This document shows, in pieces, positions 1-49,079 of a stretch of DNA of 49,079 bases (position 1 is the first letter of the stretch; each line of letters begins with the position of its first letter). This DNA comes from a virus. Both the position numbers and the translations under genes were made by a program. A model generated the notes under the pieces. It ran no database searches. It saw only the letters and a program-made list of their open reading frames with translations, and was not told where the DNA came from. The stretch is from the IMG/VR virus record IMGVR_UViG_3300045284_000227, positions 1 through 49,079 of that record. One strand, given 5' to 3'.

Positions 1-115
1 GATCGCATTCCATCCAGACAGCCGCCTTGGTGATGCTGATGTCGGCATGTCGGAGCGCGGCCCGAATCAAATCGGCATCGAGCAGGGCAAGCAGGAACAT
101 GAGGCTGTGTCTCAT
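1..115 (-). CDS. Partial copy of the HTH-like early gene (5' end)
   Basis: This is the first part of the gene that is complete at 48725-49072. The ATG reads leftward from 115 with an AGGAAA-type ribosome site about 8 bases before it. On the closed circle this is one gene that follows the HNH gene after a 63-base gap. Nothing recognisable lies in 116-178. Confidence 0.8.
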   Translation of the reverse strand, partial: MRHSLMFLLALLDADLIRAALRHADISITKAAVWMECD

Positions 116-122
116 TTCGCTT
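1..122. repeat. Terminal direct repeat, left copy (circle overlap)
   Basis: These 122 bases are identical to 48958-49079, so the two ends overlap. Such an exact end repeat is what assembly of a circular or circularly permuted molecule produces. It could also be a true short terminal redundancy; read coverage would tell. The repeat contains the start of the HTH-like gene that is complete at the right end. Confidence 0.95.
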
Positions 123-178
123 TTCCTACGGTCTGAATCCGTGCCTTCCTTAAATCATTAACACTGCGTAGAGTGGGC

Positions 179-823
179 CTATGACGCCTGACGCGATGCT
201 GAGAGCACACGCTGCACTGGAGCCAGATGCTGACGACGCCGGAAGTTCACCGTTTGGCTTATGCATGCCTTCGTTACGCCGAATTGAGCTGCGAGCGCAG
301 TCACTGTTAGGCCGCGCATCCGCAGATGCCGAATCTCAATTACCTGTTCAGCCGAGAGCTTGCGCGGTACGGTCTTGTACTTCGGGAAGCGCCTTCGCTC
401 CTTCGCGTCGTTTGAGTTGTCCTGATACGTCCCGACGAGAAGGTGTGATGGCTGGACGCAATACCCCACGTCACAGGTGTGCCGCACGAGCTGCCCGTCC
501 GGGATGGGACCGTTAAACAGCAGATAACTCAGGCGATGCGCGTAAATGTGTTCGCCGTGATAGAGCGCGAATTGACCGTGCTGACCGCCCTTCCAGGTGC
601 CCGTACGGCTCCCGGTCCAGAGCCAGCAGCCCCGATCGATATGGACGAACTTCGCAAAACGTGCAATGATGTCGGCGCATTCCGGTGGCTTCCGTGCCGC
701 CAGCTCGCGCCAAAGGTCACAGGCGGGAGTTACGTTGTTAACATACTCTACACTCCACTCATTATCAGATCCAAGTGGATTAAGGCCTAATTTCGCCATG
801 AGTGCGGTAGAAGCAGCCTTCAT
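179..823 (-). CDS. HNH homing-type endonuclease with C-terminal HTH
   Basis: A 214-residue protein. The central part has the HNH_3-type pattern RHTCDVGYCVQPSHL followed by a conserved Asn (GTYQDNSNDA), as in free-standing phage HNH nucleases, which cut DNA using one metal ion. The last 50 or so residues (RKLSAEQVIEIRHLRMRG to KACISQTV) form a helix-turn-helix that probably directs DNA binding. The ATG at 823 lies two bases after the stop of the Cro-like gene; a longer in-frame reading up to 919 would overlap that gene and is rejected. It sits as a probable selfish insert between the Cro-like gene and the next early gene. Confidence 0.85.
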   Translation of the reverse strand: MKAASTALMAKLGLNPLGSDNEWSVEYVNNVTPACDLWRELAARKPPECADIIARFAKFVHIDRGCWLWTGSRTGTWKGGQHGQFALYHGEHIYAHRLSYLLFNGPIPDGQLVRHTCDVGYCVQPSHLLVGTYQDNSNDAKERRRFPKYKTVPRKLSAEQVIEIRHLRMRGLTVTALAAQFGVTKACISQTVNFRRRQHLAPVQRVLSASRQAS

Positions 824-825
824 GT

Positions 826-1053
826 TCAGACTTCTTCGTATTCTGGCGGCCAACCGGCGATGGATTCGATGGGAACGTTCGTGACTTGGCTCAGTTTCAA
901 GGCCAAATACAGCGAACATCTCCGGGATTTACTGAGCACGTTCGACAGATGGGACTGCTTGCAGCCAACACGCCGCGCTAACGCGCATTGATTCGTGCCA
1001 GTGGCCGCCATCCACTCCTGAACCGTGCGATACGGACGCTTGTTTCTGGGCAT
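826..1053 (-). CDS. Cro-like HTH transcriptional regulator
   Basis: A 75-residue protein starting MPRNKRPYRTVQEWM. It has an XRE/Cro-type helix-turn-helix (GTNQCALARRVGCKQSHLSN), with the recognition helix near residues 30-42. It is the first gene of the leftward early operon and is divergent from the CI-like gene, the usual arrangement of a lysis-lysogeny switch. The ATG at 1053 was preferred to an upstream TTG at 1086 because the TTG overlaps the predicted -10 box and operator. No strong Shine-Dalgarno sequence is visible, so the transcript may have a short leader. Binding specificity is unknown. Confidence 0.8.
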   Translation of the reverse strand: MPRNKRPYRTVQEWMAATGTNQCALARRVGCKQSHLSNVLSKSRRCSLYLALKLSQVTNVPIESIAGWPPEYEEV

Positions 1054-1070
1054 ATTGAGTAATTGCTGGG

Positions 1071-1086
1071 TTGTTGCCGACAACAA
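1071..1086. promoter_or_regulatory. Operator candidate: perfect dyad TTGTTG-N4-CAACAA
   Basis: A perfect inverted repeat with 6-base arms and the spacer CCGA. It overlaps the -10 box of the leftward early promoter and lies between the divergent Cro-like and CI-like genes, so it is the obvious repressor binding site. A second, weaker dyad (AGAA-A-TTCT, 1090-1098) lies within the promoter spacer. Confidence 0.65.
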
Positions 1087-1111
1087 TAAAGAAATTCTCT
1101 GAACAGGTCAA
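1083..1111 (-). promoter_or_regulatory. Early leftward sigma70-type promoter
   Basis: Read on the minus strand, TTGACC (1111-1106) and TATTGT (1088-1083) are separated by exactly 17 bases, close to the bacterial sigma70 consensus. Transcription would begin about 20 bases before the Cro-like ATG. The operator dyad covers the -10 box. Confidence 0.65.
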
Positions 1112-1220
1112 GCATAATCGTCAGACGTTTCTGAAAAAAGTTGAAGTGTGCGGAAACGGTCATCGTCGCGTGCTAGGGTTCAAGACGACCAGGGAAACAG
1201 CGAGAAGTTCGGAGTGGCAG

Positions 1221-1682
1221 ATGTTCCCCGCGGCTAGTGAACGTGTACGGCAGCGCATCAAGGAATGGGTTGATCAGCACGGCTACGGGAGTCAGCGGCA
1301 GCTCGCACGGTCTGTCCCAGCGAAGTTTGGCGAGCCGCATGGCGATCAGTGGATTAGCGATCTGGTGAAGGGGAAGGCCGACCTGAGACTGAAAGACTTG
1401 GACCCGATTGCGGATGCGATGGGCGTGCCCCCTGGATGGCTTGTCCGCCGTCCCGATCGGAATTACGAGGAACTGTCGATGCAAGAATCGAAGCTCCTCC
1501 GGTACTTTCGTTCATTGCCAGAGACTGTGAGGCATGGGTTCATCACATGGATGGACTACTTTTTTCGTGCCCAGGACGACACCGTCCACGTCACCATCAA
1601 AACCAGAGACGCCAAGACGAAAGTTGCCAGACAACACGAAGCGCAAGCGTCTCGGAGGCGGCCCCAAAAAGTAGGAGCCTAA
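1221..1682 (+). CDS. CI-like HTH repressor
   Basis: A 153-residue protein. The N-terminal half (YGSQRQLARSVPAKFGEP to GVPPGWLVRR) is an XRE-type helix-turn-helix, and the middle contains the segment LLRYFRSLPETVRHGF found in short phage repressors. There is no S24/LexA-type autocleavage domain, so induction would not be by RecA-stimulated self-cleavage. The ATG at 1221 is preceded by GGAG with a 6-base gap; the longer reading from 1071 would run through the operator and has no ribosome site. The tail is Arg/Lys-rich. It is the only rightward gene of the switch and overlaps the convergent gene at 1679 by 4 bases. Confidence 0.8.
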   Translation: MFPAASERVRQRIKEWVDQHGYGSQRQLARSVPAKFGEPHGDQWISDLVKGKADLRLKDLDPIADAMGVPPGWLVRRPDRNYEELSMQESKLLRYFRSLPETVRHGFITWMDYFFRAQDDTVHVTIKTRDAKTKVARQHEAQASRRRPQKVGA

Positions 1683-1906
1683 TCCTCGCACCCTTCGTTC
1701 TCCGACTCGGTCAGGACAAAGTCCAGATGCTCGGTCAATGCGGCCAAGACCCATTGGGTCAGCCGGCTCATGGGAATATGGGCAGCGGTCAACGCGGCCA
1801 TAATCGACTCGGTCCGCATGGTGACTTCCAGGTGCCGCTTCAGGATGTGCTCGCCGGTCACGGCCGTCTGGTCGCACGCCTTGTCGGTAAAATCACCGGG
1901 GTTCAT
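1679..1906 (-). CDS. Small hypothetical protein, last gene of the accessory operon
   Basis: 75 residues of unknown function, probably helical (MRTESIMAALTAAHIPMSRL). Its ATG overlaps the stop of the exported protease by 4 bases (ATGA), implying coupled translation. It ends inside the stop region of the convergent CI-like gene, with no terminator hairpin visible between them. Confidence 0.6.
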   Translation of the reverse strand: MNPGDFTDKACDQTAVTGEHILKRHLEVTMRTESIMAALTAAHIPMSRLTQWVLAALTEHLDFVLTESENEGCED

Positions 1907-2511
1907 GGCTTTGGCAGGTACCGGCCAATCTTGTCGCGGATCTTCTCAGCCCCGACCCCGATGCCTACGGTCTGGCTGGCCTGCTGGACGATGCTGACGA
2001 CTTCGCCGTGCTCGTCAATCACCGGCCCCCCGGACTGCCCAGGCACGAACGGCGCATCTATCATCACGAAGGGTCCGCCCTCCAGCTCTGGGAGGTCAAT
2101 CGCCGCATTACTCACGTAGGCGTGGCGGAACATGGGCTTCTCCAGGCCGTAGCCGTGCCCGAAGGAGCCAATCTCCTGCCCCTGTTTCGGGTTCTTCTCG
2201 GCAATGACCAGAGCGGGTCGGCCGGTGTCCTCAACCTCCAGCAGCATGAGGTCGGAGTGGGTATCCTTCCAGATGACCGTCGCGGTTTCGTGATCGGCAA
2301 AGATGGCGGTACCGTTACAGTGCTCGGCGGTTAGGACGAGATCCACCTTCTGGTCTTTCCGTAGCCGGTCCGCGTTCACAATGAATCCGGTACAGCGGCC
2401 CTGCCCAGCTTCGATGTAGACGACGCTCTTACTGAGCTTGTCGGCAATAGGGGTCCAGTCCGCCGTGAGGAACACGACGGCCATAGTCAACGCTACGATT
2501 ACTTCACGCAT
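1903..2511 (-). CDS. Exported trypsin-like serine protease
   Basis: 202 residues. The N-terminus has a hydrophobic stretch (VIVALTMAVVFLTA) that looks like a signal peptide or anchor. The full chymotrypsin-fold triad can be read: His in LVLTAEHC, Asp in HSDLMLLEV and Ser in PGQSGGPV. Disulfide-capable cysteines flank the His site. No PDZ domain follows, so it is shorter than HtrA/DegP. It probably acts outside the cytoplasm, on host envelope proteins or on phage products. It is translationally coupled to the gene after it. Confidence 0.85.
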   Translation of the reverse strand: MREVIVALTMAVVFLTADWTPIADKLSKSVVYIEAGQGRCTGFIVNADRLRKDQKVDLVLTAEHCNGTAIFADHETATVIWKDTHSDLMLLEVEDTGRPALVIAEKNPKQGQEIGSFGHGYGLEKPMFRHAYVSNAAIDLPELEGGPFVMIDAPFVPGQSGGPVIDEHGEVVSIVQQASQTVGIGVGAEKIRDKIGRYLPKP

Positions 2512-2514
2512 ACG

Positions 2515-2760
2515 TCACCCCAATTTCCACGATCGAGAGCAGACAGGGCAGAACGCCTCTTGCTGGCCGGCGGTGTCCACCACTTCTACGAGACGTTCCT
2601 CTCCACAGCCGAGACAGTGCAGATCGGTCTGAAGCCGGTTGGCCCCCAGAATGACCTGATGCGCCTCGCCGCCTTTGGTCGTCTCGAGCTCCAGGCAGAC
2701 CCCTCGCCTGACAGCTTTGAGGATCGTCGCGCCGGTCAGCCAGTCCACGGTGGCGTCCAT
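2515..2760 (-). CDS. Small zinc-ribbon protein
   Basis: 81 residues starting MDATVDWLTGATIL. The C-terminal half has two CxxC knuckles (CLGC and CPVC) about 25 residues apart, a typical zinc ribbon. The function is unknown. The start overlaps the stop of the C39-like peptidase by one base (TGATG), which decides the start over a longer reading. Confidence 0.65.
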   Translation of the reverse strand: MDATVDWLTGATILKAVRRGVCLELETTKGGEAHQVILGANRLQTDLHCLGCGEERLVEVVDTAGQQEAFCPVCSRSWKLG

Positions 2761-3164
2761 CAGGCTTCCACCAGTAACGTGCAGGGGCGCGTCTTGTTCT
2801 TGTGCAGGTAATCCAGCGCGTCCCACGCTTCCCCGCCATCAGGGTCCAGAATCATGCCGTTCTTGTAGACCACCCAATGCCCCGCCCATGACATGTTCCC
2901 GCCCATGAGCCCCAGAATCCCCGTCTGCAATTCCAAGTAGTCTTTCTTTCTGTAGCAACGCCTCAAGGGATGACCCAACGCCTCCGCAATCGTCTCCAGG
3001 TGGTAGAGGCCCAGCCCGCGCTTGGTTGGCTTGGTCGAGCCGAACACCGACCGGCACGACGCTGCCACGTCGCCATAGGAGAGGCCGAGATACATGGCGA
3101 GGGCCGCGACTCCGCAATCGAAGTCATGCCGTTGCGCGAGCACCTTGACGCCTCGGCGCTTCAT
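2760..3164 (-). CDS. C39-like papain-fold cysteine peptidase
   Basis: 134 residues. The N-terminal segment QRHDFDCGVAALAMYLG carries the catalytic Cys of the C39 / bacteriocin-processing family (also the fold of phage BtrH-type proteins). GHWVVYKNGMILDPDGG supplies the His and Asp. There is no transporter domain and no signal peptide, so it is a free-standing cytoplasmic peptidase. The substrate is unknown; processing of a phage precursor or a host target are both possible. The ATG at 3164 overlaps the stop of the preceding small ORF (ATGA). Confidence 0.75.
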   Translation of the reverse strand: MKRRGVKVLAQRHDFDCGVAALAMYLGLSYGDVAASCRSVFGSTKPTKRGLGLYHLETIAEALGHPLRRCYRKKDYLELQTGILGLMGGNMSWAGHWVVYKNGMILDPDGGEAWDALDYLHKNKTRPCTLLVEA

Positions 3165-3343
3165 GCTAAAATGCCTGCGGCATATGACGGCGTGGGTTGC
3201 CAATGAAGCGGTAAGCAGGCAACATCTGGCCCGCCACTACACGCGCCTGACGAGGGTTTAACGCACCCGAAACCGAAAGGTTGCGCGGAGGAGTCCCACG
3301 GCGGGGAACAACTGACTCCCAGCCGCTTCGCCTTCGCCGCCAT
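3161..3343 (-). CDS. Small Cys-containing hypothetical protein
   Basis: An ORF of 60 residues with a basic N-terminus (MAAKAKRLG) and four cysteines. It fills the space between the exonuclease and the peptidase genes; its stop overlaps the peptidase start by 4 bases, and it begins 9 bases after the exonuclease stop. That spacing is the main argument that it is real. No family was recognised. Confidence 0.4.
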   Translation of the reverse strand: MAAKAKRLGVSCSPPWDSSAQPFGFGCVKPSSGACSGGPDVACLPLHWQPTPSYAAGILA

Positions 3344-3351
3344 TTGCCACT

Positions 3352-3936
3352 TCACGGCACGTACTCCACCGATTGCGCACTCCCAGAGCGCCAAACCTTC
3401 GCCGGTCCGAGGTAGTCCCGCGCCAGCAGCTCGCGTCTCAGCGCCTGGTGCTGTCTCACATCCCCAGTCACGCGGTTGCGCACTTCGGCCAATCCTTCGG
3501 GGGTCAATCGATTGGCCGCACGCCACTTGCTCTGGTTCATCTGGACCTTGGCATGTTCCAGTCGGAACATCGCCCCCAGGCTCTCCTGCGACAGACTCAG
3601 ACCCTTGGAGCGAATCAGGTGGATCTTGGTGTCCTGCACCATGACATCCGGCAACGGAGCCATGAGGCATTCCATCAGCGCCCCGTTCACCATCGGCAAG
3701 TCGTGTCCGAGGATGTAATGCCCCGTGACCACATCCGCCTGACGGTAGGCGTTCACAAACTGTTTCAGGATGTAGGGCAGCGGGTGTTCTCCGAGGAGGT
3801 ACACGGTCACGTCGGAGTCATCCCACGCCCACGCAATCGCGGTGACTTCGGCCGTGGTGAAGTCGGACCCCAGATAGCTCAGAGGCCGGTTCTCGATGTC
3901 GAAGTCCAGCACGCGCATTGGGCGCGAGTTCACCAT
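3352..3936 (-). CDS. DEDD-type 3'-5' exonuclease
   Basis: About 194 residues with an RNase H-like exonuclease fold of the DnaQ / DNA polymerase B exonuclease kind. Motif I is VLDFDIENRP (Asp and Glu), motif II is GHDLPMVNGAL (Asp), and motif III is TGDVRQHQALRR (Asp), so the acidic metal-binding set is complete. No polymerase domain is attached. It probably degrades single-stranded or host DNA, or trims ends during replication. The start is uncertain: ATG 3936 or ATG 3918; neither has a good ribosome site. Confidence 0.75.
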   Translation of the reverse strand: MVNSRPMRVLDFDIENRPLSYLGSDFTTAEVTAIAWAWDDSDVTVYLLGEHPLPYILKQFVNAYRQADVVTGHYILGHDLPMVNGALMECLMAPLPDVMVQDTKIHLIRSKGLSLSQESLGAMFRLEHAKVQMNQSKWRAANRLTPEGLAEVRNRVTGDVRQHQALRRELLARDYLGPAKVWRSGSAQSVEYVP

Positions 3937-3964
3937 TACGTTGATCGGCGTAACGGTGACAGAC

Positions 3965-4201
3965 TTACTTGGCGTCGGATGGCGTGGTCGGACCAGAATC
4001 CTCATCAGCCTCAATCACCAAATCAAATGCTTGGCCTTCGGTCAGACCCAAGACGCTCTTGCCAGATTTCATCGCCTCGATTTCTGGCAGCAAGACGTCC
4101 TCGATGAAGTCGATGCGCTCAAACTTCTGTTTGAGTGCGAACTGGGAGAGTCGAAACGCTTTCAGTTTCTTCTCCTGCCGACTGTCGCGTGACAAGCTCA
4201 C
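3965..4201 (-). CDS. Hypothetical helical protein, acidic C-terminus
   Basis: 78 residues, basic at the N-terminus and acidic at the C-terminus (VIEADEDSGPTTPSD). The GTG start at 4201 is chosen because an AGGAGG ribosome site sits 4 bases upstream, inside the previous gene. It overlaps that gene by 83 bases in another frame, a long overlap for this genome. Function unknown. Confidence 0.6.
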   Translation of the reverse strand: MSLSRDSRQEKKLKAFRLSQFALKQKFERIDFIEDVLLPEIEAMKSGKSVLGLTEGQAFDLVIEADEDSGPTTPSDAK

Positions 4202-4487
4202 GCAGCCTCCTCTTGATATGCGCGTTCACGACGTGCGCTTCTTCCACCGTGGCCGCTTTCCCGAAATAGTCATCACCCAGGCGGAGCCGCCGATCGTTTA
4301 CCGTCTTCCGCTTCGGGCTGAGGTCATACCGTCGCTTGCGAGCCAACGCCGCTGGTGTCGAGTTCTGTGAGGCATACCGCCGACGCTGGCGACTGCACGG
4401 ACGGCAGATGCGGCCCAGATGATGTCGCTGGAGCTTCGCATCGGCTGGTCCCTGACAGAACCGGCAGGCTACGACCACTTCCACCAT
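4119..4487 (-). CDS. Cys4 zinc-finger protein, HNH-like core without a clear active site
   Basis: 122 residues. The start has CRFC and CRPC knuckles with a HH pair between them (LQRHHLGRICRPC), followed by a strongly basic region (QRRRYASQNS to LARKRRYDL). This is the layout of phage zinc-finger proteins related to HNH recombination endonucleases, but the second half of an HNH site is not evident. It may bind DNA or RNA. It overlaps neighbours on both sides. Confidence 0.55.
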   Translation of the reverse strand: MVEVVVACRFCQGPADAKLQRHHLGRICRPCSRQRRRYASQNSTPAALARKRRYDLSPKRKTVNDRRLRLGDDYFGKAATVEEAHVVNAHIKRRLRELVTRQSAGEETESVSTLPVRTQTEV

Positions 4488-4702
4488 CGGCGCTCGTCCT
4501 CGGTCATGGCTTGCAGCCAGTCGGCATACCGCACGTCATCCTCCCGAATCAGCACGCGCCAGCCTTTCTCCTGCCAGAATGCGATATTGGGTACGCCCAC
4601 GATCCGTGACGCCACAATCCCCGGCGACACGTACTTGAACATGATGGCGTCCAGCGGTTTGCCGTCCATGCCATTGGTCAGTAGTCGTAGTCGATCGAGC
4701 AC
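4469..4702 (-). CDS. Hypothetical protein
   Basis: 77 residues ending in a Trp-rich tail (DERRWWKWS). No family recognised. Start candidates are GTG 4702 and ATG 4669. It lies 19 bases after the previous gene and overlaps the next by 19 bases, consistent with an operon gene. Confidence 0.55.
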   Translation of the reverse strand: MLDRLRLLTNGMDGKPLDAIMFKYVSPGIVASRIVGVPNIAFWQEKGWRVLIREDDVRYADWLQAMTEDERRWWKWS

Positions 4703-4721
4703 CAGGTGCCGGATACGTCAA

Positions 4722-4967
4722 TCATTTGCCGCACTTCGCGCATATCCTTGGCTTCGCTCTCCGCGCCACGCCGCACTTGCACGTCTCTGCATGCTCGCAG
4801 GCGAAGACGTGTGTTTCGCCACAGCAGAAGGTTGTTGGCGCGGAGTAGACCCACTGGTTCGCATAAGGCCAGTACGTGGTCTCGCTTGGATAGAACTGGA
4901 CATTGCCGAGCGTGGCCTGTCCACCAGTGATGGTGAGCGCGCCTCCAGAATTATTGTCAATAATCAT
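4722..4967 (-). CDS. Small zinc-ribbon protein
   Basis: 81 residues. The N-terminal part is a short repetitive beta-rich stretch (MIIDNNSGGALTITGG), and the C-terminal part has several Cys (TFCCGETHVFACEH, CKCG, CAKCGK) for one or two zinc sites. The ATG at 4967 is preceded by GAGGAA with a 5-base gap, which rules out the longer frame. The N-terminus looks like that of virion surface proteins; the role is not known. Confidence 0.6.
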   Translation of the reverse strand: MIIDNNSGGALTITGGQATLGNVQFYPSETTYWPYANQWVYSAPTTFCCGETHVFACEHAETCKCGVARRAKPRICAKCGK

Positions 4968-4977
4968 GCGTGTTCCT

Positions 4978-5271
4978 CTATGCGGCCTTCTTCGCCGCGA
5001 TGATGTTCTGGAGCGCCACGACGGCATCAATAACCCCGCGCGTGGCCTTGTCCACGTCTGCGTCGTTGAGGAGGTCTTTATTGGTCAGGTTCTCGGCGGC
5101 GACCACCGCATCCTTCACGACCGCGAGCACGGCGTCCTGCTTGGCCTGCCCCGAGAGGTCTTTGAGGTGGATGATGGTCTTCGCGACTGTTTCCACTTGG
5201 CCGACCGCCGGCACGGCGGCTTCCACGATGGACTTGGTGAGGGTGAAAATCGTCTTCCAGGGAATGTTCAT
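4978..5271 (-). CDS. Hypothetical helical phage protein
   Basis: 97 residues, rich in Ala, Val and Lys, predicted mostly helical with no membrane segment. AGGAG stands 6 bases before the ATG. It starts 8 bases after the lipoprotein gene. Small helical proteins of this kind recur in phage genomes near fibre and lysis genes, but no function can be given. Confidence 0.6.
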   Translation of the reverse strand: MNIPWKTIFTLTKSIVEAAVPAVGQVETVAKTIIHLKDLSGQAKQDAVLAVVKDAVVAAENLTNKDLLNDADVDKATRGVIDAVVALQNIIAAKKAA

Positions 5272-5279
5272 TGAGTCTC

Positions 5280-6521
5280 CTATTGATAGGGTACGAGGGT
5301 GAATCCAGAGGTTGGGCGAATCCGCACGACATAGGGGCCGACCTGATAGGTCCGGAGCGTGGCCCCTTGTTCGTCGATGCGGGAGTAGGGTCCCAACGGG
5401 GCATCCGCCGGGTAGAAGTTCAGCGCACGCAACGCAGCGGCCGCGCAGATGGCTTCATCAGGCGTCGGCAGATGCCCGTATTTGCCGCTCTCGAAATGGA
5501 AGGTGCCGCCAGCGCCCAGCAGTGAGGCTGCACCGAAGTAGCCTTCCCAGTCTGCCGGCGTGCAGCCCCCGACATCTTCCAGCTTGGCGGGTTCGTCTGC
5601 TGTGGCTGGCTCATGGAAGGCTGGGTCCGTAGGCGCTCCCGGCCCGCCGCCTGACCAGTACTCCAAGAGGTCATGGGCACGGCGGGGCCATTCACCATCA
5701 CGCGGCGTATGTGGAGTTAAGTAAAGGCCGCGATGCCCTGTGATAGTCAGACCGTCTGTCCATAAAATAGCGGTCGCGGGAACGCGCAGCGCGGCTGGAT
5801 CAACTTTGTCGTGGACGCCAGGTTCGTTCACGAGCTCCACCAGGAGGTTGGCTTCACTGAAGCTGGCGAAGAAGTGGTCTACGAGGGCTTGCGCCTCACT
5901 GGGGGGCTTGTAGCCGGTGAACAGCACTTCTTCGACGTAGAAGCCTCGCTGGGCGACGTAGGCGAGGAATCCGTGGACGCAGTCGTCTGAGGCTTGCGGC
6001 CAGCCGGTTCCCGGCCATTCGACGTACAGGAACACGCGCAGGACGTTGAAGCCTTTGAAGGCGTCAAGGAATGGGGTAATGTCCTCCCCTTTGCAGAATC
6101 GGTCCTGTAGGCCAAACGCCGTGACCCCCTTCCAGCGCCACGCCTGACTATTCTGATAGAAGATTTTCCCGTTGGCGGTGAGCCTCGGAGTGGGAGGAGC
6201 AAGTCGCTGAAGAACGACAGCAATTCTTCGATGCCGATCAACGGCCACGCAATCGGTGGGCGCATAGGGATGGAATCCTTCGTGTTCTACGGTGAGCGTG
6301 TAGCACCCGGTGTGGACGGTGAAGTAGGCCCACCCGAAATCGTTCGCATCTTTGGCGACTCCCGCGAAGGTGACGTGACTCCCCGCCTGCAATTGCCCTG
6401 CGGGGTCGCTGATGCTGACCGAGAAATCCCAGGCGGGAGACTGAGGTGGCTTCGGCGGACCAATGGGACCACACGCATTGAGCGTAAGCAGCAACGCAAG
6501 AAGCGTAAGAAGTCGCCTCAT
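5280..6521 (-). CDS. Lipoprotein with (beta/alpha)8 glycoside-hydrolase-like domain
   Basis: 413 residues. The start MRRLLTLLALLLTLNAC is a lipoprotein signal peptide with lipobox LNAC (Cys17), so the product should be lipid-anchored outside the inner membrane. Residues about 30-108 look like an Ig or carboxypeptidase-regulatory-like beta domain. Residues about 115-400 resemble a clan-A glycosidase barrel, with VNEP at 231-234 as the likely acid/base Glu and a candidate nucleophile Glu in HFESG (344). The substrate is unknown. The ATG at 6521 overlaps the upstream gene by 4 bases. A lipid-anchored glycosidase encoded by a phage suggests surface-polysaccharide modification of the infected or lysogenic host. 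Confidence 0.7.
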   Translation of the reverse strand: MRRLLTLLALLLTLNACGPIGPPKPPQSPAWDFSVSISDPAGQLQAGSHVTFAGVAKDANDFGWAYFTVHTGCYTLTVEHEGFHPYAPTDCVAVDRHRRIAVVLQRLAPPTPRLTANGKIFYQNSQAWRWKGVTAFGLQDRFCKGEDITPFLDAFKGFNVLRVFLYVEWPGTGWPQASDDCVHGFLAYVAQRGFYVEEVLFTGYKPPSEAQALVDHFFASFSEANLLVELVNEPGVHDKVDPAALRVPATAILWTDGLTITGHRGLYLTPHTPRDGEWPRRAHDLLEYWSGGGPGAPTDPAFHEPATADEPAKLEDVGGCTPADWEGYFGAASLLGAGGTFHFESGKYGHLPTPDEAICAAAALRALNFYPADAPLGPYSRIDEQGATLRTYQVGPYVVRIRPTSGFTLVPYQ

Positions 6522-8104
6522 TGGAAGATGTCCTCTTGCACATGGCCGAACAGATCGAATAGCCCGTCCTCTCCGAAGTTCGCTGGCAAATCCTGCTTCT
6601 CGGTCCCGGTGCGAGCGGCCCATGCCTGCACGAGGACGTGATCGATGCACCACGAAGCCTCAGAGCAGAGGTCTGTCGCCATCACGATCACTTCGCTGAA
6701 ATAGGCGTCATCGGTCAGATGGGAGTAGCCGACGAGATACACGCCCAGCGGCACTTTGTAGTCGTCCGCATACTGCTTGGCAGTGCGGATGATGTCGTAG
6801 GCGTCTGTCCCGGCGCGATGCCAGTCCATGTCAATGTGCCAGCCATCGAGATGACAGCCCCAGGAATCGAGACCCATGAGGAACTTGCGTTGCGTCTCCA
6901 GATCAATCTCTGGGCAGGCCTCAGCCCAGACCACCTTGACTCCCGGCATCGCGGCTCTGGCAGCTTCCACAAACTTGACCACCGCAAAGACGCTCTCATC
7001 GAAGGGCTGCTCAGGACGTTGTTTCGCGGCGGTCAGCGGTTCGTCCATCGTGAGGTAGCAGACACGATGCCCCTTCGCCAGCACCCGCTGGGCCACGGTC
7101 GGCAAATCCCGGATGGCGTTCTCGGCGTGCCAGTCTCCGGGCTTAATGCTGCCCATCTCGATTCCAAGGTTCACGCCCTGCTGGCGAATCCCAGAGAGGG
7201 TGTCAACCTGCCCATAGCGGGCATCTTCCAAGATCCACTGCACGTAGAGGCCAAACACATCCACCGTGGCGAGGTCACCATGAATCGCGGCCGGCACATC
7301 GCTGTCAATGTTCGGATGCAGCCAGTAGCGTTCGCTGGTCTTGAGTGGCGGCAACGGCGGGACAGGGGTCGGCATAGGTGGCTTCGGCGGTTTGGGATCT
7401 GGCGGCTTCGGTGGTTCCGGCTTTGGCGGTTCAGGCGGGACCGGGACAGCCTCGAGCGGAAAGTCCGCGCCGCCAAGTTCGGACACGTCGAACCACAGCG
7501 CTTCTGCGTAGCCGGGTTTGACGAGATAGACACACACCGTAGTCCCGCTACGACGGACGCGAATGAAATAAACCTGCCCCGTCGAGAGGACGTATCGCTT
7601 GCCCTGCCACTCCGCGATGCAGCCGGTGTCACCCTGTCCGATTGTCAGATCACCGAAGTGTGACCACTCCCAGAGCGGACCAATCACCCCACATGCCTGC
7701 GCCCATGCCGTCCCGTGATTGACTGTCTGGTCCCCGGTGATCACCTCGCCTGAGTCCCCGACATACCGGAACCCCTGCGAGCCCATCGCCACCGTGGACA
7801 GCACCAGTTCTTGGCCGACATAGATCAGCGGGTTGATGCCATACGTGGCGTAGTATGGGACGGTCCATCCGCTGTCGTCGTACTGCACCGCCCAGCCAGA
7901 CTCATTCCCTTGTCCCGCCAGTTTCAGCGGCCCGGTATCCGTGACCCGGAGATACAGCGGCAGGTTGCGCGAGTCGAGCGGCAGGAGTTGCTGGTCGTTG
8001 ACCTGGACTCGCCAGCCCACACCCGGCACGTTGACCAGATACGCAAGCTGCTGATCGAGGCGGCAGTCGCCATACCAGGCGTTGTCCAGATGGCGGCGGA
8101 TCAC
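6518..8104 (-). CDS. Two-domain protein: beta domain, Pro-rich linker, TIM-barrel hydrolase-like domain
   Basis: 528 residues. Residues 1-215 are beta-rich, residues 221-254 are a Pro/Lys linker (PPKPEPPKPPDPKPPKPP), and residues 258-528 look like a glycosidase-type barrel with acidic residues in LTMDEP (Glu355) and WAEACPEID (Glu395). No signal peptide is seen. A tail-associated or capsule-degrading enzyme is one reading; an enzyme working with the lipoprotein next to it is another. The GTG start overlaps the stop of the upstream gene (GTGA). Confidence 0.6.
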   Translation of the reverse strand: MIRRHLDNAWYGDCRLDQQLAYLVNVPGVGWRVQVNDQQLLPLDSRNLPLYLRVTDTGPLKLAGQGNESGWAVQYDDSGWTVPYYATYGINPLIYVGQELVLSTVAMGSQGFRYVGDSGEVITGDQTVNHGTAWAQACGVIGPLWEWSHFGDLTIGQGDTGCIAEWQGKRYVLSTGQVYFIRVRRSGTTVCVYLVKPGYAEALWFDVSELGGADFPLEAVPVPPEPPKPEPPKPPDPKPPKPPMPTPVPPLPPLKTSERYWLHPNIDSDVPAAIHGDLATVDVFGLYVQWILEDARYGQVDTLSGIRQQGVNLGIEMGSIKPGDWHAENAIRDLPTVAQRVLAKGHRVCYLTMDEPLTAAKQRPEQPFDESVFAVVKFVEAARAAMPGVKVVWAEACPEIDLETQRKFLMGLDSWGCHLDGWHIDMDWHRAGTDAYDIIRTAKQYADDYKVPLGVYLVGYSHLTDDAYFSEVIVMATDLCSEASWCIDHVLVQAWAARTGTEKQDLPANFGEDGLFDLFGHVQEDIFQ

Positions 8105-8271
8105 GCCTTCACCTTCCGGACGGCTTTCCGAATCTCGCGCCTCAGCACCTGATCCAATTCAATCGTGGACGCGGTGTAGCGGAAGGTCTGCACGAGCCAA
8201 TAGCGGATGCGGTCCGCCGCGTGCTGGATGGCTTGCTCCTCAACCGTGGACGTCCGTGTCGGGCGTGGCAT
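8101..8271 (-). CDS. Small basic hypothetical protein, first gene of the accessory operon
   Basis: 56 residues if it starts at ATG 8271; ATG 8382 gives 93. The supported part (TVEEQAIQHAADRIRYWLV to REIRKAVRKVKA) is helical and basic. Neither start has a convincing ribosome site. Its stop overlaps the next start (GTGA). Confidence 0.5.
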   Translation of the reverse strand: MPRPTRTSTVEEQAIQHAADRIRYWLVQTFRYTASTIELDQVLRREIRKAVRKVKA

Positions 8272-8418
8272 GGAGGACTGAACGCCACCCAGCCGAGACC
8301 GGCATCCCCGCGAGACTCCATCTGAATCTGCGCACCAGGAAAGGCTGAACTGGCGTTCCCGCCTAGCATAAACCTCGACCATACGCAAATCAAGTATTTG
8401 GATGGTAGTGCCAATCCA

Positions 8419-8447
8419 TTGACATACTAGATAGAGTATGCGACACT
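8419..8447 (+). promoter_or_regulatory. Divergent promoter/operator region with dyad CATACT-N6-AGTATG
   Basis: The 207-base gap 8272-8478 separates the leftward accessory operon from the rightward packaging operon. It holds a perfect -35 hexamer TTGACA (8419-8424) on the + strand, but the -10 (GACACT, 17-base spacing) is poor, so an activator may be needed. A perfect inverted repeat CATACT/AGTATG (8423-8440) overlaps the -35 box, as expected of a regulator binding site. No other gene is seen in the gap. Confidence 0.5.
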
Positions 8448-8478
8448 CGGCGCAACTCGTCTATTTCCCCAGCACTGC

Positions 8479-8880
8479 ATGCCGTTTCCTAAAGGGAAAA
8501 AGAGTCCCAATACGCCCGGAAATCCCGCCTGGAAAAAAGGGGGGGCCAGCCCGAATCCCAAGGGACGCCCCCCTGTCGGGATGTCCCTGGCTGACCGCTG
8601 CCGCGCCGTAGCGGGAGACGGGACCAAGCTCGCCTGGCTCTATGCCTGTGTCGCCGGGCTCGCCCCGATTGACGCCGTCGAACAGCAATTCGCCTCGAGC
8701 GGCGTGGATTTCTCCATGCGGATTCGCCAGTTCCTCAAAGGGGCCTCCGTCAGGGACCGGCTCTATTGCGCGGCACGCCTCGAGGACCGGGCCTTCGGCC
8801 TCGTGAAACAGGAACACGAACACTCCGGGGAAGTGGGCATGGTGCCCGTCCGTGTCGTGCATGAATACCACTCCAGTTGA
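8479..8880 (+). CDS. Putative small terminase subunit (DUF5681-like N-terminus)
   Basis: 133 residues. The basic, Gly/Pro-rich N-terminus (KKSPNTPGNPAWKKGG, SPNPKGRPP) matches the pattern of DUF5681-like phage proteins commonly found immediately before large terminase genes. The rest is helical (LADRCRAVAGDG, MRIRQFLKGASVRDRL). Position directly before and overlapping the large subunit is the main reason to call it the DNA-recognition subunit. Confidence 0.6.
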   Translation: MPFPKGKKSPNTPGNPAWKKGGASPNPKGRPPVGMSLADRCRAVAGDGTKLAWLYACVAGLAPIDAVEQQFASSGVDFSMRIRQFLKGASVRDRLYCAARLEDRAFGLVKQEHEHSGEVGMVPVRVVHEYHSS

Positions 8881-10414
8881 TGCGCCTGAGCGCGAAGTGC
8901 GGATGGTATGGCGCGGCGTGGTCGCGGAGTTCCTGCGCGACACGACGAGACTCGTGGATTTCGAGGGAGCTTTTAGGGTCGGGAAAACAACGGCCGCGCT
9001 CTGGAAGGTCTTCAATTCGTGTGAAGCCAATCCGGGCATCCATTGGTTGATCTGCCGGTACTCGGATGGCGACACCCAAACGAAACTGAAACCACCATGG
9101 CGGACGGTCTGCGACCGGGCCGGGGTGAAGGTGCAATGGGACAGTTTGGAAATGTGCGACGTCTTTCCCAACGGCACAGACGATCCTGATGATCCCTACA
9201 AGGGCGGCTCTCGCGTCTACATCTTCGGCATCAAGTCACAGGACCAAACCTCGCGCTACGGCAAGCTCCGCGGCATGACCTTGGGTGGGATCTACAACGA
9301 CCAGACCGAAGAACTGCCGAAGGATGTGTTTCAGGAAATGATGGGCCGACTCTCGCAGCAGCATCAGCCGCATCAGTTGCTGCTGACGCCGAATCCTCCC
9401 GACGAAAACCACTGGCTCTGTACTGAGTTCCCGGAAGCCAACAATCTCAAGGACCGGAAGTATTACTCCGCGCCGATTCATGCGAACGCGCACAACCTCC
9501 CACCAGAAACCATACCGGGGTTGATTGCCGCGTATCCACCCTCGCACCCGAAGCACCGGTCTGCGGTGCTCGGGAAGCGCGGGTTGAATGTCATCGGCAA
9601 ACCGGTCTATGGCGGGGACCCTGAAAAAGGACTCGCTCCGATGTTCGTCCGGTCGCTGCATGTGCGACCGCTGACCTACAACCCGAATCTTCCTCTCCTG
9701 ACCGCGATCGATTTCGGCAAGCATCATCCCGCCGCTCTCTACTTTCAGTTCACCCCCTGGAACCAGTTGCTGTTTCTCGGGGGGCTGATGGGGCAGGACT
9801 TATACCTCGAGGACTTCGCCCCGCTCATCAAACGCTATCGCGCCGAGTGGTTTCCGCAGGCGTCCATCTATCTCGAGTGCTGCGACCCCGCGGGGTCTCA
9901 TGACAACTCGCAGGGCGTCCGCAATAACGGCATCAAGGTCTTGCAGGAACACGGCATTAATCCCATCTGGAAAGAACACAGCAACGCGCCGGATGTGCGA
10001 CTCGCGATGATCGAACGGCTCGCGAGCTATATGCGCAAGCGCACCCCGCAAGGCGAAGCGTTAGGCGTGGAAGCGGACGTCAACAAGTGGATGCTGATCT
10101 CGCTGGACATCGCCAAGCCGTGGCCGTTTCTCGCGGACGGATTCGAGGCGGGCTACGTGTGGGACGAGCACATGGTGTCCGTTGGTTCAAAGCCGATCCG
10201 GAAGGCGAAGAAGGACGGCTGGTATGAGCATGGGATGAACTGCGCGGAGTATGCGGAAATCAACTTCGGCGGGGCACAACCCAGTCAGCAACAAATGGAA
10301 CGACAAGTGGCCGCTCGACAGCAGGCCACACTCAGACGCGCACAACGAGACATCGACCCCTACGACCTTCGCTCGTATGGACACGCCGCACGCATGAAAC
10401 GAGGAGGCTACTAA
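8861..10414 (+). CDS. terL: Large terminase subunit (ATPase-nuclease)
   Basis: 517 residues. It is the packaging motor that pumps DNA through the portal and cuts it. Walker A is GAFRVGKT (36-43), Walker B with catalytic Glu is IYNDQTEE (144-151), and the coupling motif is LLLTPNPP (173-180). The RNase H-like nuclease domain has Asp in TAIDFGK (284) and in ECCDPAG (342), with a further Asp in LADGFEAGYVW. All expected motifs are present. ATG 8861 is used; GTG 8852 is also possible. It overlaps the small-subunit candidate by 20 bases and the next microgene by one base. Confidence 0.93.
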   Translation: MNTTPVDAPEREVRMVWRGVVAEFLRDTTRLVDFEGAFRVGKTTAALWKVFNSCEANPGIHWLICRYSDGDTQTKLKPPWRTVCDRAGVKVQWDSLEMCDVFPNGTDDPDDPYKGGSRVYIFGIKSQDQTSRYGKLRGMTLGGIYNDQTEELPKDVFQEMMGRLSQQHQPHQLLLTPNPPDENHWLCTEFPEANNLKDRKYYSAPIHANAHNLPPETIPGLIAAYPPSHPKHRSAVLGKRGLNVIGKPVYGGDPEKGLAPMFVRSLHVRPLTYNPNLPLLTAIDFGKHHPAALYFQFTPWNQLLFLGGLMGQDLYLEDFAPLIKRYRAEWFPQASIYLECCDPAGSHDNSQGVRNNGIKVLQEHGINPIWKEHSNAPDVRLAMIERLASYMRKRTPQGEALGVEADVNKWMLISLDIAKPWPFLADGFEAGYVWDEHMVSVGSKPIRKAKKDGWYEHGMNCAEYAEINFGGAQPSQQQMERQVAARQQATLRRAQRDIDPYDLRSYGHAARMKRGGY

Positions 10415-10512
10415 TGGCGAGCAAATATCATCCGACCTCTGTCAAGCCCACGATGAAGGGCCACCCCAAGACCGGTGGCGGTCGCACCATGCCCAGTAAG
10501 AAAGGCTGCTGA
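10414..10512 (+). CDS. Basic microprotein between terminase and portal
   Basis: A 32-residue, Lys/Gly-rich peptide (MASKYHPTSVKPTMKG to PSKKGC). The ATG overlaps the terminase stop (TAATG), and a GGAGG ribosome site stands 7 bases upstream. Such short basic genes between terL and portal are seen in some short-tailed phages. It may be a nucleic-acid-binding or head protein; the function is unknown. Confidence 0.65.
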   Translation: MASKYHPTSVKPTMKGHPKTGGGRTMPSKKGC

Positions 10513-10513
10513 G

Positions 10514-10645
10514 ATGTCACAGACCCGAGGCGTTCTGCCCGCGTTAACCGATAACGTCCGGAAGGCACCGAAGGTCCGTCCACTCCCCATTCGGAAATAT
10601 CTGCCGCCCCCGCCGGCTCCCAAAAAGAAACAGGCAGGCAGATGA
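10514..10645 (+). CDS. Basic Pro-rich microprotein
   Basis: 43 residues, basic and proline-rich (KYLPPPPAPKKKQ). It starts one base after the previous stop, and its TGA overlaps the portal ATG (ATGA), a configuration that strongly favours a translated gene. Function unknown. Confidence 0.55.
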   Translation: MSQTRGVLPALTDNVRKAPKVRPLPIRKYLPPPPAPKKKQAGR

Positions 10646-12564
10646 CACCACCCCGCAGTCCGTTCGATGTGAAACTCTCGGATGACCGCCGGCAGGAGTT
10701 TGTCCGCTGGCTCTCGGATGAAGTCCAGTCGGCATTGGACGCGAAGTCCGCGCAGGACCGCGAGGTGGACTACTGGCATCTGTTGTATGAACAGGGCCGG
10801 ACCCGTCTCGCCTCCTCCGCCCCGTGGCCTGGGGCCGCAGACCTGACCTCCTACCTCGGCACGCAGAACGTCGATGCGCTCCATGCGCGGTTGATGAAGA
10901 CGATCTGGGTGGAACCGGTCTGGACCGTGGAAGGCTTCGGTCCCGCCGCGCAGAATGCCCCGGTGGTCGAAGAACTGCATCAGTGGTGGGCGGAAGAAGA
11001 ACAGCTCCAATCGGTGCTGGACAAGCTCGGCCTCATCTCATTGATCGAACCACGCGGACTCCTCGAGGTGCGTGAAGGCACGCAGACGCGGACGGTTCGA
11101 AAGACCATCAGTGCCGCGATCGAGACAGACCCGATGGGCGGGCTGGTCTATGACGAGACCGGAGCCCCCAAACTGCTGCGCGATCCCGGCGGGACGATCC
11201 TGCCGGCGCAACCCGGCATGGCCGCCGCAGAGACCGTGGTCGATGTGGTGGAACCGGTCCGGACCGGACCGCAGTATCGGGTGATTCCGTATCGACATTC
11301 GGTGATCCTGCCGGGTCATGCGATGCACAAGGACGACATCTGGGGCTACGGGAAACTGTTTCGCCAGCGCATGCCCGACATTCAGAAGCTGGCCGATGAA
11401 GGGGTGTATGACAAGGATGCGGTCGCCTCGCTCAACCGGGTCGGGGACACGGAGCCGGACCCCGCCATGCAGCGAGCGAAGCAAGGGGTTGCGCCGCAAG
11501 AAGGCCCGACCGCCGAAAAAGAACTCTGGGAAGTGCTTGTGCTCTCGGATCTGGACGGTCGTGGCGAACGCTGGTATCTCGCCACCCTCCACATTGGTCA
11601 TCGTGTATTGCTCCGACTGCAGTATGACGACCTGGATCGGTCCCGTTTCGTTCCCGTCATCTTATTCCCCCGTCCAGATCGAGCGACCGAAGGGTTTTCC
11701 TGTATCGGCCATAAGCTGATCACGACCATCGAGGAGCACACCGCGATTCGCAACATGCGGGCGGACCGCGAAGCGATGATCGTGCAGGCTCCTATCAAGC
11801 GGCTCACCGGGGCCTTGTGGGACCCGCTCGAGCAACCCTTCGGCCCGTCCGCGGTCATCGACGTCCGCGACATGCGAGAAGTGGAACCCTTCCAGGTGCC
11901 GGATCTGCCGGCGACGATCATCCAGTGGGAGCAGACCTGTGAACGCACCGCCGAAAAGCTCATGGGCGTCAATGACATCGCCTCCGGGCAGACCCTGAAC
12001 GAGACAAAGACCTTAGGGGAAGTTCAGATGGCGACGGAGCAATCCTTCGTCCGCATGGACCTGGTCATCCGTCGATTCCAGGAGTCGCTGGAGGACTTGT
12101 TCCAGATTCGTCATGCGATCCGGAAGCGCATGCTGGCGGAACATCCGGAAGGCGTGGACGCGCCACAGTCGGTCATGACGGGCCTGGAAGCCCGCGGTGC
12201 CTCGATTGATGGCGGCAAGGTCACCGCGCAGATGCTGGAGGGGACGTTTCGCGGCAAGCCACGCGGGTCGGTCGAAACCGCCGACCCGAAGGCGCTCAGG
12301 AACGACCTGAACCAATTGCTGCAAGTCCTGCCGACGTTCCTGCAGCTCTCCCCGATGGTGGCGCAGTTCTTCGGGCCGCAAGCGGTCAGAGCCCTGCTCG
12401 ACCAGATTGTGCGGACGTATCGCATTCCCAATCGGCAGGCGTTTTTGGGTGGACCGGCGCAGCAGATGATGATGGGACCGGGGATGCCGCCCGGACCACC
12501 GACCATGGGGGGCCCGCCTCCGTTGCCGTTACCCGGGCCGATGGCGGCAACCCCGCCGCAATAG
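10642..12564 (+). CDS. Portal protein
   Basis: 640 residues, directly after the terminase genes. It would form the dodecameric DNA channel at one capsid vertex. N-terminal features are VDYWHLLYEQGRTRL and APWPGAADLTSYLG. The long central alpha/beta part contains a stem-like helix region (TIIQWEQTCERTAEKLMGV), and the C-terminus is Pro/Gly/Met-rich and probably disordered. Its size fits portals of short-tailed phages. Identification rests on gene order, size and these features. Confidence 0.85.
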   Translation: MTPPRSPFDVKLSDDRRQEFVRWLSDEVQSALDAKSAQDREVDYWHLLYEQGRTRLASSAPWPGAADLTSYLGTQNVDALHARLMKTIWVEPVWTVEGFGPAAQNAPVVEELHQWWAEEEQLQSVLDKLGLISLIEPRGLLEVREGTQTRTVRKTISAAIETDPMGGLVYDETGAPKLLRDPGGTILPAQPGMAAAETVVDVVEPVRTGPQYRVIPYRHSVILPGHAMHKDDIWGYGKLFRQRMPDIQKLADEGVYDKDAVASLNRVGDTEPDPAMQRAKQGVAPQEGPTAEKELWEVLVLSDLDGRGERWYLATLHIGHRVLLRLQYDDLDRSRFVPVILFPRPDRATEGFSCIGHKLITTIEEHTAIRNMRADREAMIVQAPIKRLTGALWDPLEQPFGPSAVIDVRDMREVEPFQVPDLPATIIQWEQTCERTAEKLMGVNDIASGQTLNETKTLGEVQMATEQSFVRMDLVIRRFQESLEDLFQIRHAIRKRMLAEHPEGVDAPQSVMTGLEARGASIDGGKVTAQMLEGTFRGKPRGSVETADPKALRNDLNQLLQVLPTFLQLSPMVAQFFGPQAVRALLDQIVRTYRIPNRQAFLGGPAQQMMMGPGMPPGPPTMGGPPPLPLPGPMAATPPQ

Positions 12565-12596
12565 GAGTGAACTGACTGGAGCTCGATCCTCGTGTC

Positions 12597-13253
12597 GTGT
12601 GGGGCGCGTCCATTCCCAAGGATGCGCCGGTGGATGGTCCGAATGAGCGGTGCATTGAGGTGCCGCTGGCGCGGGAGGTCATGCAGTTGACCACACCGGG
12701 TCGTGTGCTCGATGTGGGCTGCGCGGTCAATGGACACCTCCAGGACGACCTCACCGCCGCTGTCTTTCACCTGACCCAGAACATCGGGTCCGAAACCGTC
12801 TATGCCCATAAGCGTGTCCCGCTGTCCTACCTCTCGGGGGATGTGCGAGACCTGTCCTACTTTGTCGGGGCGGCGTTTGACCGGGTCGTGTGTGTGTCCA
12901 CCCTGGAGCATGTCGGGTTCAACAATGAATCGTATCTGGGACCCGACGAAGACTGTCCGGACACGATGCTGAAAGGATTCCGCGAACTCTGCCGCGTCAC
13001 CCGCTCGCAACTGCTCGTGACGGTGCCCTACTCCGAGGAGGCGTGGCGCTGCAACAAGTGGCGGTATCTCCAGACGCCGACCCTGGGCCGCATGGTCTGG
13101 ATTGCCGCCAACTGCGGATTCCGGACGGACCTCCGGTTTTATGCGAAGTGTGACGGGGGCTGGTATGGCGGGGAGCCCGAACCCGTGGCCGCGAGTCTGA
13201 CGGGATTTCCGCAGAGCGTCAACGCAATTGCCTGTCTCCTGTGTACCCAGTAA
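12597..13253 (+). CDS. Class I SAM-dependent methyltransferase
   Basis: About 218 residues. The SAM-binding motif is RVLDVGCAVNGHL, with a following loop DRVVCVSTLEHVGF and a later strand SQLLVTVPYSE. The target is unknown; given the sugar genes downstream in the same operon, a sugar precursor or virion glycan is possible. The start is not certain: GTG 12597 is used. An AGGAG site at 12565 with no ATG after it could serve a CTG at 12576. Confidence 0.75.
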   Translation: MWGASIPKDAPVDGPNERCIEVPLAREVMQLTTPGRVLDVGCAVNGHLQDDLTAAVFHLTQNIGSETVYAHKRVPLSYLSGDVRDLSYFVGAAFDRVVCVSTLEHVGFNNESYLGPDEDCPDTMLKGFRELCRVTRSQLLVTVPYSEEAWRCNKWRYLQTPTLGRMVWIAANCGFRTDLRFYAKCDGGWYGGEPEPVAASLTGFPQSVNAIACLLCTQ

Positions 13254-13546
13254 TGGCGAGTGAACAAGAAGACCTTGACCAGTTTGTGCAGTCGGCCGGC
13301 TGGCTGCGCTTTTGTCGGCACGCGGAGGAGGAATGGAACGACCGCTTCCAGCAGCATGTCCGCACCGCCATCAATGATGCCGATGACGTCGCGGCCCTCC
13401 GAAAGCTCCAACAGGTGACGGTCGCAAAGGATGCGGTGGAGCGATTGCTGAAATGGCCGCAGGAACGCCTCCAACAATTAGCCATGATGACGGGGTCCTT
13501 TGTGGACCCGATGGAACAACCTCTTTCACGACGAGGCCGCTTGTGA
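13253..13546 (+). CDS. Hypothetical head-operon protein
   Basis: 97 residues starting MASEQEDLDQFVQS, helical and charged. The start overlaps the methyltransferase stop (TAATG), and its own stop overlaps the GroES-like start (GTGA). The family is not recognised; its place between portal and scaffold suggests a role in the head. Confidence 0.6.
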   Translation: MASEQEDLDQFVQSAGWLRFCRHAEEEWNDRFQQHVRTAINDADDVAALRKLQQVTVAKDAVERLLKWPQERLQQLAMMTGSFVDPMEQPLSRRGRL

Positions 13547-13845
13547 TTACCCCGCTTGGTGACCGGATTCTGATTCGCCCTGAACCACTCCCAACTGAAA
13601 CCGAGAGCGGCCTGCACCTCGTGGAGCATCGCAAGCCCGAGACGATGGGCGAAGTGGTCACGGTCCCGGAGCGGATCGCGACCGACTGCCCGGAATGCGG
13701 GTCGCACATCTTCCATGTGCCGGCGGTGAAGCCGGGGGATACGGTCGTGTTCTCGTGGACGAGTGGACAGGAACTCTTGATTGATGACCAGCGGTATCTA
13801 TTGATGCGCGAGTCGGATCTGCTCGCCGTCCTTGAAGGAGTGTAA
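13543..13845 (+). CDS. GroES-like co-chaperonin with a Cys/His insert
   Basis: 100 residues. The start ITPLGDRILIRPE is the canonical GroES opening. Residues 17-32 correspond to the mobile loop that contacts GroEL (ESGLHLVE for the usual GGI-V/L pattern). The end (LLMRESDLLAVLEGV) matches the family end closely. Between them, the roof region is replaced by DCPECGSHIFHV (Cys49, Cys52, His55, His58), which could bind zinc. By analogy with T4 gp31, it would pair with host GroEL to fold a capsid protein. The GTG start at 13543 overlaps the previous stop; a longer in-frame reading is rejected. Confidence 0.85.
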   Translation: MITPLGDRILIRPEPLPTETESGLHLVEHRKPETMGEVVTVPERIATDCPECGSHIFHVPAVKPGDTVVFSWTSGQELLIDDQRYLLMRESDLLAVLEGV

Positions 13846-14688
13846 ATGGCAGACCTCGAAGCCCCCGACCCCGCACCTGAGCCGACCCCGGAGCCTGAAC
13901 CGGTTGCCGTCGCACCCGCCGACCCCATGGAGGCGGAACCCGAAGGCACCACTGAAGTGGAAGGGGCGAAACACGTCCCATTGGGGCACCTGATTAATGA
14001 ACGCCGCGAAAAGGCCGCGCTGAAACAGAAGGCGGACCAGTTCGACCAACTCGCCGGCTACGTCAATCAGGTCAAGCCCTATATCGAATTTCTGCAGGCG
14101 AACCCCAACCTGATCAGCCAGACCCGACAGGAGCCCACTCCGGTCACCCCGACACAACCGGTGGATGAAGAATCCGCCGAGCTCGCGAGGACGCTGGACC
14201 TCTATACGTCGGACGGGCAACCCGATGTCAAGCGAGCGCAGAAACTGATCGATCGCGTGGACAAGATTGCCGGGACCCGTGCGCAAGCCGAGGTCAAGCC
14301 GCTACAGGACAGCACGCAGCGGGAACGGGCGCAGTACAGCTATCAGCGGGCACTGGTGACCAAGACCCCGGATGGTCGAGCGCCAGACCGCGCCATCCTG
14401 GATGAACTCTGGCGGCGGACCCCGGACCATATCAAGGCCACCGAGGAAGGAGCCTCAGGCATCTGGGCGCTGGCGTTGGGATTCTCCGAAGGACAGGGTC
14501 GTACCCCGGTTCCACCACAAGCCAGCCCCGTGCTGCATACGGAACCGCCTGGAGGCCGGACGCCGAATCGTGCGCCGCTGTCGGCGCTGGAAGAAAAGAT
14601 CGCGAAGATTCGCGGTCTGAGTGAGAAGGACTATCACGAACGCACCAAGGGCTACACGCCCGGTCGCGTCAATGTGTTGGAGGACTAG
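13846..14688 (+). CDS. Putative capsid scaffolding protein
   Basis: 280 residues. The first 45 residues are acidic and Pro-rich. A helical, charged middle follows (INERREKAALKQKADQFDQL), then a helical C-terminus (SALEEKIAKIRGLSEKDY). This composition, the lack of a fold motif and the position between portal and further head genes fit a scaffold. The capsid gene itself is far away on the other strand. Assignment is by inference only. Confidence 0.55.
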   Translation: MADLEAPDPAPEPTPEPEPVAVAPADPMEAEPEGTTEVEGAKHVPLGHLINERREKAALKQKADQFDQLAGYVNQVKPYIEFLQANPNLISQTRQEPTPVTPTQPVDEESAELARTLDLYTSDGQPDVKRAQKLIDRVDKIAGTRAQAEVKPLQDSTQRERAQYSYQRALVTKTPDGRAPDRAILDELWRRTPDHIKATEEGASGIWALALGFSEGQGRTPVPPQASPVLHTEPPGGRTPNRAPLSALEEKIAKIRGLSEKDYHERTKGYTPGRVNVLED

Positions 14689-15197
14689 TGGCACCCAAAA
14701 CAGAAGCGAAGAAGAAGCCCCGCGTCTCCGTGCTCGAGCGCCGGCTACAGAACCCCTTCGGGGAACCGAGCAGTCCGATTGACCTCACCGACCCGGCGAT
14801 GGTCGCGAGAGGCTTCAACAAGGCGGTCGGGTCCCAGCAGATTTACAAGGCGAAGCGCAACGGCTGGGATTTCGTCACCCCCGACATGATTGCGGATGTC
14901 GATCAGGCCGGCGGGTATCGACCCTCGACGGATGGGCAGCGGATGGTCCGGGGCGAGCGGGAAGAAGAAGTCCTGATGTACATGCCCAAGTCCGACCGCG
15001 AGCAGATCGAACTGGCGAAGGCGAAGAAGAATGTCCGTGACATGCAGATGGGACGGCAGAAGGAAGCCGTGCTGCAGGCGGCGGCGACCCAATTCGGCGG
15101 ACAGGCGTCGGACTATTTGAACGGGCGCATTGTCGGCACGGTCACCGACCAGATCGAGCGGATTCATTCGGACGCCAACCCGGATGAGCATCTGTAA
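14688..15197 (+). CDS. Hypothetical virion-associated protein
   Basis: 169 residues with a Lys-rich start (APKTEAKKKPRVS) and a long charged helix (KSDREQIELAKAKKNVRDM). The GTG start overlaps the scaffold stop by one base. Function unknown; co-expression with head genes suggests a head or assembly role. Confidence 0.6.
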   Translation: MAPKTEAKKKPRVSVLERRLQNPFGEPSSPIDLTDPAMVARGFNKAVGSQQIYKAKRNGWDFVTPDMIADVDQAGGYRPSTDGQRMVRGEREEEVLMYMPKSDREQIELAKAKKNVRDMQMGRQKEAVLQAAATQFGGQASDYLNGRIVGTVTDQIERIHSDANPDEHL

Positions 15198-16260
15198 TCT
15201 GGATCATTTCGCGGAGTCCTATTGGGACCCGCGGCGGCATGTCCTGGTGGGCGGGGCGTTCGATCCGCTCCATGAAGGACATCTGGCGTATTTCGAGGAG
15301 GCGCGGAAGCTGGGACCTTTGGTGTGCGCGGTTAGCCCAGACCGGACCGTGGTAGCGAAAGGAAAGATTCCGTGCCTCCCGGAAGCGACGCGAGTCAAAG
15401 TGTTGAATGCGTGCTCGCTGGTGGAGCATGTGACGCTGGCTGCAGACAAAGCCGCAGTCATTCGGGCATTGAAGCCGAAGGCGTATGTCATCGGCTCGGA
15501 CTGGGTGACCGCCTTTCCCGACGAGGAGAAGCAAGCCTGCCTCGATGTCACCGCGCGTGTCGTGTTTGCCAGTTGCCGCGAGAACTCCTCCACTGCGCTG
15601 CTCGCCGATTACGAGCGGAGACGCAACGCGGAGAAGTTGGCGGCATTTGAAACATTCGTGCAGCAGCAGAAGCCAGCCGAGAAACCATGGGAGCCGGTGC
15701 TGGATTACTCATGGGAAGCGCGGAAGGTGGTCGAGGGACCGCACGCGCAGTTGATTAAGGATACGTTTCAGCCGTCCTCGGTGTTGGATGCTGGCTGTGG
15801 TTCTCAGGCTCATCTCGTTCACATGCTCAGAGATATTGGAGTCGAGGCGCTAGGCTTTGATACCAACACCGAGAACGGCGAAGCAGTCTTCCGCTTTAGC
15901 ATTCTTCACGAAGACCCACTGAACGAGTGTGGCGCCGATCCAAACGGACTCGATCCGAGCGACCTCGTCATCTGCCGCGAAGTCTTGGAGCACCTGACCG
16001 TCAGGCAATTGGCTGTCGCGGTGCGGAACCTCGTGAAGCTGTCGAGCAAATATGTCTACGTTACTACGCGCTTTACTGCGCATCCGCACATCTACGATGT
16101 GTCTGGGTCTGATGATCTTGATCCTACTCACATCACGATGCTGAATCAGGATTTCCTGCGCAGCCTGTTTGTGCTGGAAGGCTGTACACGCCGAGCAGAC
16201 CTTGAACAGAAGCTGGACTGGCAGAAGAAGTCTCGCGTGCTGGTCTACCAAGTGCCATGA
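15184..16260 (+). CDS. Cytidylyltransferase-methyltransferase fusion
   Basis: 358 residues. Residues about 18-150 are a small nucleotidyltransferase of the TagD/GCT/RfaE type: GGAFDPLHEGHL (HxGH at 30-33) and the late ENSSTALL motif. It would transfer a nucleotide to a sugar or polyol phosphate. Residues about 195-358 are a class I methyltransferase: SVLDAGCGSQAHL (200-211) and CREVLEHL. The two halves are joined by a charged linker (151-180). ATG 15184 overlaps the previous gene by 14 bases; the frame continues upstream but inside that gene. Joined activation and methylation suggest a modified nucleotide-sugar. Substrates are unknown. Confidence 0.75.
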   Translation: MSICNLDHFAESYWDPRRHVLVGGAFDPLHEGHLAYFEEARKLGPLVCAVSPDRTVVAKGKIPCLPEATRVKVLNACSLVEHVTLAADKAAVIRALKPKAYVIGSDWVTAFPDEEKQACLDVTARVVFASCRENSSTALLADYERRRNAEKLAAFETFVQQQKPAEKPWEPVLDYSWEARKVVEGPHAQLIKDTFQPSSVLDAGCGSQAHLVHMLRDIGVEALGFDTNTENGEAVFRFSILHEDPLNECGADPNGLDPSDLVICREVLEHLTVRQLAVAVRNLVKLSSKYVYVTTRFTAHPHIYDVSGSDDLDPTHITMLNQDFLRSLFVLEGCTRRADLEQKLDWQKKSRVLVYQVP

Positions 16261-16370
16261 CGTGGACTGATTACTTTTACTGCTTTCTGCTGGTGGTCTT
16301 TCAGGTCTTAGCCGAGGGCTGGCTGGATGAGTGGCGGGATCGTCGCCATGCGAGGCGCAGCCGTGATTGA
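16257..16370 (+). CDS. Membrane microprotein
   Basis: A 37-residue ORF with one hydrophobic segment (YFYCFLLVVFQVLAEGWL) and a basic Arg-rich tail. Its ATG overlaps the fusion enzyme's stop (ATGA), and it fills the gap before the glycosyltransferase-like gene, overlapping it slightly. It could anchor an enzyme to the membrane or be chance; the overlap pattern favours a gene. Confidence 0.45.
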   Translation: MTWTDYFYCFLLVVFQVLAEGWLDEWRDRRHARRSRD

Positions 16371-17085
16371 TGCGGTGCTCTCGTATCATATGAACCCGCA
16401 GACGTGTGGTGTGGCGAAGTTCAATCATGCGCTGGCGAAGCGGCTGGGCGTGCCGTGTCTGCCGCTGGCTGATACATTCAACGGACATGCACTGGTATCC
16501 ATTAAAGCCAGCGAGATAGGGCGCGGATGGGAGCATGCCATCCCTGAAATGTGTACATTGCTTCTACATGACCGCCCAGCCATGACCATGTGCGGGCGTC
16601 CAAGACGATGGCTCTATGCCGATGAACTCGGCTGCCCCTCCACCATCGACGGCAACCCCACACGCGGAGCCTATCGCGTGCTCGTGTTCGGGATGGCGCA
16701 CAAGCTGAACCTGCCACACTTTGAACAACTGAAGGCGCAACTCGATGAAGCACACCCGGACTACACGATCGAACTCTCGACCGCGGTCCATGAAGGCACC
16801 CCGTGGGACGAGGCGCTTACGGAGTCTGTCGCTGCCATGCGGCGCATCTACGGTGACAAGCTCCGAGTGCTTGGTTTCCTCGGTGATGACGCTCTCGCCA
16901 AAACACTTCAAGAAGTTGATGCGGTTGCGGCTTATTTCGTTCCTGCTCTGAGAGCGAACAACACCACCTATTGGGCCGCTGTTGACGCCGGCAAGACCAT
17001 CTACACCAACCGAGATGAACACTCCCCGAAAGACACCGACCCGCCCGCGTCGTGGGACCGCCTCGTGGAGTTGATCCGTGCGTGA
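16348..17085 (+). CDS. Glycosyltransferase-like protein (GT-B type, putative)
   Basis: About 245 residues. The opening VLSYHMNPQTCGVAKFNHAL resembles the start of GT4-like glycosyltransferases (a Gly-rich loop after the first strand). Later parts (YRVLVFGMAHKLNLP, KLRVLGFLGDD, VDAVAAYFVPALRANNTTYWAA) fit a Rossmann-like second domain, but the protein is shorter than a full GT-B enzyme. It could transfer a sugar in the downstream pathway. Start candidates are ATG 16348 and GTG 16363. Confidence 0.55.
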   Translation: MRGAAVIDAVLSYHMNPQTCGVAKFNHALAKRLGVPCLPLADTFNGHALVSIKASEIGRGWEHAIPEMCTLLLHDRPAMTMCGRPRRWLYADELGCPSTIDGNPTRGAYRVLVFGMAHKLNLPHFEQLKAQLDEAHPDYTIELSTAVHEGTPWDEALTESVAAMRRIYGDKLRVLGFLGDDALAKTLQEVDAVAAYFVPALRANNTTYWAAVDAGKTIYTNRDEHSPKDTDPPASWDRLVELIRA

Positions 17086-18136
17086 GTTGTTCATCGACGA
17101 GCGCCGGATTGCGGACGACGAGCCCTGTTACGTGGTGGCGGAACTCGGTCACAACCACGGCGGGAGTTTCGACACCGCCAAGGGCATGATCCATGCCGCG
17201 GCAGACTCTGGAGCGCATGCGGTCAAGCTGCAGAAGCGCGACAATCAGACCCTCTACAGCAAAGCCCTGCTGGATCAGGTCTACGACAACGAGAACAGCT
17301 ACGGCCCCACCTACGGCGCACATCGGGAAGCCTTAGAACTCTCGCTGGACGATCTGCAGAAACTGCAGGGGCTGTCCCGGTGGCGTCAGGTGACGTGCTT
17401 CGCTACGGCCTTTGACGAACCCTCCGCAGATGTGCTCGTGGGCTTGGGCATGCCAGCGTTCAAACTCGCATCAGGCGCGTTGACGGATCTGGACCTGATC
17501 AAGTATGTCGGCCAGTTCAAGAAACCGATCATCTTGTCCACCGGGGGCGGGGCGTATCGCGAGGTGGATGCCGCAGTAGATGTGCTGACCGGGACCGGCG
17601 CACCGTTTGCGCTGCTCCATGCGACGGCGGCGTATCCCTGCCAGTTCCCCGAGTTGAACCTGAAGTGCATTCCGGTGATGCGCGAGCGGTATCCGGACAT
17701 CGTCATCGGCTGGTCGGCACATGTCCACAATCTCTCGATGATGCTGCAGGCCCACGCCTATGGAGCCAGAATCATCGAGTGCCACTTCACGTTAAATCGG
17801 TCCATGAAGGGGACGGACCATGCCTTCAGTCTGGAACCCGCCACGCTCCGGAAACTCTGCAAAGACCTGGAGCGAGCGCATCAGGCGGCGGGCGATGGCG
17901 TCAAGGTCTATTACGAGAGCGAACGCAAACCTATTTCCAAGATGCGCCGTCGTCAGACTCCTGACGGACTCCGCATCACAGGAGCCCTCGATGGTCTTGC
18001 TGGAGAAACTACAGCAACGGATTCTGGAGCGCGAGTGGGGACAGGAAGTCTTCATTGTGGAGTCCCCGAACTATCTCGGCAAGATTCTCCACATGAGAAA
18101 AGGCACGAAAGGCGGTCTGCAATATCACGCCGATAA
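17078..18136 (+). CDS. neuB: NeuB-family nonulosonic acid synthase, without SAF domain
   Basis: 352 residues as read. The family condenses phosphoenolpyruvate with an N-acetyl-hexosamine derivative to give sialic, legionaminic or pseudaminic acid. Visible motifs: VVAELGHNHGGSFDTAKGMI (Glu22), AVKLQKRD (Lys50), KLASGALTDLDLI, LLHATAAYP, GWSAHVHN (His215), IIECHFTLN (Glu234, His236) and GTDHAFSLEP (Asp247). The two His match the metal ligands of the meningococcal enzyme. Deviations are an Ala in the GYSDH-type motif and a Cys for Lys in EKHFTL. The barrel ends near residue 290; the last 48 residues overlap the cupin gene and do not resemble the usual C-terminal SAF domain. GGAG lies 7 bases before the GTG start. 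Confidence 0.85.
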   Translation: MRELFIDERRIADDEPCYVVAELGHNHGGSFDTAKGMIHAAADSGAHAVKLQKRDNQTLYSKALLDQVYDNENSYGPTYGAHREALELSLDDLQKLQGLSRWRQVTCFATAFDEPSADVLVGLGMPAFKLASGALTDLDLIKYVGQFKKPIILSTGGGAYREVDAAVDVLTGTGAPFALLHATAAYPCQFPELNLKCIPVMRERYPDIVIGWSAHVHNLSMMLQAHAYGARIIECHFTLNRSMKGTDHAFSLEPATLRKLCKDLERAHQAAGDGVKVYYESERKPISKMRRRQTPDGLRITGALDGLAGETTATDSGARVGTGSLHCGVPELSRQDSPHEKRHERRSAISRR

Positions 18137-18380
18137 GGATGAAGCGTTCTATCTCATCGAGGGCGCGGCCGTGGTCCGGACAGACGCAGGGCAGGGGCTG
18201 ATCGAACTCACCATGAATCCAGGCGAAGGCTTTCGGATTCCACCGGGGGCGATTCATCAGGTCGAGGCAGTCAGCGACTGTACGCTGATTGAGTGGAGCA
18301 CACCACATTACGACGACCGCGTGCATGTGGAGTCTCGGTATGGACTGCCAGAGGCCGGCGGGTTGCCGACCACCAGATGA
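17991..18380 (+). CDS. Cupin sugar-epimerase/isomerase-like protein
   Basis: 129 residues, a single cupin barrel. The start (REWGQEVFIVESPNYLGKIL) and motif 1 (QYHADKDEAFYLIEG) are like small cupins of legionaminic/pseudaminic acid loci and the cupin part of mannose-6-phosphate isomerases. Motif 2 is PGEGFRIPPGAIHQVEA. It probably binds a metal and a sugar or nucleotide-sugar. The start at 17991 lies 146 bases inside the NeuB reading frame; the well-conserved N-terminus shows that this overlap is real. Confidence 0.75.
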   Translation: MVLLEKLQQRILEREWGQEVFIVESPNYLGKILHMRKGTKGGLQYHADKDEAFYLIEGAAVVRTDAGQGLIELTMNPGEGFRIPPGAIHQVEAVSDCTLIEWSTPHYDDRVHVESRYGLPEAGGLPTTR

Positions 18381-19096
18381 ACATCGTCGCCCTGATTCCC
18401 GCTCGCGGTGGCAGCAAGCGCATCCCTCGCAAGAACATCAAGCTGTTGGGTGGGAAGCCGCTGATTCAGTGGACGATTGAAGCCGCGCAGCAGGGTCATC
18501 TGTTCTCAGATATTCTCGTTCCCACGGATGACAAGGAGACGACTGACATCGTCTATCGTTTAGGAGCGAAGGCTGCGTATCGGCCAAACTCCAGCGACGC
18601 TGAGCCTGACATTGTGTGGGTGCATGCGGTACTGCATTACATCGTCGCCGATGCCATTGCCATTCTACGCCCCACGTCGCCGTTCCGTGATGCGGACACC
18701 ATACGAGCCGCCGTGCAGCGTTTCAACGACTGGCAACCGGCTGACTCGTTGCGATTCGTCAGGCGTGTAAACGAACACCCCGGCAAAATGTGGTCGGTGC
18801 AGCGAGGCGAGCGCATGACGCCAATCCTGCCGCTCTGGACTCGCACAGGGAACGACTCCACAGACACGCCGTGGCACAGCGCCCCCACGCAAACGCTTCC
18901 AATGTTTTACGTCCAGACCGCCGGCATGGAAATCGTCTGGACAAAGGTTGTGCGCGAGACGAACACCATTAGCGGCGCGACCGTGATTCCTTTTGAAGTG
19001 TCAGGGTGGCCTGCGCTCGACATCAACACACCGGAGGACTGGGACCGTGCGGAACGCCATGTGGCCGATCTACAAGCGGCTGCTTCAACGCAGTAA
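18377..19096 (+). CDS. neuA: CMP-nonulosonate cytidylyltransferase (NeuA/PseF/LegF type)
   Basis: 239 residues, the usual length. The start VALIPARGGSKRIPRKNI is the CTP-binding signature of CMP-sialic acid synthetases. Further motifs are VPTDDKETTDIV, AILRPTSPFRDADTI and the metal-binding WPALDINTPEDWDRAE near the end. It would activate the NeuB product with CTP to CMP-sugar, the donor for glycosyltransferases. The ATG overlaps the cupin stop (ATGA), so the two are co-translated. Confidence 0.88.
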   Translation: MNIVALIPARGGSKRIPRKNIKLLGGKPLIQWTIEAAQQGHLFSDILVPTDDKETTDIVYRLGAKAAYRPNSSDAEPDIVWVHAVLHYIVADAIAILRPTSPFRDADTIRAAVQRFNDWQPADSLRFVRRVNEHPGKMWSVQRGERMTPILPLWTRTGNDSTDTPWHSAPTQTLPMFYVQTAGMEIVWTKVVRETNTISGATVIPFEVSGWPALDINTPEDWDRAERHVADLQAAASTQ

Positions 19097-20129
19097 CAAG
19101 CCGATTCTCGTCGGCCCATTCACATCAGAAATCGGCTTCGAGTCGCTGTACTGGGTGCCCTTTGTCCAGTCCCTCGGCATCGACCCCTCCCGGCTGATTC
19201 CCATCACGCGAGGCGGGGCCGCGGTCTGGTATGGCGCACCCCACGGCATTGAACTCTACGATCTGCGCGACCCGAAAGATGTCCGCATCGAGAACATGGT
19301 ACAGCATGCACGCACCGGCCTGCTCAAGCAGACACGCGTCACCGCATTTGACCGGTCGCTTCTGAAGGATGCGGCCAAGGCCGCGGGGTTGACGTCGTAT
19401 CACGTCCTCCACCCATCCTGGATGTATCAGACCCTCGCCCCGTTCTGGGAGGGGCGCGTCGGGCTGGACTGGATTCTGTCGCGGCTGACCGTGGAACAGA
19501 CGGTCAATGGCGTCTCTCAGCGGGCCATTGCCAACCTGCGCGTGTTGCCGTTACCGGAGACTGTGAAACTCCCGGCAAACTTCTGCGCGGCCCGGTTCTA
19601 TTTCCGTTCAACGTTTCCGCACTCCCAGGTGACACTGGATTGTGCGCGGGAATGCCTCAAGCAGATTGCCCAGAACCAGCCGGTCGTCCTGCTCAACCCT
19701 GACGTGCATGCAGACGAGCATGTGGATGTCCCGGTGAAGGACATTCCCAACGTCTTCAAGCTAAGTGATTTTATGAAGACCGCGCCGCGGGATAATCTGG
19801 CGATCCAATCTGCGGTGCTGGCGAAATCGACGGGATTTGTCGGGACCTACGGAGGATTGGCGCAGCTCGCGCTCCGGTTGGGAAAGCCATCGGTCAGCTT
19901 CTATTGGGACTGGAAAGGCACCTCACTCGCGCACAAGCACCTGTCGGAAGCCCTCAGTCTGAACACCGGGATCGCCTTCCTGACCTTGCGCCTGACCGAT
20001 ATTCCCCTGCTCAAGACGGTGGCTCCGAATCTGTCGTTCCAGACGTCGAGCAGTCAGGGTGGTCTGCAGCAAAGCGGGACCCAGCAGCCAGCGCCACAGC
20101 CGTCTCACGAGGAAGGAATCCTATCGTAG
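19059..20129 (+). CDS. Putative glycosyltransferase (GT-B-like), last gene of the sugar module
   Basis: About 356 residues. The N-terminal segment KPILVGPFTSEIGFESLYWV and the C-terminal segment STGFVGTYGGLAQLALRLGKPSVSFYWDW are typical of the two Rossmann-like halves of GT-B enzymes; the second resembles the donor-binding region. Being directly after the CMP-sugar synthetase, it is the best candidate for the nonulosonic acid transferase, though this is inference. The C-terminal 30 residues are Gln/Ser-rich. The start (ATG 19059) overlaps the end of the NeuA gene by 38 bases. Confidence 0.6.
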   Translation: MWPIYKRLLQRSNKPILVGPFTSEIGFESLYWVPFVQSLGIDPSRLIPITRGGAAVWYGAPHGIELYDLRDPKDVRIENMVQHARTGLLKQTRVTAFDRSLLKDAAKAAGLTSYHVLHPSWMYQTLAPFWEGRVGLDWILSRLTVEQTVNGVSQRAIANLRVLPLPETVKLPANFCAARFYFRSTFPHSQVTLDCARECLKQIAQNQPVVLLNPDVHADEHVDVPVKDIPNVFKLSDFMKTAPRDNLAIQSAVLAKSTGFVGTYGGLAQLALRLGKPSVSFYWDWKGTSLAHKHLSEALSLNTGIAFLTLRLTDIPLLKTVAPNLSFQTSSSQGGLQQSGTQQPAPQPSHEEGILS

Positions 20130-20287
20130 TTCCCAATCAGGGAGACATCCGCCGGCAGCCCGTTCCAGACGACGTCATACTCGGTGCCCCAGCGGTCACG
20201 ATAGGCTCTCGGCGCAACCGGGGTGACTTCTTTGGGGAGGGTCGGGGATTTCTTCGCCAGTTTGCTGACGACGTACCGTCTAGGCAT
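20105..20287 (-). CDS. Small basic hypothetical protein
   Basis: 60 residues, basic N-terminal half (MPRRYVVSKLAKKSP). A GGAAAG ribosome site lies 6 bases before the ATG. It is convergent with the last glycosyltransferase gene, overlapping its end by 25 bases, and divergent from the next small gene. Function unknown. Confidence 0.45.
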   Translation of the reverse strand: MPRRYVVSKLAKKSPTLPKEVTPVAPRAYRDRWGTEYDVVWNGLPADVSLIGNYDRIPSS

Positions 20288-20322
20288 TGCAACTTTCCAC
20301 CCGGGTTGGCGTATACTCAGGC

Positions 20323-20529
20323 ATGGCGAATTTCCCCTCGCTGCAAGCCGTGGTCGAGTCCTTCGACCTCTACGCGGACTACTCCGGAGACGACACCGTC
20401 ACACGCGAGTCCTTCGCTGCCGACACCCCCGCGGCCCGTGCCCTGCGCCTCTGGGATGACTGGAGTTCGTTCCCCGGTCATGAGGAGGAGGACGTCGAGT
20501 ACGTGGTGACGGTCATTTCTTCGCCTTAG
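20323..20529 (+). CDS. Small acidic hypothetical protein
   Basis: 68 residues, acidic (FDLYADYSGDD, GHEEEDVEYV). A TATACT box at 20312-20317 stands directly before the ATG, so the transcript may be almost leaderless. It points rightward into the end of the leftward late operon and overlaps its last gene by 17 bases. Function unknown. Confidence 0.5.
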   Translation: MANFPSLQAVVESFDLYADYSGDDTVTRESFAADTPAARALRLWDDWSSFPGHEEEDVEYVVTVISSP

Positions 20530-21184
20530 CCGCCGCTCGAGCGGCCACCTTCTCGGCTTTCTGGGCCTTCGCGAAGTCTCGCACTTCGTAGAGCGAATCC
20601 ATCAACTGCTGGAGCTTCTTGGGGTCAGACATGACTCCTGGCTCGAGCGCCCCAAGGCTGCGCATGACATCCATGACGCCGCCTTCATATTTTAAATCCT
20701 TCTGCCCGCGGACGCCTTCCCAATATTGCGCGAACGTGCCGCGTGGTTGGTAGTCCTTGCCCGTGATGCGCTGCAGGGCAGATTGGAACGCGCCCTCGGT
20801 GCGCCGGTAAATGTCCGCCTCATTGACGCCGTTGCCCCCGCGAGCGGCGTTGCGCCCCTCCGCGGAGTTCATCAGGGCACGGAGGGCTGAAATCTCTTCG
20901 TCAAACTTCCCGGCGGACCCGACACCCTCAAGCGCGTGGACGTCAAGCGGGATACGGTCCTGACCCGCCATGAATTGCGACATGGCATCCACCTTCCCCG
21001 GCAACGATACGCCCTTTGGTCCCACCCATGACTGCAGCGGCTGGCCGGCATAGGCTCGATTCAGATTCGGCACCTTGGAGCCGGCCTGCGTAATCCTGGC
21101 CGCTCGAGCCGCTTCATTAGTAAACGGACCCTCGCCTCGCAGGAACATGGCGAGCGCCTGCAGCGCCTCTTCCGTGTTCTTCAC
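20513..21184 (-). CDS. Hypothetical late protein, downstream half of a split ORF
   Basis: 223 residues from GTG 21184, helical and Ala/Lys-rich at the C-terminus (EKVAARAAAKAKK). The GTG has no ribosome site. In the same frame, open reading continues 22 codons further upstream to a TAA at 21251-21253, which is the stop of the previous ORF. The two may therefore be one 382-residue protein interrupted by one stop codon. The central part (DYQPRGTFAQYWEGVRGQKD) looks like a structural protein; no family recognised. Confidence 0.6.
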   Translation of the reverse strand: MKNTEEALQALAMFLRGEGPFTNEAARAARITQAGSKVPNLNRAYAGQPLQSWVGPKGVSLPGKVDAMSQFMAGQDRIPLDVHALEGVGSAGKFDEEISALRALMNSAEGRNAARGGNGVNEADIYRRTEGAFQSALQRITGKDYQPRGTFAQYWEGVRGQKDLKYEGGVMDVMRSLGALEPGVMSDPKKLQQLMDSLYEVRDFAKAQKAEKVAARAAAKAKK

Positions 21185-21250
21185 GAAACTCGTATTCGGA
21201 GACGTCGCGCCCCAGCCGCCCCAATACTTCCCAGCGAGGTCGCCGGGAAG

Positions 21251-21661
21251 TTATTTCGCCACCTCGCTCGTGTCAGCCCATTCCGCGGCACGTCCAGCGC
21301 CGACATTGAGGGCTGACTCCATGCGCTTCACCGCCGGGTCCGCCAGCGCATATGTCCCTTCGCCGCCATACTTCAGCAGGCTTGCTAGCGGCACGGCATT
21401 CTGATTGACGTCCGCCTTCTTGAGAATGGATGCGAGAATGGCTGCGCCTGGGAGGATCTTCTCGAGCGGGAGCAGCGAGGTCGCGGACCCCATCGCTGAG
21501 GGCAGGTCTCCGGGCTTCTGGTCGCCCAGCAGTCCACCGAAAAACCGGTTGATGAGTGCCGCAATCTCATTGGGGTCTTCGCGCAGATTCGGCTGGTGAA
21601 TGTCAACCGGCCTCTCAAGCAGCGAGCGGACAGGCAGCGAGCGGACAGGCAGTTGCGGCAT
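21251..21661 (-). CDS. Hypothetical late protein, upstream half of a split ORF
   Basis: 136 residues with a duplicated pentapeptide near the start (LPVRSLPVRS), then a helical, hydrophobic part (LEKILPGAAILASILKKAD). It ends with TAA in the same frame as the following ORF. Its ATG overlaps the muramidase stop. A small structural or membrane-interacting role is possible. Confidence 0.6.
   Translation of the reverse strand: MPQLPVRSLPVRSLLERPVDIHQPNLREDPNEIAALINRFFGGLLGDQKPGDLPSAMGSATSLLPLEKILPGAAILASILKKADVNQNAVPLASLLKYGGEGTYALADPAVKRMESALNVGAGRAAEWADTSEVAK
21619..21652. repeat. 15-bp tandem duplication
   Basis: The unit GCAGCGAGCGGACAG occurs twice head to tail, with a 4-base partial third copy. 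It keeps the reading frame and encodes the duplicated LPVRS at the start of the late protein. Confidence 0.85.
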
Positions 21662-21987
21662 CAGGCATGCACCACGTTCCAGGCTTTCTTGACATTGGTC
21701 GGCCAGTTGCCATTCAACCCGGTGGGGTCATTCTTCGCCCCTTGGGGTGCCCAGCGCGAGGCCCAGAACTCCACGAAGCCATCCGGGTCCGTCTGTTTGA
21801 TGTAATCGGACATCGCATGGACGGCGGACCGGCAGGTAATCTCAATCGCCTTTTCCACCGTCTCCACCGATGGTATCGAGCACTGGACGGCTTTAAGGAT
21901 GTTGCCTTCCGCCTGGATCACCGCGGCAATCAGGGTGGGGTCAGTCCCAAAATGAGACGAGATGGTCTTGACTTTTTGGTCTATCAT
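21661..21987 (-). CDS. Small muramidase / lytic transglycosylase-like protein
   Basis: 108 residues. TLIAAVIQAEGN supplies the likely catalytic Glu (27), and the C-terminal segment (FVEFWASRWAPQGAKNDP to NWPTNVKKAW) is the conserved end of small phage peptidoglycan hydrolases of the transglycosylase type. No signal peptide is present. It could serve as endolysin or as virion-associated lysin for DNA entry. It directly follows a small membrane protein that may be its holin (TAATG-type overlap at 21987). Confidence 0.75.
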   Translation of the reverse strand: MIDQKVKTISSHFGTDPTLIAAVIQAEGNILKAVQCSIPSVETVEKAIEITCRSAVHAMSDYIKQTDPDGFVEFWASRWAPQGAKNDPTGLNGNWPTNVKKAWNVVHA

Positions 21988-22214
21988 CAGAGCCCTAATT
22001 TATGCTTCAGCCAATCGACGCCGATGGCACCCACGATGACCCCCACCGACCAGATGGTCTTGATGCGGACCGAGTCGTTCTCGAGCTTGCGGACCCGTCC
22101 GTTCTGGAGCATGACCGCGGTCTCGATCCGCTGGCAGATCCGGTACACTTCCCCGATTGTGGGTCTGAACTCATGCTCCGACATACCCTCACCCTTGGAG
22201 GCGACCTGTGACAC
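21987..22214 (-). CDS. Holin-like membrane protein (XhlA-type layout)
   Basis: 75 residues from GTG 22214, or 65 from ATG 22184. The amphipathic N-terminal half (GEVYRICQRIETAVMLQ, RVRKLENDSVRIK) is followed by one membrane segment (TIWSVGVIVGAIGVDWL) and a basic tail, the layout of haemolysin XhlA-like and similar holins. Its stop overlaps the muramidase start, supporting a lysis pair. Confidence 0.6.
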   Translation of the reverse strand: MSQVASKGEGMSEHEFRPTIGEVYRICQRIETAVMLQNGRVRKLENDSVRIKTIWSVGVIVGAIGVDWLKHKLGL

Positions 22215-22315
22215 TTGGCTACCATCCGGAACCGTATTGGTGGAACTACCTGATCGGCATCTTCAAGCCGATTGAACACGTCCTGCATCACCTGACCAAA
22301 TCCCAAGAGGACTGA
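22208..22315 (+). CDS. Antisense-oriented microprotein 1
   Basis: 35 residues rich in aromatic and His residues (YHPEPYWWNYLIGIF). GTG 22208 has a strong GGAGG site 6 bases upstream. It lies on the opposite strand from the late operon, in the space between the holin-like gene and the next internal virion protein, and its TGA overlaps the next ATG (TGATG). Possibly membrane-associated; function unknown. Confidence 0.5.
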   Translation: MTLGYHPEPYWWNYLIGIFKPIEHVLHHLTKSQED

Positions 22316-22473
22316 TGCGGTGGTCGCACTGGTTGGTTGTCTGGCCGGCTCGCATCGTAGACCTCTGGTTTACCGCCTATCGGCTGCTCCTGATTGTTGT
22401 CACGATGATCACTGTGACGACTGTGGTGCTAATGCTCCTGCTGGCGGCTTTCGGGATTCGCTGGGGCTGGTAG
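22315..22473 (+). CDS. Antisense-oriented membrane microprotein 2
   Basis: 52 residues with one long hydrophobic segment (LLLIVVTMITVTTVVLML) between Trp-rich ends. An AGAGGA site precedes the ATG. It forms a two-gene unit with microprotein 1 and overlaps the 3' end of the convergent internal virion gene by 65 bases. A lysis-related (holin or antiholin) role is possible from size and place beside the muramidase. Confidence 0.5.
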   Translation: MRWSHWLVVWPARIVDLWFTAYRLLLIVVTMITVTTVVLMLLLAAFGIRWGW

Positions 22474-23950
22474 CCTTCCCCGTCAACGACGCAGCTTGCG
22501 CCTTCCCCAGTCGCAACTTGCCGATCAGCGCATTCACGGCAGCCATATCCCCTGTGCGAATCGCCCCGGCCAGCTTGGTCATCAACTGCGCGGTCTTGAG
22601 CTGCGTCGTGAACCCAGAACTCACCGCGGCGTCAATCGTGGGTCCGAGCAGATAGCCGGTCGCGGCTCCCGGCAGACCCGCCGCCTGCAGACCGGTCGTC
22701 GTACCGAAGATCCGCGCCGCGATCTGCCGTCCCACCTTCGGGCGTGTGCGTTCCACTTCCTGTGTCGCAGTCAGGACGTCGTTGGCGGTCTTGTAGAGGT
22801 GGTATTCCCCATTGGCTGTCGCCGTCTCGGGATCCATCTGGGCGAGGTGATCTCGCAAGACACCCGTGACATCGGCAGCACCAGAGGCTTCGCCCTGACG
22901 TTTCATGTAGTCCGCCGTCATCGAAGGGCTGTACTTGACTTTGGCCGGTCCGTCGTACGCTTGCCGCATGCGCCGCAGACTTTCATAGCGCACCTTGGGA
23001 CCGAGAGATTTCAATTCGCTGACGGCTTGGTCGATTTGCGCCACGCGGGCGGCATTCGGAGCCGGAACGACATCATTCGCGATTGGTCCTTGGTCTTTGA
23101 TCCATGTGGTGGCATTTTTCCCTTCCACCTGAATCTGGTTGTAGGAAATCCCGGTCGCGTCCACGCCCTGCGCGGTTAACTCCGATCGCTTTTTCATCAA
23201 GTCAGCAATGATCGGCTTGGTATCGAAGGTCCTCGCTGAGAGTCGCGTATCCGCGGCGGCGTCCAGATTCTGTGTCGCCTGCTCGAGTTTCGCCTGTACA
23301 TTCCCGTGCAAGCCTTCACGGCTCATCGCGGACATCTCCGGGTTCTTCGCGAGTTCCGGAGCGATCTTTGCCGCCTGATTGCCGAATCGCACCTTATTGG
23401 GTCCGATCTTGGGCGACATCACATCGGCATACCGCGAGTTCGCGCCGGCCTCGAGCATGTCCGCGATGCCTGGGGCAGCATAGCGAGCCCCTTGGAGCGC
23501 ACCACGCGCCATGACGGGTGCGCCTGCTGGCAGTAGAAGTCCCGTCGCACTACCAAGTCCGCCGGCCACATCGCCGCCAGCAATCTGCTCCCCGGCATGT
23601 GCCGCCATCGGACCAATCACCGGAATCATCGAGGCCGCCGCGTGACCGCTCGCCTCAGACCCGCGCCCCTGCGAGGCCAGATCGAGCGCCTTGACGGCTT
23701 CGCCGGTCTGGGCCTTCCCGATGTTGACTGCTGAGCCGAACGGATCATGCAGGAGGTTGTTCAGCGCCTCAAGCACATGCATCGGGTTCAGCGTGTCCCA
23801 GGCATTTGAGACGAACCGCTCCGTGGGACTGCCGGGAGGTGGTGGCGGCAAGAACGGCAAGGCGCTCTTGCTATCGACCGGAGCCGGCTGTGAGGCTTCA
23901 CTGACAATAGTGAGCGGTTCACGCTTGACGATAGACAAGCCCTGTCCCAC
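22409..23950 (-). CDS. Putative internal virion (ejection) protein
   Basis: 513 residues, mostly helical. It has a Pro-rich start (LPFLPPPPPGSPTE), Gly/Ala-rich hydrophobic stretches (MIPVIGPMAAHAGEQIAGG, GGLGSATGLLLPAGAP) and a long charged middle. Such proteins in short-tailed phages are stored in the head and ejected into the cell envelope. The assignment rests on composition, size and position between the lysis genes and other such proteins. The C-terminus overlaps the antisense microgene. Confidence 0.5.
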   Translation of the reverse strand: MGQGLSIVKREPLTIVSEASQPAPVDSKSALPFLPPPPPGSPTERFVSNAWDTLNPMHVLEALNNLLHDPFGSAVNIGKAQTGEAVKALDLASQGRGSEASGHAAASMIPVIGPMAAHAGEQIAGGDVAGGLGSATGLLLPAGAPVMARGALQGARYAAPGIADMLEAGANSRYADVMSPKIGPNKVRFGNQAAKIAPELAKNPEMSAMSREGLHGNVQAKLEQATQNLDAAADTRLSARTFDTKPIIADLMKKRSELTAQGVDATGISYNQIQVEGKNATTWIKDQGPIANDVVPAPNAARVAQIDQAVSELKSLGPKVRYESLRRMRQAYDGPAKVKYSPSMTADYMKRQGEASGAADVTGVLRDHLAQMDPETATANGEYHLYKTANDVLTATQEVERTRPKVGRQIAARIFGTTTGLQAAGLPGAATGYLLGPTIDAAVSSGFTTQLKTAQLMTKLAGAIRTGDMAAVNALIGKLRLGKAQAASLTGKATSPSESRKPPAGALAPQSSQ

Positions 23951-23952
23951 GG

Positions 23953-25542
23953 TTACTGCCTCGCCTTTTTCGGTTGCCCGTTCTGGACAATCCAGACGCT
24001 GCCATCGCTCAAGGTGTACTTCCCGTCCCGGTGACCAGCCAAGACGGTTTGGACATCCGGTGGCACCACGTCGAGGTTTCCCTGACCCGCGCCAGTGTTC
24101 ACGCTGGAACCACCACCGAGCCCCTGCGGTTGCAGTTCATCGAACGCGCCCATGCGGTAATTAATCAGGCGCTGCACTTCTCCGAGTGAGGCATTCAAAT
24201 CTTTCACGCCAAAATCGCCGTTGACCTGTTGATTGGCAAGCGAGAAGGCTCCCTCGGTCGGCGCGAAACCGCCTTGCACAAGGCTGGCAAACTCTTCTTT
24301 CAGGGTGCTGACCGCGGCCAGATATTCTGCCGCCGCCTCGCTTTGCGGCGTGTTGCCATAAATCTGCAGGAGGCTTCCGCGTTTCGCCTTGTTCCAGAGC
24401 TGGATGCCGCCTTGCTGCAGTTCGTTGCCGAGGCGCTTGACCTCATCGATGGTATTGACCACGCTTCCGGCCAATCCCTTAAACCGGATCATGTTCGGCC
24501 CATTCAGGCTCGCCACGAACCGCTTCGCGCCTTCATAGTCAATCTGGAGTTTTGCCAGATTAACCGGCCTGCCCGTTTGCGCCAGACTCAACTTGTTCGC
24601 CCTTGCGAGCGTGGCGTTATACGTGCTGCCACGCTTGCTGAGCATGCTGGGAAGCGCCCGACCGTCTACCAGCATCTGCGCCAGCGTATCGGTATCGTCT
24701 GCCGCGCCAGCGGTGGCGGCTAGTGGCTTCTCCAGCGCCCGCTTGGTCTGGATCGCAATCTGTCCGCGCTCCGCTGGCGTGGCCTTGCGTCCCTTCTCGG
24801 CTTCAAACTGTGCCACTTTCCCCAGGAACGCTTCATCGTCCAACTGCACGCCCGTCGCGGGCTTCGTCTTTGGCAGCACCAGCGGCGCACCGGTCTGCGG
24901 GTCGAGCTGCACCCCAGAGGCCGCCAATACATCTTTCACCGGCACCTTAATCGGCTTGCCGTCTCCCTGGACATCGACTTCGATCATCCCGTTCAATTGG
25001 CCCTGCTCAATCGCTTGCGCATTCGCGGGATTCTTCAGAAACGCTGCGCCCGCTTTCGCCATGACGTCATTCGCATTCGGAGCCATCCACGGCACCGCGG
25101 ACCGAATACTATTGGGCCGCATGCCGAGGAACGACGCCCCGATCCCTTCGTTCTGTGCGATGAGCTGTTCATACTGGTCCCGCGTCAGTCCCTTGGCCTG
25201 TGTCGCGGTGTCCATGACCAGTTTCTGCTTGGCCTGCTCAATCGCCTGCTGACGCACCGCTTCGTGTTGCGCCTGCTGCGCGGCGAGTTGCTGCTCCTGG
25301 AGCATCAGTTGCTGCTGCTGATGCTGTTTGACCTGTCGCTCCTGGTCCTGTCGCTGGATCGTCTGATGCGCCCCATGAAGAAACGCGGCCCCGGCTTGCG
25401 GACTCCCGCCCATCGCCGTCCCGAGGGCAAAGAGCGGCGTAATCAGCGACAGCGCCTTCTGCATCGGGTCCGGCTGCAGCGTCTGCTCCGGGGCTAACTG
25501 CGACGGGTCCGGCAAGGGCACATTGAGATTCGGCGGATACAT
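23953..25542 (-). CDS. Putative internal virion protein with Gln-rich coiled coil
   Basis: 529 residues. Residues about 60-115 are a Gln-rich coiled coil (QQQQLMLQEQQLAAQQ), and the rest is helical with a C-terminal beta-like end (GKYTLSDGSVWIVQNG). It is likely another ejected head protein. It starts one base after its upstream neighbour ends. Confidence 0.5.
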   Translation of the reverse strand: MYPPNLNVPLPDPSQLAPEQTLQPDPMQKALSLITPLFALGTAMGGSPQAGAAFLHGAHQTIQRQDQERQVKQHQQQQLMLQEQQLAAQQAQHEAVRQQAIEQAKQKLVMDTATQAKGLTRDQYEQLIAQNEGIGASFLGMRPNSIRSAVPWMAPNANDVMAKAGAAFLKNPANAQAIEQGQLNGMIEVDVQGDGKPIKVPVKDVLAASGVQLDPQTGAPLVLPKTKPATGVQLDDEAFLGKVAQFEAEKGRKATPAERGQIAIQTKRALEKPLAATAGAADDTDTLAQMLVDGRALPSMLSKRGSTYNATLARANKLSLAQTGRPVNLAKLQIDYEGAKRFVASLNGPNMIRFKGLAGSVVNTIDEVKRLGNELQQGGIQLWNKAKRGSLLQIYGNTPQSEAAAEYLAAVSTLKEEFASLVQGGFAPTEGAFSLANQQVNGDFGVKDLNASLGEVQRLINYRMGAFDELQPQGLGGGSSVNTGAGQGNLDVVPPDVQTVLAGHRDGKYTLSDGSVWIVQNGQPKKARQ

Positions 25543-26619
25543 TTAGCCGTAGCCTCCGTCTGGTCCAGGACCCGGAGGCGCACCGCCACCGGGATTGTTC
25601 TTCCCAAACAACCCACTCAGGCTCTTGAGAATGTCTGGCAACGACTGCCCGAACACGTTCCAGAAGTTGTTCCCGTTCTGCTGCGCGTCGTTGTAGACGC
25701 CTTCCCCTTGATTCGACAGCCCCAAGAGCAACTGAATCATCTGGGACATGCTGTCGGCTTCCGGCACATGCTGGCCGTTGATCGCGTTCATCGAGGCAAT
25801 CGCATTCGCGTTCGCCTTGAACGGCAGATCCGCCATGTTGCCGAAGATCCCCATCGCCGACATCAGGTTCCGCAAGGGTTCATCCTGCAACTGACTGCCG
25901 ATGCCTGCCAGTGACCCCGCTGCGGAGAGATTCTGCCCACGTCCGGCGACCTGTCCCTGTAAATCTGCCTGACTCCCGGAGAGTCCCAACTGCGACAACT
26001 GGCCGGCATTCGAGACGGCTTCCTGCTTCCGCGCCTCGTCATACTGCATTTCCTTCGTCGCCAGATCACGTTCCCCGGTGGTCCGCTGCTGCGAGAAGTT
26101 CCGGTCGCTGTCGAGTAGGGCTTGCTGCACGATGCCGGAATCCGGCGTCATGCCGCGCGCGCCGAAGTGCTGAATGATCTGCTGCCGGGCTGCGTCCCGC
26201 TGGGCCTCGAGCGGGTCGGTGACATTCGTCCGCAGAATATCCTGCTGGGTGGACGAGAATCCCGGCTGGTCGATCTGCGCCTGCCGCTTCGCGACGGCCG
26301 CGGACAAGGGCTGCAGGTAGCTCATGTCCATGTGCGGAGCGGATTGATTCGACATCCGCGTCAGCGCATCAATCGCCTGCTGCAGGACGGGACTAATGGA
26401 CTGCGGTCCTGTGAGCTTCCCGATCGCGTTCTGCCCGAAATTGAGATACCCCTGCAACAGCGGGTCGCTGAAATAATTCGACATCGACAGCGGAGGCGTC
26501 GTCTTCGCGGGACTCATCACGCCGCCATTGTCAATCCGTGGGCGGGGCGTCGTAGTCGCGGGGGTCGTGGATTTCGGCACGTAGCCGCCGACCTCGACGT
26601 TGGGGTCATAGGCTTGCAT
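25543..26619 (-). CDS. Putative internal virion protein
   Basis: 358 residues, Gln/Ala/Gly-rich, with a helical core (LEAQRDAARQQIIQHFGARG) and a Gly/Pro tail (NNPGGGAPPGPGPDGG). Similar composition to its two neighbours suggests the same class of DNA-ejection proteins. No motif. Confidence 0.5.
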   Translation of the reverse strand: MQAYDPNVEVGGYVPKSTTPATTTPRPRIDNGGVMSPAKTTPPLSMSNYFSDPLLQGYLNFGQNAIGKLTGPQSISPVLQQAIDALTRMSNQSAPHMDMSYLQPLSAAVAKRQAQIDQPGFSSTQQDILRTNVTDPLEAQRDAARQQIIQHFGARGMTPDSGIVQQALLDSDRNFSQQRTTGERDLATKEMQYDEARKQEAVSNAGQLSQLGLSGSQADLQGQVAGRGQNLSAAGSLAGIGSQLQDEPLRNLMSAMGIFGNMADLPFKANANAIASMNAINGQHVPEADSMSQMIQLLLGLSNQGEGVYNDAQQNGNNFWNVFGQSLPDILKSLSGLFGKNNPGGGAPPGPGPDGGYG

Positions 26620-27486
26620 TTATCCTGCTCCTTGCTGCGCGAAGACCGCATTCCGTAGCCACGACATGAACGGGTCCGTGGCCGGCGCGGCCTGCGCCGC
26701 ATTCTGGGTCTGCACCGCGTTCGTATACGGCTGATACGCGCCCGCAATCGTCGGGGCCGGTGCGGGCGCAGCGGTCTGCGGCATATTCCCGGCGGCAATC
26801 GGGGCCTGCTGTTGCGCGGGATACTGCGCCTGTGGCTGAAACATCGACAAGAGCGACATCAAGGTCTCCGGGTCAATCCCGGTGTTCATCGTGACGCTCG
26901 GTGGTGTCGCGGCGGTCTGCGGCCCACCCTGGAAAAGAGACGCGAGCATCGCGGACAAGTCCGGGACACCCTGCTCAGTCTGCTGCCCTTGTTCAATGAA
27001 CGGGTTGTAGCCCCACACGGTGGAGTCGTTCTGGGCTTTGTAACTGTTGATGAAGTCTTGCGGATTCCAATCACTCCCCAACCCGGCGCTGCGCCCGACA
27101 TCCGTCAACCCCGACAGCCCAAGATTCTGCCCGCTCCCGCTGAAGGTGCCATATCCCAGCTTGTTCAGCGCGGCGAGCACATCAGGCGTGACGCCCTGCA
27201 AGGGGTTGTAGGCCCCCAACGTACGGCCAATCGTGTATTTGGCGGATGTATGCGATGGGTCGTTCAACTTCTCATCGACATACCCGCCGCTGAGATACTT
27301 CCGATTGAAGGCCGGTGCCGGTGGTGGTTCCGACCCAGTCGCAGGAGGCGGTGCGGTCTGTGGGGGTGGCGTCTCCGTGGTCTGCCCGGCATCCGACACG
27401 CCTCCACCAGCCCCCGCGACTCGTGGGGCTCGGGTCGGATAGCTCTCGGACCCGCCGCTGTCTTCATACATCTGCAGTCGCGCCAT
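26620..27486 (-). CDS. Pro/Ala-rich putative virion protein
   Basis: 288 residues with disordered Pro-rich regions at both ends (TTETPPPQTAPPPATGSEPP; PQTAAPAPAPTIAGA) around an ordered middle (GVTPDVLAALNKLGYG). Probably a minor virion protein; function unknown. Confidence 0.45.
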   Translation of the reverse strand: MARLQMYEDSGGSESYPTRAPRVAGAGGGVSDAGQTTETPPPQTAPPPATGSEPPPAPAFNRKYLSGGYVDEKLNDPSHTSAKYTIGRTLGAYNPLQGVTPDVLAALNKLGYGTFSGSGQNLGLSGLTDVGRSAGLGSDWNPQDFINSYKAQNDSTVWGYNPFIEQGQQTEQGVPDLSAMLASLFQGGPQTAATPPSVTMNTGIDPETLMSLLSMFQPQAQYPAQQQAPIAAGNMPQTAAPAPAPTIAGAYQPYTNAVQTQNAAQAAPATDPFMSWLRNAVFAQQGAG

Positions 27487-27487
27487 C

Positions 27488-27811
27488 TCAGCCTCCCATC
27501 GGTGGCCCGCCGTTGCGCGGCATCAGGCCCATCGCCATCTTCTGAATCGACTGCTGCAACGGCTGAATCTGGCTGTACTGGTCCTGCTGCTGCTGGTAGT
27601 TCTGCTGGCTGTGCTGCTGCTGCTGCTGCATCATCGCCATCAGTTGCGGCAGAATATCCTGCAGTCGCGCCCCCTGACTCGCCTGGGTCGCAGCCTGCTT
27701 CTGCTTGTGCCCTCCAAACAGCCCGGAGAACAGCGAACTCAATCCCGTGATCAGGGGAATGACCAGCGGCGCAATTGCCATCCCGATCGATCCGTGTTGC
27801 GGGTCTACCAT
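27488..27811 (-). CDS. Small Gln-rich protein with hydrophobic N-terminus
   Basis: 107 residues. A hydrophobic segment at residues about 10-32 (GMAIAPLVIPLITGLSSL) precedes a Gln-rich helix (MAMMQQQQQHSQQNYQQQ). It could be a membrane-active ejection protein or a small tail component. Confidence 0.5.
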   Translation of the reverse strand: MVDPQHGSIGMAIAPLVIPLITGLSSLFSGLFGGHKQKQAATQASQGARLQDILPQLMAMMQQQQQHSQQNYQQQQDQYSQIQPLQQSIQKMAMGLMPRNGGPPMGG

Positions 27812-27812
27812 C

Positions 27813-28676
27813 TCAGGCTCCGATCTGCAGTCGCGCCATCGACTGCCGGGTGTCTTCCATCGCCGCTTCCAGATACTGCAACTCGTGATGCAGCGTCGTG
27901 GTCGAACAGAGACGTGTCGACGTCTGTCCCTGCGCGTCCGGCTCCTCGAGTGTCACCAGCGGGTTCCACCACGGACGCTTCTGCAGCGCCTGGGATTTCC
28001 GCTGATGCTTCAACTGCAGCTTGTGCATCTCCCACTTCAGCGGCTCGAGATACGCATTCGGGCGCGTCTGATACGCATACTGGAAGTTGCTCTGCAGAAT
28101 CGGGGCATCTTCCGGGAGCACCACCAAGGCATCCTGTGTCTCGTAGCGCCGCAGCCCTTGATGCGTGGAGGTCTTCATCGTCCCGTTCCCTAAGACCCGC
28201 CCGATCAGATACTCGAAATTCGGGCGCTGCTCGATGTATTCATGCTCCGTCGCCAGATGAATCCCGTAGATGTGAATCTCTTTGGCCCCGCGCTGAATGG
28301 CATGCGCGAGCATCCACGCCGGCGTGCTCGTCATGTAGCGACCGAACGCGGCTTCAATCGCATCCTTGGGAAACTTGCGGGCATGTCGCCAGTCCGCCGG
28401 CGGGTCTTCATGGAGCCAGAGCGGAATCGAGAGCTGCGACATCCACGCGACGTGATCGTCCGGCCGCGCATAATGCCCGGGCGGAATCTGGTGCGCAAAG
28501 ACGTGTTTCCCCTGCGCATAGAAAAACTTGGACATCGGGTGGATGTCATACCACTCATCCGCTCGAGGCCAGCCCAGTCGATAGGCGTCATTGAGGCCGA
28601 GAATTTTCAGCCCGGGATCATTCCACGGCGTCAGCTTCCAACTCTGTGCCGTGCCGACAATCGCAACTCGCTGCAT
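27813..28676 (-). CDS. Rossmann-like hypothetical phage protein
   Basis: 287 residues. The start RVAIVGTAQSWKLTPWND has a beta-strand/Gly-loop pattern, followed by KILGLNDAYRLGWPRADEWYD and GAKEIHIYGIHLAT, together suggesting a nucleotide- or sugar-binding alpha/beta fold. The C-terminal third is helical. It sits among tail and internal proteins and overlaps the previous stop by one base. Function unknown; an enzyme acting on virion glycans would be a guess. Confidence 0.5.
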   Translation of the reverse strand: MQRVAIVGTAQSWKLTPWNDPGLKILGLNDAYRLGWPRADEWYDIHPMSKFFYAQGKHVFAHQIPPGHYARPDDHVAWMSQLSIPLWLHEDPPADWRHARKFPKDAIEAAFGRYMTSTPAWMLAHAIQRGAKEIHIYGIHLATEHEYIEQRPNFEYLIGRVLGNGTMKTSTHQGLRRYETQDALVVLPEDAPILQSNFQYAYQTRPNAYLEPLKWEMHKLQLKHQRKSQALQKRPWWNPLVTLEEPDAQGQTSTRLCSTTTLHHELQYLEAAMEDTRQSMARLQIGA

Positions 28677-29041
28677 CAGAACTCCGCAAGAATGGACACG
28701 GCGGCAGACGTGTCCGGACTACTCAAATAGATTCGCTGCGCATCTGCGGCCCGCGTCACCCGCAACCGAGGCGTCTGCCCGCCATTCACATCGAGAAACA
28801 TCACCGGCCAGCACACCAGCGGCCGCGACCCTTGCCCGTGATGAATCGAGAACTCCGTATTCGCCACCGAGCTCGTCACCGTGTCAAACCGGACCCACTT
28901 GAAATTCGCCGCCTTGTTCATGTCGTCCGGGTCCCCGATGGTCAGATTCTTCATCACCTCGCGAAAGGCTTGCACCACCGGTCCCTTGACCCCATCGGGT
29001 AGCGTATTCAGCAACGACTCGACATACCCAAGTGACGCCAT
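28676..29041 (-). CDS. Hypothetical structural protein
   Basis: 121 residues with a helical start (GYVESLLNTLPDGVKG) and a beta-rich remainder (FSIHHGQGSRPLVCWPVMFL). Probably a small tail or fibre-associated protein, by position directly after the tail-fibre-like gene. Confidence 0.5.
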   Translation of the reverse strand: MASLGYVESLLNTLPDGVKGPVVQAFREVMKNLTIGDPDDMNKAANFKWVRFDTVTSSVANTEFSIHHGQGSRPLVCWPVMFLDVNGGQTPRLRVTRAADAQRIYLSSPDTSAAVSILAEF

Positions 29042-29653
29042 TTACTGACTCGCCAGATACGAAATCGTGAACGCCAGTTCCTGCGTAGCCCCCAGATTCG
29101 CTACTGTCGCCTGTGTGACCCCTGTCGCTGCCGCGGTCAGCAGATACAGCACGAACGTCGTCGTGCCCTGCACCCCAAGCCCACCCATCCAGGTCACAGC
29201 CGTCGTGTTGTTGGCGAAATAGCTGATCGTCGCATTTGCGACATTCGAGCCCGCCCCAATCGTGAACGGCAGCGCCCCGATCGTGACATTGCCGGCTGCG
29301 AGCGTGCCCTTATCGCCCAGGCGAATCAACCCGGTGCAGGTGACCAACCGAGCGACCTTGATGTAGTAGCCGGTCGCTTCGGCATAGGTCGGGGCACCCC
29401 CTCCCGTCGAGATAAACGTGGGGTTGAACGTGCCTTCTTCGTAATCATCCAGCGTATTCGCGTCACTGGACGGTGTTTGGGCCGCCGGGAACTTCAGCGC
29501 CGTCATGCGGGTGCTGTCGAAGACCATACTGGACAACAACACGGTGCCCAGCGCCGTTGTTTCGCCCTGGAGGTCGTCAACGTGGCTCGCCTGGATCGTG
29601 TCGCCGGCGTTCTTCGTTGTGAAACTGGGGGCCGAGTTGGGGAAATTTGCCAT
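29042..29653 (-). CDS. Tail-fibre-tip-like protein
   Basis: 203 residues, beta-rich. The stretch SDANTLDDYEEGTFNPTFIS is a recurrent module in phage tail fibres and receptor-binding proteins, and the C-terminal half (Gly/Thr/Ala-rich strands) fits a trimeric jelly-roll. Candidate receptor-binding subunit. Confidence 0.6.
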   Translation of the reverse strand: MANFPNSAPSFTTKNAGDTIQASHVDDLQGETTALGTVLLSSMVFDSTRMTALKFPAAQTPSSDANTLDDYEEGTFNPTFISTGGGAPTYAEATGYYIKVARLVTCTGLIRLGDKGTLAAGNVTIGALPFTIGAGSNVANATISYFANNTTAVTWMGGLGVQGTTTFVLYLLTAAATGVTQATVANLGATQELAFTISYLASQ

Positions 29654-29656
29654 GCG

Positions 29657-31573
29657 TTACTCGCTAAACGTCCGACTGCGTGTTTCCGGAACGAGACCGG
29701 GGGTATAGGTGAACCACTTGAAGGTCTGCGTGCCGCTGTATTGCGCCTTCTGCACGTAGGTCCGCCCATCCGCCCGTAGGGGATGCGTCACATAGAACAT
29801 CCGCCGACCCAGACCGGCATAGACCGCGGTCCCATACACCGCGGAGCCATACCGCGCCTGACCAGACCCGATGCTGACGGTTCGCGAGCCGGCCGAGACA
29901 CCATCAATCACCGCTTCAACCGTGAACGCGCCGTCATTCGGCTCGTATTCGCCATACACATCGATCCAGCGCCCATGGATGTTCCCCAGCGTCAAGCCTG
30001 GACCTTCGTAGTCCGCCACCATGTTGGAGCTATTGGCTGTGGTCCCGGTGGACTCCTCAAAGACCGTCGCCATCGAGGAATGCCAGGAAAAGATCCGGCC
30101 CCGGTCCCCGGCGCTGGCTTCCGGTCCATTGAATTGGATATATCCGCCAATCGTGCGGTCGGTCGCGGTCCAGGCTTCCGATCCTTGCCGCGTGCGATTC
30201 AGGTCCAGTATCCATTCTCCAAAGACGCCCGAGGGATACCGTCTGGGTACAGAGATGCGGACTTCTTTCCGCTGCCCGTCGTAACAGACCGCGATCCGGT
30301 TCAGGTCCGCGACTTGCGCATTCTTGACCAAATCCCGCCAGCCGGGTTCGATGTCAAATGACAGATACTTGTCGGTGGTCCCGTCGAAGATATACACGCC
30401 GTTGGCGCCGACATGAATCACGCCGTTCTCGACCACGCCCGTCGCAAAGGGGCCGAAGGCTCCTTCCTGCGAATCAATCGTCGGGCGTACCTCGAAATCG
30501 AGTGACGTCTGTCCCACGAGGAGGTAAATCTTGGTCGTGCCGAACACGATCAGCGTATCCCCCATCGGCACCAACGCCCGAATTTCGTCGCCGCGCTCGA
30601 AGGGAATATCCAGGTAGAACAACGTCGGCCAGGACTGCGGCTGAAACAGTTGCGTGAAGTGAATCCGGTTCTTGACCGTGGCCGACCGTGCCCACCACCG
30701 GTTTTTCCAGACCACGCCAAAACTCAGAACCGTGGGCGGGTTATGATCCGTGGGTTCCTCGTCATTACTCGACCAGTTTGAGGACGTGATGACGATCGTG
30801 CTCGAGGCTCCCGCGGACTGTGCTTGTGAACTCGCCTTCCGGCGCACGGTTTCCCCGCTGGTCTTGTTGCGGGCATAGACCGCAATCGCATCCACTGCCG
30901 GTTCCGTACTGTTGGGCACCACCACCTTGATCGCCCCGGTCGCGGAGAGCGTAATCGTGGACCCCGCGGCATACCCGTTGGACTCGTGGGCGAGATCGCG
31001 GTCCTTGTAGGTGAAGGACACTTCAAATTCGGCAGAACTGAGCGCCCCGCCCCCCGCAGAACTCAGCGTGGCGCTGGTCGAGGGACGTTGAATGCCCATC
31101 TTCGTCCAGCTCGAGCCGTTCGTGGACTTCCACGGCGTGGTCGATCCATCCATCACCGCCACGAGGTCACGGTCATGCGGGAACCACAGGTCGTTGACCG
31201 TCGAGAGGCCCGTCAGTTGGGGCGTGGTCGAGAGCCAGCCACCCGAATCGGACAGGTTATAGACCCCGCCATTCCAACCCAGGAGCGTAAAGGCAGTACT
31301 CGCCGCGGATGGAATCGCGGTGTTCAGATAGACCCGCTGTCCGCCTTGGGGACGTGAATTGCCCAGATTCGAGGTGGAGAATTTCAGGAACCCCGGACGC
31401 ACCACTAAGGCTCCCGGCTGCTCGAGGCTCCAATTCACCAACAGGCGCGACCGCTCGGTCTTGAGCAGGGTCTGCGCTGAACGCAAATCGATCCCGCCAG
31501 ACAGATCGGTCACCGGCAGCAACTGATAGGCTTTGCCGTTGACGGCCCGTTGGGTCTTGGGCGCTCCAGCCAT
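29657..31573 (-). CDS. Large beta-rich tail protein (nozzle/hub type)
   Basis: 638 residues. The start LPVTDLSGGIDLRSAQTLLK is a characteristic opening of tail tubular/nozzle proteins of short-tailed phages. Many strands with repeated aromatic patterns suggest a propeller-like fold (WFPHDRDLVAVMDGSTTPWK, RALVPMGDTLIVFGTTKIYL). It probably forms the distal tail tube that carries the fibres. Confidence 0.65.
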   Translation of the reverse strand: MAGAPKTQRAVNGKAYQLLPVTDLSGGIDLRSAQTLLKTERSRLLVNWSLEQPGALVVRPGFLKFSTSNLGNSRPQGGQRVYLNTAIPSAASTAFTLLGWNGGVYNLSDSGGWLSTTPQLTGLSTVNDLWFPHDRDLVAVMDGSTTPWKSTNGSSWTKMGIQRPSTSATLSSAGGGALSSAEFEVSFTYKDRDLAHESNGYAAGSTITLSATGAIKVVVPNSTEPAVDAIAVYARNKTSGETVRRKASSQAQSAGASSTIVITSSNWSSNDEEPTDHNPPTVLSFGVVWKNRWWARSATVKNRIHFTQLFQPQSWPTLFYLDIPFERGDEIRALVPMGDTLIVFGTTKIYLLVGQTSLDFEVRPTIDSQEGAFGPFATGVVENGVIHVGANGVYIFDGTTDKYLSFDIEPGWRDLVKNAQVADLNRIAVCYDGQRKEVRISVPRRYPSGVFGEWILDLNRTRQGSEAWTATDRTIGGYIQFNGPEASAGDRGRIFSWHSSMATVFEESTGTTANSSNMVADYEGPGLTLGNIHGRWIDVYGEYEPNDGAFTVEAVIDGVSAGSRTVSIGSGQARYGSAVYGTAVYAGLGRRMFYVTHPLRADGRTYVQKAQYSGTQTFKWFTYTPGLVPETRSRTFSE

Positions 31574-32059
31574 TTACCCCAAGACCGGCGCGAAATTGTC
31601 CTGTCCGCCCTTGCCGCGTTTATTCATGCGGTCCTCGCGAGTATCCTGGTTCACGGGAAACTTCGGATTCGGTCCCGCCGTCCCACCGGGGAGCGGCTGA
31701 TAGTGAATCGCCGGATTCGGCAGTGACACCGGGGCGTTGGACACAGGCGCGGACGGCATCGGCAAGGGACTCGACGGCCCAGAGGCACCCGGCGTGGGGC
31801 CTGCACCCGTGGCCGGGGCATACCCGCCCATGACGGCATGGATGAGGGCTTCGAGCATGGGGTTCGTCCCTGCACTGGGCAATCCACTTGCGCCCTGCGC
31901 ATTCAACAGCGCCCCCGGTGCCGGCGCTCCAGATCCCACGACCCGTGGAAGGCGCAGGTTCAACACCTTGATAGCCTGCTGTGCGCCAGGCGCGACCCCG
32001 CCACCGTCCGGCTTCGCCGGCATTCCGTTTCCGAGCGGTGCGAACGATTGCCCGATCAT
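31574..32059 (-). CDS. Pro/Gly/Ala-rich disordered protein
   Basis: 161 residues dominated by Pro, Gly, Ala and Ser (GYAPATGAGPTPGASGPSSP) with a short helix (PMLEALIHAVMGG). The start overlaps the preceding zinc microgene stop (ATGA). Possibly a linker or minor tail protein. Confidence 0.5.
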   Translation of the reverse strand: MIGQSFAPLGNGMPAKPDGGGVAPGAQQAIKVLNLRLPRVVGSGAPAPGALLNAQGASGLPSAGTNPMLEALIHAVMGGYAPATGAGPTPGASGPSSPLPMPSAPVSNAPVSLPNPAIHYQPLPGGTAGPNPKFPVNQDTREDRMNKRGKGGQDNFAPVLG

Positions 32060-32214
32060 GTGCGCTCCACGCAGGGACCACTACAGGCCCCGCGAAATAC
32101 TGGTTTCGGTGCCTTCACCATCTGCACCCGCGTTTCCCCACACGTCTGACATTGCGGGGTCGTCACGGTTTCCACGTCCTGTTGATGCCCACAGGCAAAG
32201 CGGACGGTCACCAT
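32056..32214 (-). CDS. Zinc-finger microprotein in the tail operon
   Basis: 52 residues with Cys at 8, CQTC at 22-25 and Cys at 44 and 48 (RFACGHQQDVETV, CSGPC), one probable zinc site. The ATG is directly next to the stop of the adaptor-like gene, and its stop overlaps the following gene (ATGA). Function unknown. Confidence 0.65.
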   Translation of the reverse strand: MVTVRFACGHQQDVETVTTPQCQTCGETRVQMVKAPKPVFRGACSGPCVERT

Positions 32215-33045
32215 TTATCGTCTCGGATCGTCCACGTCCTGCGAAGCCCCAAGGGACCGCCGGAAGTAGGTTCTGGCGAAGGTCAAGGCCGTCCCACCCT
32301 TCTGCCGCGTGGCCTGCAGATAGCGCGTCACATAGCCGAGAAACTTTTGCAGTTGCCGGTCTGACGCTTGGTCATCCCGCCGCAATTTCTCCAAGAGGTG
32401 CGCGGCATAATGCACCGCCGCCCGATGGTAAGGACGAAGATCCCATCGGGTCTGGTCATGGAGAATCACCGGTCCCCCGGACGATGGATTACTTACCGTG
32501 GTGATCGAAAAGGGTTCAGAGGTGCTGTTGCTCAGCACGGGGGGAAACGCCACATACGGCACCAACACGGTCGCCGTCGCGCTCGAGCCGGTCGAGAGCG
32601 TCGGCCACAACCCGAAATAGAGCGCGGCCCCATCCGGACGCAGATAGAACAGCCGCGGTAACTGCTTCACGCTCGAGGCCACCGTGGAACTGCGCCAGCC
32701 GGGTTCTTCCCGCTCCAACCACGCCACATCGACCTGTCGGAGGTCTTTCCCGCTCACGACGGTTTCTTGACTCGACGCATCGACATACCGCACCGCGGGC
32801 GATTGCTTGGCCGCGAGCCGCACGAAATCATTCGCGAGCGTGGTGCTATTGAGGTCGGTTTCCAGCGTGCCGCCGGTCCAGGTAATGGTGGACACCCGGA
32901 CGTAGCACTCCGTCAGGTCGGCAAACTCCGCGATGCCTTCATTGATGGCGGCTTGTCGGCGGTCATCGGTAAAGAGCTGCGTGGAATCGTCCGACCCCAA
33001 TTCCTGTGTGAGCAGCCGCTGCCAGAGCGAACTGAACTGGGTCAT
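32215..33045 (-). CDS. Putative head-tail adaptor protein
   Basis: 276 residues starting MTQFSSLWQRLLTQELG. The helical N-terminal part with DDRRQAAINEGIAEFADLTE, then beta strands, then a helical end (YHRAAVHYAAHLLEKLRRDD) match the layout of adaptor proteins that bind under the portal in short-tailed phages. ATG 33045 overlaps the previous stop (ATGA). Assignment by layout and position next to the nozzle-like gene. Confidence 0.55.
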   Translation of the reverse strand: MTQFSSLWQRLLTQELGSDDSTQLFTDDRRQAAINEGIAEFADLTECYVRVSTITWTGGTLETDLNSTTLANDFVRLAAKQSPAVRYVDASSQETVVSGKDLRQVDVAWLEREEPGWRSSTVASSVKQLPRLFYLRPDGAALYFGLWPTLSTGSSATATVLVPYVAFPPVLSNSTSEPFSITTVSNPSSGGPVILHDQTRWDLRPYHRAAVHYAAHLLEKLRRDDQASDRQLQKFLGYVTRYLQATRQKGGTALTFARTYFRRSLGASQDVDDPRR

Positions 33046-33767
33046 TGCACCCCCAGCATCGTCAAAGTGGAAGGTGCCACCACTGCTGTGGCCCCACCAG
33101 CCGTCGCTTTGTAAGCTACGGCGATATTCGTCGTCCCATCCACGCCGGGCGTCGGACTCCACGACCCCGCGATCGGATAACTGCCTGCGCCTGACTCAAA
33201 CCGATAGGCCAATACGAAACTAACCGTGTCCCCCGCGTTGTCGTTCTCTGTGCTTTCGACAGACGGCGAGGTGATGGTATTGGCGGACGAGGATCCAGAC
33301 TGATAGCACGCCGCGACAATCCCAGACCCAGCCGCAATCGTGTAATTCCCGGTTGACCACGCCGCGGTCGCGGACACATCCGTCGGGCCTAGCGCGGTCC
33401 CGTCGATGGGCGTCCCGGTGTTCACATTGAGGAGGGACAGCCCCATAACGAAGCGCGCCGGGACAGACCCACTCATCGTGACCGTGATGGCGGTACTGGA
33501 CGAGAGGCCAGACGGCGCGGCGGCTGAGGCGATCACGACCGAGAGGGGACTCGGATCGTGGACCGAGGCTTGTTTGTCAACGGCCCAGCTCAGGCTACCT
33601 CCAGAGACACCCGTGACCGTGACCGTGGTGTCTCCATACCAGCCGATGCCCAGCACCACTCGCGCCCCAGATGACACCGCCTGTGACGTCGTCAGCACGA
33701 CCGTGGTCGAGTTGCCGCTCCCGTAGGTGCTGCCCAGTGTGCTTTTGTCGATCGCGACATCAGCCAT
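33042..33767 (-). CDS. Beta-rich Ser/Thr/Ala-rich surface protein
   Basis: 241 residues, nearly all beta-strand pattern with Thr/Ser/Val repeats (STAITVTMSGSVPARFVMG). This resembles Ig-like or jelly-roll decorations on phage heads and tails. No catalytic motif. Confidence 0.5.
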   Translation of the reverse strand: MADVAIDKSTLGSTYGSGNSTTVVLTTSQAVSSGARVVLGIGWYGDTTVTVTGVSGGSLSWAVDKQASVHDPSPLSVVIASAAAPSGLSSSTAITVTMSGSVPARFVMGLSLLNVNTGTPIDGTALGPTDVSATAAWSTGNYTIAAGSGIVAACYQSGSSSANTITSPSVESTENDNAGDTVSFVLAYRFESGAGSYPIAGSWSPTPGVDGTTNIAVAYKATAGGATAVVAPSTLTMLGVQ

Positions 33768-34796
33768 TTAGCGGTCCATCCCAAAGAAATTCGGACGCGC
33801 ATAGAACAACTGCATGAACAGCGCAATCGGTTGCGGGGCCGGCGCACTGAGCGTAATCGGCAAGCCCGATTCGTGATAGACATTGCCGGACAGAATTTCA
33901 TCCGCGCAGTCATCAGAGGGACCAGACTCCCCGACCAGTGCGCCGAACTGCGTGCTGAAGTGGTTGTTCACCACCTGGAAGTTGGTCCCGGCAAAGCCCT
34001 GGTCGCAGTAGATCGTGAACGACCCGCCCGCAAGCAGGTTCTGCTGCTCGATGATGTTCACGTCCTTGCTGGAATTGCCGTTCCCCCCATTCGCGATGAT
34101 GGCGCTCGTCCCGTTCTGCGTGTCGCCATGTGTCCGTCCGAAGATCGTGTTGTGGGTAAACGTCATGTTGGCGGCACAGCAGGGATAGGACGACCCGGTC
34201 CAGTGCCCGAAGGCGAGTTCCACGCCATCCTCGTGCGGGTCCGCGCCAATCGACCCTTCGTTGTGCAGATAGCTGTCCTCGATTAGCACGTTTTGGTTGA
34301 TGCTGAACCCATTCACACAGCCGACAATCTCCACGCGAATCGCATGGATGTCGGCCTCTTGAATCCCCGTGGCGTCCGAGTTCCCGCAATCAATTTCTGA
34401 GTCCTGAATCGTCACCGCATAGACCGTCGCGCTGCTCGTACGCACGTAGTTGGCGGCATCATCCACATACAGTGCATTCGCACTCGGGCAATCGAATTGC
34501 GAGTTGCTGATCGTGACGTTGATCGCCGTAATGACGAGTGGACAATTGCTCCCGCTGAAAATCTTGCCGGTAATCGTGGTCCCGTTCGACGTGACCGGAT
34601 TCGCCCCGGTATAGGTCGTCAACGACGTACCAGCCGGGATTCCCGTATTGCTCGCATCAGGGAAGCAGGAGGGGAACACGCAGGCTCCGCTGGCTGGCGG
34701 ATGTGCCCGAATCCTTCGCGCTCGCGCTCGCTGCGCATCCAGCGACATGGAGAACGCCACCAGCGCCACGACCACGCTGAGAAGGACTCGCCGCAT
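33768..34796 (-). CDS. Exported right-handed beta-helix protein
   Basis: 342 residues. The start (MRRVLLSVVVALVAFSMSLDAQ) is a clear Sec signal peptide with cleavage after SLDA. The body has repeated short strands with Asn/Ile ladders (AINVTISNSQFDC, YAVTIQDSEIDC, NQNVLIEDSYLHN, ANMTFTHNTIFG), the pectate-lyase/tailspike beta-helix pattern, plus paired cysteines. Tailspikes are not normally exported, so this may be a secreted polysaccharide-binding or -degrading factor rather than a virion part. Confidence 0.65.
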   Translation of the reverse strand: MRRVLLSVVVALVAFSMSLDAQRARARRIRAHPPASGACVFPSCFPDASNTGIPAGTSLTTYTGANPVTSNGTTITGKIFSGSNCPLVITAINVTISNSQFDCPSANALYVDDAANYVRTSSATVYAVTIQDSEIDCGNSDATGIQEADIHAIRVEIVGCVNGFSINQNVLIEDSYLHNEGSIGADPHEDGVELAFGHWTGSSYPCCAANMTFTHNTIFGRTHGDTQNGTSAIIANGGNGNSSKDVNIIEQQNLLAGGSFTIYCDQGFAGTNFQVVNNHFSTQFGALVGESGPSDDCADEILSGNVYHESGLPITLSAPAPQPIALFMQLFYARPNFFGMDR

Positions 34797-35032
34797 TACC
34801 GATCCACCAAGACCGATCCCACCGTCAACTTGGCAAGAAAGGCGTCCCGCTGATTCAGTTCGTCCAAGGCGGCATTGGCGGCGTCTACTAAAAACGCATC
34901 CGACAGCCCGCGCCCGTCGAACTCATAATCTCGCTGGACCGGCTTGACGTCGGACCCATCAAACGCAATGAGTGCGCGGAGCCGGCCGCGATCTTCAATG
35001 TTCAGACTCACGAGAACGGCCCGAGTGAACAT
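34796..35032 (-). CDS. Small hypothetical structural-operon protein
   Basis: 78 residues, alpha/beta (RAVLVSLNIEDRGRLRALIA). It ends at the next gene's start (TAATG). Function unknown. Confidence 0.55.
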   Translation of the reverse strand: MFTRAVLVSLNIEDRGRLRALIAFDGSDVKPVQRDYEFDGRGLSDAFLVDAANAALDELNQRDAFLAKLTVGSVLVDR

Positions 35033-35446
35033 CTACTTAATCCGTGTCCCGCTGGGCGTGGCTGGCTTGACGGCTAGCACAAAGCTGAATGGAGCCGACG
35101 CATCGCCGCACACTTGCGCATTACACGCCCGGAAACTGACCGTGTGCGGTCCCGTTACCAGCGCCGGAATCGCCACGACATAGGTCGAGCTGCCGGCGGG
35201 GGTCTGTGAATCGTTTTGCTTCGCTGGAATCTGGATCGAGGAAAACGTACCGGCATCGACGGCCATCTCGAAACGCACGACGCTTCCCGCCGAGAGGTCG
35301 CTGTCCTTGTAGTCGAACCCGAACGACTGACTGGCCGTCGCCACTGGAGGCGGGGGGGATTGTGCAGCCGCAACACCGGTCATGCAGAGCAGTCCAGCGA
35401 GCGAGACGATCAGGATACGGACGTAAGCATTCAGCAATCCACGCAT
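35033..35446 (-). CDS. Exported beta-sandwich protein
   Basis: 137 residues. The N-terminus (AYVRILIVSLAGLLCMTGVA, then AAQ) is a Sec signal peptide, followed by a Pro run and one fibronectin/Ig-like domain with a Cys pair (FRACNAQVCGDAS). The body suggests adhesion or polysaccharide binding. It is the second exported protein in this structural cluster. Confidence 0.6.
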   Translation of the reverse strand: MRGLLNAYVRILIVSLAGLLCMTGVAAAQSPPPPVATASQSFGFDYKDSDLSAGSVVRFEMAVDAGTFSSIQIPAKQNDSQTPAGSSTYVVAIPALVTGPHTVSFRACNAQVCGDASAPFSFVLAVKPATPSGTRIK

Positions 35447-35457
35447 GGAATGGCTCC

Positions 35458-37521
35458 TTAGGGGGCACGGTAGTAACTGACCCCGAGTTGTACGCTCGCC
35501 ACGGTTGACCCGTTGGTCTTGAAGTTCAAGGCATCCGAGGCCGCAGTCCTGAACAGATACCCTGGAGGCGAGACGGCGAGATTCACACCCGCCACGCCCG
35601 AGGACAGCGCCGCAAGAGTCATCGGCCAGAGCAGCGTGCCGTTACTCGAGAAGAAGCCCCACTGCGCCGCGGTCTGGTTCGTGGTCGTAATCGAATAGGC
35701 TGTGACATAGATGCGGATCGCGGCCCCGGAGGACTGCACCGCCACCGAGGTCGTGGCTAACGCGGACGTGCTCGCGAAGCTGTCCACGCCATCAATGACC
35801 TGTCTGACCACAAGCCCAGACGAACCAGACGACGGAGCCACGCTTGATTGCAGCCCGGAGACGCTGTTGATGTTCCACGTCCCGCCCTGCGAGACGGTCG
35901 CTAACAGGTCCGTGGCCGTGGACTGATACACCGTGACCAGCGCATCAGCCTTGCTCGAGCGGCAAATCACCGCGCCCGCCAAGGACGACACCGCCACAAT
36001 CGTGCTATAGCCCGCGACCGTCACATTCAGGTCGGCGGCACTGCTCTGGTAGACCGTCACGAGGGCATCCGCTTTCGATGACCGCGTAATCACCGCGCCA
36101 GCCAGCGATGACACGGTCGTGACCGTGCCGATGTTCCACGTGCCCGACTGGGCTGCGCTCACTGGTTGGTCCGCATTGGTCGAGGACCACACGTTGCGCA
36201 CGGTCAGGGCTGACGACCCGCCCGCCTGCACCGCGGACGAGATCAGCCCAGCGCCAAAAGCGGAGACCGTGACAATCGTGGACCCACCCGCCGCCCCAGC
36301 CACCACGTTGACCCGAATGGCATTGTTCGCGGAATCCGCTGCACTGACGCTGCCACCGCTCGAATCCAGTAATTGTGACACCGTCAGGGGACCGGTGGAC
36401 CCGGTGAAGCTGGCTGCGACCTGGAGGGCTCCGGAACTGTCGAAATGGAACCCGGCACTTGAGGCCCAGAGCGTGGAACCCGGCTGCGACCGCCACGTAC
36501 TCCCCGCGGCCGGCGTCGCCGTCACCTGGAGTTCGCTCGCGGTGGACTGATAGACCGAGATCAGGGCATTCGCGGCTGAGGACCGGACAATAACCGCGCC
36601 CTGCACCGTGGACACCGTCATGATGGTCGAACCACCCGCGGCCCCGGCGACCACGTTGACATTGATGGCGCGGTTGGTCGAGTCGATAACCGAGACCCCG
36701 CTATCCGTCACTGGGATGAAGTACTGCGCCCCCTGTGTCGACCCCCACGGGATGACAAACAGGTCGGTGCTCGAGACCGACGACTGGCCCGCCCGGAGAA
36801 AATTGACCCCGCCGCCCACCGAGGCATTGGTAAACGTGGAGGCATTCAGGTAATCGACCACCCACGTCGAGCCGTCCGAGATGCGGACAGAGATGAACCC
36901 GGTGGACACCGTACTCCCAGCCGTCGCGCTGATCGTCCCGGCAATCTGCAACGCGCCAGAGCTGTCAAAGTGAAAGCCCGCCGAGGAGGCCCAGACCGTG
37001 CTGAAGGGCATCGTGCCGACACGACCCCCAACCGAACTCACCGCGGCGATCGTGGAATAGCCCGCGACCGTGACATTCAGGTCCGCGGCTGTCGATTGAT
37101 ACACGGTCACCAGCGCATTCGCCGCCGACGAGCGCATATTAACCGCGCCCTGCACGGTACTGATGCTGATCGTCGTACTCGGAGCCACATAGCCCGCCAC
37201 GGTCACGTTCAATTCGGCAGCACTGGACTGATAGACGCTGACCAGGGCATTGGCGGCACTCGAGCGCACCGTCACCGCCCCTTGGATCGTGCTCACCGCA
37301 ACGGTCGTGCTGTTCGGGACCACGTCCCGCACCGCGAGAGCCCAGGCGGTACTGGCCGGCGTGGTATTGAGGACCGCGGCAATGGCGTTAGTGGTATCGG
37401 GGTCACCCAGAGACATAATCTCTTGCTGCATCACGGTCGAATTGCGCGTCAGCGCGACCGTGGCGAGCTTAAAGGTGACCGTGGAAGGCTCTTGGCCGTC
37501 GATGTTGGAGAACGTCGGCAC
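35458..37521 (-). CDS. Repetitive beta-rich tail/fibre protein
   Basis: 687 residues with internal repeats. At least five copies of a unit of about 40 residues contain VQGAV, then RSSAANALV and then VYQSTAAELNVTVAGY (the first two near residues 76-111 and 119-155). At least two copies of the unit WASSAGFHFDSSGALQ also occur. Between them are Thr/Ser/Val-rich strands. The repeats suggest an elongated trimeric fibre or a head fibre. The N-terminal 70 residues are distinct and may attach to the virion. Confidence 0.6.
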   Translation of the reverse strand: MPTFSNIDGQEPSTVTFKLATVALTRNSTVMQQEIMSLGDPDTTNAIAAVLNTTPASTAWALAVRDVVPNSTTVAVSTIQGAVTVRSSAANALVSVYQSSAAELNVTVAGYVAPSTTISISTVQGAVNMRSSAANALVTVYQSTAADLNVTVAGYSTIAAVSSVGGRVGTMPFSTVWASSAGFHFDSSGALQIAGTISATAGSTVSTGFISVRISDGSTWVVDYLNASTFTNASVGGGVNFLRAGQSSVSSTDLFVIPWGSTQGAQYFIPVTDSGVSVIDSTNRAINVNVVAGAAGGSTIMTVSTVQGAVIVRSSAANALISVYQSTASELQVTATPAAGSTWRSQPGSTLWASSAGFHFDSSGALQVAASFTGSTGPLTVSQLLDSSGGSVSAADSANNAIRVNVVAGAAGGSTIVTVSAFGAGLISSAVQAGGSSALTVRNVWSSTNADQPVSAAQSGTWNIGTVTTVSSLAGAVITRSSKADALVTVYQSSAADLNVTVAGYSTIVAVSSLAGAVICRSSKADALVTVYQSTATDLLATVSQGGTWNINSVSGLQSSVAPSSGSSGLVVRQVIDGVDSFASTSALATTSVAVQSSGAAIRIYVTAYSITTTNQTAAQWGFFSSNGTLLWPMTLAALSSGVAGVNLAVSPPGYLFRTAASDALNFKTNGSTVASVQLGVSYYRAP

Positions 37522-38025
37522 TTAGCGCCCCTTCAAGGCAAATTCGTGATAAGCCAACTCGACCAGCAAGTTACAATCGGGATTCGTTAAGGTGCTGGGC
37601 GCCGTTTGGCGGGTCCATTCACACGCCTGCAGATGGCGGTAGGTGTTCTCCGCTCGGCCTGGGGACGCTTTCATCTGCCGCGACAGCCCCTGCCACGCTT
37701 CGGGCCGGTTAAAGCCCAGGGTCACCGCGGTTCGCCGCACCGCCTCGAGCGCATACGGATACGCGGGATGGTTCAGGAGCCGTTCCGCCTCAGACAGGGG
37801 CGTCTTGGCCGCAGGCACAGGAACCGTCTGCTGCTGCAGCCTGAGCCAGATGCGGACCTTCCGGCAGGCCCACTCCCACAGCGCCTGAAGGCCCCCAAAG
37901 AGACTCCCCACGGCACTATTGGACGCCTGCCAGAGCGGATACCCGCCCTTGCCTGAGACAATCGGTGGCGGGACCACGGTGCTCAAGCTCACGAAGTAGA
38001 AGCCGTGCGACCACCCGGACGGCAT
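37522..38025 (-). CDS. Hypothetical late protein
   Basis: 167 residues. The helical C-terminal half contains LSEAERLLNHPAYPYALEAV and YRHLQACEWTRQ; the N-terminal half has an aromatic stretch (FGGLQALWEWACRKVRIWL). No family recognised. Confidence 0.5.
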   Translation of the reverse strand: MPSGWSHGFYFVSLSTVVPPPIVSGKGGYPLWQASNSAVGSLFGGLQALWEWACRKVRIWLRLQQQTVPVPAAKTPLSEAERLLNHPAYPYALEAVRRTAVTLGFNRPEAWQGLSRQMKASPGRAENTYRHLQACEWTRQTAPSTLTNPDCNLLVELAYHEFALKGR

Positions 38026-38405
38026 TAGAGCAACGGCACCGCAGAGAGATACGCCGCGCCTCCAGCCCCGGAGGATTGCTGGCGAATCCTGATGCGCTGG
38101 TCCTTCTCGAGGACATGCTGCAGGATGTACTGCGCCGACTGCGCCGTAGGCGTCTTCGGGAAGAACTCATCGACCCCGGAGTTGGTCGCCGTGGAGTTAC
38201 ACACGCCGGCCTGCCACGTCACAACCGTATCCGCGCCCATGACGTACGTGACCTGGACCAGCATCGACTGCCCGACCTTGAAGTTTGCCGTGCCGAGCAT
38301 GGTCGAATCCAGCTCCGCGAACAGGGTCGCGGTGGACCCGGCCCCAATCGGCCCGGTGAGGCCCGTCGAGTTGATCGGCTTATTGCCGAAGGAATGCCAC
38401 GCCAC
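38025..38405 (-). CDS. Small beta-rich virion protein
   Basis: 126 residues with Thr/Ala-rich strands (GAGSTATLFAELDSTMLG). It lies between the capsid and fibre genes and is probably a minor structural protein. Confidence 0.5.
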   Translation of the reverse strand: MAWHSFGNKPINSTGLTGPIGAGSTATLFAELDSTMLGTANFKVGQSMLVQVTYVMGADTVVTWQAGVCNSTATNSGVDEFFPKTPTAQSAQYILQHVLEKDQRIRIRQQSSGAGGAAYLSAVPLL

Positions 38406-38408
38406 CGG

Positions 38409-38876
38409 TTAGCCCTCCGAACGAGTCGAGGGGATGAACCGCACAAAGCCCCAGATGCTCACGTTGACCTTGCTCAGTGGATTGACCGAGGTACTGACGA
38501 CACGGACGGTCGAACCCGCCGGCACATACAGCCCTTCGTATTCCCCCGCCGTAGCGGTCACGGTTGTCACCGCATTGAGGCTGGTTGAGGTGCCCGAATT
38601 GATCGTGCCGATCGTCTGGGCCACGGTCGAGGCCAGACCCTGATACCGCGCCAGACCCGAGGACCCGCCTTCCGACTTGAACACGAACGAGTTGCCCGCG
38701 CTCGAGCCCGTCGAGAATGACGCCTTGATTTCAGTCACATACCAGTCTTCGTAGGGTGCCACCACCGTGGCTGCCAAGAGAATCGTGGACGCGCTCGTGG
38801 TCGGTGAGGCCGCGCTATGCGAGAACAGAACAGATTTGGCCCCATACAGGGGACCCGAGAAAGCAACCTTACCCAT
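38409..38876 (-). CDS. Beta-rich virion protein
   Basis: 155 residues, rich in Ser/Thr/Val (INSGTSTSLNAVTTVTATAG). First gene after the capsid gene and the intercistronic hairpin. A head or tail surface protein is likely. Confidence 0.5.
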   Translation of the reverse strand: MGKVAFSGPLYGAKSVLFSHSAASPTTSASTILLAATVVAPYEDWYVTEIKASFSTGSSAGNSFVFKSEGGSSGLARYQGLASTVAQTIGTINSGTSTSLNAVTTVTATAGEYEGLYVPAGSTVRVVSTSVNPLSKVNVSIWGFVRFIPSTRSEG

Positions 38877-38894
38877 GTGTCACCTCAGAAACAG

Positions 38895-38942
38895 CCAAGG
38901 GCATCTGGTGACCAGATACCCCGCCGCAAGGGGCACCCTTGG
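38895..38942 (-). promoter_or_regulatory. Nested hairpin after the major capsid gene
   Basis: Outer arms CCAAGGG (38895-38901) and CCCTTGG (38936-38942) enclose a second inverted repeat of 10-base arms (38900-38909 and 38911-38920; one G-U pair in RNA). It lies about 20 bases beyond the capsid stop codon and has no U-tract. It may stabilise capsid mRNA or lower transcription of downstream genes rather than end it. Confidence 0.5.
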
Positions 38943-38962
38943 CGTTCATGCGGCCGTGTCTG

Positions 38963-39883
38963 TTACGCGCCTGCTGTCCCGTACGCACCCACCCAGGTCC
39001 AGGCACCCACGGAGAACCGATGCCGCGTGGTGAAGATGCGATTCTTCGTCCGCGGGTCGATTGCCATGGGGTCGGTCGAGATAGGCACCCGGCGGTAGAA
39101 CGTCAGCCCATGCTGGGCCTTGTTCCCCGCCATCACAAACCACGCATCGTTGTCGGTCAGCCGCGGATTCACGATGAGATTCCACGTCCGGCGCGACTTG
39201 ATGGGGTTGCGGTCGTTGTCCGCCGACCCCGGGAGGCCGACGCTGTTCAGGAGCCGGTCCGCCAGGAACTCGAGGGCGGGCGGGACAATCAGGTTGAGCG
39301 AGGTGACCGGAGCCGCCAGGTGGCCGGCCTCGTCCTTCTGGTCGGTCTGCAAGTCAATCAGGGCCTGCGTGAGCGACGTCGCGGACAGGTCCGCATCGGT
39401 TGAGGGCCGGTTCTTGGCGGTGCCGCCCCCCTTGAGGAGGTGCGCCGTGTTGAACAGACTAACCCCATCGGGGGTCTGCTCGGAGGTGAACCCGTTGTTC
39501 AGGACATTGGCCGCTCGGCCTTCCTCGACATACCGTGCCGAGAATGCGAGCCAGTCGCCAGCCCCGTTCAGGATGTTCTCCGGATCGTCCTCCAGCGCGG
39601 TCTGCGTCACCTCGAAGCCGAGGCCGTTTTCCGTGTGGGTGAAATCCTTCGTCCAGCCCTGTCGCAGGGTGTCCATCACAAACGCATCGCCTTCCGGCTT
39701 GCTCTGGGTGTCCCCAAAGGGCACGTAGGTGACGATGCGCTCAAACTTGCGGTCTGACGTCCGGATGTTGAAGTACTCCGGGTAGATCCGCACCAGCTCC
39801 TTCAGTCGATCCTTCATGATCGAGTAGAAGGTTTTGTCAATATTGTCGTAAAGATCAGGATTCGTGCCGCGTGTCTGTGCCAT
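38963..39883 (-). CDS. Major capsid protein
   Basis: 306 residues, the right size for an HK97-fold capsid subunit. Recognisable features: a helical, charged start (NIDKTFYSIMKDRLKELVRI), an N-arm/E-loop region with FERIVTYVPFGDTQSKPEGD, the segment DGVSLFNTAHLLKGGGTAKN and an end with ARRTWNL-type strands (SRRTWNLIVNPRLTDNDAWF, RFSVGAWTWVG). The pattern resembles Mu-like and related capsid proteins. It follows the decoration-like gene by 12 bases. Confidence 0.85.
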   Translation of the reverse strand: MAQTRGTNPDLYDNIDKTFYSIMKDRLKELVRIYPEYFNIRTSDRKFERIVTYVPFGDTQSKPEGDAFVMDTLRQGWTKDFTHTENGLGFEVTQTALEDDPENILNGAGDWLAFSARYVEEGRAANVLNNGFTSEQTPDGVSLFNTAHLLKGGGTAKNRPSTDADLSATSLTQALIDLQTDQKDEAGHLAAPVTSLNLIVPPALEFLADRLLNSVGLPGSADNDRNPIKSRRTWNLIVNPRLTDNDAWFVMAGNKAQHGLTFYRRVPISTDPMAIDPRTKNRIFTTRHRFSVGAWTWVGAYGTAGA

Positions 39884-39895
39884 GTCAGTTCCCCG

Positions 39896-40462
39896 TTAGC
39901 GGTACGCGCCCAGGACGGCTCGCGAGACGGTCGAGTCCGCAGCCGGCGGCGTTTCAGTGATAAAGCGGAAACTGACAGCCCCGCCGCTGTCGCCTTCGTT
40001 GTCGATCAGCCCCGTGACCACGCAGCGCACGTTGATGAGCGTGGAGTTCGACAAATCGACCTTGGTGATGGTCAGGGTCGAATCCCACACCAGCGCCTTG
40101 GTCTTGCCGACCTGTGAGGACTGCAGGTTCGCACCCTGCGTCTGCGCACGGAACTCCACGAGGGGATTCGCTTCCCACACGCTGATAACCGTGCCGCGGG
40201 TATTGGTGGAGCCGGGAAGACCAGGGGATTCTGCCGCGATGCCGACGATGGACGTGGACATCACCACGCCAGCCGTCTGCGAACTGGGGAGAATCTGGCC
40301 GGCGTTGCTATCGGTATTGACATCGTAGGCGACGACACGACCGAGCAGAATCGCGTTGGAGCTGATGCCGCTCGAGAGGGCATAGCCTTTCGTGGGGAAC
40401 GCGCCCCACGGCGATTTGTAGGGCCGGCACGTCATCCCCGATGTGAGGGTGAAATCTGCCAT
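39896..40462 (-). CDS. Head decoration/stabilisation-like protein
   Basis: 188 residues, beta-rich, directly upstream of the capsid gene, as decoration proteins often are. Segments include GRVVAYDVNTDSNAGQI and GVVMSTSIVGIAAESPG, resembling small capsid-coat proteins. First gene after the late promoter and long leader, so expected to be highly expressed. Function inferred from position and composition. Confidence 0.6.
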   Translation of the reverse strand: MADFTLTSGMTCRPYKSPWGAFPTKGYALSSGISSNAILLGRVVAYDVNTDSNAGQILPSSQTAGVVMSTSIVGIAAESPGLPGSTNTRGTVISVWEANPLVEFRAQTQGANLQSSQVGKTKALVWDSTLTITKVDLSNSTLINVRCVVTGLIDNEGDSGGAVSFRFITETPPAADSTVSRAVLGAYR

Positions 40463-40706
40463 GCGTGTGACCTCCGCGCCGAAGCGCAGAATGGATGAGT
40501 AAGGGAGGTCAGGTGGTCGTCAGGCTCGAGCCTGCTGACTACCAGGCCGAACCGAGACACTGCACAGCGATTGAGGCACCCGGTCCGCGCCTGTGAGTGA
40601 ACGCGCAGCCGAGGGAACGCCGCACCGTCGATACTCCGGACCATCGCAGCGGTGAGCGAACCTGCGAGCCGGGCGACCGCGTCTGGGGACGAGAAACGGT
40701 AGGGCT
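40463..40706 (-). promoter_or_regulatory. Long structured leader of the capsid operon
   Basis: About 240 bases between the predicted transcription start and the ATG at 40462, with no convincing gene. It is GC-rich and contains strong inverted repeats, the best being the 14-base perfect palindrome CAGGCTCGAGCCTG around 40531, extended by imperfect pairing. A GGAGGT ribosome site precedes the ATG. Such a leader could control translation or bind a regulator. The whole 342-base gap 40463-40804 otherwise holds only the promoter and an AT-rich stretch. Confidence 0.5.
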
Positions 40707-40736
40707 ACTCTAGACCATAAGTCCAGCCGATGTCAA
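40707..40736 (-). promoter_or_regulatory. Late leftward promoter
   Basis: On the minus strand a perfect TTGACA (40736-40731) is followed after 18 bases by TAGAGT (40712-40707), or after 17 by CTAGAG. It is the best sigma70-like promoter found for the head/tail operon. The AT-rich region just upstream (40741-40800) contains the dyad TTTGA-N4-TCAAA, a possible activator or repressor site. Confidence 0.6.
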
Positions 40737-40804
40737 GCACATGACAGACGTATTCAACTGGTTGGATTTTGATTGGTCAAACTTATGTTATCTAAATAGG
40801 ACAC

Positions 40805-41131
40805 CTACGACTTCTTCGCCCCGCACTCGGTGCAGTAGGCTCCCAGATAGTCCGGTCCAGGTGTCCCGCCGCATTCTGGACACACGCCGAGCTTGGGTTC
40901 CTGTACCGGTGTGGCTGGCTGGAGCAAGGCTTCCAATTCGTCGGCGCAATCGCGGTAAGCCACGATACCCTCCTCGCCAGTGATGTTGTTGTTGGCGAGG
41001 TTAAAGGCCAGATGGTCCGCATTCGATTCGGCATATCCACGCCACTGCGCAATCAGGGCCAGCAACTGGCTCTGCAAACTCACAATCGCCATCCCGCCCA
41101 CCACCAGCACATGATTCAGATGCACGCGCAT
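40805..41131 (-). CDS. Zinc-ribbon protein, last gene of the early operon
   Basis: 108 residues. The N-terminal 75 are helical (SLQSQLLALIAQWRGYAESN), and the C-terminus has CPECGG and CTECGAKK knuckles. GGAGG stands 5 bases before ATG 41131, fixing the start. It is adjacent to the late promoter; a role in transcription control is possible but unproven. Confidence 0.65.
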   Translation of the reverse strand: MRVHLNHVLVVGGMAIVSLQSQLLALIAQWRGYAESNADHLAFNLANNNITGEEGIVAYRDCADELEALLQPATPVQEPKLGVCPECGGTPGPDYLGAYCTECGAKKS

Positions 41132-41154
41132 TCAGTCCTCCAATGATGCTTGCA

Positions 41155-41337
41155 TCACAGCCAGCCAAAACTCCGAAAGGCGCACACCAGCAATAAAAAG
41201 GCGGTGCCGCACAACAGACGACCAACCAACCAATAACGGTGGTGATTCCACCAAAAAACGCCGACGAGTTGGCTCAGAAAAGCCGCGAGCGTGAGCAAGA
41301 CAGAGCGATACAAAGAGAAATGCTGCAATTCAATCAT
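41155..41337 (-). CDS. Small two-pass membrane protein
   Basis: 60 residues with two hydrophobic segments (SVLLTLAAFLSQLVGVFWW; WLVGRLLCGTAFLLLVCAF). The ATG overlaps the coiled-coil gene stop (ATGA). Possibly a superinfection or host-membrane factor. Confidence 0.6.
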   Translation of the reverse strand: MIELQHFSLYRSVLLTLAAFLSQLVGVFWWNHHRYWLVGRLLCGTAFLLLVCAFRSFGWL

Positions 41338-42299
41338 GGCTTGGGCTCCGCAGCGGGAGCGGAGGGGAGTGGCCATACCACTTCAGCCCCGCATTGGAGG
41401 CATGTTCTTGATGCGGCTCGGCCTTCGGCGCTCCCCTGCGCCACGGCAGCTCTTAATTGGGCCTCGGCTTTACCGGCTCGCTGCTCCGACTCTCGCAAGA
41501 GCTTGGCGAGTCCGTCAGCCATTTTTGCTTTCGCTTCCAACGCCGTGATGCGCTCCCACCGCGCCACTGTCTCGCCTTCCAACTTCATCAGCTTGGCTTC
41601 CTGCCGTGAACAGCGTTCGATGAGTTCCTTGATGCGGGCCTCTGTCTCGGCGCTCCCGGTGGCCGGTTCTTTGGCCGGTTCAATCATTTCACCATCTCCA
41701 TGAATTGGGCAGGACACATCACGTTTTACTGCGCCAAACGGTGGATGTTTGTGTCTGCGAATCGTTTCACAGCAGCATTGATTTGGCCGGTTCGCTCGGC
41801 CTTCGGCGCTCCCGCGCTCCACGGTGGCCAATTCGCCACACACGTCCTGATACGATTCAGCCAGTTTTTCTATTCGCGCTGTGTCTAAGTCCCGTTCCGC
41901 TTCCAACGCCGTGATGCGCGATTGGGCCTCCACGAGCACGATGCGAGCAACCGTCCGCAGGTTAAACTCAACCGTCTCCTGCGTAGTCCACAGACGGTCA
42001 TCTGCCGCCCATTGCTTGACAGCCCTCTCTTGTGCCTCGTTCAGTACGATAGGCCCAAACCTATCACTAGGCTGTTCGCTGATAGGTTGCGGCCTATTAA
42101 GCTGGGCCTCTGCCTTGATGCGGGCCTCTGTCTCGGTTCTCCCGGTGGCCTGCGCAGCCCGTAAAGCGTCAGCTATTTCTTCCGCGAACACCTGACAGCG
42201 GCGACAGAGTTCCGGTGGATCGTACGAGCAATCGCCATCGTAGATACAGGCATTTCCAAGCGCGAGTTTTGCGGCGATCTGGTCCAGGGACTCAGGCAT
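41334..42299 (-). CDS. Coiled-coil protein with internal repeats and Cys clusters
   Basis: 321 residues. The N-terminus has a Cys cluster (CIYDGDCSYDPPELCRRC), then two coiled-coil stretches with repeated segments (TETEARIK / AETEARIK; GSAEGRANR / GSAEGRAAS), a His/Cys patch (CCCETIRRHKHPP) and a last CLQC knuckle. DNA is duplicated too: the patch near 41639-41668 recurs near 42120-42150. The protein may be a scaffold for other early proteins; function unknown. Confidence 0.6.
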   Translation of the reverse strand: MPESLDQIAAKLALGNACIYDGDCSYDPPELCRRCQVFAEEIADALRAAQATGRTETEARIKAEAQLNRPQPISEQPSDRFGPIVLNEAQERAVKQWAADDRLWTTQETVEFNLRTVARIVLVEAQSRITALEAERDLDTARIEKLAESYQDVCGELATVERGSAEGRANRPNQCCCETIRRHKHPPFGAVKRDVSCPIHGDGEMIEPAKEPATGSAETEARIKELIERCSRQEAKLMKLEGETVARWERITALEAKAKMADGLAKLLRESEQRAGKAEAQLRAAVAQGSAEGRAASRTCLQCGAEVVWPLPSAPAAEPKP

Positions 42300-42337
42300 T
42301 ACCCAAAATTCCTTTCTCGCGCTTCAGTGTCCGAAAG

Positions 42338-42676
42338 TCATGCCACGTCCCCAGCTACCGCGTCCTCGGTCACGGGTTCATCGACCGCCCATTTTTCACA
42401 GAGCCGCGCATGACCGGCCAACGCTTCCGCTTCGGTGCTGTATCGGTCGCAATCAAGATCGCCCATGTCGCCTTGGTTGGGAAACACCATCGTTTCAAAA
42501 ATCAGCGGCGGCCCCGATCTAAACGAGTGATCTAGTCCGAGCCACACGGTACTGACCCATCGGCCATTCGGCAGTGTGGTTTCAGCCACGCGCTTATCAC
42601 TGGCGCGCGTCTCGTAACTCGCGGCCCATTCCTGGAGCGTCATAGGATTACCTTGGCGATCATAATATTCGCTCAC
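42338..42676 (-). CDS. Conserved phage hypothetical protein (early)
   Basis: 112 residues starting at GTG 42676 (SEYYDRQGNPMTLQEW), with GGAGG upstream. The core LPNGRWVSTVWLGLDHSF and GPPLIFETMVF is a pattern I recognise from many phage hypothetical proteins without a known function. The GTG overlaps the stop of the Cys-rich gene (GTGA). Confidence 0.65.
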   Translation of the reverse strand: MSEYYDRQGNPMTLQEWAASYETRASDKRVAETTLPNGRWVSTVWLGLDHSFRSGPPLIFETMVFPNQGDMGDLDCDRYSTEAEALAGHARLCEKWAVDEPVTEDAVAGDVA

Positions 42677-42879
42677 GCTGCCCCCTCCCGCATCCGCCGC
42701 AACCGCTGACACGCCCCGCAGGCACAGCCCTGGAACGCCCACACCCACACACAGCTTTTCTCCGCCACACACACCGGCACAATCCGTGACCCGTGGCACT
42801 GGCAGCAGCTCGCGTCAGGGACGGCACAGTGCGGGCACGTCACCAGACGCTGGCTGTGGACCGATATGGTGGCACTCAT
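42673..42879 (-). CDS. Cys-rich microprotein
   Basis: 68 residues with ten cysteines in CxxC-like pairs (CPHCAVPDASCCQCHG, CACGACQ), likely two zinc sites of DnaJ-type layout. Coupled to both neighbours by 4-base overlaps. Confidence 0.6.
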   Translation of the reverse strand: MSATISVHSQRLVTCPHCAVPDASCCQCHGSRIVPVCVAEKSCVWVWAFQGCACGACQRLRRMREGAA

Positions 42880-43169
42880 GCGGCCCCCCGCAGTTGTGTA
42901 GACAATCGGTGCGCCCGATGCCCCGCCTGATACCCCCGATGATAAATCTGCGCGAACACAATCATCAGGTCATCACGACTGACACGCCCCTCCAGCCGGC
43001 GCAAGTCCTGCAGAAACATCTTCAGCCGGGTGGTCTGGGTCCGCTTGGCTCGGCCCTTCCTGGCGGCGGCCACCTTCAGCGCACGCGGCATGCACGCAAT
43101 GCGGCAGTATTGGCTCTTGTGCCGGTCGGCCTCATACGCCTGACCACAGCCCCCACAGACCTTCTGCAT
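42876..43169 (-). CDS. Zinc-finger protein with basic helical tail
   Basis: 97 residues. Cys at 5, 8, 22 and 26 (CGGCGQAYEADRHKSQYC) form a probable zinc finger, followed by a basic stretch (KVAAARKGRAKRTQTTR) and a helix. Likely nucleic-acid binding. The start at 43169 overlaps the previous stop (TAATG); the longer open frame above it is an overlap with the loader-like gene. Confidence 0.65.
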   Translation of the reverse strand: MQKVCGGCGQAYEADRHKSQYCRIACMPRALKVAAARKGRAKRTQTTRLKMFLQDLRRLEGRVSRDDLMIVFAQIYHRGYQAGHRAHRLSTQLRGAA

Positions 43170-43729
43170 TAGGCTACCTCCACAGGGGCCGCCTTCATCC
43201 GCCTCGGCAGCTTGCCAGCGAACTGGTCCCGCAGCGCGAAGTAGGCATCCCGTGCCGCGTACCATCGCGCCAGTTCCTGCCCGTGTGCCCAGTGCCCTTT
43301 CACGACCACCTTGCCATCGAGTTGCATGCGCACATCCTGCTCGTCGCGGTCGGAGTCCGGCACATAGCGCAGCATCCGATGGCTCACGTCTGCGGACTTG
43401 CACTCGTGACAGCCGCAGGGCTCGTCCTCGTAGTGCAGGCTGATGGCGCGGCGATACTCGGTAACATCGGGTTCGACCATCACCGGCAACGCCAAGGCGT
43501 TCTGCTGAGACGGCATGCACGCCATCCACTGCGCCGGCTTCGGGAAGTGCTCGCCCTTCGCAATCCAGGCATCCGCCCCGGCTTCCACCGCACGCAACGG
43601 AAACCGTAGCATGGCGCGGAAGTACGACTCCATGACCTGATTGAGGTCGCCCTGGTCGCCGCGCAAGCCGAAGATTTTTCGCAGCTTGAGGAACACCGCC
43701 GAGAACGCAAGTTGATCAGCGTCTCGCAT
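43169..43729 (-). CDS. Putative helicase-loader-like replication protein
   Basis: 186 residues directly after the initiator gene. The N-terminal part (LAFSAVFLKLRKIFGLRG, VMESYFRAMLRFPLRAVEAG, WIAKGEHFPKPAQW) resembles the helical domain of phage G39P-type loaders, which recruit the host helicase to the initiator. A Cys/His patch follows (CGCHECKSADVSH). Identification rests on that pattern and gene order; uncertain. Confidence 0.5.
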   Translation of the reverse strand: MRDADQLAFSAVFLKLRKIFGLRGDQGDLNQVMESYFRAMLRFPLRAVEAGADAWIAKGEHFPKPAQWMACMPSQQNALALPVMVEPDVTEYRRAISLHYEDEPCGCHECKSADVSHRMLRYVPDSDRDEQDVRMQLDGKVVVKGHWAHGQELARWYAARDAYFALRDQFAGKLPRRMKAAPVEVA

Positions 43730-44627
43730 CGAATGCCCCCCTCGCAGCCGCTTCGCGAAGTCCAGCCGCTAAGCTCTCTGCCGTGATGCCGTCGTCCTTG
43801 CTCGGGGGCTTTGGAGCCGCGAGTACAATGCCGCGCCGCTTCGCTTCTGCCATCGTCTCGGCATAAATCCACGCCGACATCTCGCGTTTGTCGATCGCAA
43901 GCTTTTCCACGTCGAGCCGATTCGCGAGCGCCAGAAACCACTCGTCCCACAGGAACTCGTCAAAATGCGGGCCGAGAGACAGACGCAAGTCATCAAACTG
44001 CCAATCGAACACGACGAATCGACCATTCCGATACACGGGGTGATTGCTTCGCGCTTCCGCAGGCGGACTCTTCTGAGACGAGACAAGAGGAGAAGAGACA
44101 GAGACAAGAGGAGAAGAGAAGAGAAGAGGGCTAGGTTTTGCTAGGTGTGTGCTAGGAATTTCTGTAGCACTGCTAGGATTTACGCTAGCACTGCTAGACT
44201 TTAACTCGCTTGTTTTCTGCGCTTTCGCGCGGCCCCCATTTCTCCCGGCAATTTCCTTGCTCTTTTTGTATTCGCGCCGCTCTTTTAGCACGCGAGCCAT
44301 GCGCAGGTTTATGATCTGTCTGGAGGCGTCATGGTCGTTCGGATCGTACACGCCAGTGCCGCCATCGCGGTCACGGTGGCGACGATCCACGAACTTGCGG
44401 CGAAGCGCCGGCCACTCCTTCAGCCACTCATCAGGCGTGCCGCCGAGAAGGTCCGCGCAGGCACGAGGGCAGTCTGGAAGCGCCCCCTTGTCAGCCTGCT
44501 CCAACAGCATTTCGAGGTACATGCCGCGCTGTTGCCAGGACATACGCTGGACGGTGCGAGAACTTCGCCATTCATGGAGATAGAATTGGAATGCGGGTGC
44601 GGTAGAATGAGACGCGGAGCTAGGCAT
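43716..44627 (-). CDS. DUF1376-like replication initiator
   Basis: 303 residues. The N-terminal domain (FQFYLHEWRSSRTVQRMSWQ to MYLEMLLEQADKGALPDCPR) is the DUF1376 pattern of phage replication initiators. A basic segment (VLKERREYKKSKEIAGRNGG) precedes a low-complexity Ser/Pro linker (142-188), and a C-terminal domain of about 110 residues follows. The linker is encoded by the repeat cluster 44080-44198, the probable origin, as lambda O carries ori in its own gene. ATG 44627 lies after an AGAGGTGA ribosome site. It starts downstream of its own TATAAT promoter. Confidence 0.7.
   Translation of the reverse strand: MPSSASHSTAPAFQFYLHEWRSSRTVQRMSWQQRGMYLEMLLEQADKGALPDCPRACADLLGGTPDEWLKEWPALRRKFVDRRHRDRDGGTGVYDPNDHDASRQIINLRMARVLKERREYKKSKEIAGRNGGRAKAQKTSELKSSSASVNPSSATEIPSTHLAKPSPLLFSSPLVSVSSPLVSSQKSPPAEARSNHPVYRNGRFVVFDWQFDDLRLSLGPHFDEFLWDEWFLALANRLDVEKLAIDKREMSAWIYAETMAEAKRRGIVLAAPKPPSKDDGITAESLAAGLREAAARGAFDARR
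44080..44198. other. Probable replication origin: GCTAG iterons and purine tract
   Basis: Six GCTAG motifs lie within 69 bases (starts at 44130, 44140, 44151, 44172, 44184, 44193), spaced about one or two helical turns. They are flanked by a 55-base purine-only-like tract made of GAGACAAGAGGAGAAGAGA twice (44080-44098, 44101-44119) plus an AGAAG run. The cluster sits in the linker-coding part of the initiator gene, the arrangement of lambda ori. Origin function is inferred. Confidence 0.6.
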
Positions 44628-44654
44628 TGAGGTCACCTCTCTAATGCTGAATCG

Positions 44655-44697
44655 CGCAACGGGCGTTAGAAGCGTTCCGTTGCGTGGCTCCATTATA
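44655..44697 (-). promoter_or_regulatory. Promoter and dyad before the replication initiator
   Basis: A perfect TATAAT (44697-44692, minus strand) with a weak -35 (CGAAAC) lies before the initiator gene. Between it and the ATG is a perfect inverted repeat CGCAACGG-N14-CCGTTGCG (44655-44684), which could bind a regulator or form an RNA hairpin. It would add transcription of the replication genes and through the origin. Confidence 0.55.
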
Positions 44698-44723
44698 CCT
44701 CAGGTTTCGCAATAGTTTCGCCC

Positions 44724-45047
44724 CTAGACTTCCTGAATCTCAATCCCATAAATCGCTTCAACGATCTTCTTCTTGAGCCGATAGACTGGCGTCCGAAACC
44801 CCTTCGAGTCATCCACCACCAGCTCTCCGTTGTGCGTCAGCACATACCGGAAATCGGCGCGGTACTTCCCGACGACCACCCCAGATACAACCAGGGCGAA
44901 CTCAGGCTGCAACTCGAGCAGGTCAATCTCGCCAGCCTTCTGACGCAGTTTCAACTCGCAGTAATGCGCGGCCTCACGCTTGCTGTCGAACAGCACGCCA
45001 TCCACTTCGGTCTTGATAGCCCGGTACTTGCTGGCCGCTCGCCTCAT
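44724..45047 (-). CDS. DUF1064-like phage endonuclease
   Basis: 107 residues. The start SKYRAIKTEVDGVLFDSKRE and the middle (YRADFRYVLTHNGELVVDDSKGF) match the DUF1064 family of small phage proteins with a PD-(D/E)XK-like nuclease core (the Asp and the D-x-K). It may resolve or cut recombination/replication intermediates. The start overlaps the previous stop (ATGA). Confidence 0.7.
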   Translation of the reverse strand: MRRAASKYRAIKTEVDGVLFDSKREAAHYCELKLRQKAGEIDLLELQPEFALVVSGVVVGKYRADFRYVLTHNGELVVDDSKGFRTPVYRLKKKIVEAIYGIEIQEV

Positions 45048-45229
45048 GCCAGATCCTTCCGCACCGACTCCACGCCACGCGCCCCGCAGGAGAGGCAGCG
45101 ATACTCGGTGTTGATACAGCCGCCAAGATCCTCGGGCAATTCATCCTCAGCCACCGCCCCACAGTGCTTCTCGAAGGCACAGGGTGAGGGTCTGGTCGGC
45201 CGCGACTCAAACAGCGCAGGCTGGCTCAT
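45044..45229 (-). CDS. Zinc-binding microprotein
   Basis: 61 residues starting MSQPALFESRPTR. C-terminal Cys (GGCINTEYRCLSCGARGVES) can hold one zinc. Both ends overlap neighbours by 4 bases. Function unknown. Confidence 0.6.
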   Translation of the reverse strand: MSQPALFESRPTRPSPCAFEKHCGAVAEDELPEDLGGCINTEYRCLSCGARGVESVRKDLA

Positions 45230-45606
45230 GTCCGCTCCCACGCCAGCGGGCCGTCTGCGCCCAGGTCGGTCAGGAAGCGCAGCGAGAGATAGCCTCGGTC
45301 ATAAAGCTCATGATGGCGCGAGCAGAGCATTGCGCTGTGCTGTGTGGTATGACGCTCCAGCGGCAGTTGACAGCGCGTCTTGAATCGCTGCTTGTCCTCC
45401 AAGTGTGCCCACTCCGACTCGCCCTCGCAGGCAGTGATGCACGCACGCCCATCATCTAGAGCCGCCACATGAACATCGTTGGCATACCGACATCTGCCAT
45501 CCCGATCCACACACGCCGCTCTGACCATCCGCACGATCTTGGCGGTCTCCCGCTTGGAGCGGGCCTTCACCCGCTTCTGGGGTTCGGGACGTGGTTGGGC
45601 CAGCAT
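45226..45606 (-). CDS. HNH endonuclease
   Basis: 126 residues. The HNH/treble-clef layout is seen as VRAACVDRDGRCRY, then GESEWAHLEDKQRF, then SAMLCSRHHELYDRG, with His-rich metal site near the end. The size fits a small early-region nuclease that could act in replication, recombination or packaging. It sits beside the DUF1064 nuclease and the SSB-like gene. Confidence 0.75.
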   Translation of the reverse strand: MLAQPRPEPQKRVKARSKRETAKIVRMVRAACVDRDGRCRYANDVHVAALDDGRACITACEGESEWAHLEDKQRFKTRCQLPLERHTTQHSAMLCSRHHELYDRGYLSLRFLTDLGADGPLAWERT

Positions 45607-45842
45607 CAGATGCGCTCCAGATCCTCATCTGAGTAGCCACGCAGGCTGGCTCGCTCCTCGTCATGCTCAGGATGGGATGGGCAGCAGTCACCGCACCACT
45701 GCTCCCATTCCGCCGGCTCGCTATGCGTCTGCCGAGATACCTGCACGTCATACAACGCCGTGGTGTAGCTCTGGCACTTGAAGCAGTAGCCGCCCTTGGT
45801 CATCGGCATCCCGTTCGCCTTGCGCGTCATGATGGGCTTCAT
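45606..45842 (-). CDS. Zinc-binding early protein
   Basis: 78 residues. CFKC and CGDCC knuckles (GGYCFKCQSYTTALYD; WEQWCGDCCPSHPEHD) form a probable zinc ribbon, followed by an acidic tail. Start ATG 45842 (alternative 45830). The stop overlaps the HNH start. Confidence 0.6.
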   Translation of the reverse strand: MKPIMTRKANGMPMTKGGYCFKCQSYTTALYDVQVSRQTHSEPAEWEQWCGDCCPSHPEHDEERASLRGYSDEDLERI

Positions 45843-45844
45843 GA

Positions 45845-46234
45845 TCAGAAGGGAATATCCAGATCGCTCAGCTCGTTCTCGACGCGCACGGGCTCTGGAA
45901 CTTTCACCGCTGGCGTGCTGCCATTCTTCGCGGCCCGGACGCGGATACATGCCACCGTATCGCCGGCATACTCTGTCTCGCTCTGGTAGAGCGTGATGGC
46001 TTTTCCCGACCAGTCATCCGTTTCCGCCGAGCCGCAGACCTGTTGGATCTTCTTGCCGTTGGTCACGTTCAGCACCAGACCCTTCTTCGCCTTGCGGAAG
46101 TACAGCACTGGCTTGTGACTACCCTTGCCGTCTACGTCCTCGACATCCACACGGTCAATCGTGAGCGTCAACCCTTCTTCTGGAATCTCCGACGCCTTCA
46201 CGTACTTGCTGGGGAATGCGGTTCCAATATTCAT
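45845..46234 (-). CDS. ssb: Single-stranded DNA-binding-like protein
   Basis: 129 residues, consistent with one OB fold (strands TIDRVDVEDVDGKG, KPVLYFRKAKKGLVL, GKAITLYQSE, ACIRVRAAK). The C-terminus ELSDLDIPF is the acidic hydrophobic tail typical of bacterial and phage SSBs, which recruits partner proteins. It is not a classical bacterial SSB; it resembles a family of early phage proteins. It would coat ssDNA during replication from the origin encoded downstream. The symbol is given by function, not homology proof. Confidence 0.6.
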   Translation of the reverse strand: MNIGTAFPSKYVKASEIPEEGLTLTIDRVDVEDVDGKGSHKPVLYFRKAKKGLVLNVTNGKKIQQVCGSAETDDWSGKAITLYQSETEYAGDTVACIRVRAAKNGSTPAVKVPEPVRVENELSDLDIPF

Positions 46235-46458
46235 GACTGCTCCTTCTCCGCGATACGAATCAGAAATTTAAAAAGCGACCGGAGTGCGGTGCCATTCACT
46301 TCAAACTTGCGCCACCGCTCCGTGCCCATCGCATCGCAGCCATCGCGCACTTCCAGGACGTACTCGTATTCCCCGCCATCAATCACCAGCCTGACCAACC
46401 GGAAGTCCGGCTCGCTGATGACGGCGGTGCGCTCGAGGATGGGGCTTACTTCTGCCAC
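46231..46458 (-). CDS. Hypothetical early protein
   Basis: 75 residues, alpha/beta (FRLVRLVIDGGEYEYVLEVR, then TALRSLFKFLIRIAEK). The stop overlaps the SSB-like start by 4 bases. No family recognised. Confidence 0.6.
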   Translation of the reverse strand: MAEVSPILERTAVISEPDFRLVRLVIDGGEYEYVLEVRDGCDAMGTERWRKFEVNGTALRSLFKFLIRIAEKEQS

Positions 46459-46679
46459 AACTGCCCCTGCGCCATCATCGCGGCCCCCACGGCACGCATG
46501 ACCGCCGCCCAGCCATCCGGCTCAGACTTGGCGAAGTCCCGGCACTCCCCCATGAACTCAGCCCACCGCCGATCGCGGTCCTCGTCATCTACCGTATGCG
46601 CGGACCCATATGGCTCTGGGTCGGTCGTCTTATACGCATCGTAGCTAGCCATCCACAGGTCAGATGCGGCGCGGGTCAT
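46446..46679 (-). CDS. Hypothetical early protein
   Basis: 77 residues, acidic and helical (DDEDRDRRWAEFMGECRDF). Overlaps both neighbours by 13-20 bases. No family recognised. Confidence 0.55.
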   Translation of the reverse strand: MTRAASDLWMASYDAYKTTDPEPYGSAHTVDDEDRDRRWAEFMGECRDFAKSEPDGWAAVMRAVGAAMMAQGQLWQK

Positions 46680-47142
46680 GCAGCACCTCCATGCGGGTTC
46701 CGAACAGTCGCTGCGCCGTGTCCGTGGTCTTCCCGCCGAGGCATTCGTGATACGCCGTCAGCCCCCGCTGCATGACGAGATACCAGTGGCGCTGCTCATC
46801 GCTGTTGCTGCACAGGTCCGGGGCTTCAAACTGTTCCTGGTGGGCTTCACAAGTAGCTGCAGCTTGGGCTGCGGCGTGGAGCGCCAGAGGCTGATAGTGA
46901 AATTGCCCCGCCCCGAAGGACGACCCCCTGAGCGCAATCAGCGCCCACTGCGCGAAGTGCTGCCGAATGTGCTCCGGTTCCTTCCAGAGCTGCGCGTAGC
47001 CGTCAAAGCTCGCCAGCAGCAAGGCCAGGCCCGTGGCGCGTTCTTCTTCCTGTGTCGCAGCGGCTCGCGCCTTGGTGTCGAGCGATTCCGGCTCTGGTGG
47101 ATCGAGCGGCATGGCCTTGCCGTCCTGTCGAATCAATGTCAT
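46660..47142 (-). CDS. Hypothetical helical early protein
   Basis: 160 residues with charged and Ala-rich helices (ARAAATQEEERATGLALLLA; ALHAAAQAAATCEAHQEQ). ATG 47142 is chosen because GGAG lies 6 bases upstream; ATG 47148 would abut that site and a longer frame runs into the hairpin region. Function unknown. Confidence 0.6.
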   Translation of the reverse strand: MTLIRQDGKAMPLDPPEPESLDTKARAAATQEEERATGLALLLASFDGYAQLWKEPEHIRQHFAQWALIALRGSSFGAGQFHYQPLALHAAAQAAATCEAHQEQFEAPDLCSNSDEQRHWYLVMQRGLTAYHECLGGKTTDTAQRLFGTRMEVLHDPRRI

Positions 47143-47166
47143 ACTCATCTCCGCGTTTCCTTTCTG

Positions 47167-47196
47167 GGCCACGTTCACAGCGTGGCCTTTTCTTTT
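47167..47196. terminator. Hairpin followed by a T-tract on the + strand
   Basis: GGCCACG-ttcacag-CGTGGCC is a perfect 7-bp stem followed by TTTTCTTTT on the + strand, the form of a Rho-independent terminator for rightward transcription. All nearby genes run leftward, so it would stop antisense transcripts, or the hairpin acts in the leftward mRNA just before the next ribosome site. Confidence 0.5.
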
Positions 47197-47297
47197 AGAA
47201 TCGGCGCTCCCCGTCGTGGGTGATTCATGTCCGCGACACACGGAACATCCGTGGGTAGCCGCCTTCCCGGTAGCGAACCGAGAGCGCCGAAAGTCAC
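47175..47297 (-). CDS. Possible small early protein
   Basis: An ORF of 40 residues from GTG 47297, which overlaps the previous stop (GTGA) as elsewhere in this operon. The composition (GSLPGRRLPTDVPCVADM) is not telling, and it ends in the hairpin. Uncertain. Confidence 0.3.
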   Translation of the reverse strand: MTFGALGSLPGRRLPTDVPCVADMNHPRRGAPILKEKATL

Positions 47298-47413
47298 AAC
47301 CAATCCTGTGGCCGATCCCGTGGCTGGTCCGATCCTTCAAAGAAGGCATAGACCAGGACACAGAACACGGTGTAGAACACCGCGAACGACAGACCAATCG
47401 CCAGCCAGCTCAT
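47294..47413 (-). CDS. Membrane microprotein
   Basis: 39 residues: one membrane segment (WLAIGLSFAVFYTVFCVLVY) and a charged tail (EGSDQPRDRPQDW). The ATG overlaps the DUF6197-like stop (ATGA), which supports translation. Confidence 0.55.
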   Translation of the reverse strand: MSWLAIGLSFAVFYTVFCVLVYAFFEGSDQPRDRPQDWL

Positions 47414-47736
47414 GGGTGCACCAGTTCGCGATGCGTCCATGCCACGGCAGGATATTCAAGCTGGTCGGCCACTCGCTCCATCGTGGCGGCAACTTCCTCT
47501 GCGGTTCGGCCATCGGCGTCATTCCACTCCGTGGTGGTGTACGGATGGAGCGTTTCTTCAAGAGCGACAATAGCCGCCGCCACTTCAGTCGTCATCGGCA
47601 CATGGAATGAACGACGGCCAGCTTCTCCAATCGCGCCAAGCGCGCACACGCGACCATGCGAATCCGCCAAGTAGCCCTGGCACCACCCGCTCCGCACGCG
47701 CCGAGCAGCCTTTCTTAGAATCTCTGGTGTAGTCAT
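47410..47736 (-). CDS. DUF6197-like protein
   Basis: 108 residues from ATG 47736. The pattern WCQGYLADSHGRVCALGAIG followed by YTTTEWNDADGRTAEEV is that of DUF6197-type small proteins found in phages and actinobacteria; the function of the family is unknown. Coupled to the spanin-like gene (ATGA). Confidence 0.65.
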   Translation of the reverse strand: MTTPEILRKAARRVRSGWCQGYLADSHGRVCALGAIGEAGRRSFHVPMTTEVAAAIVALEETLHPYTTTEWNDADGRTAEEVAATMERVADQLEYPAVAWTHRELVHP

Positions 47737-47915
47737 GACGCCTCCCGGTCCGCAATCAGCGCGAGTCGTCGGCGCTGCTCCTCGTTGATTTCCTCGGTGT
47801 ACTTCTTCCACGCGGTGAGCTTCTGGCTGTGGAGCGGGGTGTCCTGACTCCAGGCCAGCGTCCGGTAGAGGAGCACGCCCACGGTGAAGCCGAGCAGGGG
47901 CAGGAGGTATTTCAT
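47733..47915 (-). CDS. Membrane-anchored coiled-coil microprotein
   Basis: 60 residues: an N-terminal hydrophobic segment (MKYLLPLLGFTVGVLLY) and a charged helix (KLTAWKKYTEEINEEQRRRL). This layout is that of Rz-like spanins, but it lies in the early operon and is very short, so the role is open. Confidence 0.55.
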   Translation of the reverse strand: MKYLLPLLGFTVGVLLYRTLAWSQDTPLHSQKLTAWKKYTEEINEEQRRRLALIADREAS

Positions 47916-48229
47916 TGGCAACCTGCGCCTTTCGGAAGCTGTGTCTTGGGAACGGCAGCGATGGTATGAATCTGCCCTTCGCTACCACCCTTAAATGGGC
48001 TAACGCCATCAATGCGACTCGTCACCACGTAGAGACAGACACCGGCTGTATCGAACACCACGACCGCGCCAGTGGCGTACGTTCCATTGCTGTAGAGCGA
48101 ACCAATCTGCCACTGCCGCGTCTGCGGATAACTCGGATCTTTCTCCTGCGCGACCAACCGAGTCAGCGTCACTCCCACCATGAATGAGCCGCCGATAATG
48201 AACGCAAGCGAGAGCCACACGCCCCTCAT
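47912..48229 (-). CDS. Membrane-anchored early protein
   Basis: 105 residues: a hydrophobic N-terminal segment (WLSLAFIIGGSFMVGVTL) and a beta-rich remainder (GAVVVFDTAGVCLYVVTSR). The start at 48229 overlaps the previous stop (ATGA). Possibly a periplasmic domain held in the membrane. Confidence 0.55.
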   Translation of the reverse strand: MRGVWLSLAFIIGGSFMVGVTLTRLVAQEKDPSYPQTRQWQIGSLYSNGTYATGAVVVFDTAGVCLYVVTSRIDGVSPFKGGSEGQIHTIAAVPKTQLPKGAGCQ

Positions 48230-48426
48230 CACAGCCCACACCCGCACAACACCCACATCCACGACCACGGCTCGAGCAGTGAGCAGGGGTCAGTCACGAC
48301 AATCGGCATCGGCTTCATGTCCCAGCGAATCAGCAGCAGGGACAGGACGGTGACGAGACTGCCGGCGAGGAGCCAGAGCGGAGACACACTCACCATCGAC
48401 GCCGAGAACAGAATCGCGCTCACCAT
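48229..48426 (-). CDS. Small membrane protein
   Basis: 65 residues with an N-terminal hydrophobic region (SPLWLLAGSLVTVLSLLLI) and a Trp/Cys-containing end (WSWMWVLCGCGL). ATG 48426 overlaps the previous stop. Function unknown. Confidence 0.5.
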   Translation of the reverse strand: MVSAILFSASMVSVSPLWLLAGSLVTVLSLLLIRWDMKPMPIVVTDPCSLLEPWSWMWVLCGCGL

Positions 48427-48728
48427 TGCCTCCTTGCCATCGCTGCCTGTAATTCGTTCGCGCATTGATCCAGCATTACCGCCAGCGCAGCATGGGCCAC
48501 GCGCTGTGCATTGATGTTGGCTGCCACCGCCATAGCTCGCTCGTCCTGCGCCCTGTTGCGCCACTCTTCTACCAGCGCAGTCATGCTCGTACTGGCTTTA
48601 CGAAATCCACCGCAATCGCATTCGGGATGGCAGCATGGGGTGTAGTTGCCGTGCCGCCCGATCCGCTGTTGGTGATCGGCCTTCTCATGTCCACACCGGC
48701 ACGGATGGATCATCAGCGCAGCCGTCAT
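48420..48728 (-). CDS. Zinc-finger early protein
   Basis: 102 residues. The N-terminal part has a His/Cys-rich site (CRCGHEKADHQ and CCHPECDCGGF), followed by a helical, Ala-rich part (AMAVAANINAQRVAHAAL). The ATG overlaps the HTH gene stop (ATGA). Possibly DNA or RNA binding. Confidence 0.6.
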   Translation of the reverse strand: MTAALMIHPCRCGHEKADHQQRIGRHGNYTPCCHPECDCGGFRKASTSMTALVEEWRNRAQDERAMAVAANINAQRVAHAALAVMLDQCANELQAAMARRQW

Positions 48729-49072
48729 GCGGATTTCCTTTCCTGAAGTTGCTTCCGAGTGGACAGGGCCATGCGCTTCATCCGCTTGCTGGCGAGCATG
48801 ACCAGGGAGACTGAGGCCGCACGCTTCACTTCACTGGGGAGGCCATAGCGTTCCACTGACAGCAAGGCCATCCAGCGGTGGAAGGACAGCGGCAGCATCA
48901 AGAGCCTGCGATGACTCAGATGCCCTTCCCCGTCCAGTTGCCGCTCCAGCAGGGCGCGATCGCATTCCATCCAGACAGCCGCCTTGGTGATGCTGATGTC
49001 GGCATGTCGGAGCGCGGCCCGAATCAAATCGGCATCGAGCAGGGCAAGCAGGAACATGAGGCTGTGTCTCAT
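48725..49072 (-). CDS. HTH-like early protein (complete copy)
   Basis: 115 residues. ADLIRAALRHADISITKAAVWMECDRALLERQL reads as a helix-turn-helix (first helix DLIRAALRH, recognition helix CDRALLERQ), and the C-terminal part is Arg/Lys-rich (KRMKRMALSTRKQLQERKS). It may be a second transcription regulator of the early operon. On the closed circle it follows the HNH endonuclease, leaving a 63-base gap without a visible signal. Confidence 0.6.
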   Translation of the reverse strand: MRHSLMFLLALLDADLIRAALRHADISITKAAVWMECDRALLERQLDGEGHLSHRRLLMLPLSFHRWMALLSVERYGLPSEVKRAASVSLVMLASKRMKRMALSTRKQLQERKSA

Positions 49073-49079
49073 TTCGCTT
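48958..49079. repeat. Terminal direct repeat, right copy
   Basis: Exact copy of bases 1-122; see the left copy. It carries the start of the HTH-like gene. Confidence 0.95.

Follow-up and report, generated by a model that had tools for sequence, protein, structure and literature searches.

Why would a phage keep, among the genes for its own particle, a set of genes for making, activating, and transferring an acidic sugar, and what would that sugar be attached to? The locus that raises this question lies in a viral sequence of 49,079 nucleotides (IMG/VR record IMGVR_UViG_3300045284_000227; the whole stretch is called the window here), in which an earlier note had read six genes at 15184-20129 as a sialic-type acid pathway.

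A six-gene block in a virion-gene operon

The block comes after the terminase, portal, GroES, and scaffold genes:

8852..10414, plus strand: terminase large subunit (TerL; context; phrog_2, 1.4e-12)
10642..12564, plus strand: SU10-like portal protein (context; PF23899, 1e-15)
13453..13845, plus strand: GroES-like co-chaperonin (context; PF00166, 4.9e-14)
13846..14688, plus strand: putative scaffold (context; no family match; conserved in relatives, where it lies after GroES and before the block)
15184..16260, plus strand: CTMT, an HldE/TagD-like nucleotidyltransferase domain fused to a methyltransferase domain (PF01467, 1.5e-14; TIGR02199, 58 bits; Methyltransf_23, 2.8e-9)
16327..17085 (true start perhaps 16363), plus strand: g16327, short GT-B-like putative glycosyltransferase (AlphaFold2 model)
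17078..18136, plus strand: NeuB-type PEP condensing synthase without a SAF domain (GTG start; PF03102)
17991..18380, plus strand: small cupin, type II mannose-6-phosphate-isomerase/oxalate-decarboxylase-like (PF07883 [Cupin_2], 2.7e-9; PF01050, 3.4e-5; phrog_7851, 6e-18)
18377..19096, plus strand: NeuA/PseF-like CMP-ulosonate synthetase (PF02348, TIGR03584)
19059..20129, plus strand: g19059, GT9-like glycosyltransferase (AlphaFold2 model)
38963..39883, minus strand: major capsid protein (context; phrog_133/4523/371)

The calls of NeuB, cupin, NeuA, and cytidylyltransferase-methyltransferase made in the earlier note all hold by Pfam/TIGRFAM matches, and its central proposal of a cassette for the synthesis, activation, and transfer of an ulosonic acid, sited in a virion-gene operon, is supported. 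The unbroken chain of stop-start overlaps that it described is looser than claimed. The cupin stop and the NeuA start are joined by an ATGA overlap, but CTMT ends at 16260 and g16327 begins no earlier than 16327 (a 37-codon open reading frame lies in the gap), the NeuB frame and the cupin overlap by 146 nt (the last ~48 NeuB codons run through the cupin in a different frame), and TerL is spaced 227 nt from the portal gene.

The two genes called glycosyltransferase-like matched no family in a Pfam search, but their AlphaFold2 models match GT-B and GT9 enzymes. The g16327 model (pLDDT 92.3) matches GT-B chains over residues 97-241 only, with Z up to 11.5; the matches of its C-terminal half are to HMW1C/NGT (Z 11.5) as well as to GT4 enzymes, and invariant residues are present across 34 homologues. 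The g19059 model (pLDDT 87.3) has the predicted GT-B fold of GT9 over its full length, matching the GT9 enzyme 3tov (Z 13.4, 257 residues, rmsd 4.9), WaaF (Z 13.0), WaaC (Z 12.4), and TibC (Z 10.3), while its sequence gave a weak match to TIGR02193 (13.6 bits only) and, in a profile search of the PDB, none. The structural matches of the two proteins include protein glycosyltransferases (HMW1C/NGT and TibC, respectively). None of the six block proteins has a strong membrane segment (top 19-residue hydropathy mean, 1.97). Elsewhere in the window, a protein at 27813-28676 (minus strand) resembles, by eye, a GT42 CMP-sialyltransferase or Maf/MptE; this was not supported (PF01973 at an E value of 0.24 in one member; no PDB match).

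The earlier note had suggested looking for the same gene order in related phages and had counted absence of the block from close relatives as a refutation; the block is in fact present, with its order conserved, in about 28 related phage loci. In a capsid-anchored search, which was not conditioned on NeuB and yielded 25 informative loci, the end of the block lay directly upstream of the capsid gene in 21. The window phage has its capsid gene far from the block and on the minus strand. In three loci (L113, L130, and L108), the block is relocated yet still beside packaging or head genes; a distant relative (L138) has an empty site, and retention within the lineage is near-universal. All six block genes are under purifying selection (dN/dS of 0.02-0.37 for every gene against the sister contig L094), which, with the retention of the block in the related loci, means that its presence is not due to chance. 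The carriers are a little-known group of environmental phages. The window capsid protein is 30-38% identical to annotated podovirus capsids, and GenBank phages yielded only three distant NeuB proteins (27-34%) and no g16327. A genome search for a host with the capsid protein gave three matches, one of 56% on a metagenome-assembled contig from the same order as L050 (Acidobacteriota) and two that were weak, which indicate no firm host.

A one-domain NeuB and its cellular counterparts

The window NeuB has a clear TIM-barrel domain (PF03102, 7.9e-67, 225.7 bits against a cut-off of 22.1). It shares with NeuB, LegI, and PseI this family, the catalytic and metal residues, and a neighboring CMP-synthetase: the positions equivalent to meningococcal E25, K53, Q55, T110, F112, K129, Y186, S213, H215, E234, H236, and D247 are invariant in the phage NeuB alignment (residue roles in part from PMC6795526, the remainder from general family knowledge). 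It differs from them in scoring below the equivalog cut-offs for N-acetylneuraminate synthase (TIGR03569, 220 against 399.65) and PseI (TIGR03586, 192.6 against 340.25), in lacking both the SAF domain and an equivalent of Arg314, and in forming, with its phage relatives, a clade of its own. The TIGR03569 match reaches position 278/329, and a search for a C-terminal SAF/antifreeze-like domain came up empty for the whole window and for the other SAF-less loci. A sequencing frameshift does not explain this, as 25 divergent phage NeuB proteins end alike and no frame gave a SAF match. The phage NeuB probably lost the domain once, within this lineage; the NeuB proteins of L009 and L106 bear SAF.

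SAF-less NeuB is not unique to phages. Short proteins of Chloroflexota and Acidobacteriota (L182, L191, L208, and others) are likewise about 290 aa long and SAF-less but fall in a separate clade (support 99), with 33-39% identity to the window protein; their loss of SAF is independent of the phage loss. In meningococcal NeuB, Arg314 contacts ManNAc, and the R314A variant is inactive (PMC6795526). All of the cellular relatives scored (78/78) have Ser at this position. Human NANS, however, also lacks Arg at the aligned site, so the substrate is not settled by this residue by itself. Placing ManNAc ordinarily requires the SAF domain, and the activity of the phage NeuB could therefore be a different one. 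The comparison of phage with cell amounts to a natural experiment on the purpose of this domain.

The nearest cellular counterpart of the block is an operon found mainly in Acidobacteriota, with the same gene order plus a short-chain dehydrogenase/reductase (SDR), an aldehyde dehydrogenase (ALDH), and a transketolase, arranged as HldE-MT, g163, NeuB, SDR, ALDH, NeuA, and transketolase (L048, L050, and L069). The g163 gene adjoins NeuB in 25 cellular loci, and, where the contig is long enough to tell, most of these loci show HldE-MT, g163, NeuB, and NeuA in that order. Phages and Acidobacteriota alike have CTMT homologues upstream of NeuB, and the g19059 domain occurs in both, as a conserved gene after NeuA in phages but usually fused to a GT2 domain in cells. 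The cellular operon further differs in keeping SAF, in its three extra enzymes (none of which was found in the window), and in the cupin, a neighbor of NeuB that almost every phage locus has and the cellular loci lack. L118 has SDR and transketolase genes. Because the phage locus L116, an intermediate, retains the SDR and a piece of the transketolase, the phage block looks like a pared-down copy of a bacterial surface-sugar operon. No paper on the transketolase-bearing operon was found in the open-access literature. The comparison brings to light a widespread but undescribed operon for an ulosonic acid in bacteria, Acidobacteriota among them.

Which ulosonic acid

The product is likely a CMP-activated ulosonic acid. 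The window NeuA matches PF02348 (9.5e-21, 75 bits against a cut-off of 22.6) and TIGR03584 (PseF, 8.5e-30), the latter below its equivalog cut-off (104 against 205.7). The CTMT profile matched ethanolamine-P and glycerol-3-P cytidylyltransferases in the PDB.

The earlier view that the sugar is sialic, or otherwise derived from hexosamine, is doubtful given the loss of SAF in the phages and the Ser at the Arg314 position in their cellular relatives. The associated claim that host UDP-sugar pathways feed the block is unproven on the same grounds, and also because the cellular genes beside NeuB encode SDR, ALDH, and transketolase, while NeuC-family and aminotransferase genes were mostly not beside NeuB in the cellular genomes checked. 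A NeuC-family gene was absent from 2 of 5 such genomes, and two Acidobacteriota had none on the contig carrying NeuB.

All of these observations would fit a NeuB that is not a sialic-acid synthase proper but joins PEP to an aldose that is shorter or has no amino group to give a non-acetamido ulosonic acid, e.g., a KDN-like one, which NeuA and the transferases would then use. This proposal, to which we give substantial but less than even credence, is compatible with a virion or a host-surface target. Against it, the NeuA profile lies nearer CMP-Neu5Ac synthetase (1.1e-34) than KdsB (6e-13) in the PDB, NnaB and PseI rank best among the NeuB profiles, human NANS lacks the arginine too, and in one Anaerolineales genome a single contig holds NeuB and, ~6 kb away, a NeuC-family gene.

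Virion or host surface

We consider it an even prospect that the phages own a reduced copy of a bacterial surface-glycan operon, expressed with the head genes, which produces an ulosonic (sialic-acid-like) sugar, activates it, and adds it to a virion acceptor. NeuB would condense PEP with a host-supplied aldose, as its family and catalytic residues suggest; the cupin would probably prepare or edit the sugar; NeuA, by its family, would form the CMP-sugar; CTMT may activate or methylate a partner sugar; and g16327 and g19059, by their GT-B-type folds, would carry out the transfer. The most likely acceptor would be a virion protein in the cytoplasm, since the block lies beside the head genes in almost every relative and moves with them, and since it holds no flippase, polymerase, or lipid-carrier gene. 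The effect would be to mask the particle or to adjust its binding to hosts or surfaces. Adjacency to the head genes establishes linkage and hints at timing; it does not show the acceptor. Virion decoration is nonetheless the best reading, with about an even chance of being right, given that conserved link and given that the block carries no export genes.

Two further observations run against a virion acceptor: the window lineage has its capsid operon apart from the block, and glycans of the cell surface are presumably the targets of the cellular homologues.

It is less likely, and on balance improbable, that the sugar is placed on host glycans via host export genes, altering the host surface during infection (superinfection exclusion or receptor change). 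Cellular versions of the block do lie in loci with GT2/GT4 enzymes, like surface-glycan loci, and phage-encoded O-acetyltransferases that act on host nonulosonic acids in Acinetobacter capsules (PMC6586298) offer a precedent; those phages share with ours genes in ulosonic acid chemistry but use a single modifying enzyme whose target is the host capsule. The position of the block with the head genes, its lack of export or lipid-carrier genes, the absence of any lysogeny gene among the genes covered by a partial scan, and the little time that a late surface change would have to act all count against it. A role of the genes in nucleic-acid or free-nucleotide chemistry (e.g., DNA hypermodification), or their being functionless passengers, is very improbable: CMP-sugars are nucleotides, and some phages glycosylate DNA, but the block is under purifying selection, is retained almost throughout the lineage, and contains no DNA-modification genes.

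Returning to virion decoration, we tentatively propose that this uncultivated lineage uses a one-domain NeuB to make a hitherto undescribed, CMP-activated, probably non-acetamido, ulosonic acid and, as a near-core trait, decorates its own capsid or tail proteins with it. Some phages would then carry the genes to synthesize, activate, and transfer an acidic sugar destined for the particles that they form, and glycosylation of the virion would be inherited as a core property of the phage instead of being borrowed from the host. The open-access literature yielded no paper on phage-encoded NeuB/NeuA cassettes; one on a Bacillus megaterium phage that came up was a false match. The mycobacteriophage glycosyltransferases, e.g., that of Maravista, inferred to modify the capsid (PMC11256854), are likewise phage-encoded and thought to act on virion protein; the present system differs in having sugar synthesis and activation genes besides its transferases.

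Genes of the block

Strong family matches were obtained in profile searches for four of the six genes of the block, and no significant family match was returned by these searches for g16327 or g19059. The features concerned are as follows.

Virus record window, 49,079 bases
15184-20129, plus strand: block of six genes, namely CTMT (a nucleotidyltransferase-methyltransferase fusion), g16327, NeuB-type synthase, cupin, NeuA/PseF-type CMP-sugar synthetase and g19059
Upstream of the block, plus strand: terminase, SU10-like portal, methyltransferase, GroES and putative scaffold

AlphaFold2 models of g16327 and g19059 were confident (mean pLDDT 92.3 and 87.3, respectively). The g19059 model resembles GT9 enzymes along its length (3tov, Z 13.4; WaaF, 13.0; WaaC, 12.4; TibC, 10.3), and the GT-B match of g16327 is limited to its C-terminal nucleotide-sugar half (HMW1C/NGT, Z 11.5). 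The gene list in the earlier note is correct; not every joint is a stop-start overlap.

A 37-codon open reading frame (MTWTDYFYCFLLVVFQVLAEGW..., 16257-16370, plus strand) with a membrane-like stretch spans the CTMT/g16327 junction and, among the relatives checked, is present only in the sister phage contig L094. At 17991-18136 (plus strand), the NeuB frame of both the window and L094 runs on for 146 nt within the cupin gene; the frames of relatives end earlier, and a stop codon has therefore probably been lost in these two. A GroES-like co-chaperonin (13453-13845, plus strand) lies between portal and scaffold and is kept in relatives.

Distribution and selection among phages

The viral collection holds 12 close relatives of NeuB, or 44 with a wider profile. 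The earlier note had made presence in related phages a check on its proposal, and HMM mapping located this block at roughly 28 phage loci. A capsid-anchored search, independent of NeuB, yielded 29 loci, 25 of them with enough upstream sequence; a g19059 homologue lies directly upstream of the capsid operon in 21 of the 25. The remaining four, L141-L144, whose capsids resemble that of the window at 84-97% identity, have no block at the capsid site; L141 belongs to the same contig whose block appears as L094. In L113, L130 and L108 the block is elsewhere in the genome, yet adjoins packaging or head genes. L138 (a MAG contig, order of the cellular locus L050; capsid 56% identity), in which scaffold, g14688, g398 and capsid are contiguous without the block, is an apparent empty site.

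The block is conserved and under selection, with dN/dS of 0.02-0.37 for all its genes (window versus L094). NeuA (window 18377-19096, L094 11431-12150) is just 55% identical between these sisters and sits between near-identical neighbors (cupin, 98%; g19059, 100%); together with raised dS in CTMT, g16327 and NeuB, this suggests that alleles have been swapped within the block.

The lineage is almost absent from GenBank phages, which gave only three distant NeuB matches, no g16327 and one terminase match (26%); its capsids are 30-38% identical to those of podoviruses there, such as Pelagibacter phage HTVC023P. Nothing in PHROGs matched NeuB or NeuA, and no account of such a phage cassette was found in the open-access literature. 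Related precedents are a mycobacteriophage whose glycosyltransferases are inferred to modify its capsid (PMC11256854) and O-acetyltransferases, encoded by phages, that modify nonulosonic acids of the host (PMC6586298).

Cellular relatives and NeuB

The closest cellular NeuB proteins (80 loci, 44-55% identity) come from Acidobacteriota, Chloroflexota, Desulfobacterota, Cyanobacteria, Actinobacteria and others. A g16327 homologue lies just upstream of NeuB in 25 of the 80, nearly all Acidobacteriota, and most of those 25 with long enough contigs have CTMT-domain homologues before it, in phage order. Downstream in these operons come an SDR, an aldehyde dehydrogenase, NeuA and a transketolase; of all 80 loci, 64 contain a relative of the SDR, 63 one of the aldehyde dehydrogenase and 48 one of the transketolase. 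The g19059 domain occurs in many of these operons, generally as a fusion to a GT2 domain. SDR, aldehyde dehydrogenase and transketolase are missing from most phages of the lineage, phage locus L116 retains SDR and a transketolase piece at the cellular positions, and the cupin is confined to phages in the compared set. The simplest reading of these gene orders would be a single old acquisition from cells, followed by pruning. The operon NeuB(KSP type)-SDR-ALDH-NeuA-transketolase (L048, L050, L069, L025 and other cellular loci) is itself widespread and undescribed, its product probably an ulosonic acid.

The C-terminal SAF domain is present in 79 of 80 cellular NeuB loci, the remaining one being interrupted by a contig end; the window-type phage clade has instead a short conserved tail, KMRR-x-x-TPDG-x-x-ITG. 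A first tree placed SAF-bearing L106 and L112 among the SAF-less proteins, on a branch with weak support. In a second, for which the outgroups were broadened and the phage rows reduced, SAF-less phage proteins form one clade (support 96) and SAF-bearing phages (L106/L112, L009, L114) fall outside it, which would fit a single loss in phages. Short cellular NeuB proteins form a separate clade (support 99), so phages are not alone in having lost the domain.

A SAF-domain residue of meningococcal NeuB, Arg314, makes contact with ManNAc, and the R314A mutant shows no activity (PMC6795526). All 78 scored cellular relatives have Ser there; human NANS likewise lacks Arg at the aligned position, so this residue alone does not fix substrate.

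Proposed pathway and its target

The analysis directly supports the assignment to catalytic families with their residues, the gene order, the selection and the predicted folds. NeuB would condense PEP with a host aldose and NeuA would form the CMP-sugar, which the GT-B-type proteins g16327 and g19059 would transfer; CTMT may supply a partner nucleotide sugar and methylation, and the cupin may act on the sugar. The ordinary UDP-GlcNAc-derived hexosamine is perhaps not the precursor. Other carbon-skeleton enzymes are present in the cellular operons, and two of five genomes checked had no NeuC-family gene, weak evidence because some of the five are fragmented. In two Acidobacteriota genomes a NeuC-family match (one below the family cut-off) and this NeuB are on different contigs; in an Anaerolineales genome a NeuC-family gene lies about 6 kb or less from it, beside a second NeuB.

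The sugar could decorate the virion, on a putative acceptor on the particle, or alter the host surface. Decoration is preferred over the host-surface alternative, since the block is linked to head genes, has no export genes within it and encodes soluble-looking transferases.

Elsewhere in the window, 27813-28676 (minus strand) encodes a protein whose family also occurs in the neighborhood of more distantly related NeuB genes in phages (L118, L120, L126, L122); its likeness to CMP-sialyltransferase GT42 or Maf/MptE proteins was by eye, with no significant match. Two large proteins without family matches (5280-8104, minus strand) adjoin the terminase genes; that at 5280-6653 (minus strand) has a weak match in locus L012, and the pair are possible tail or receptor proteins.
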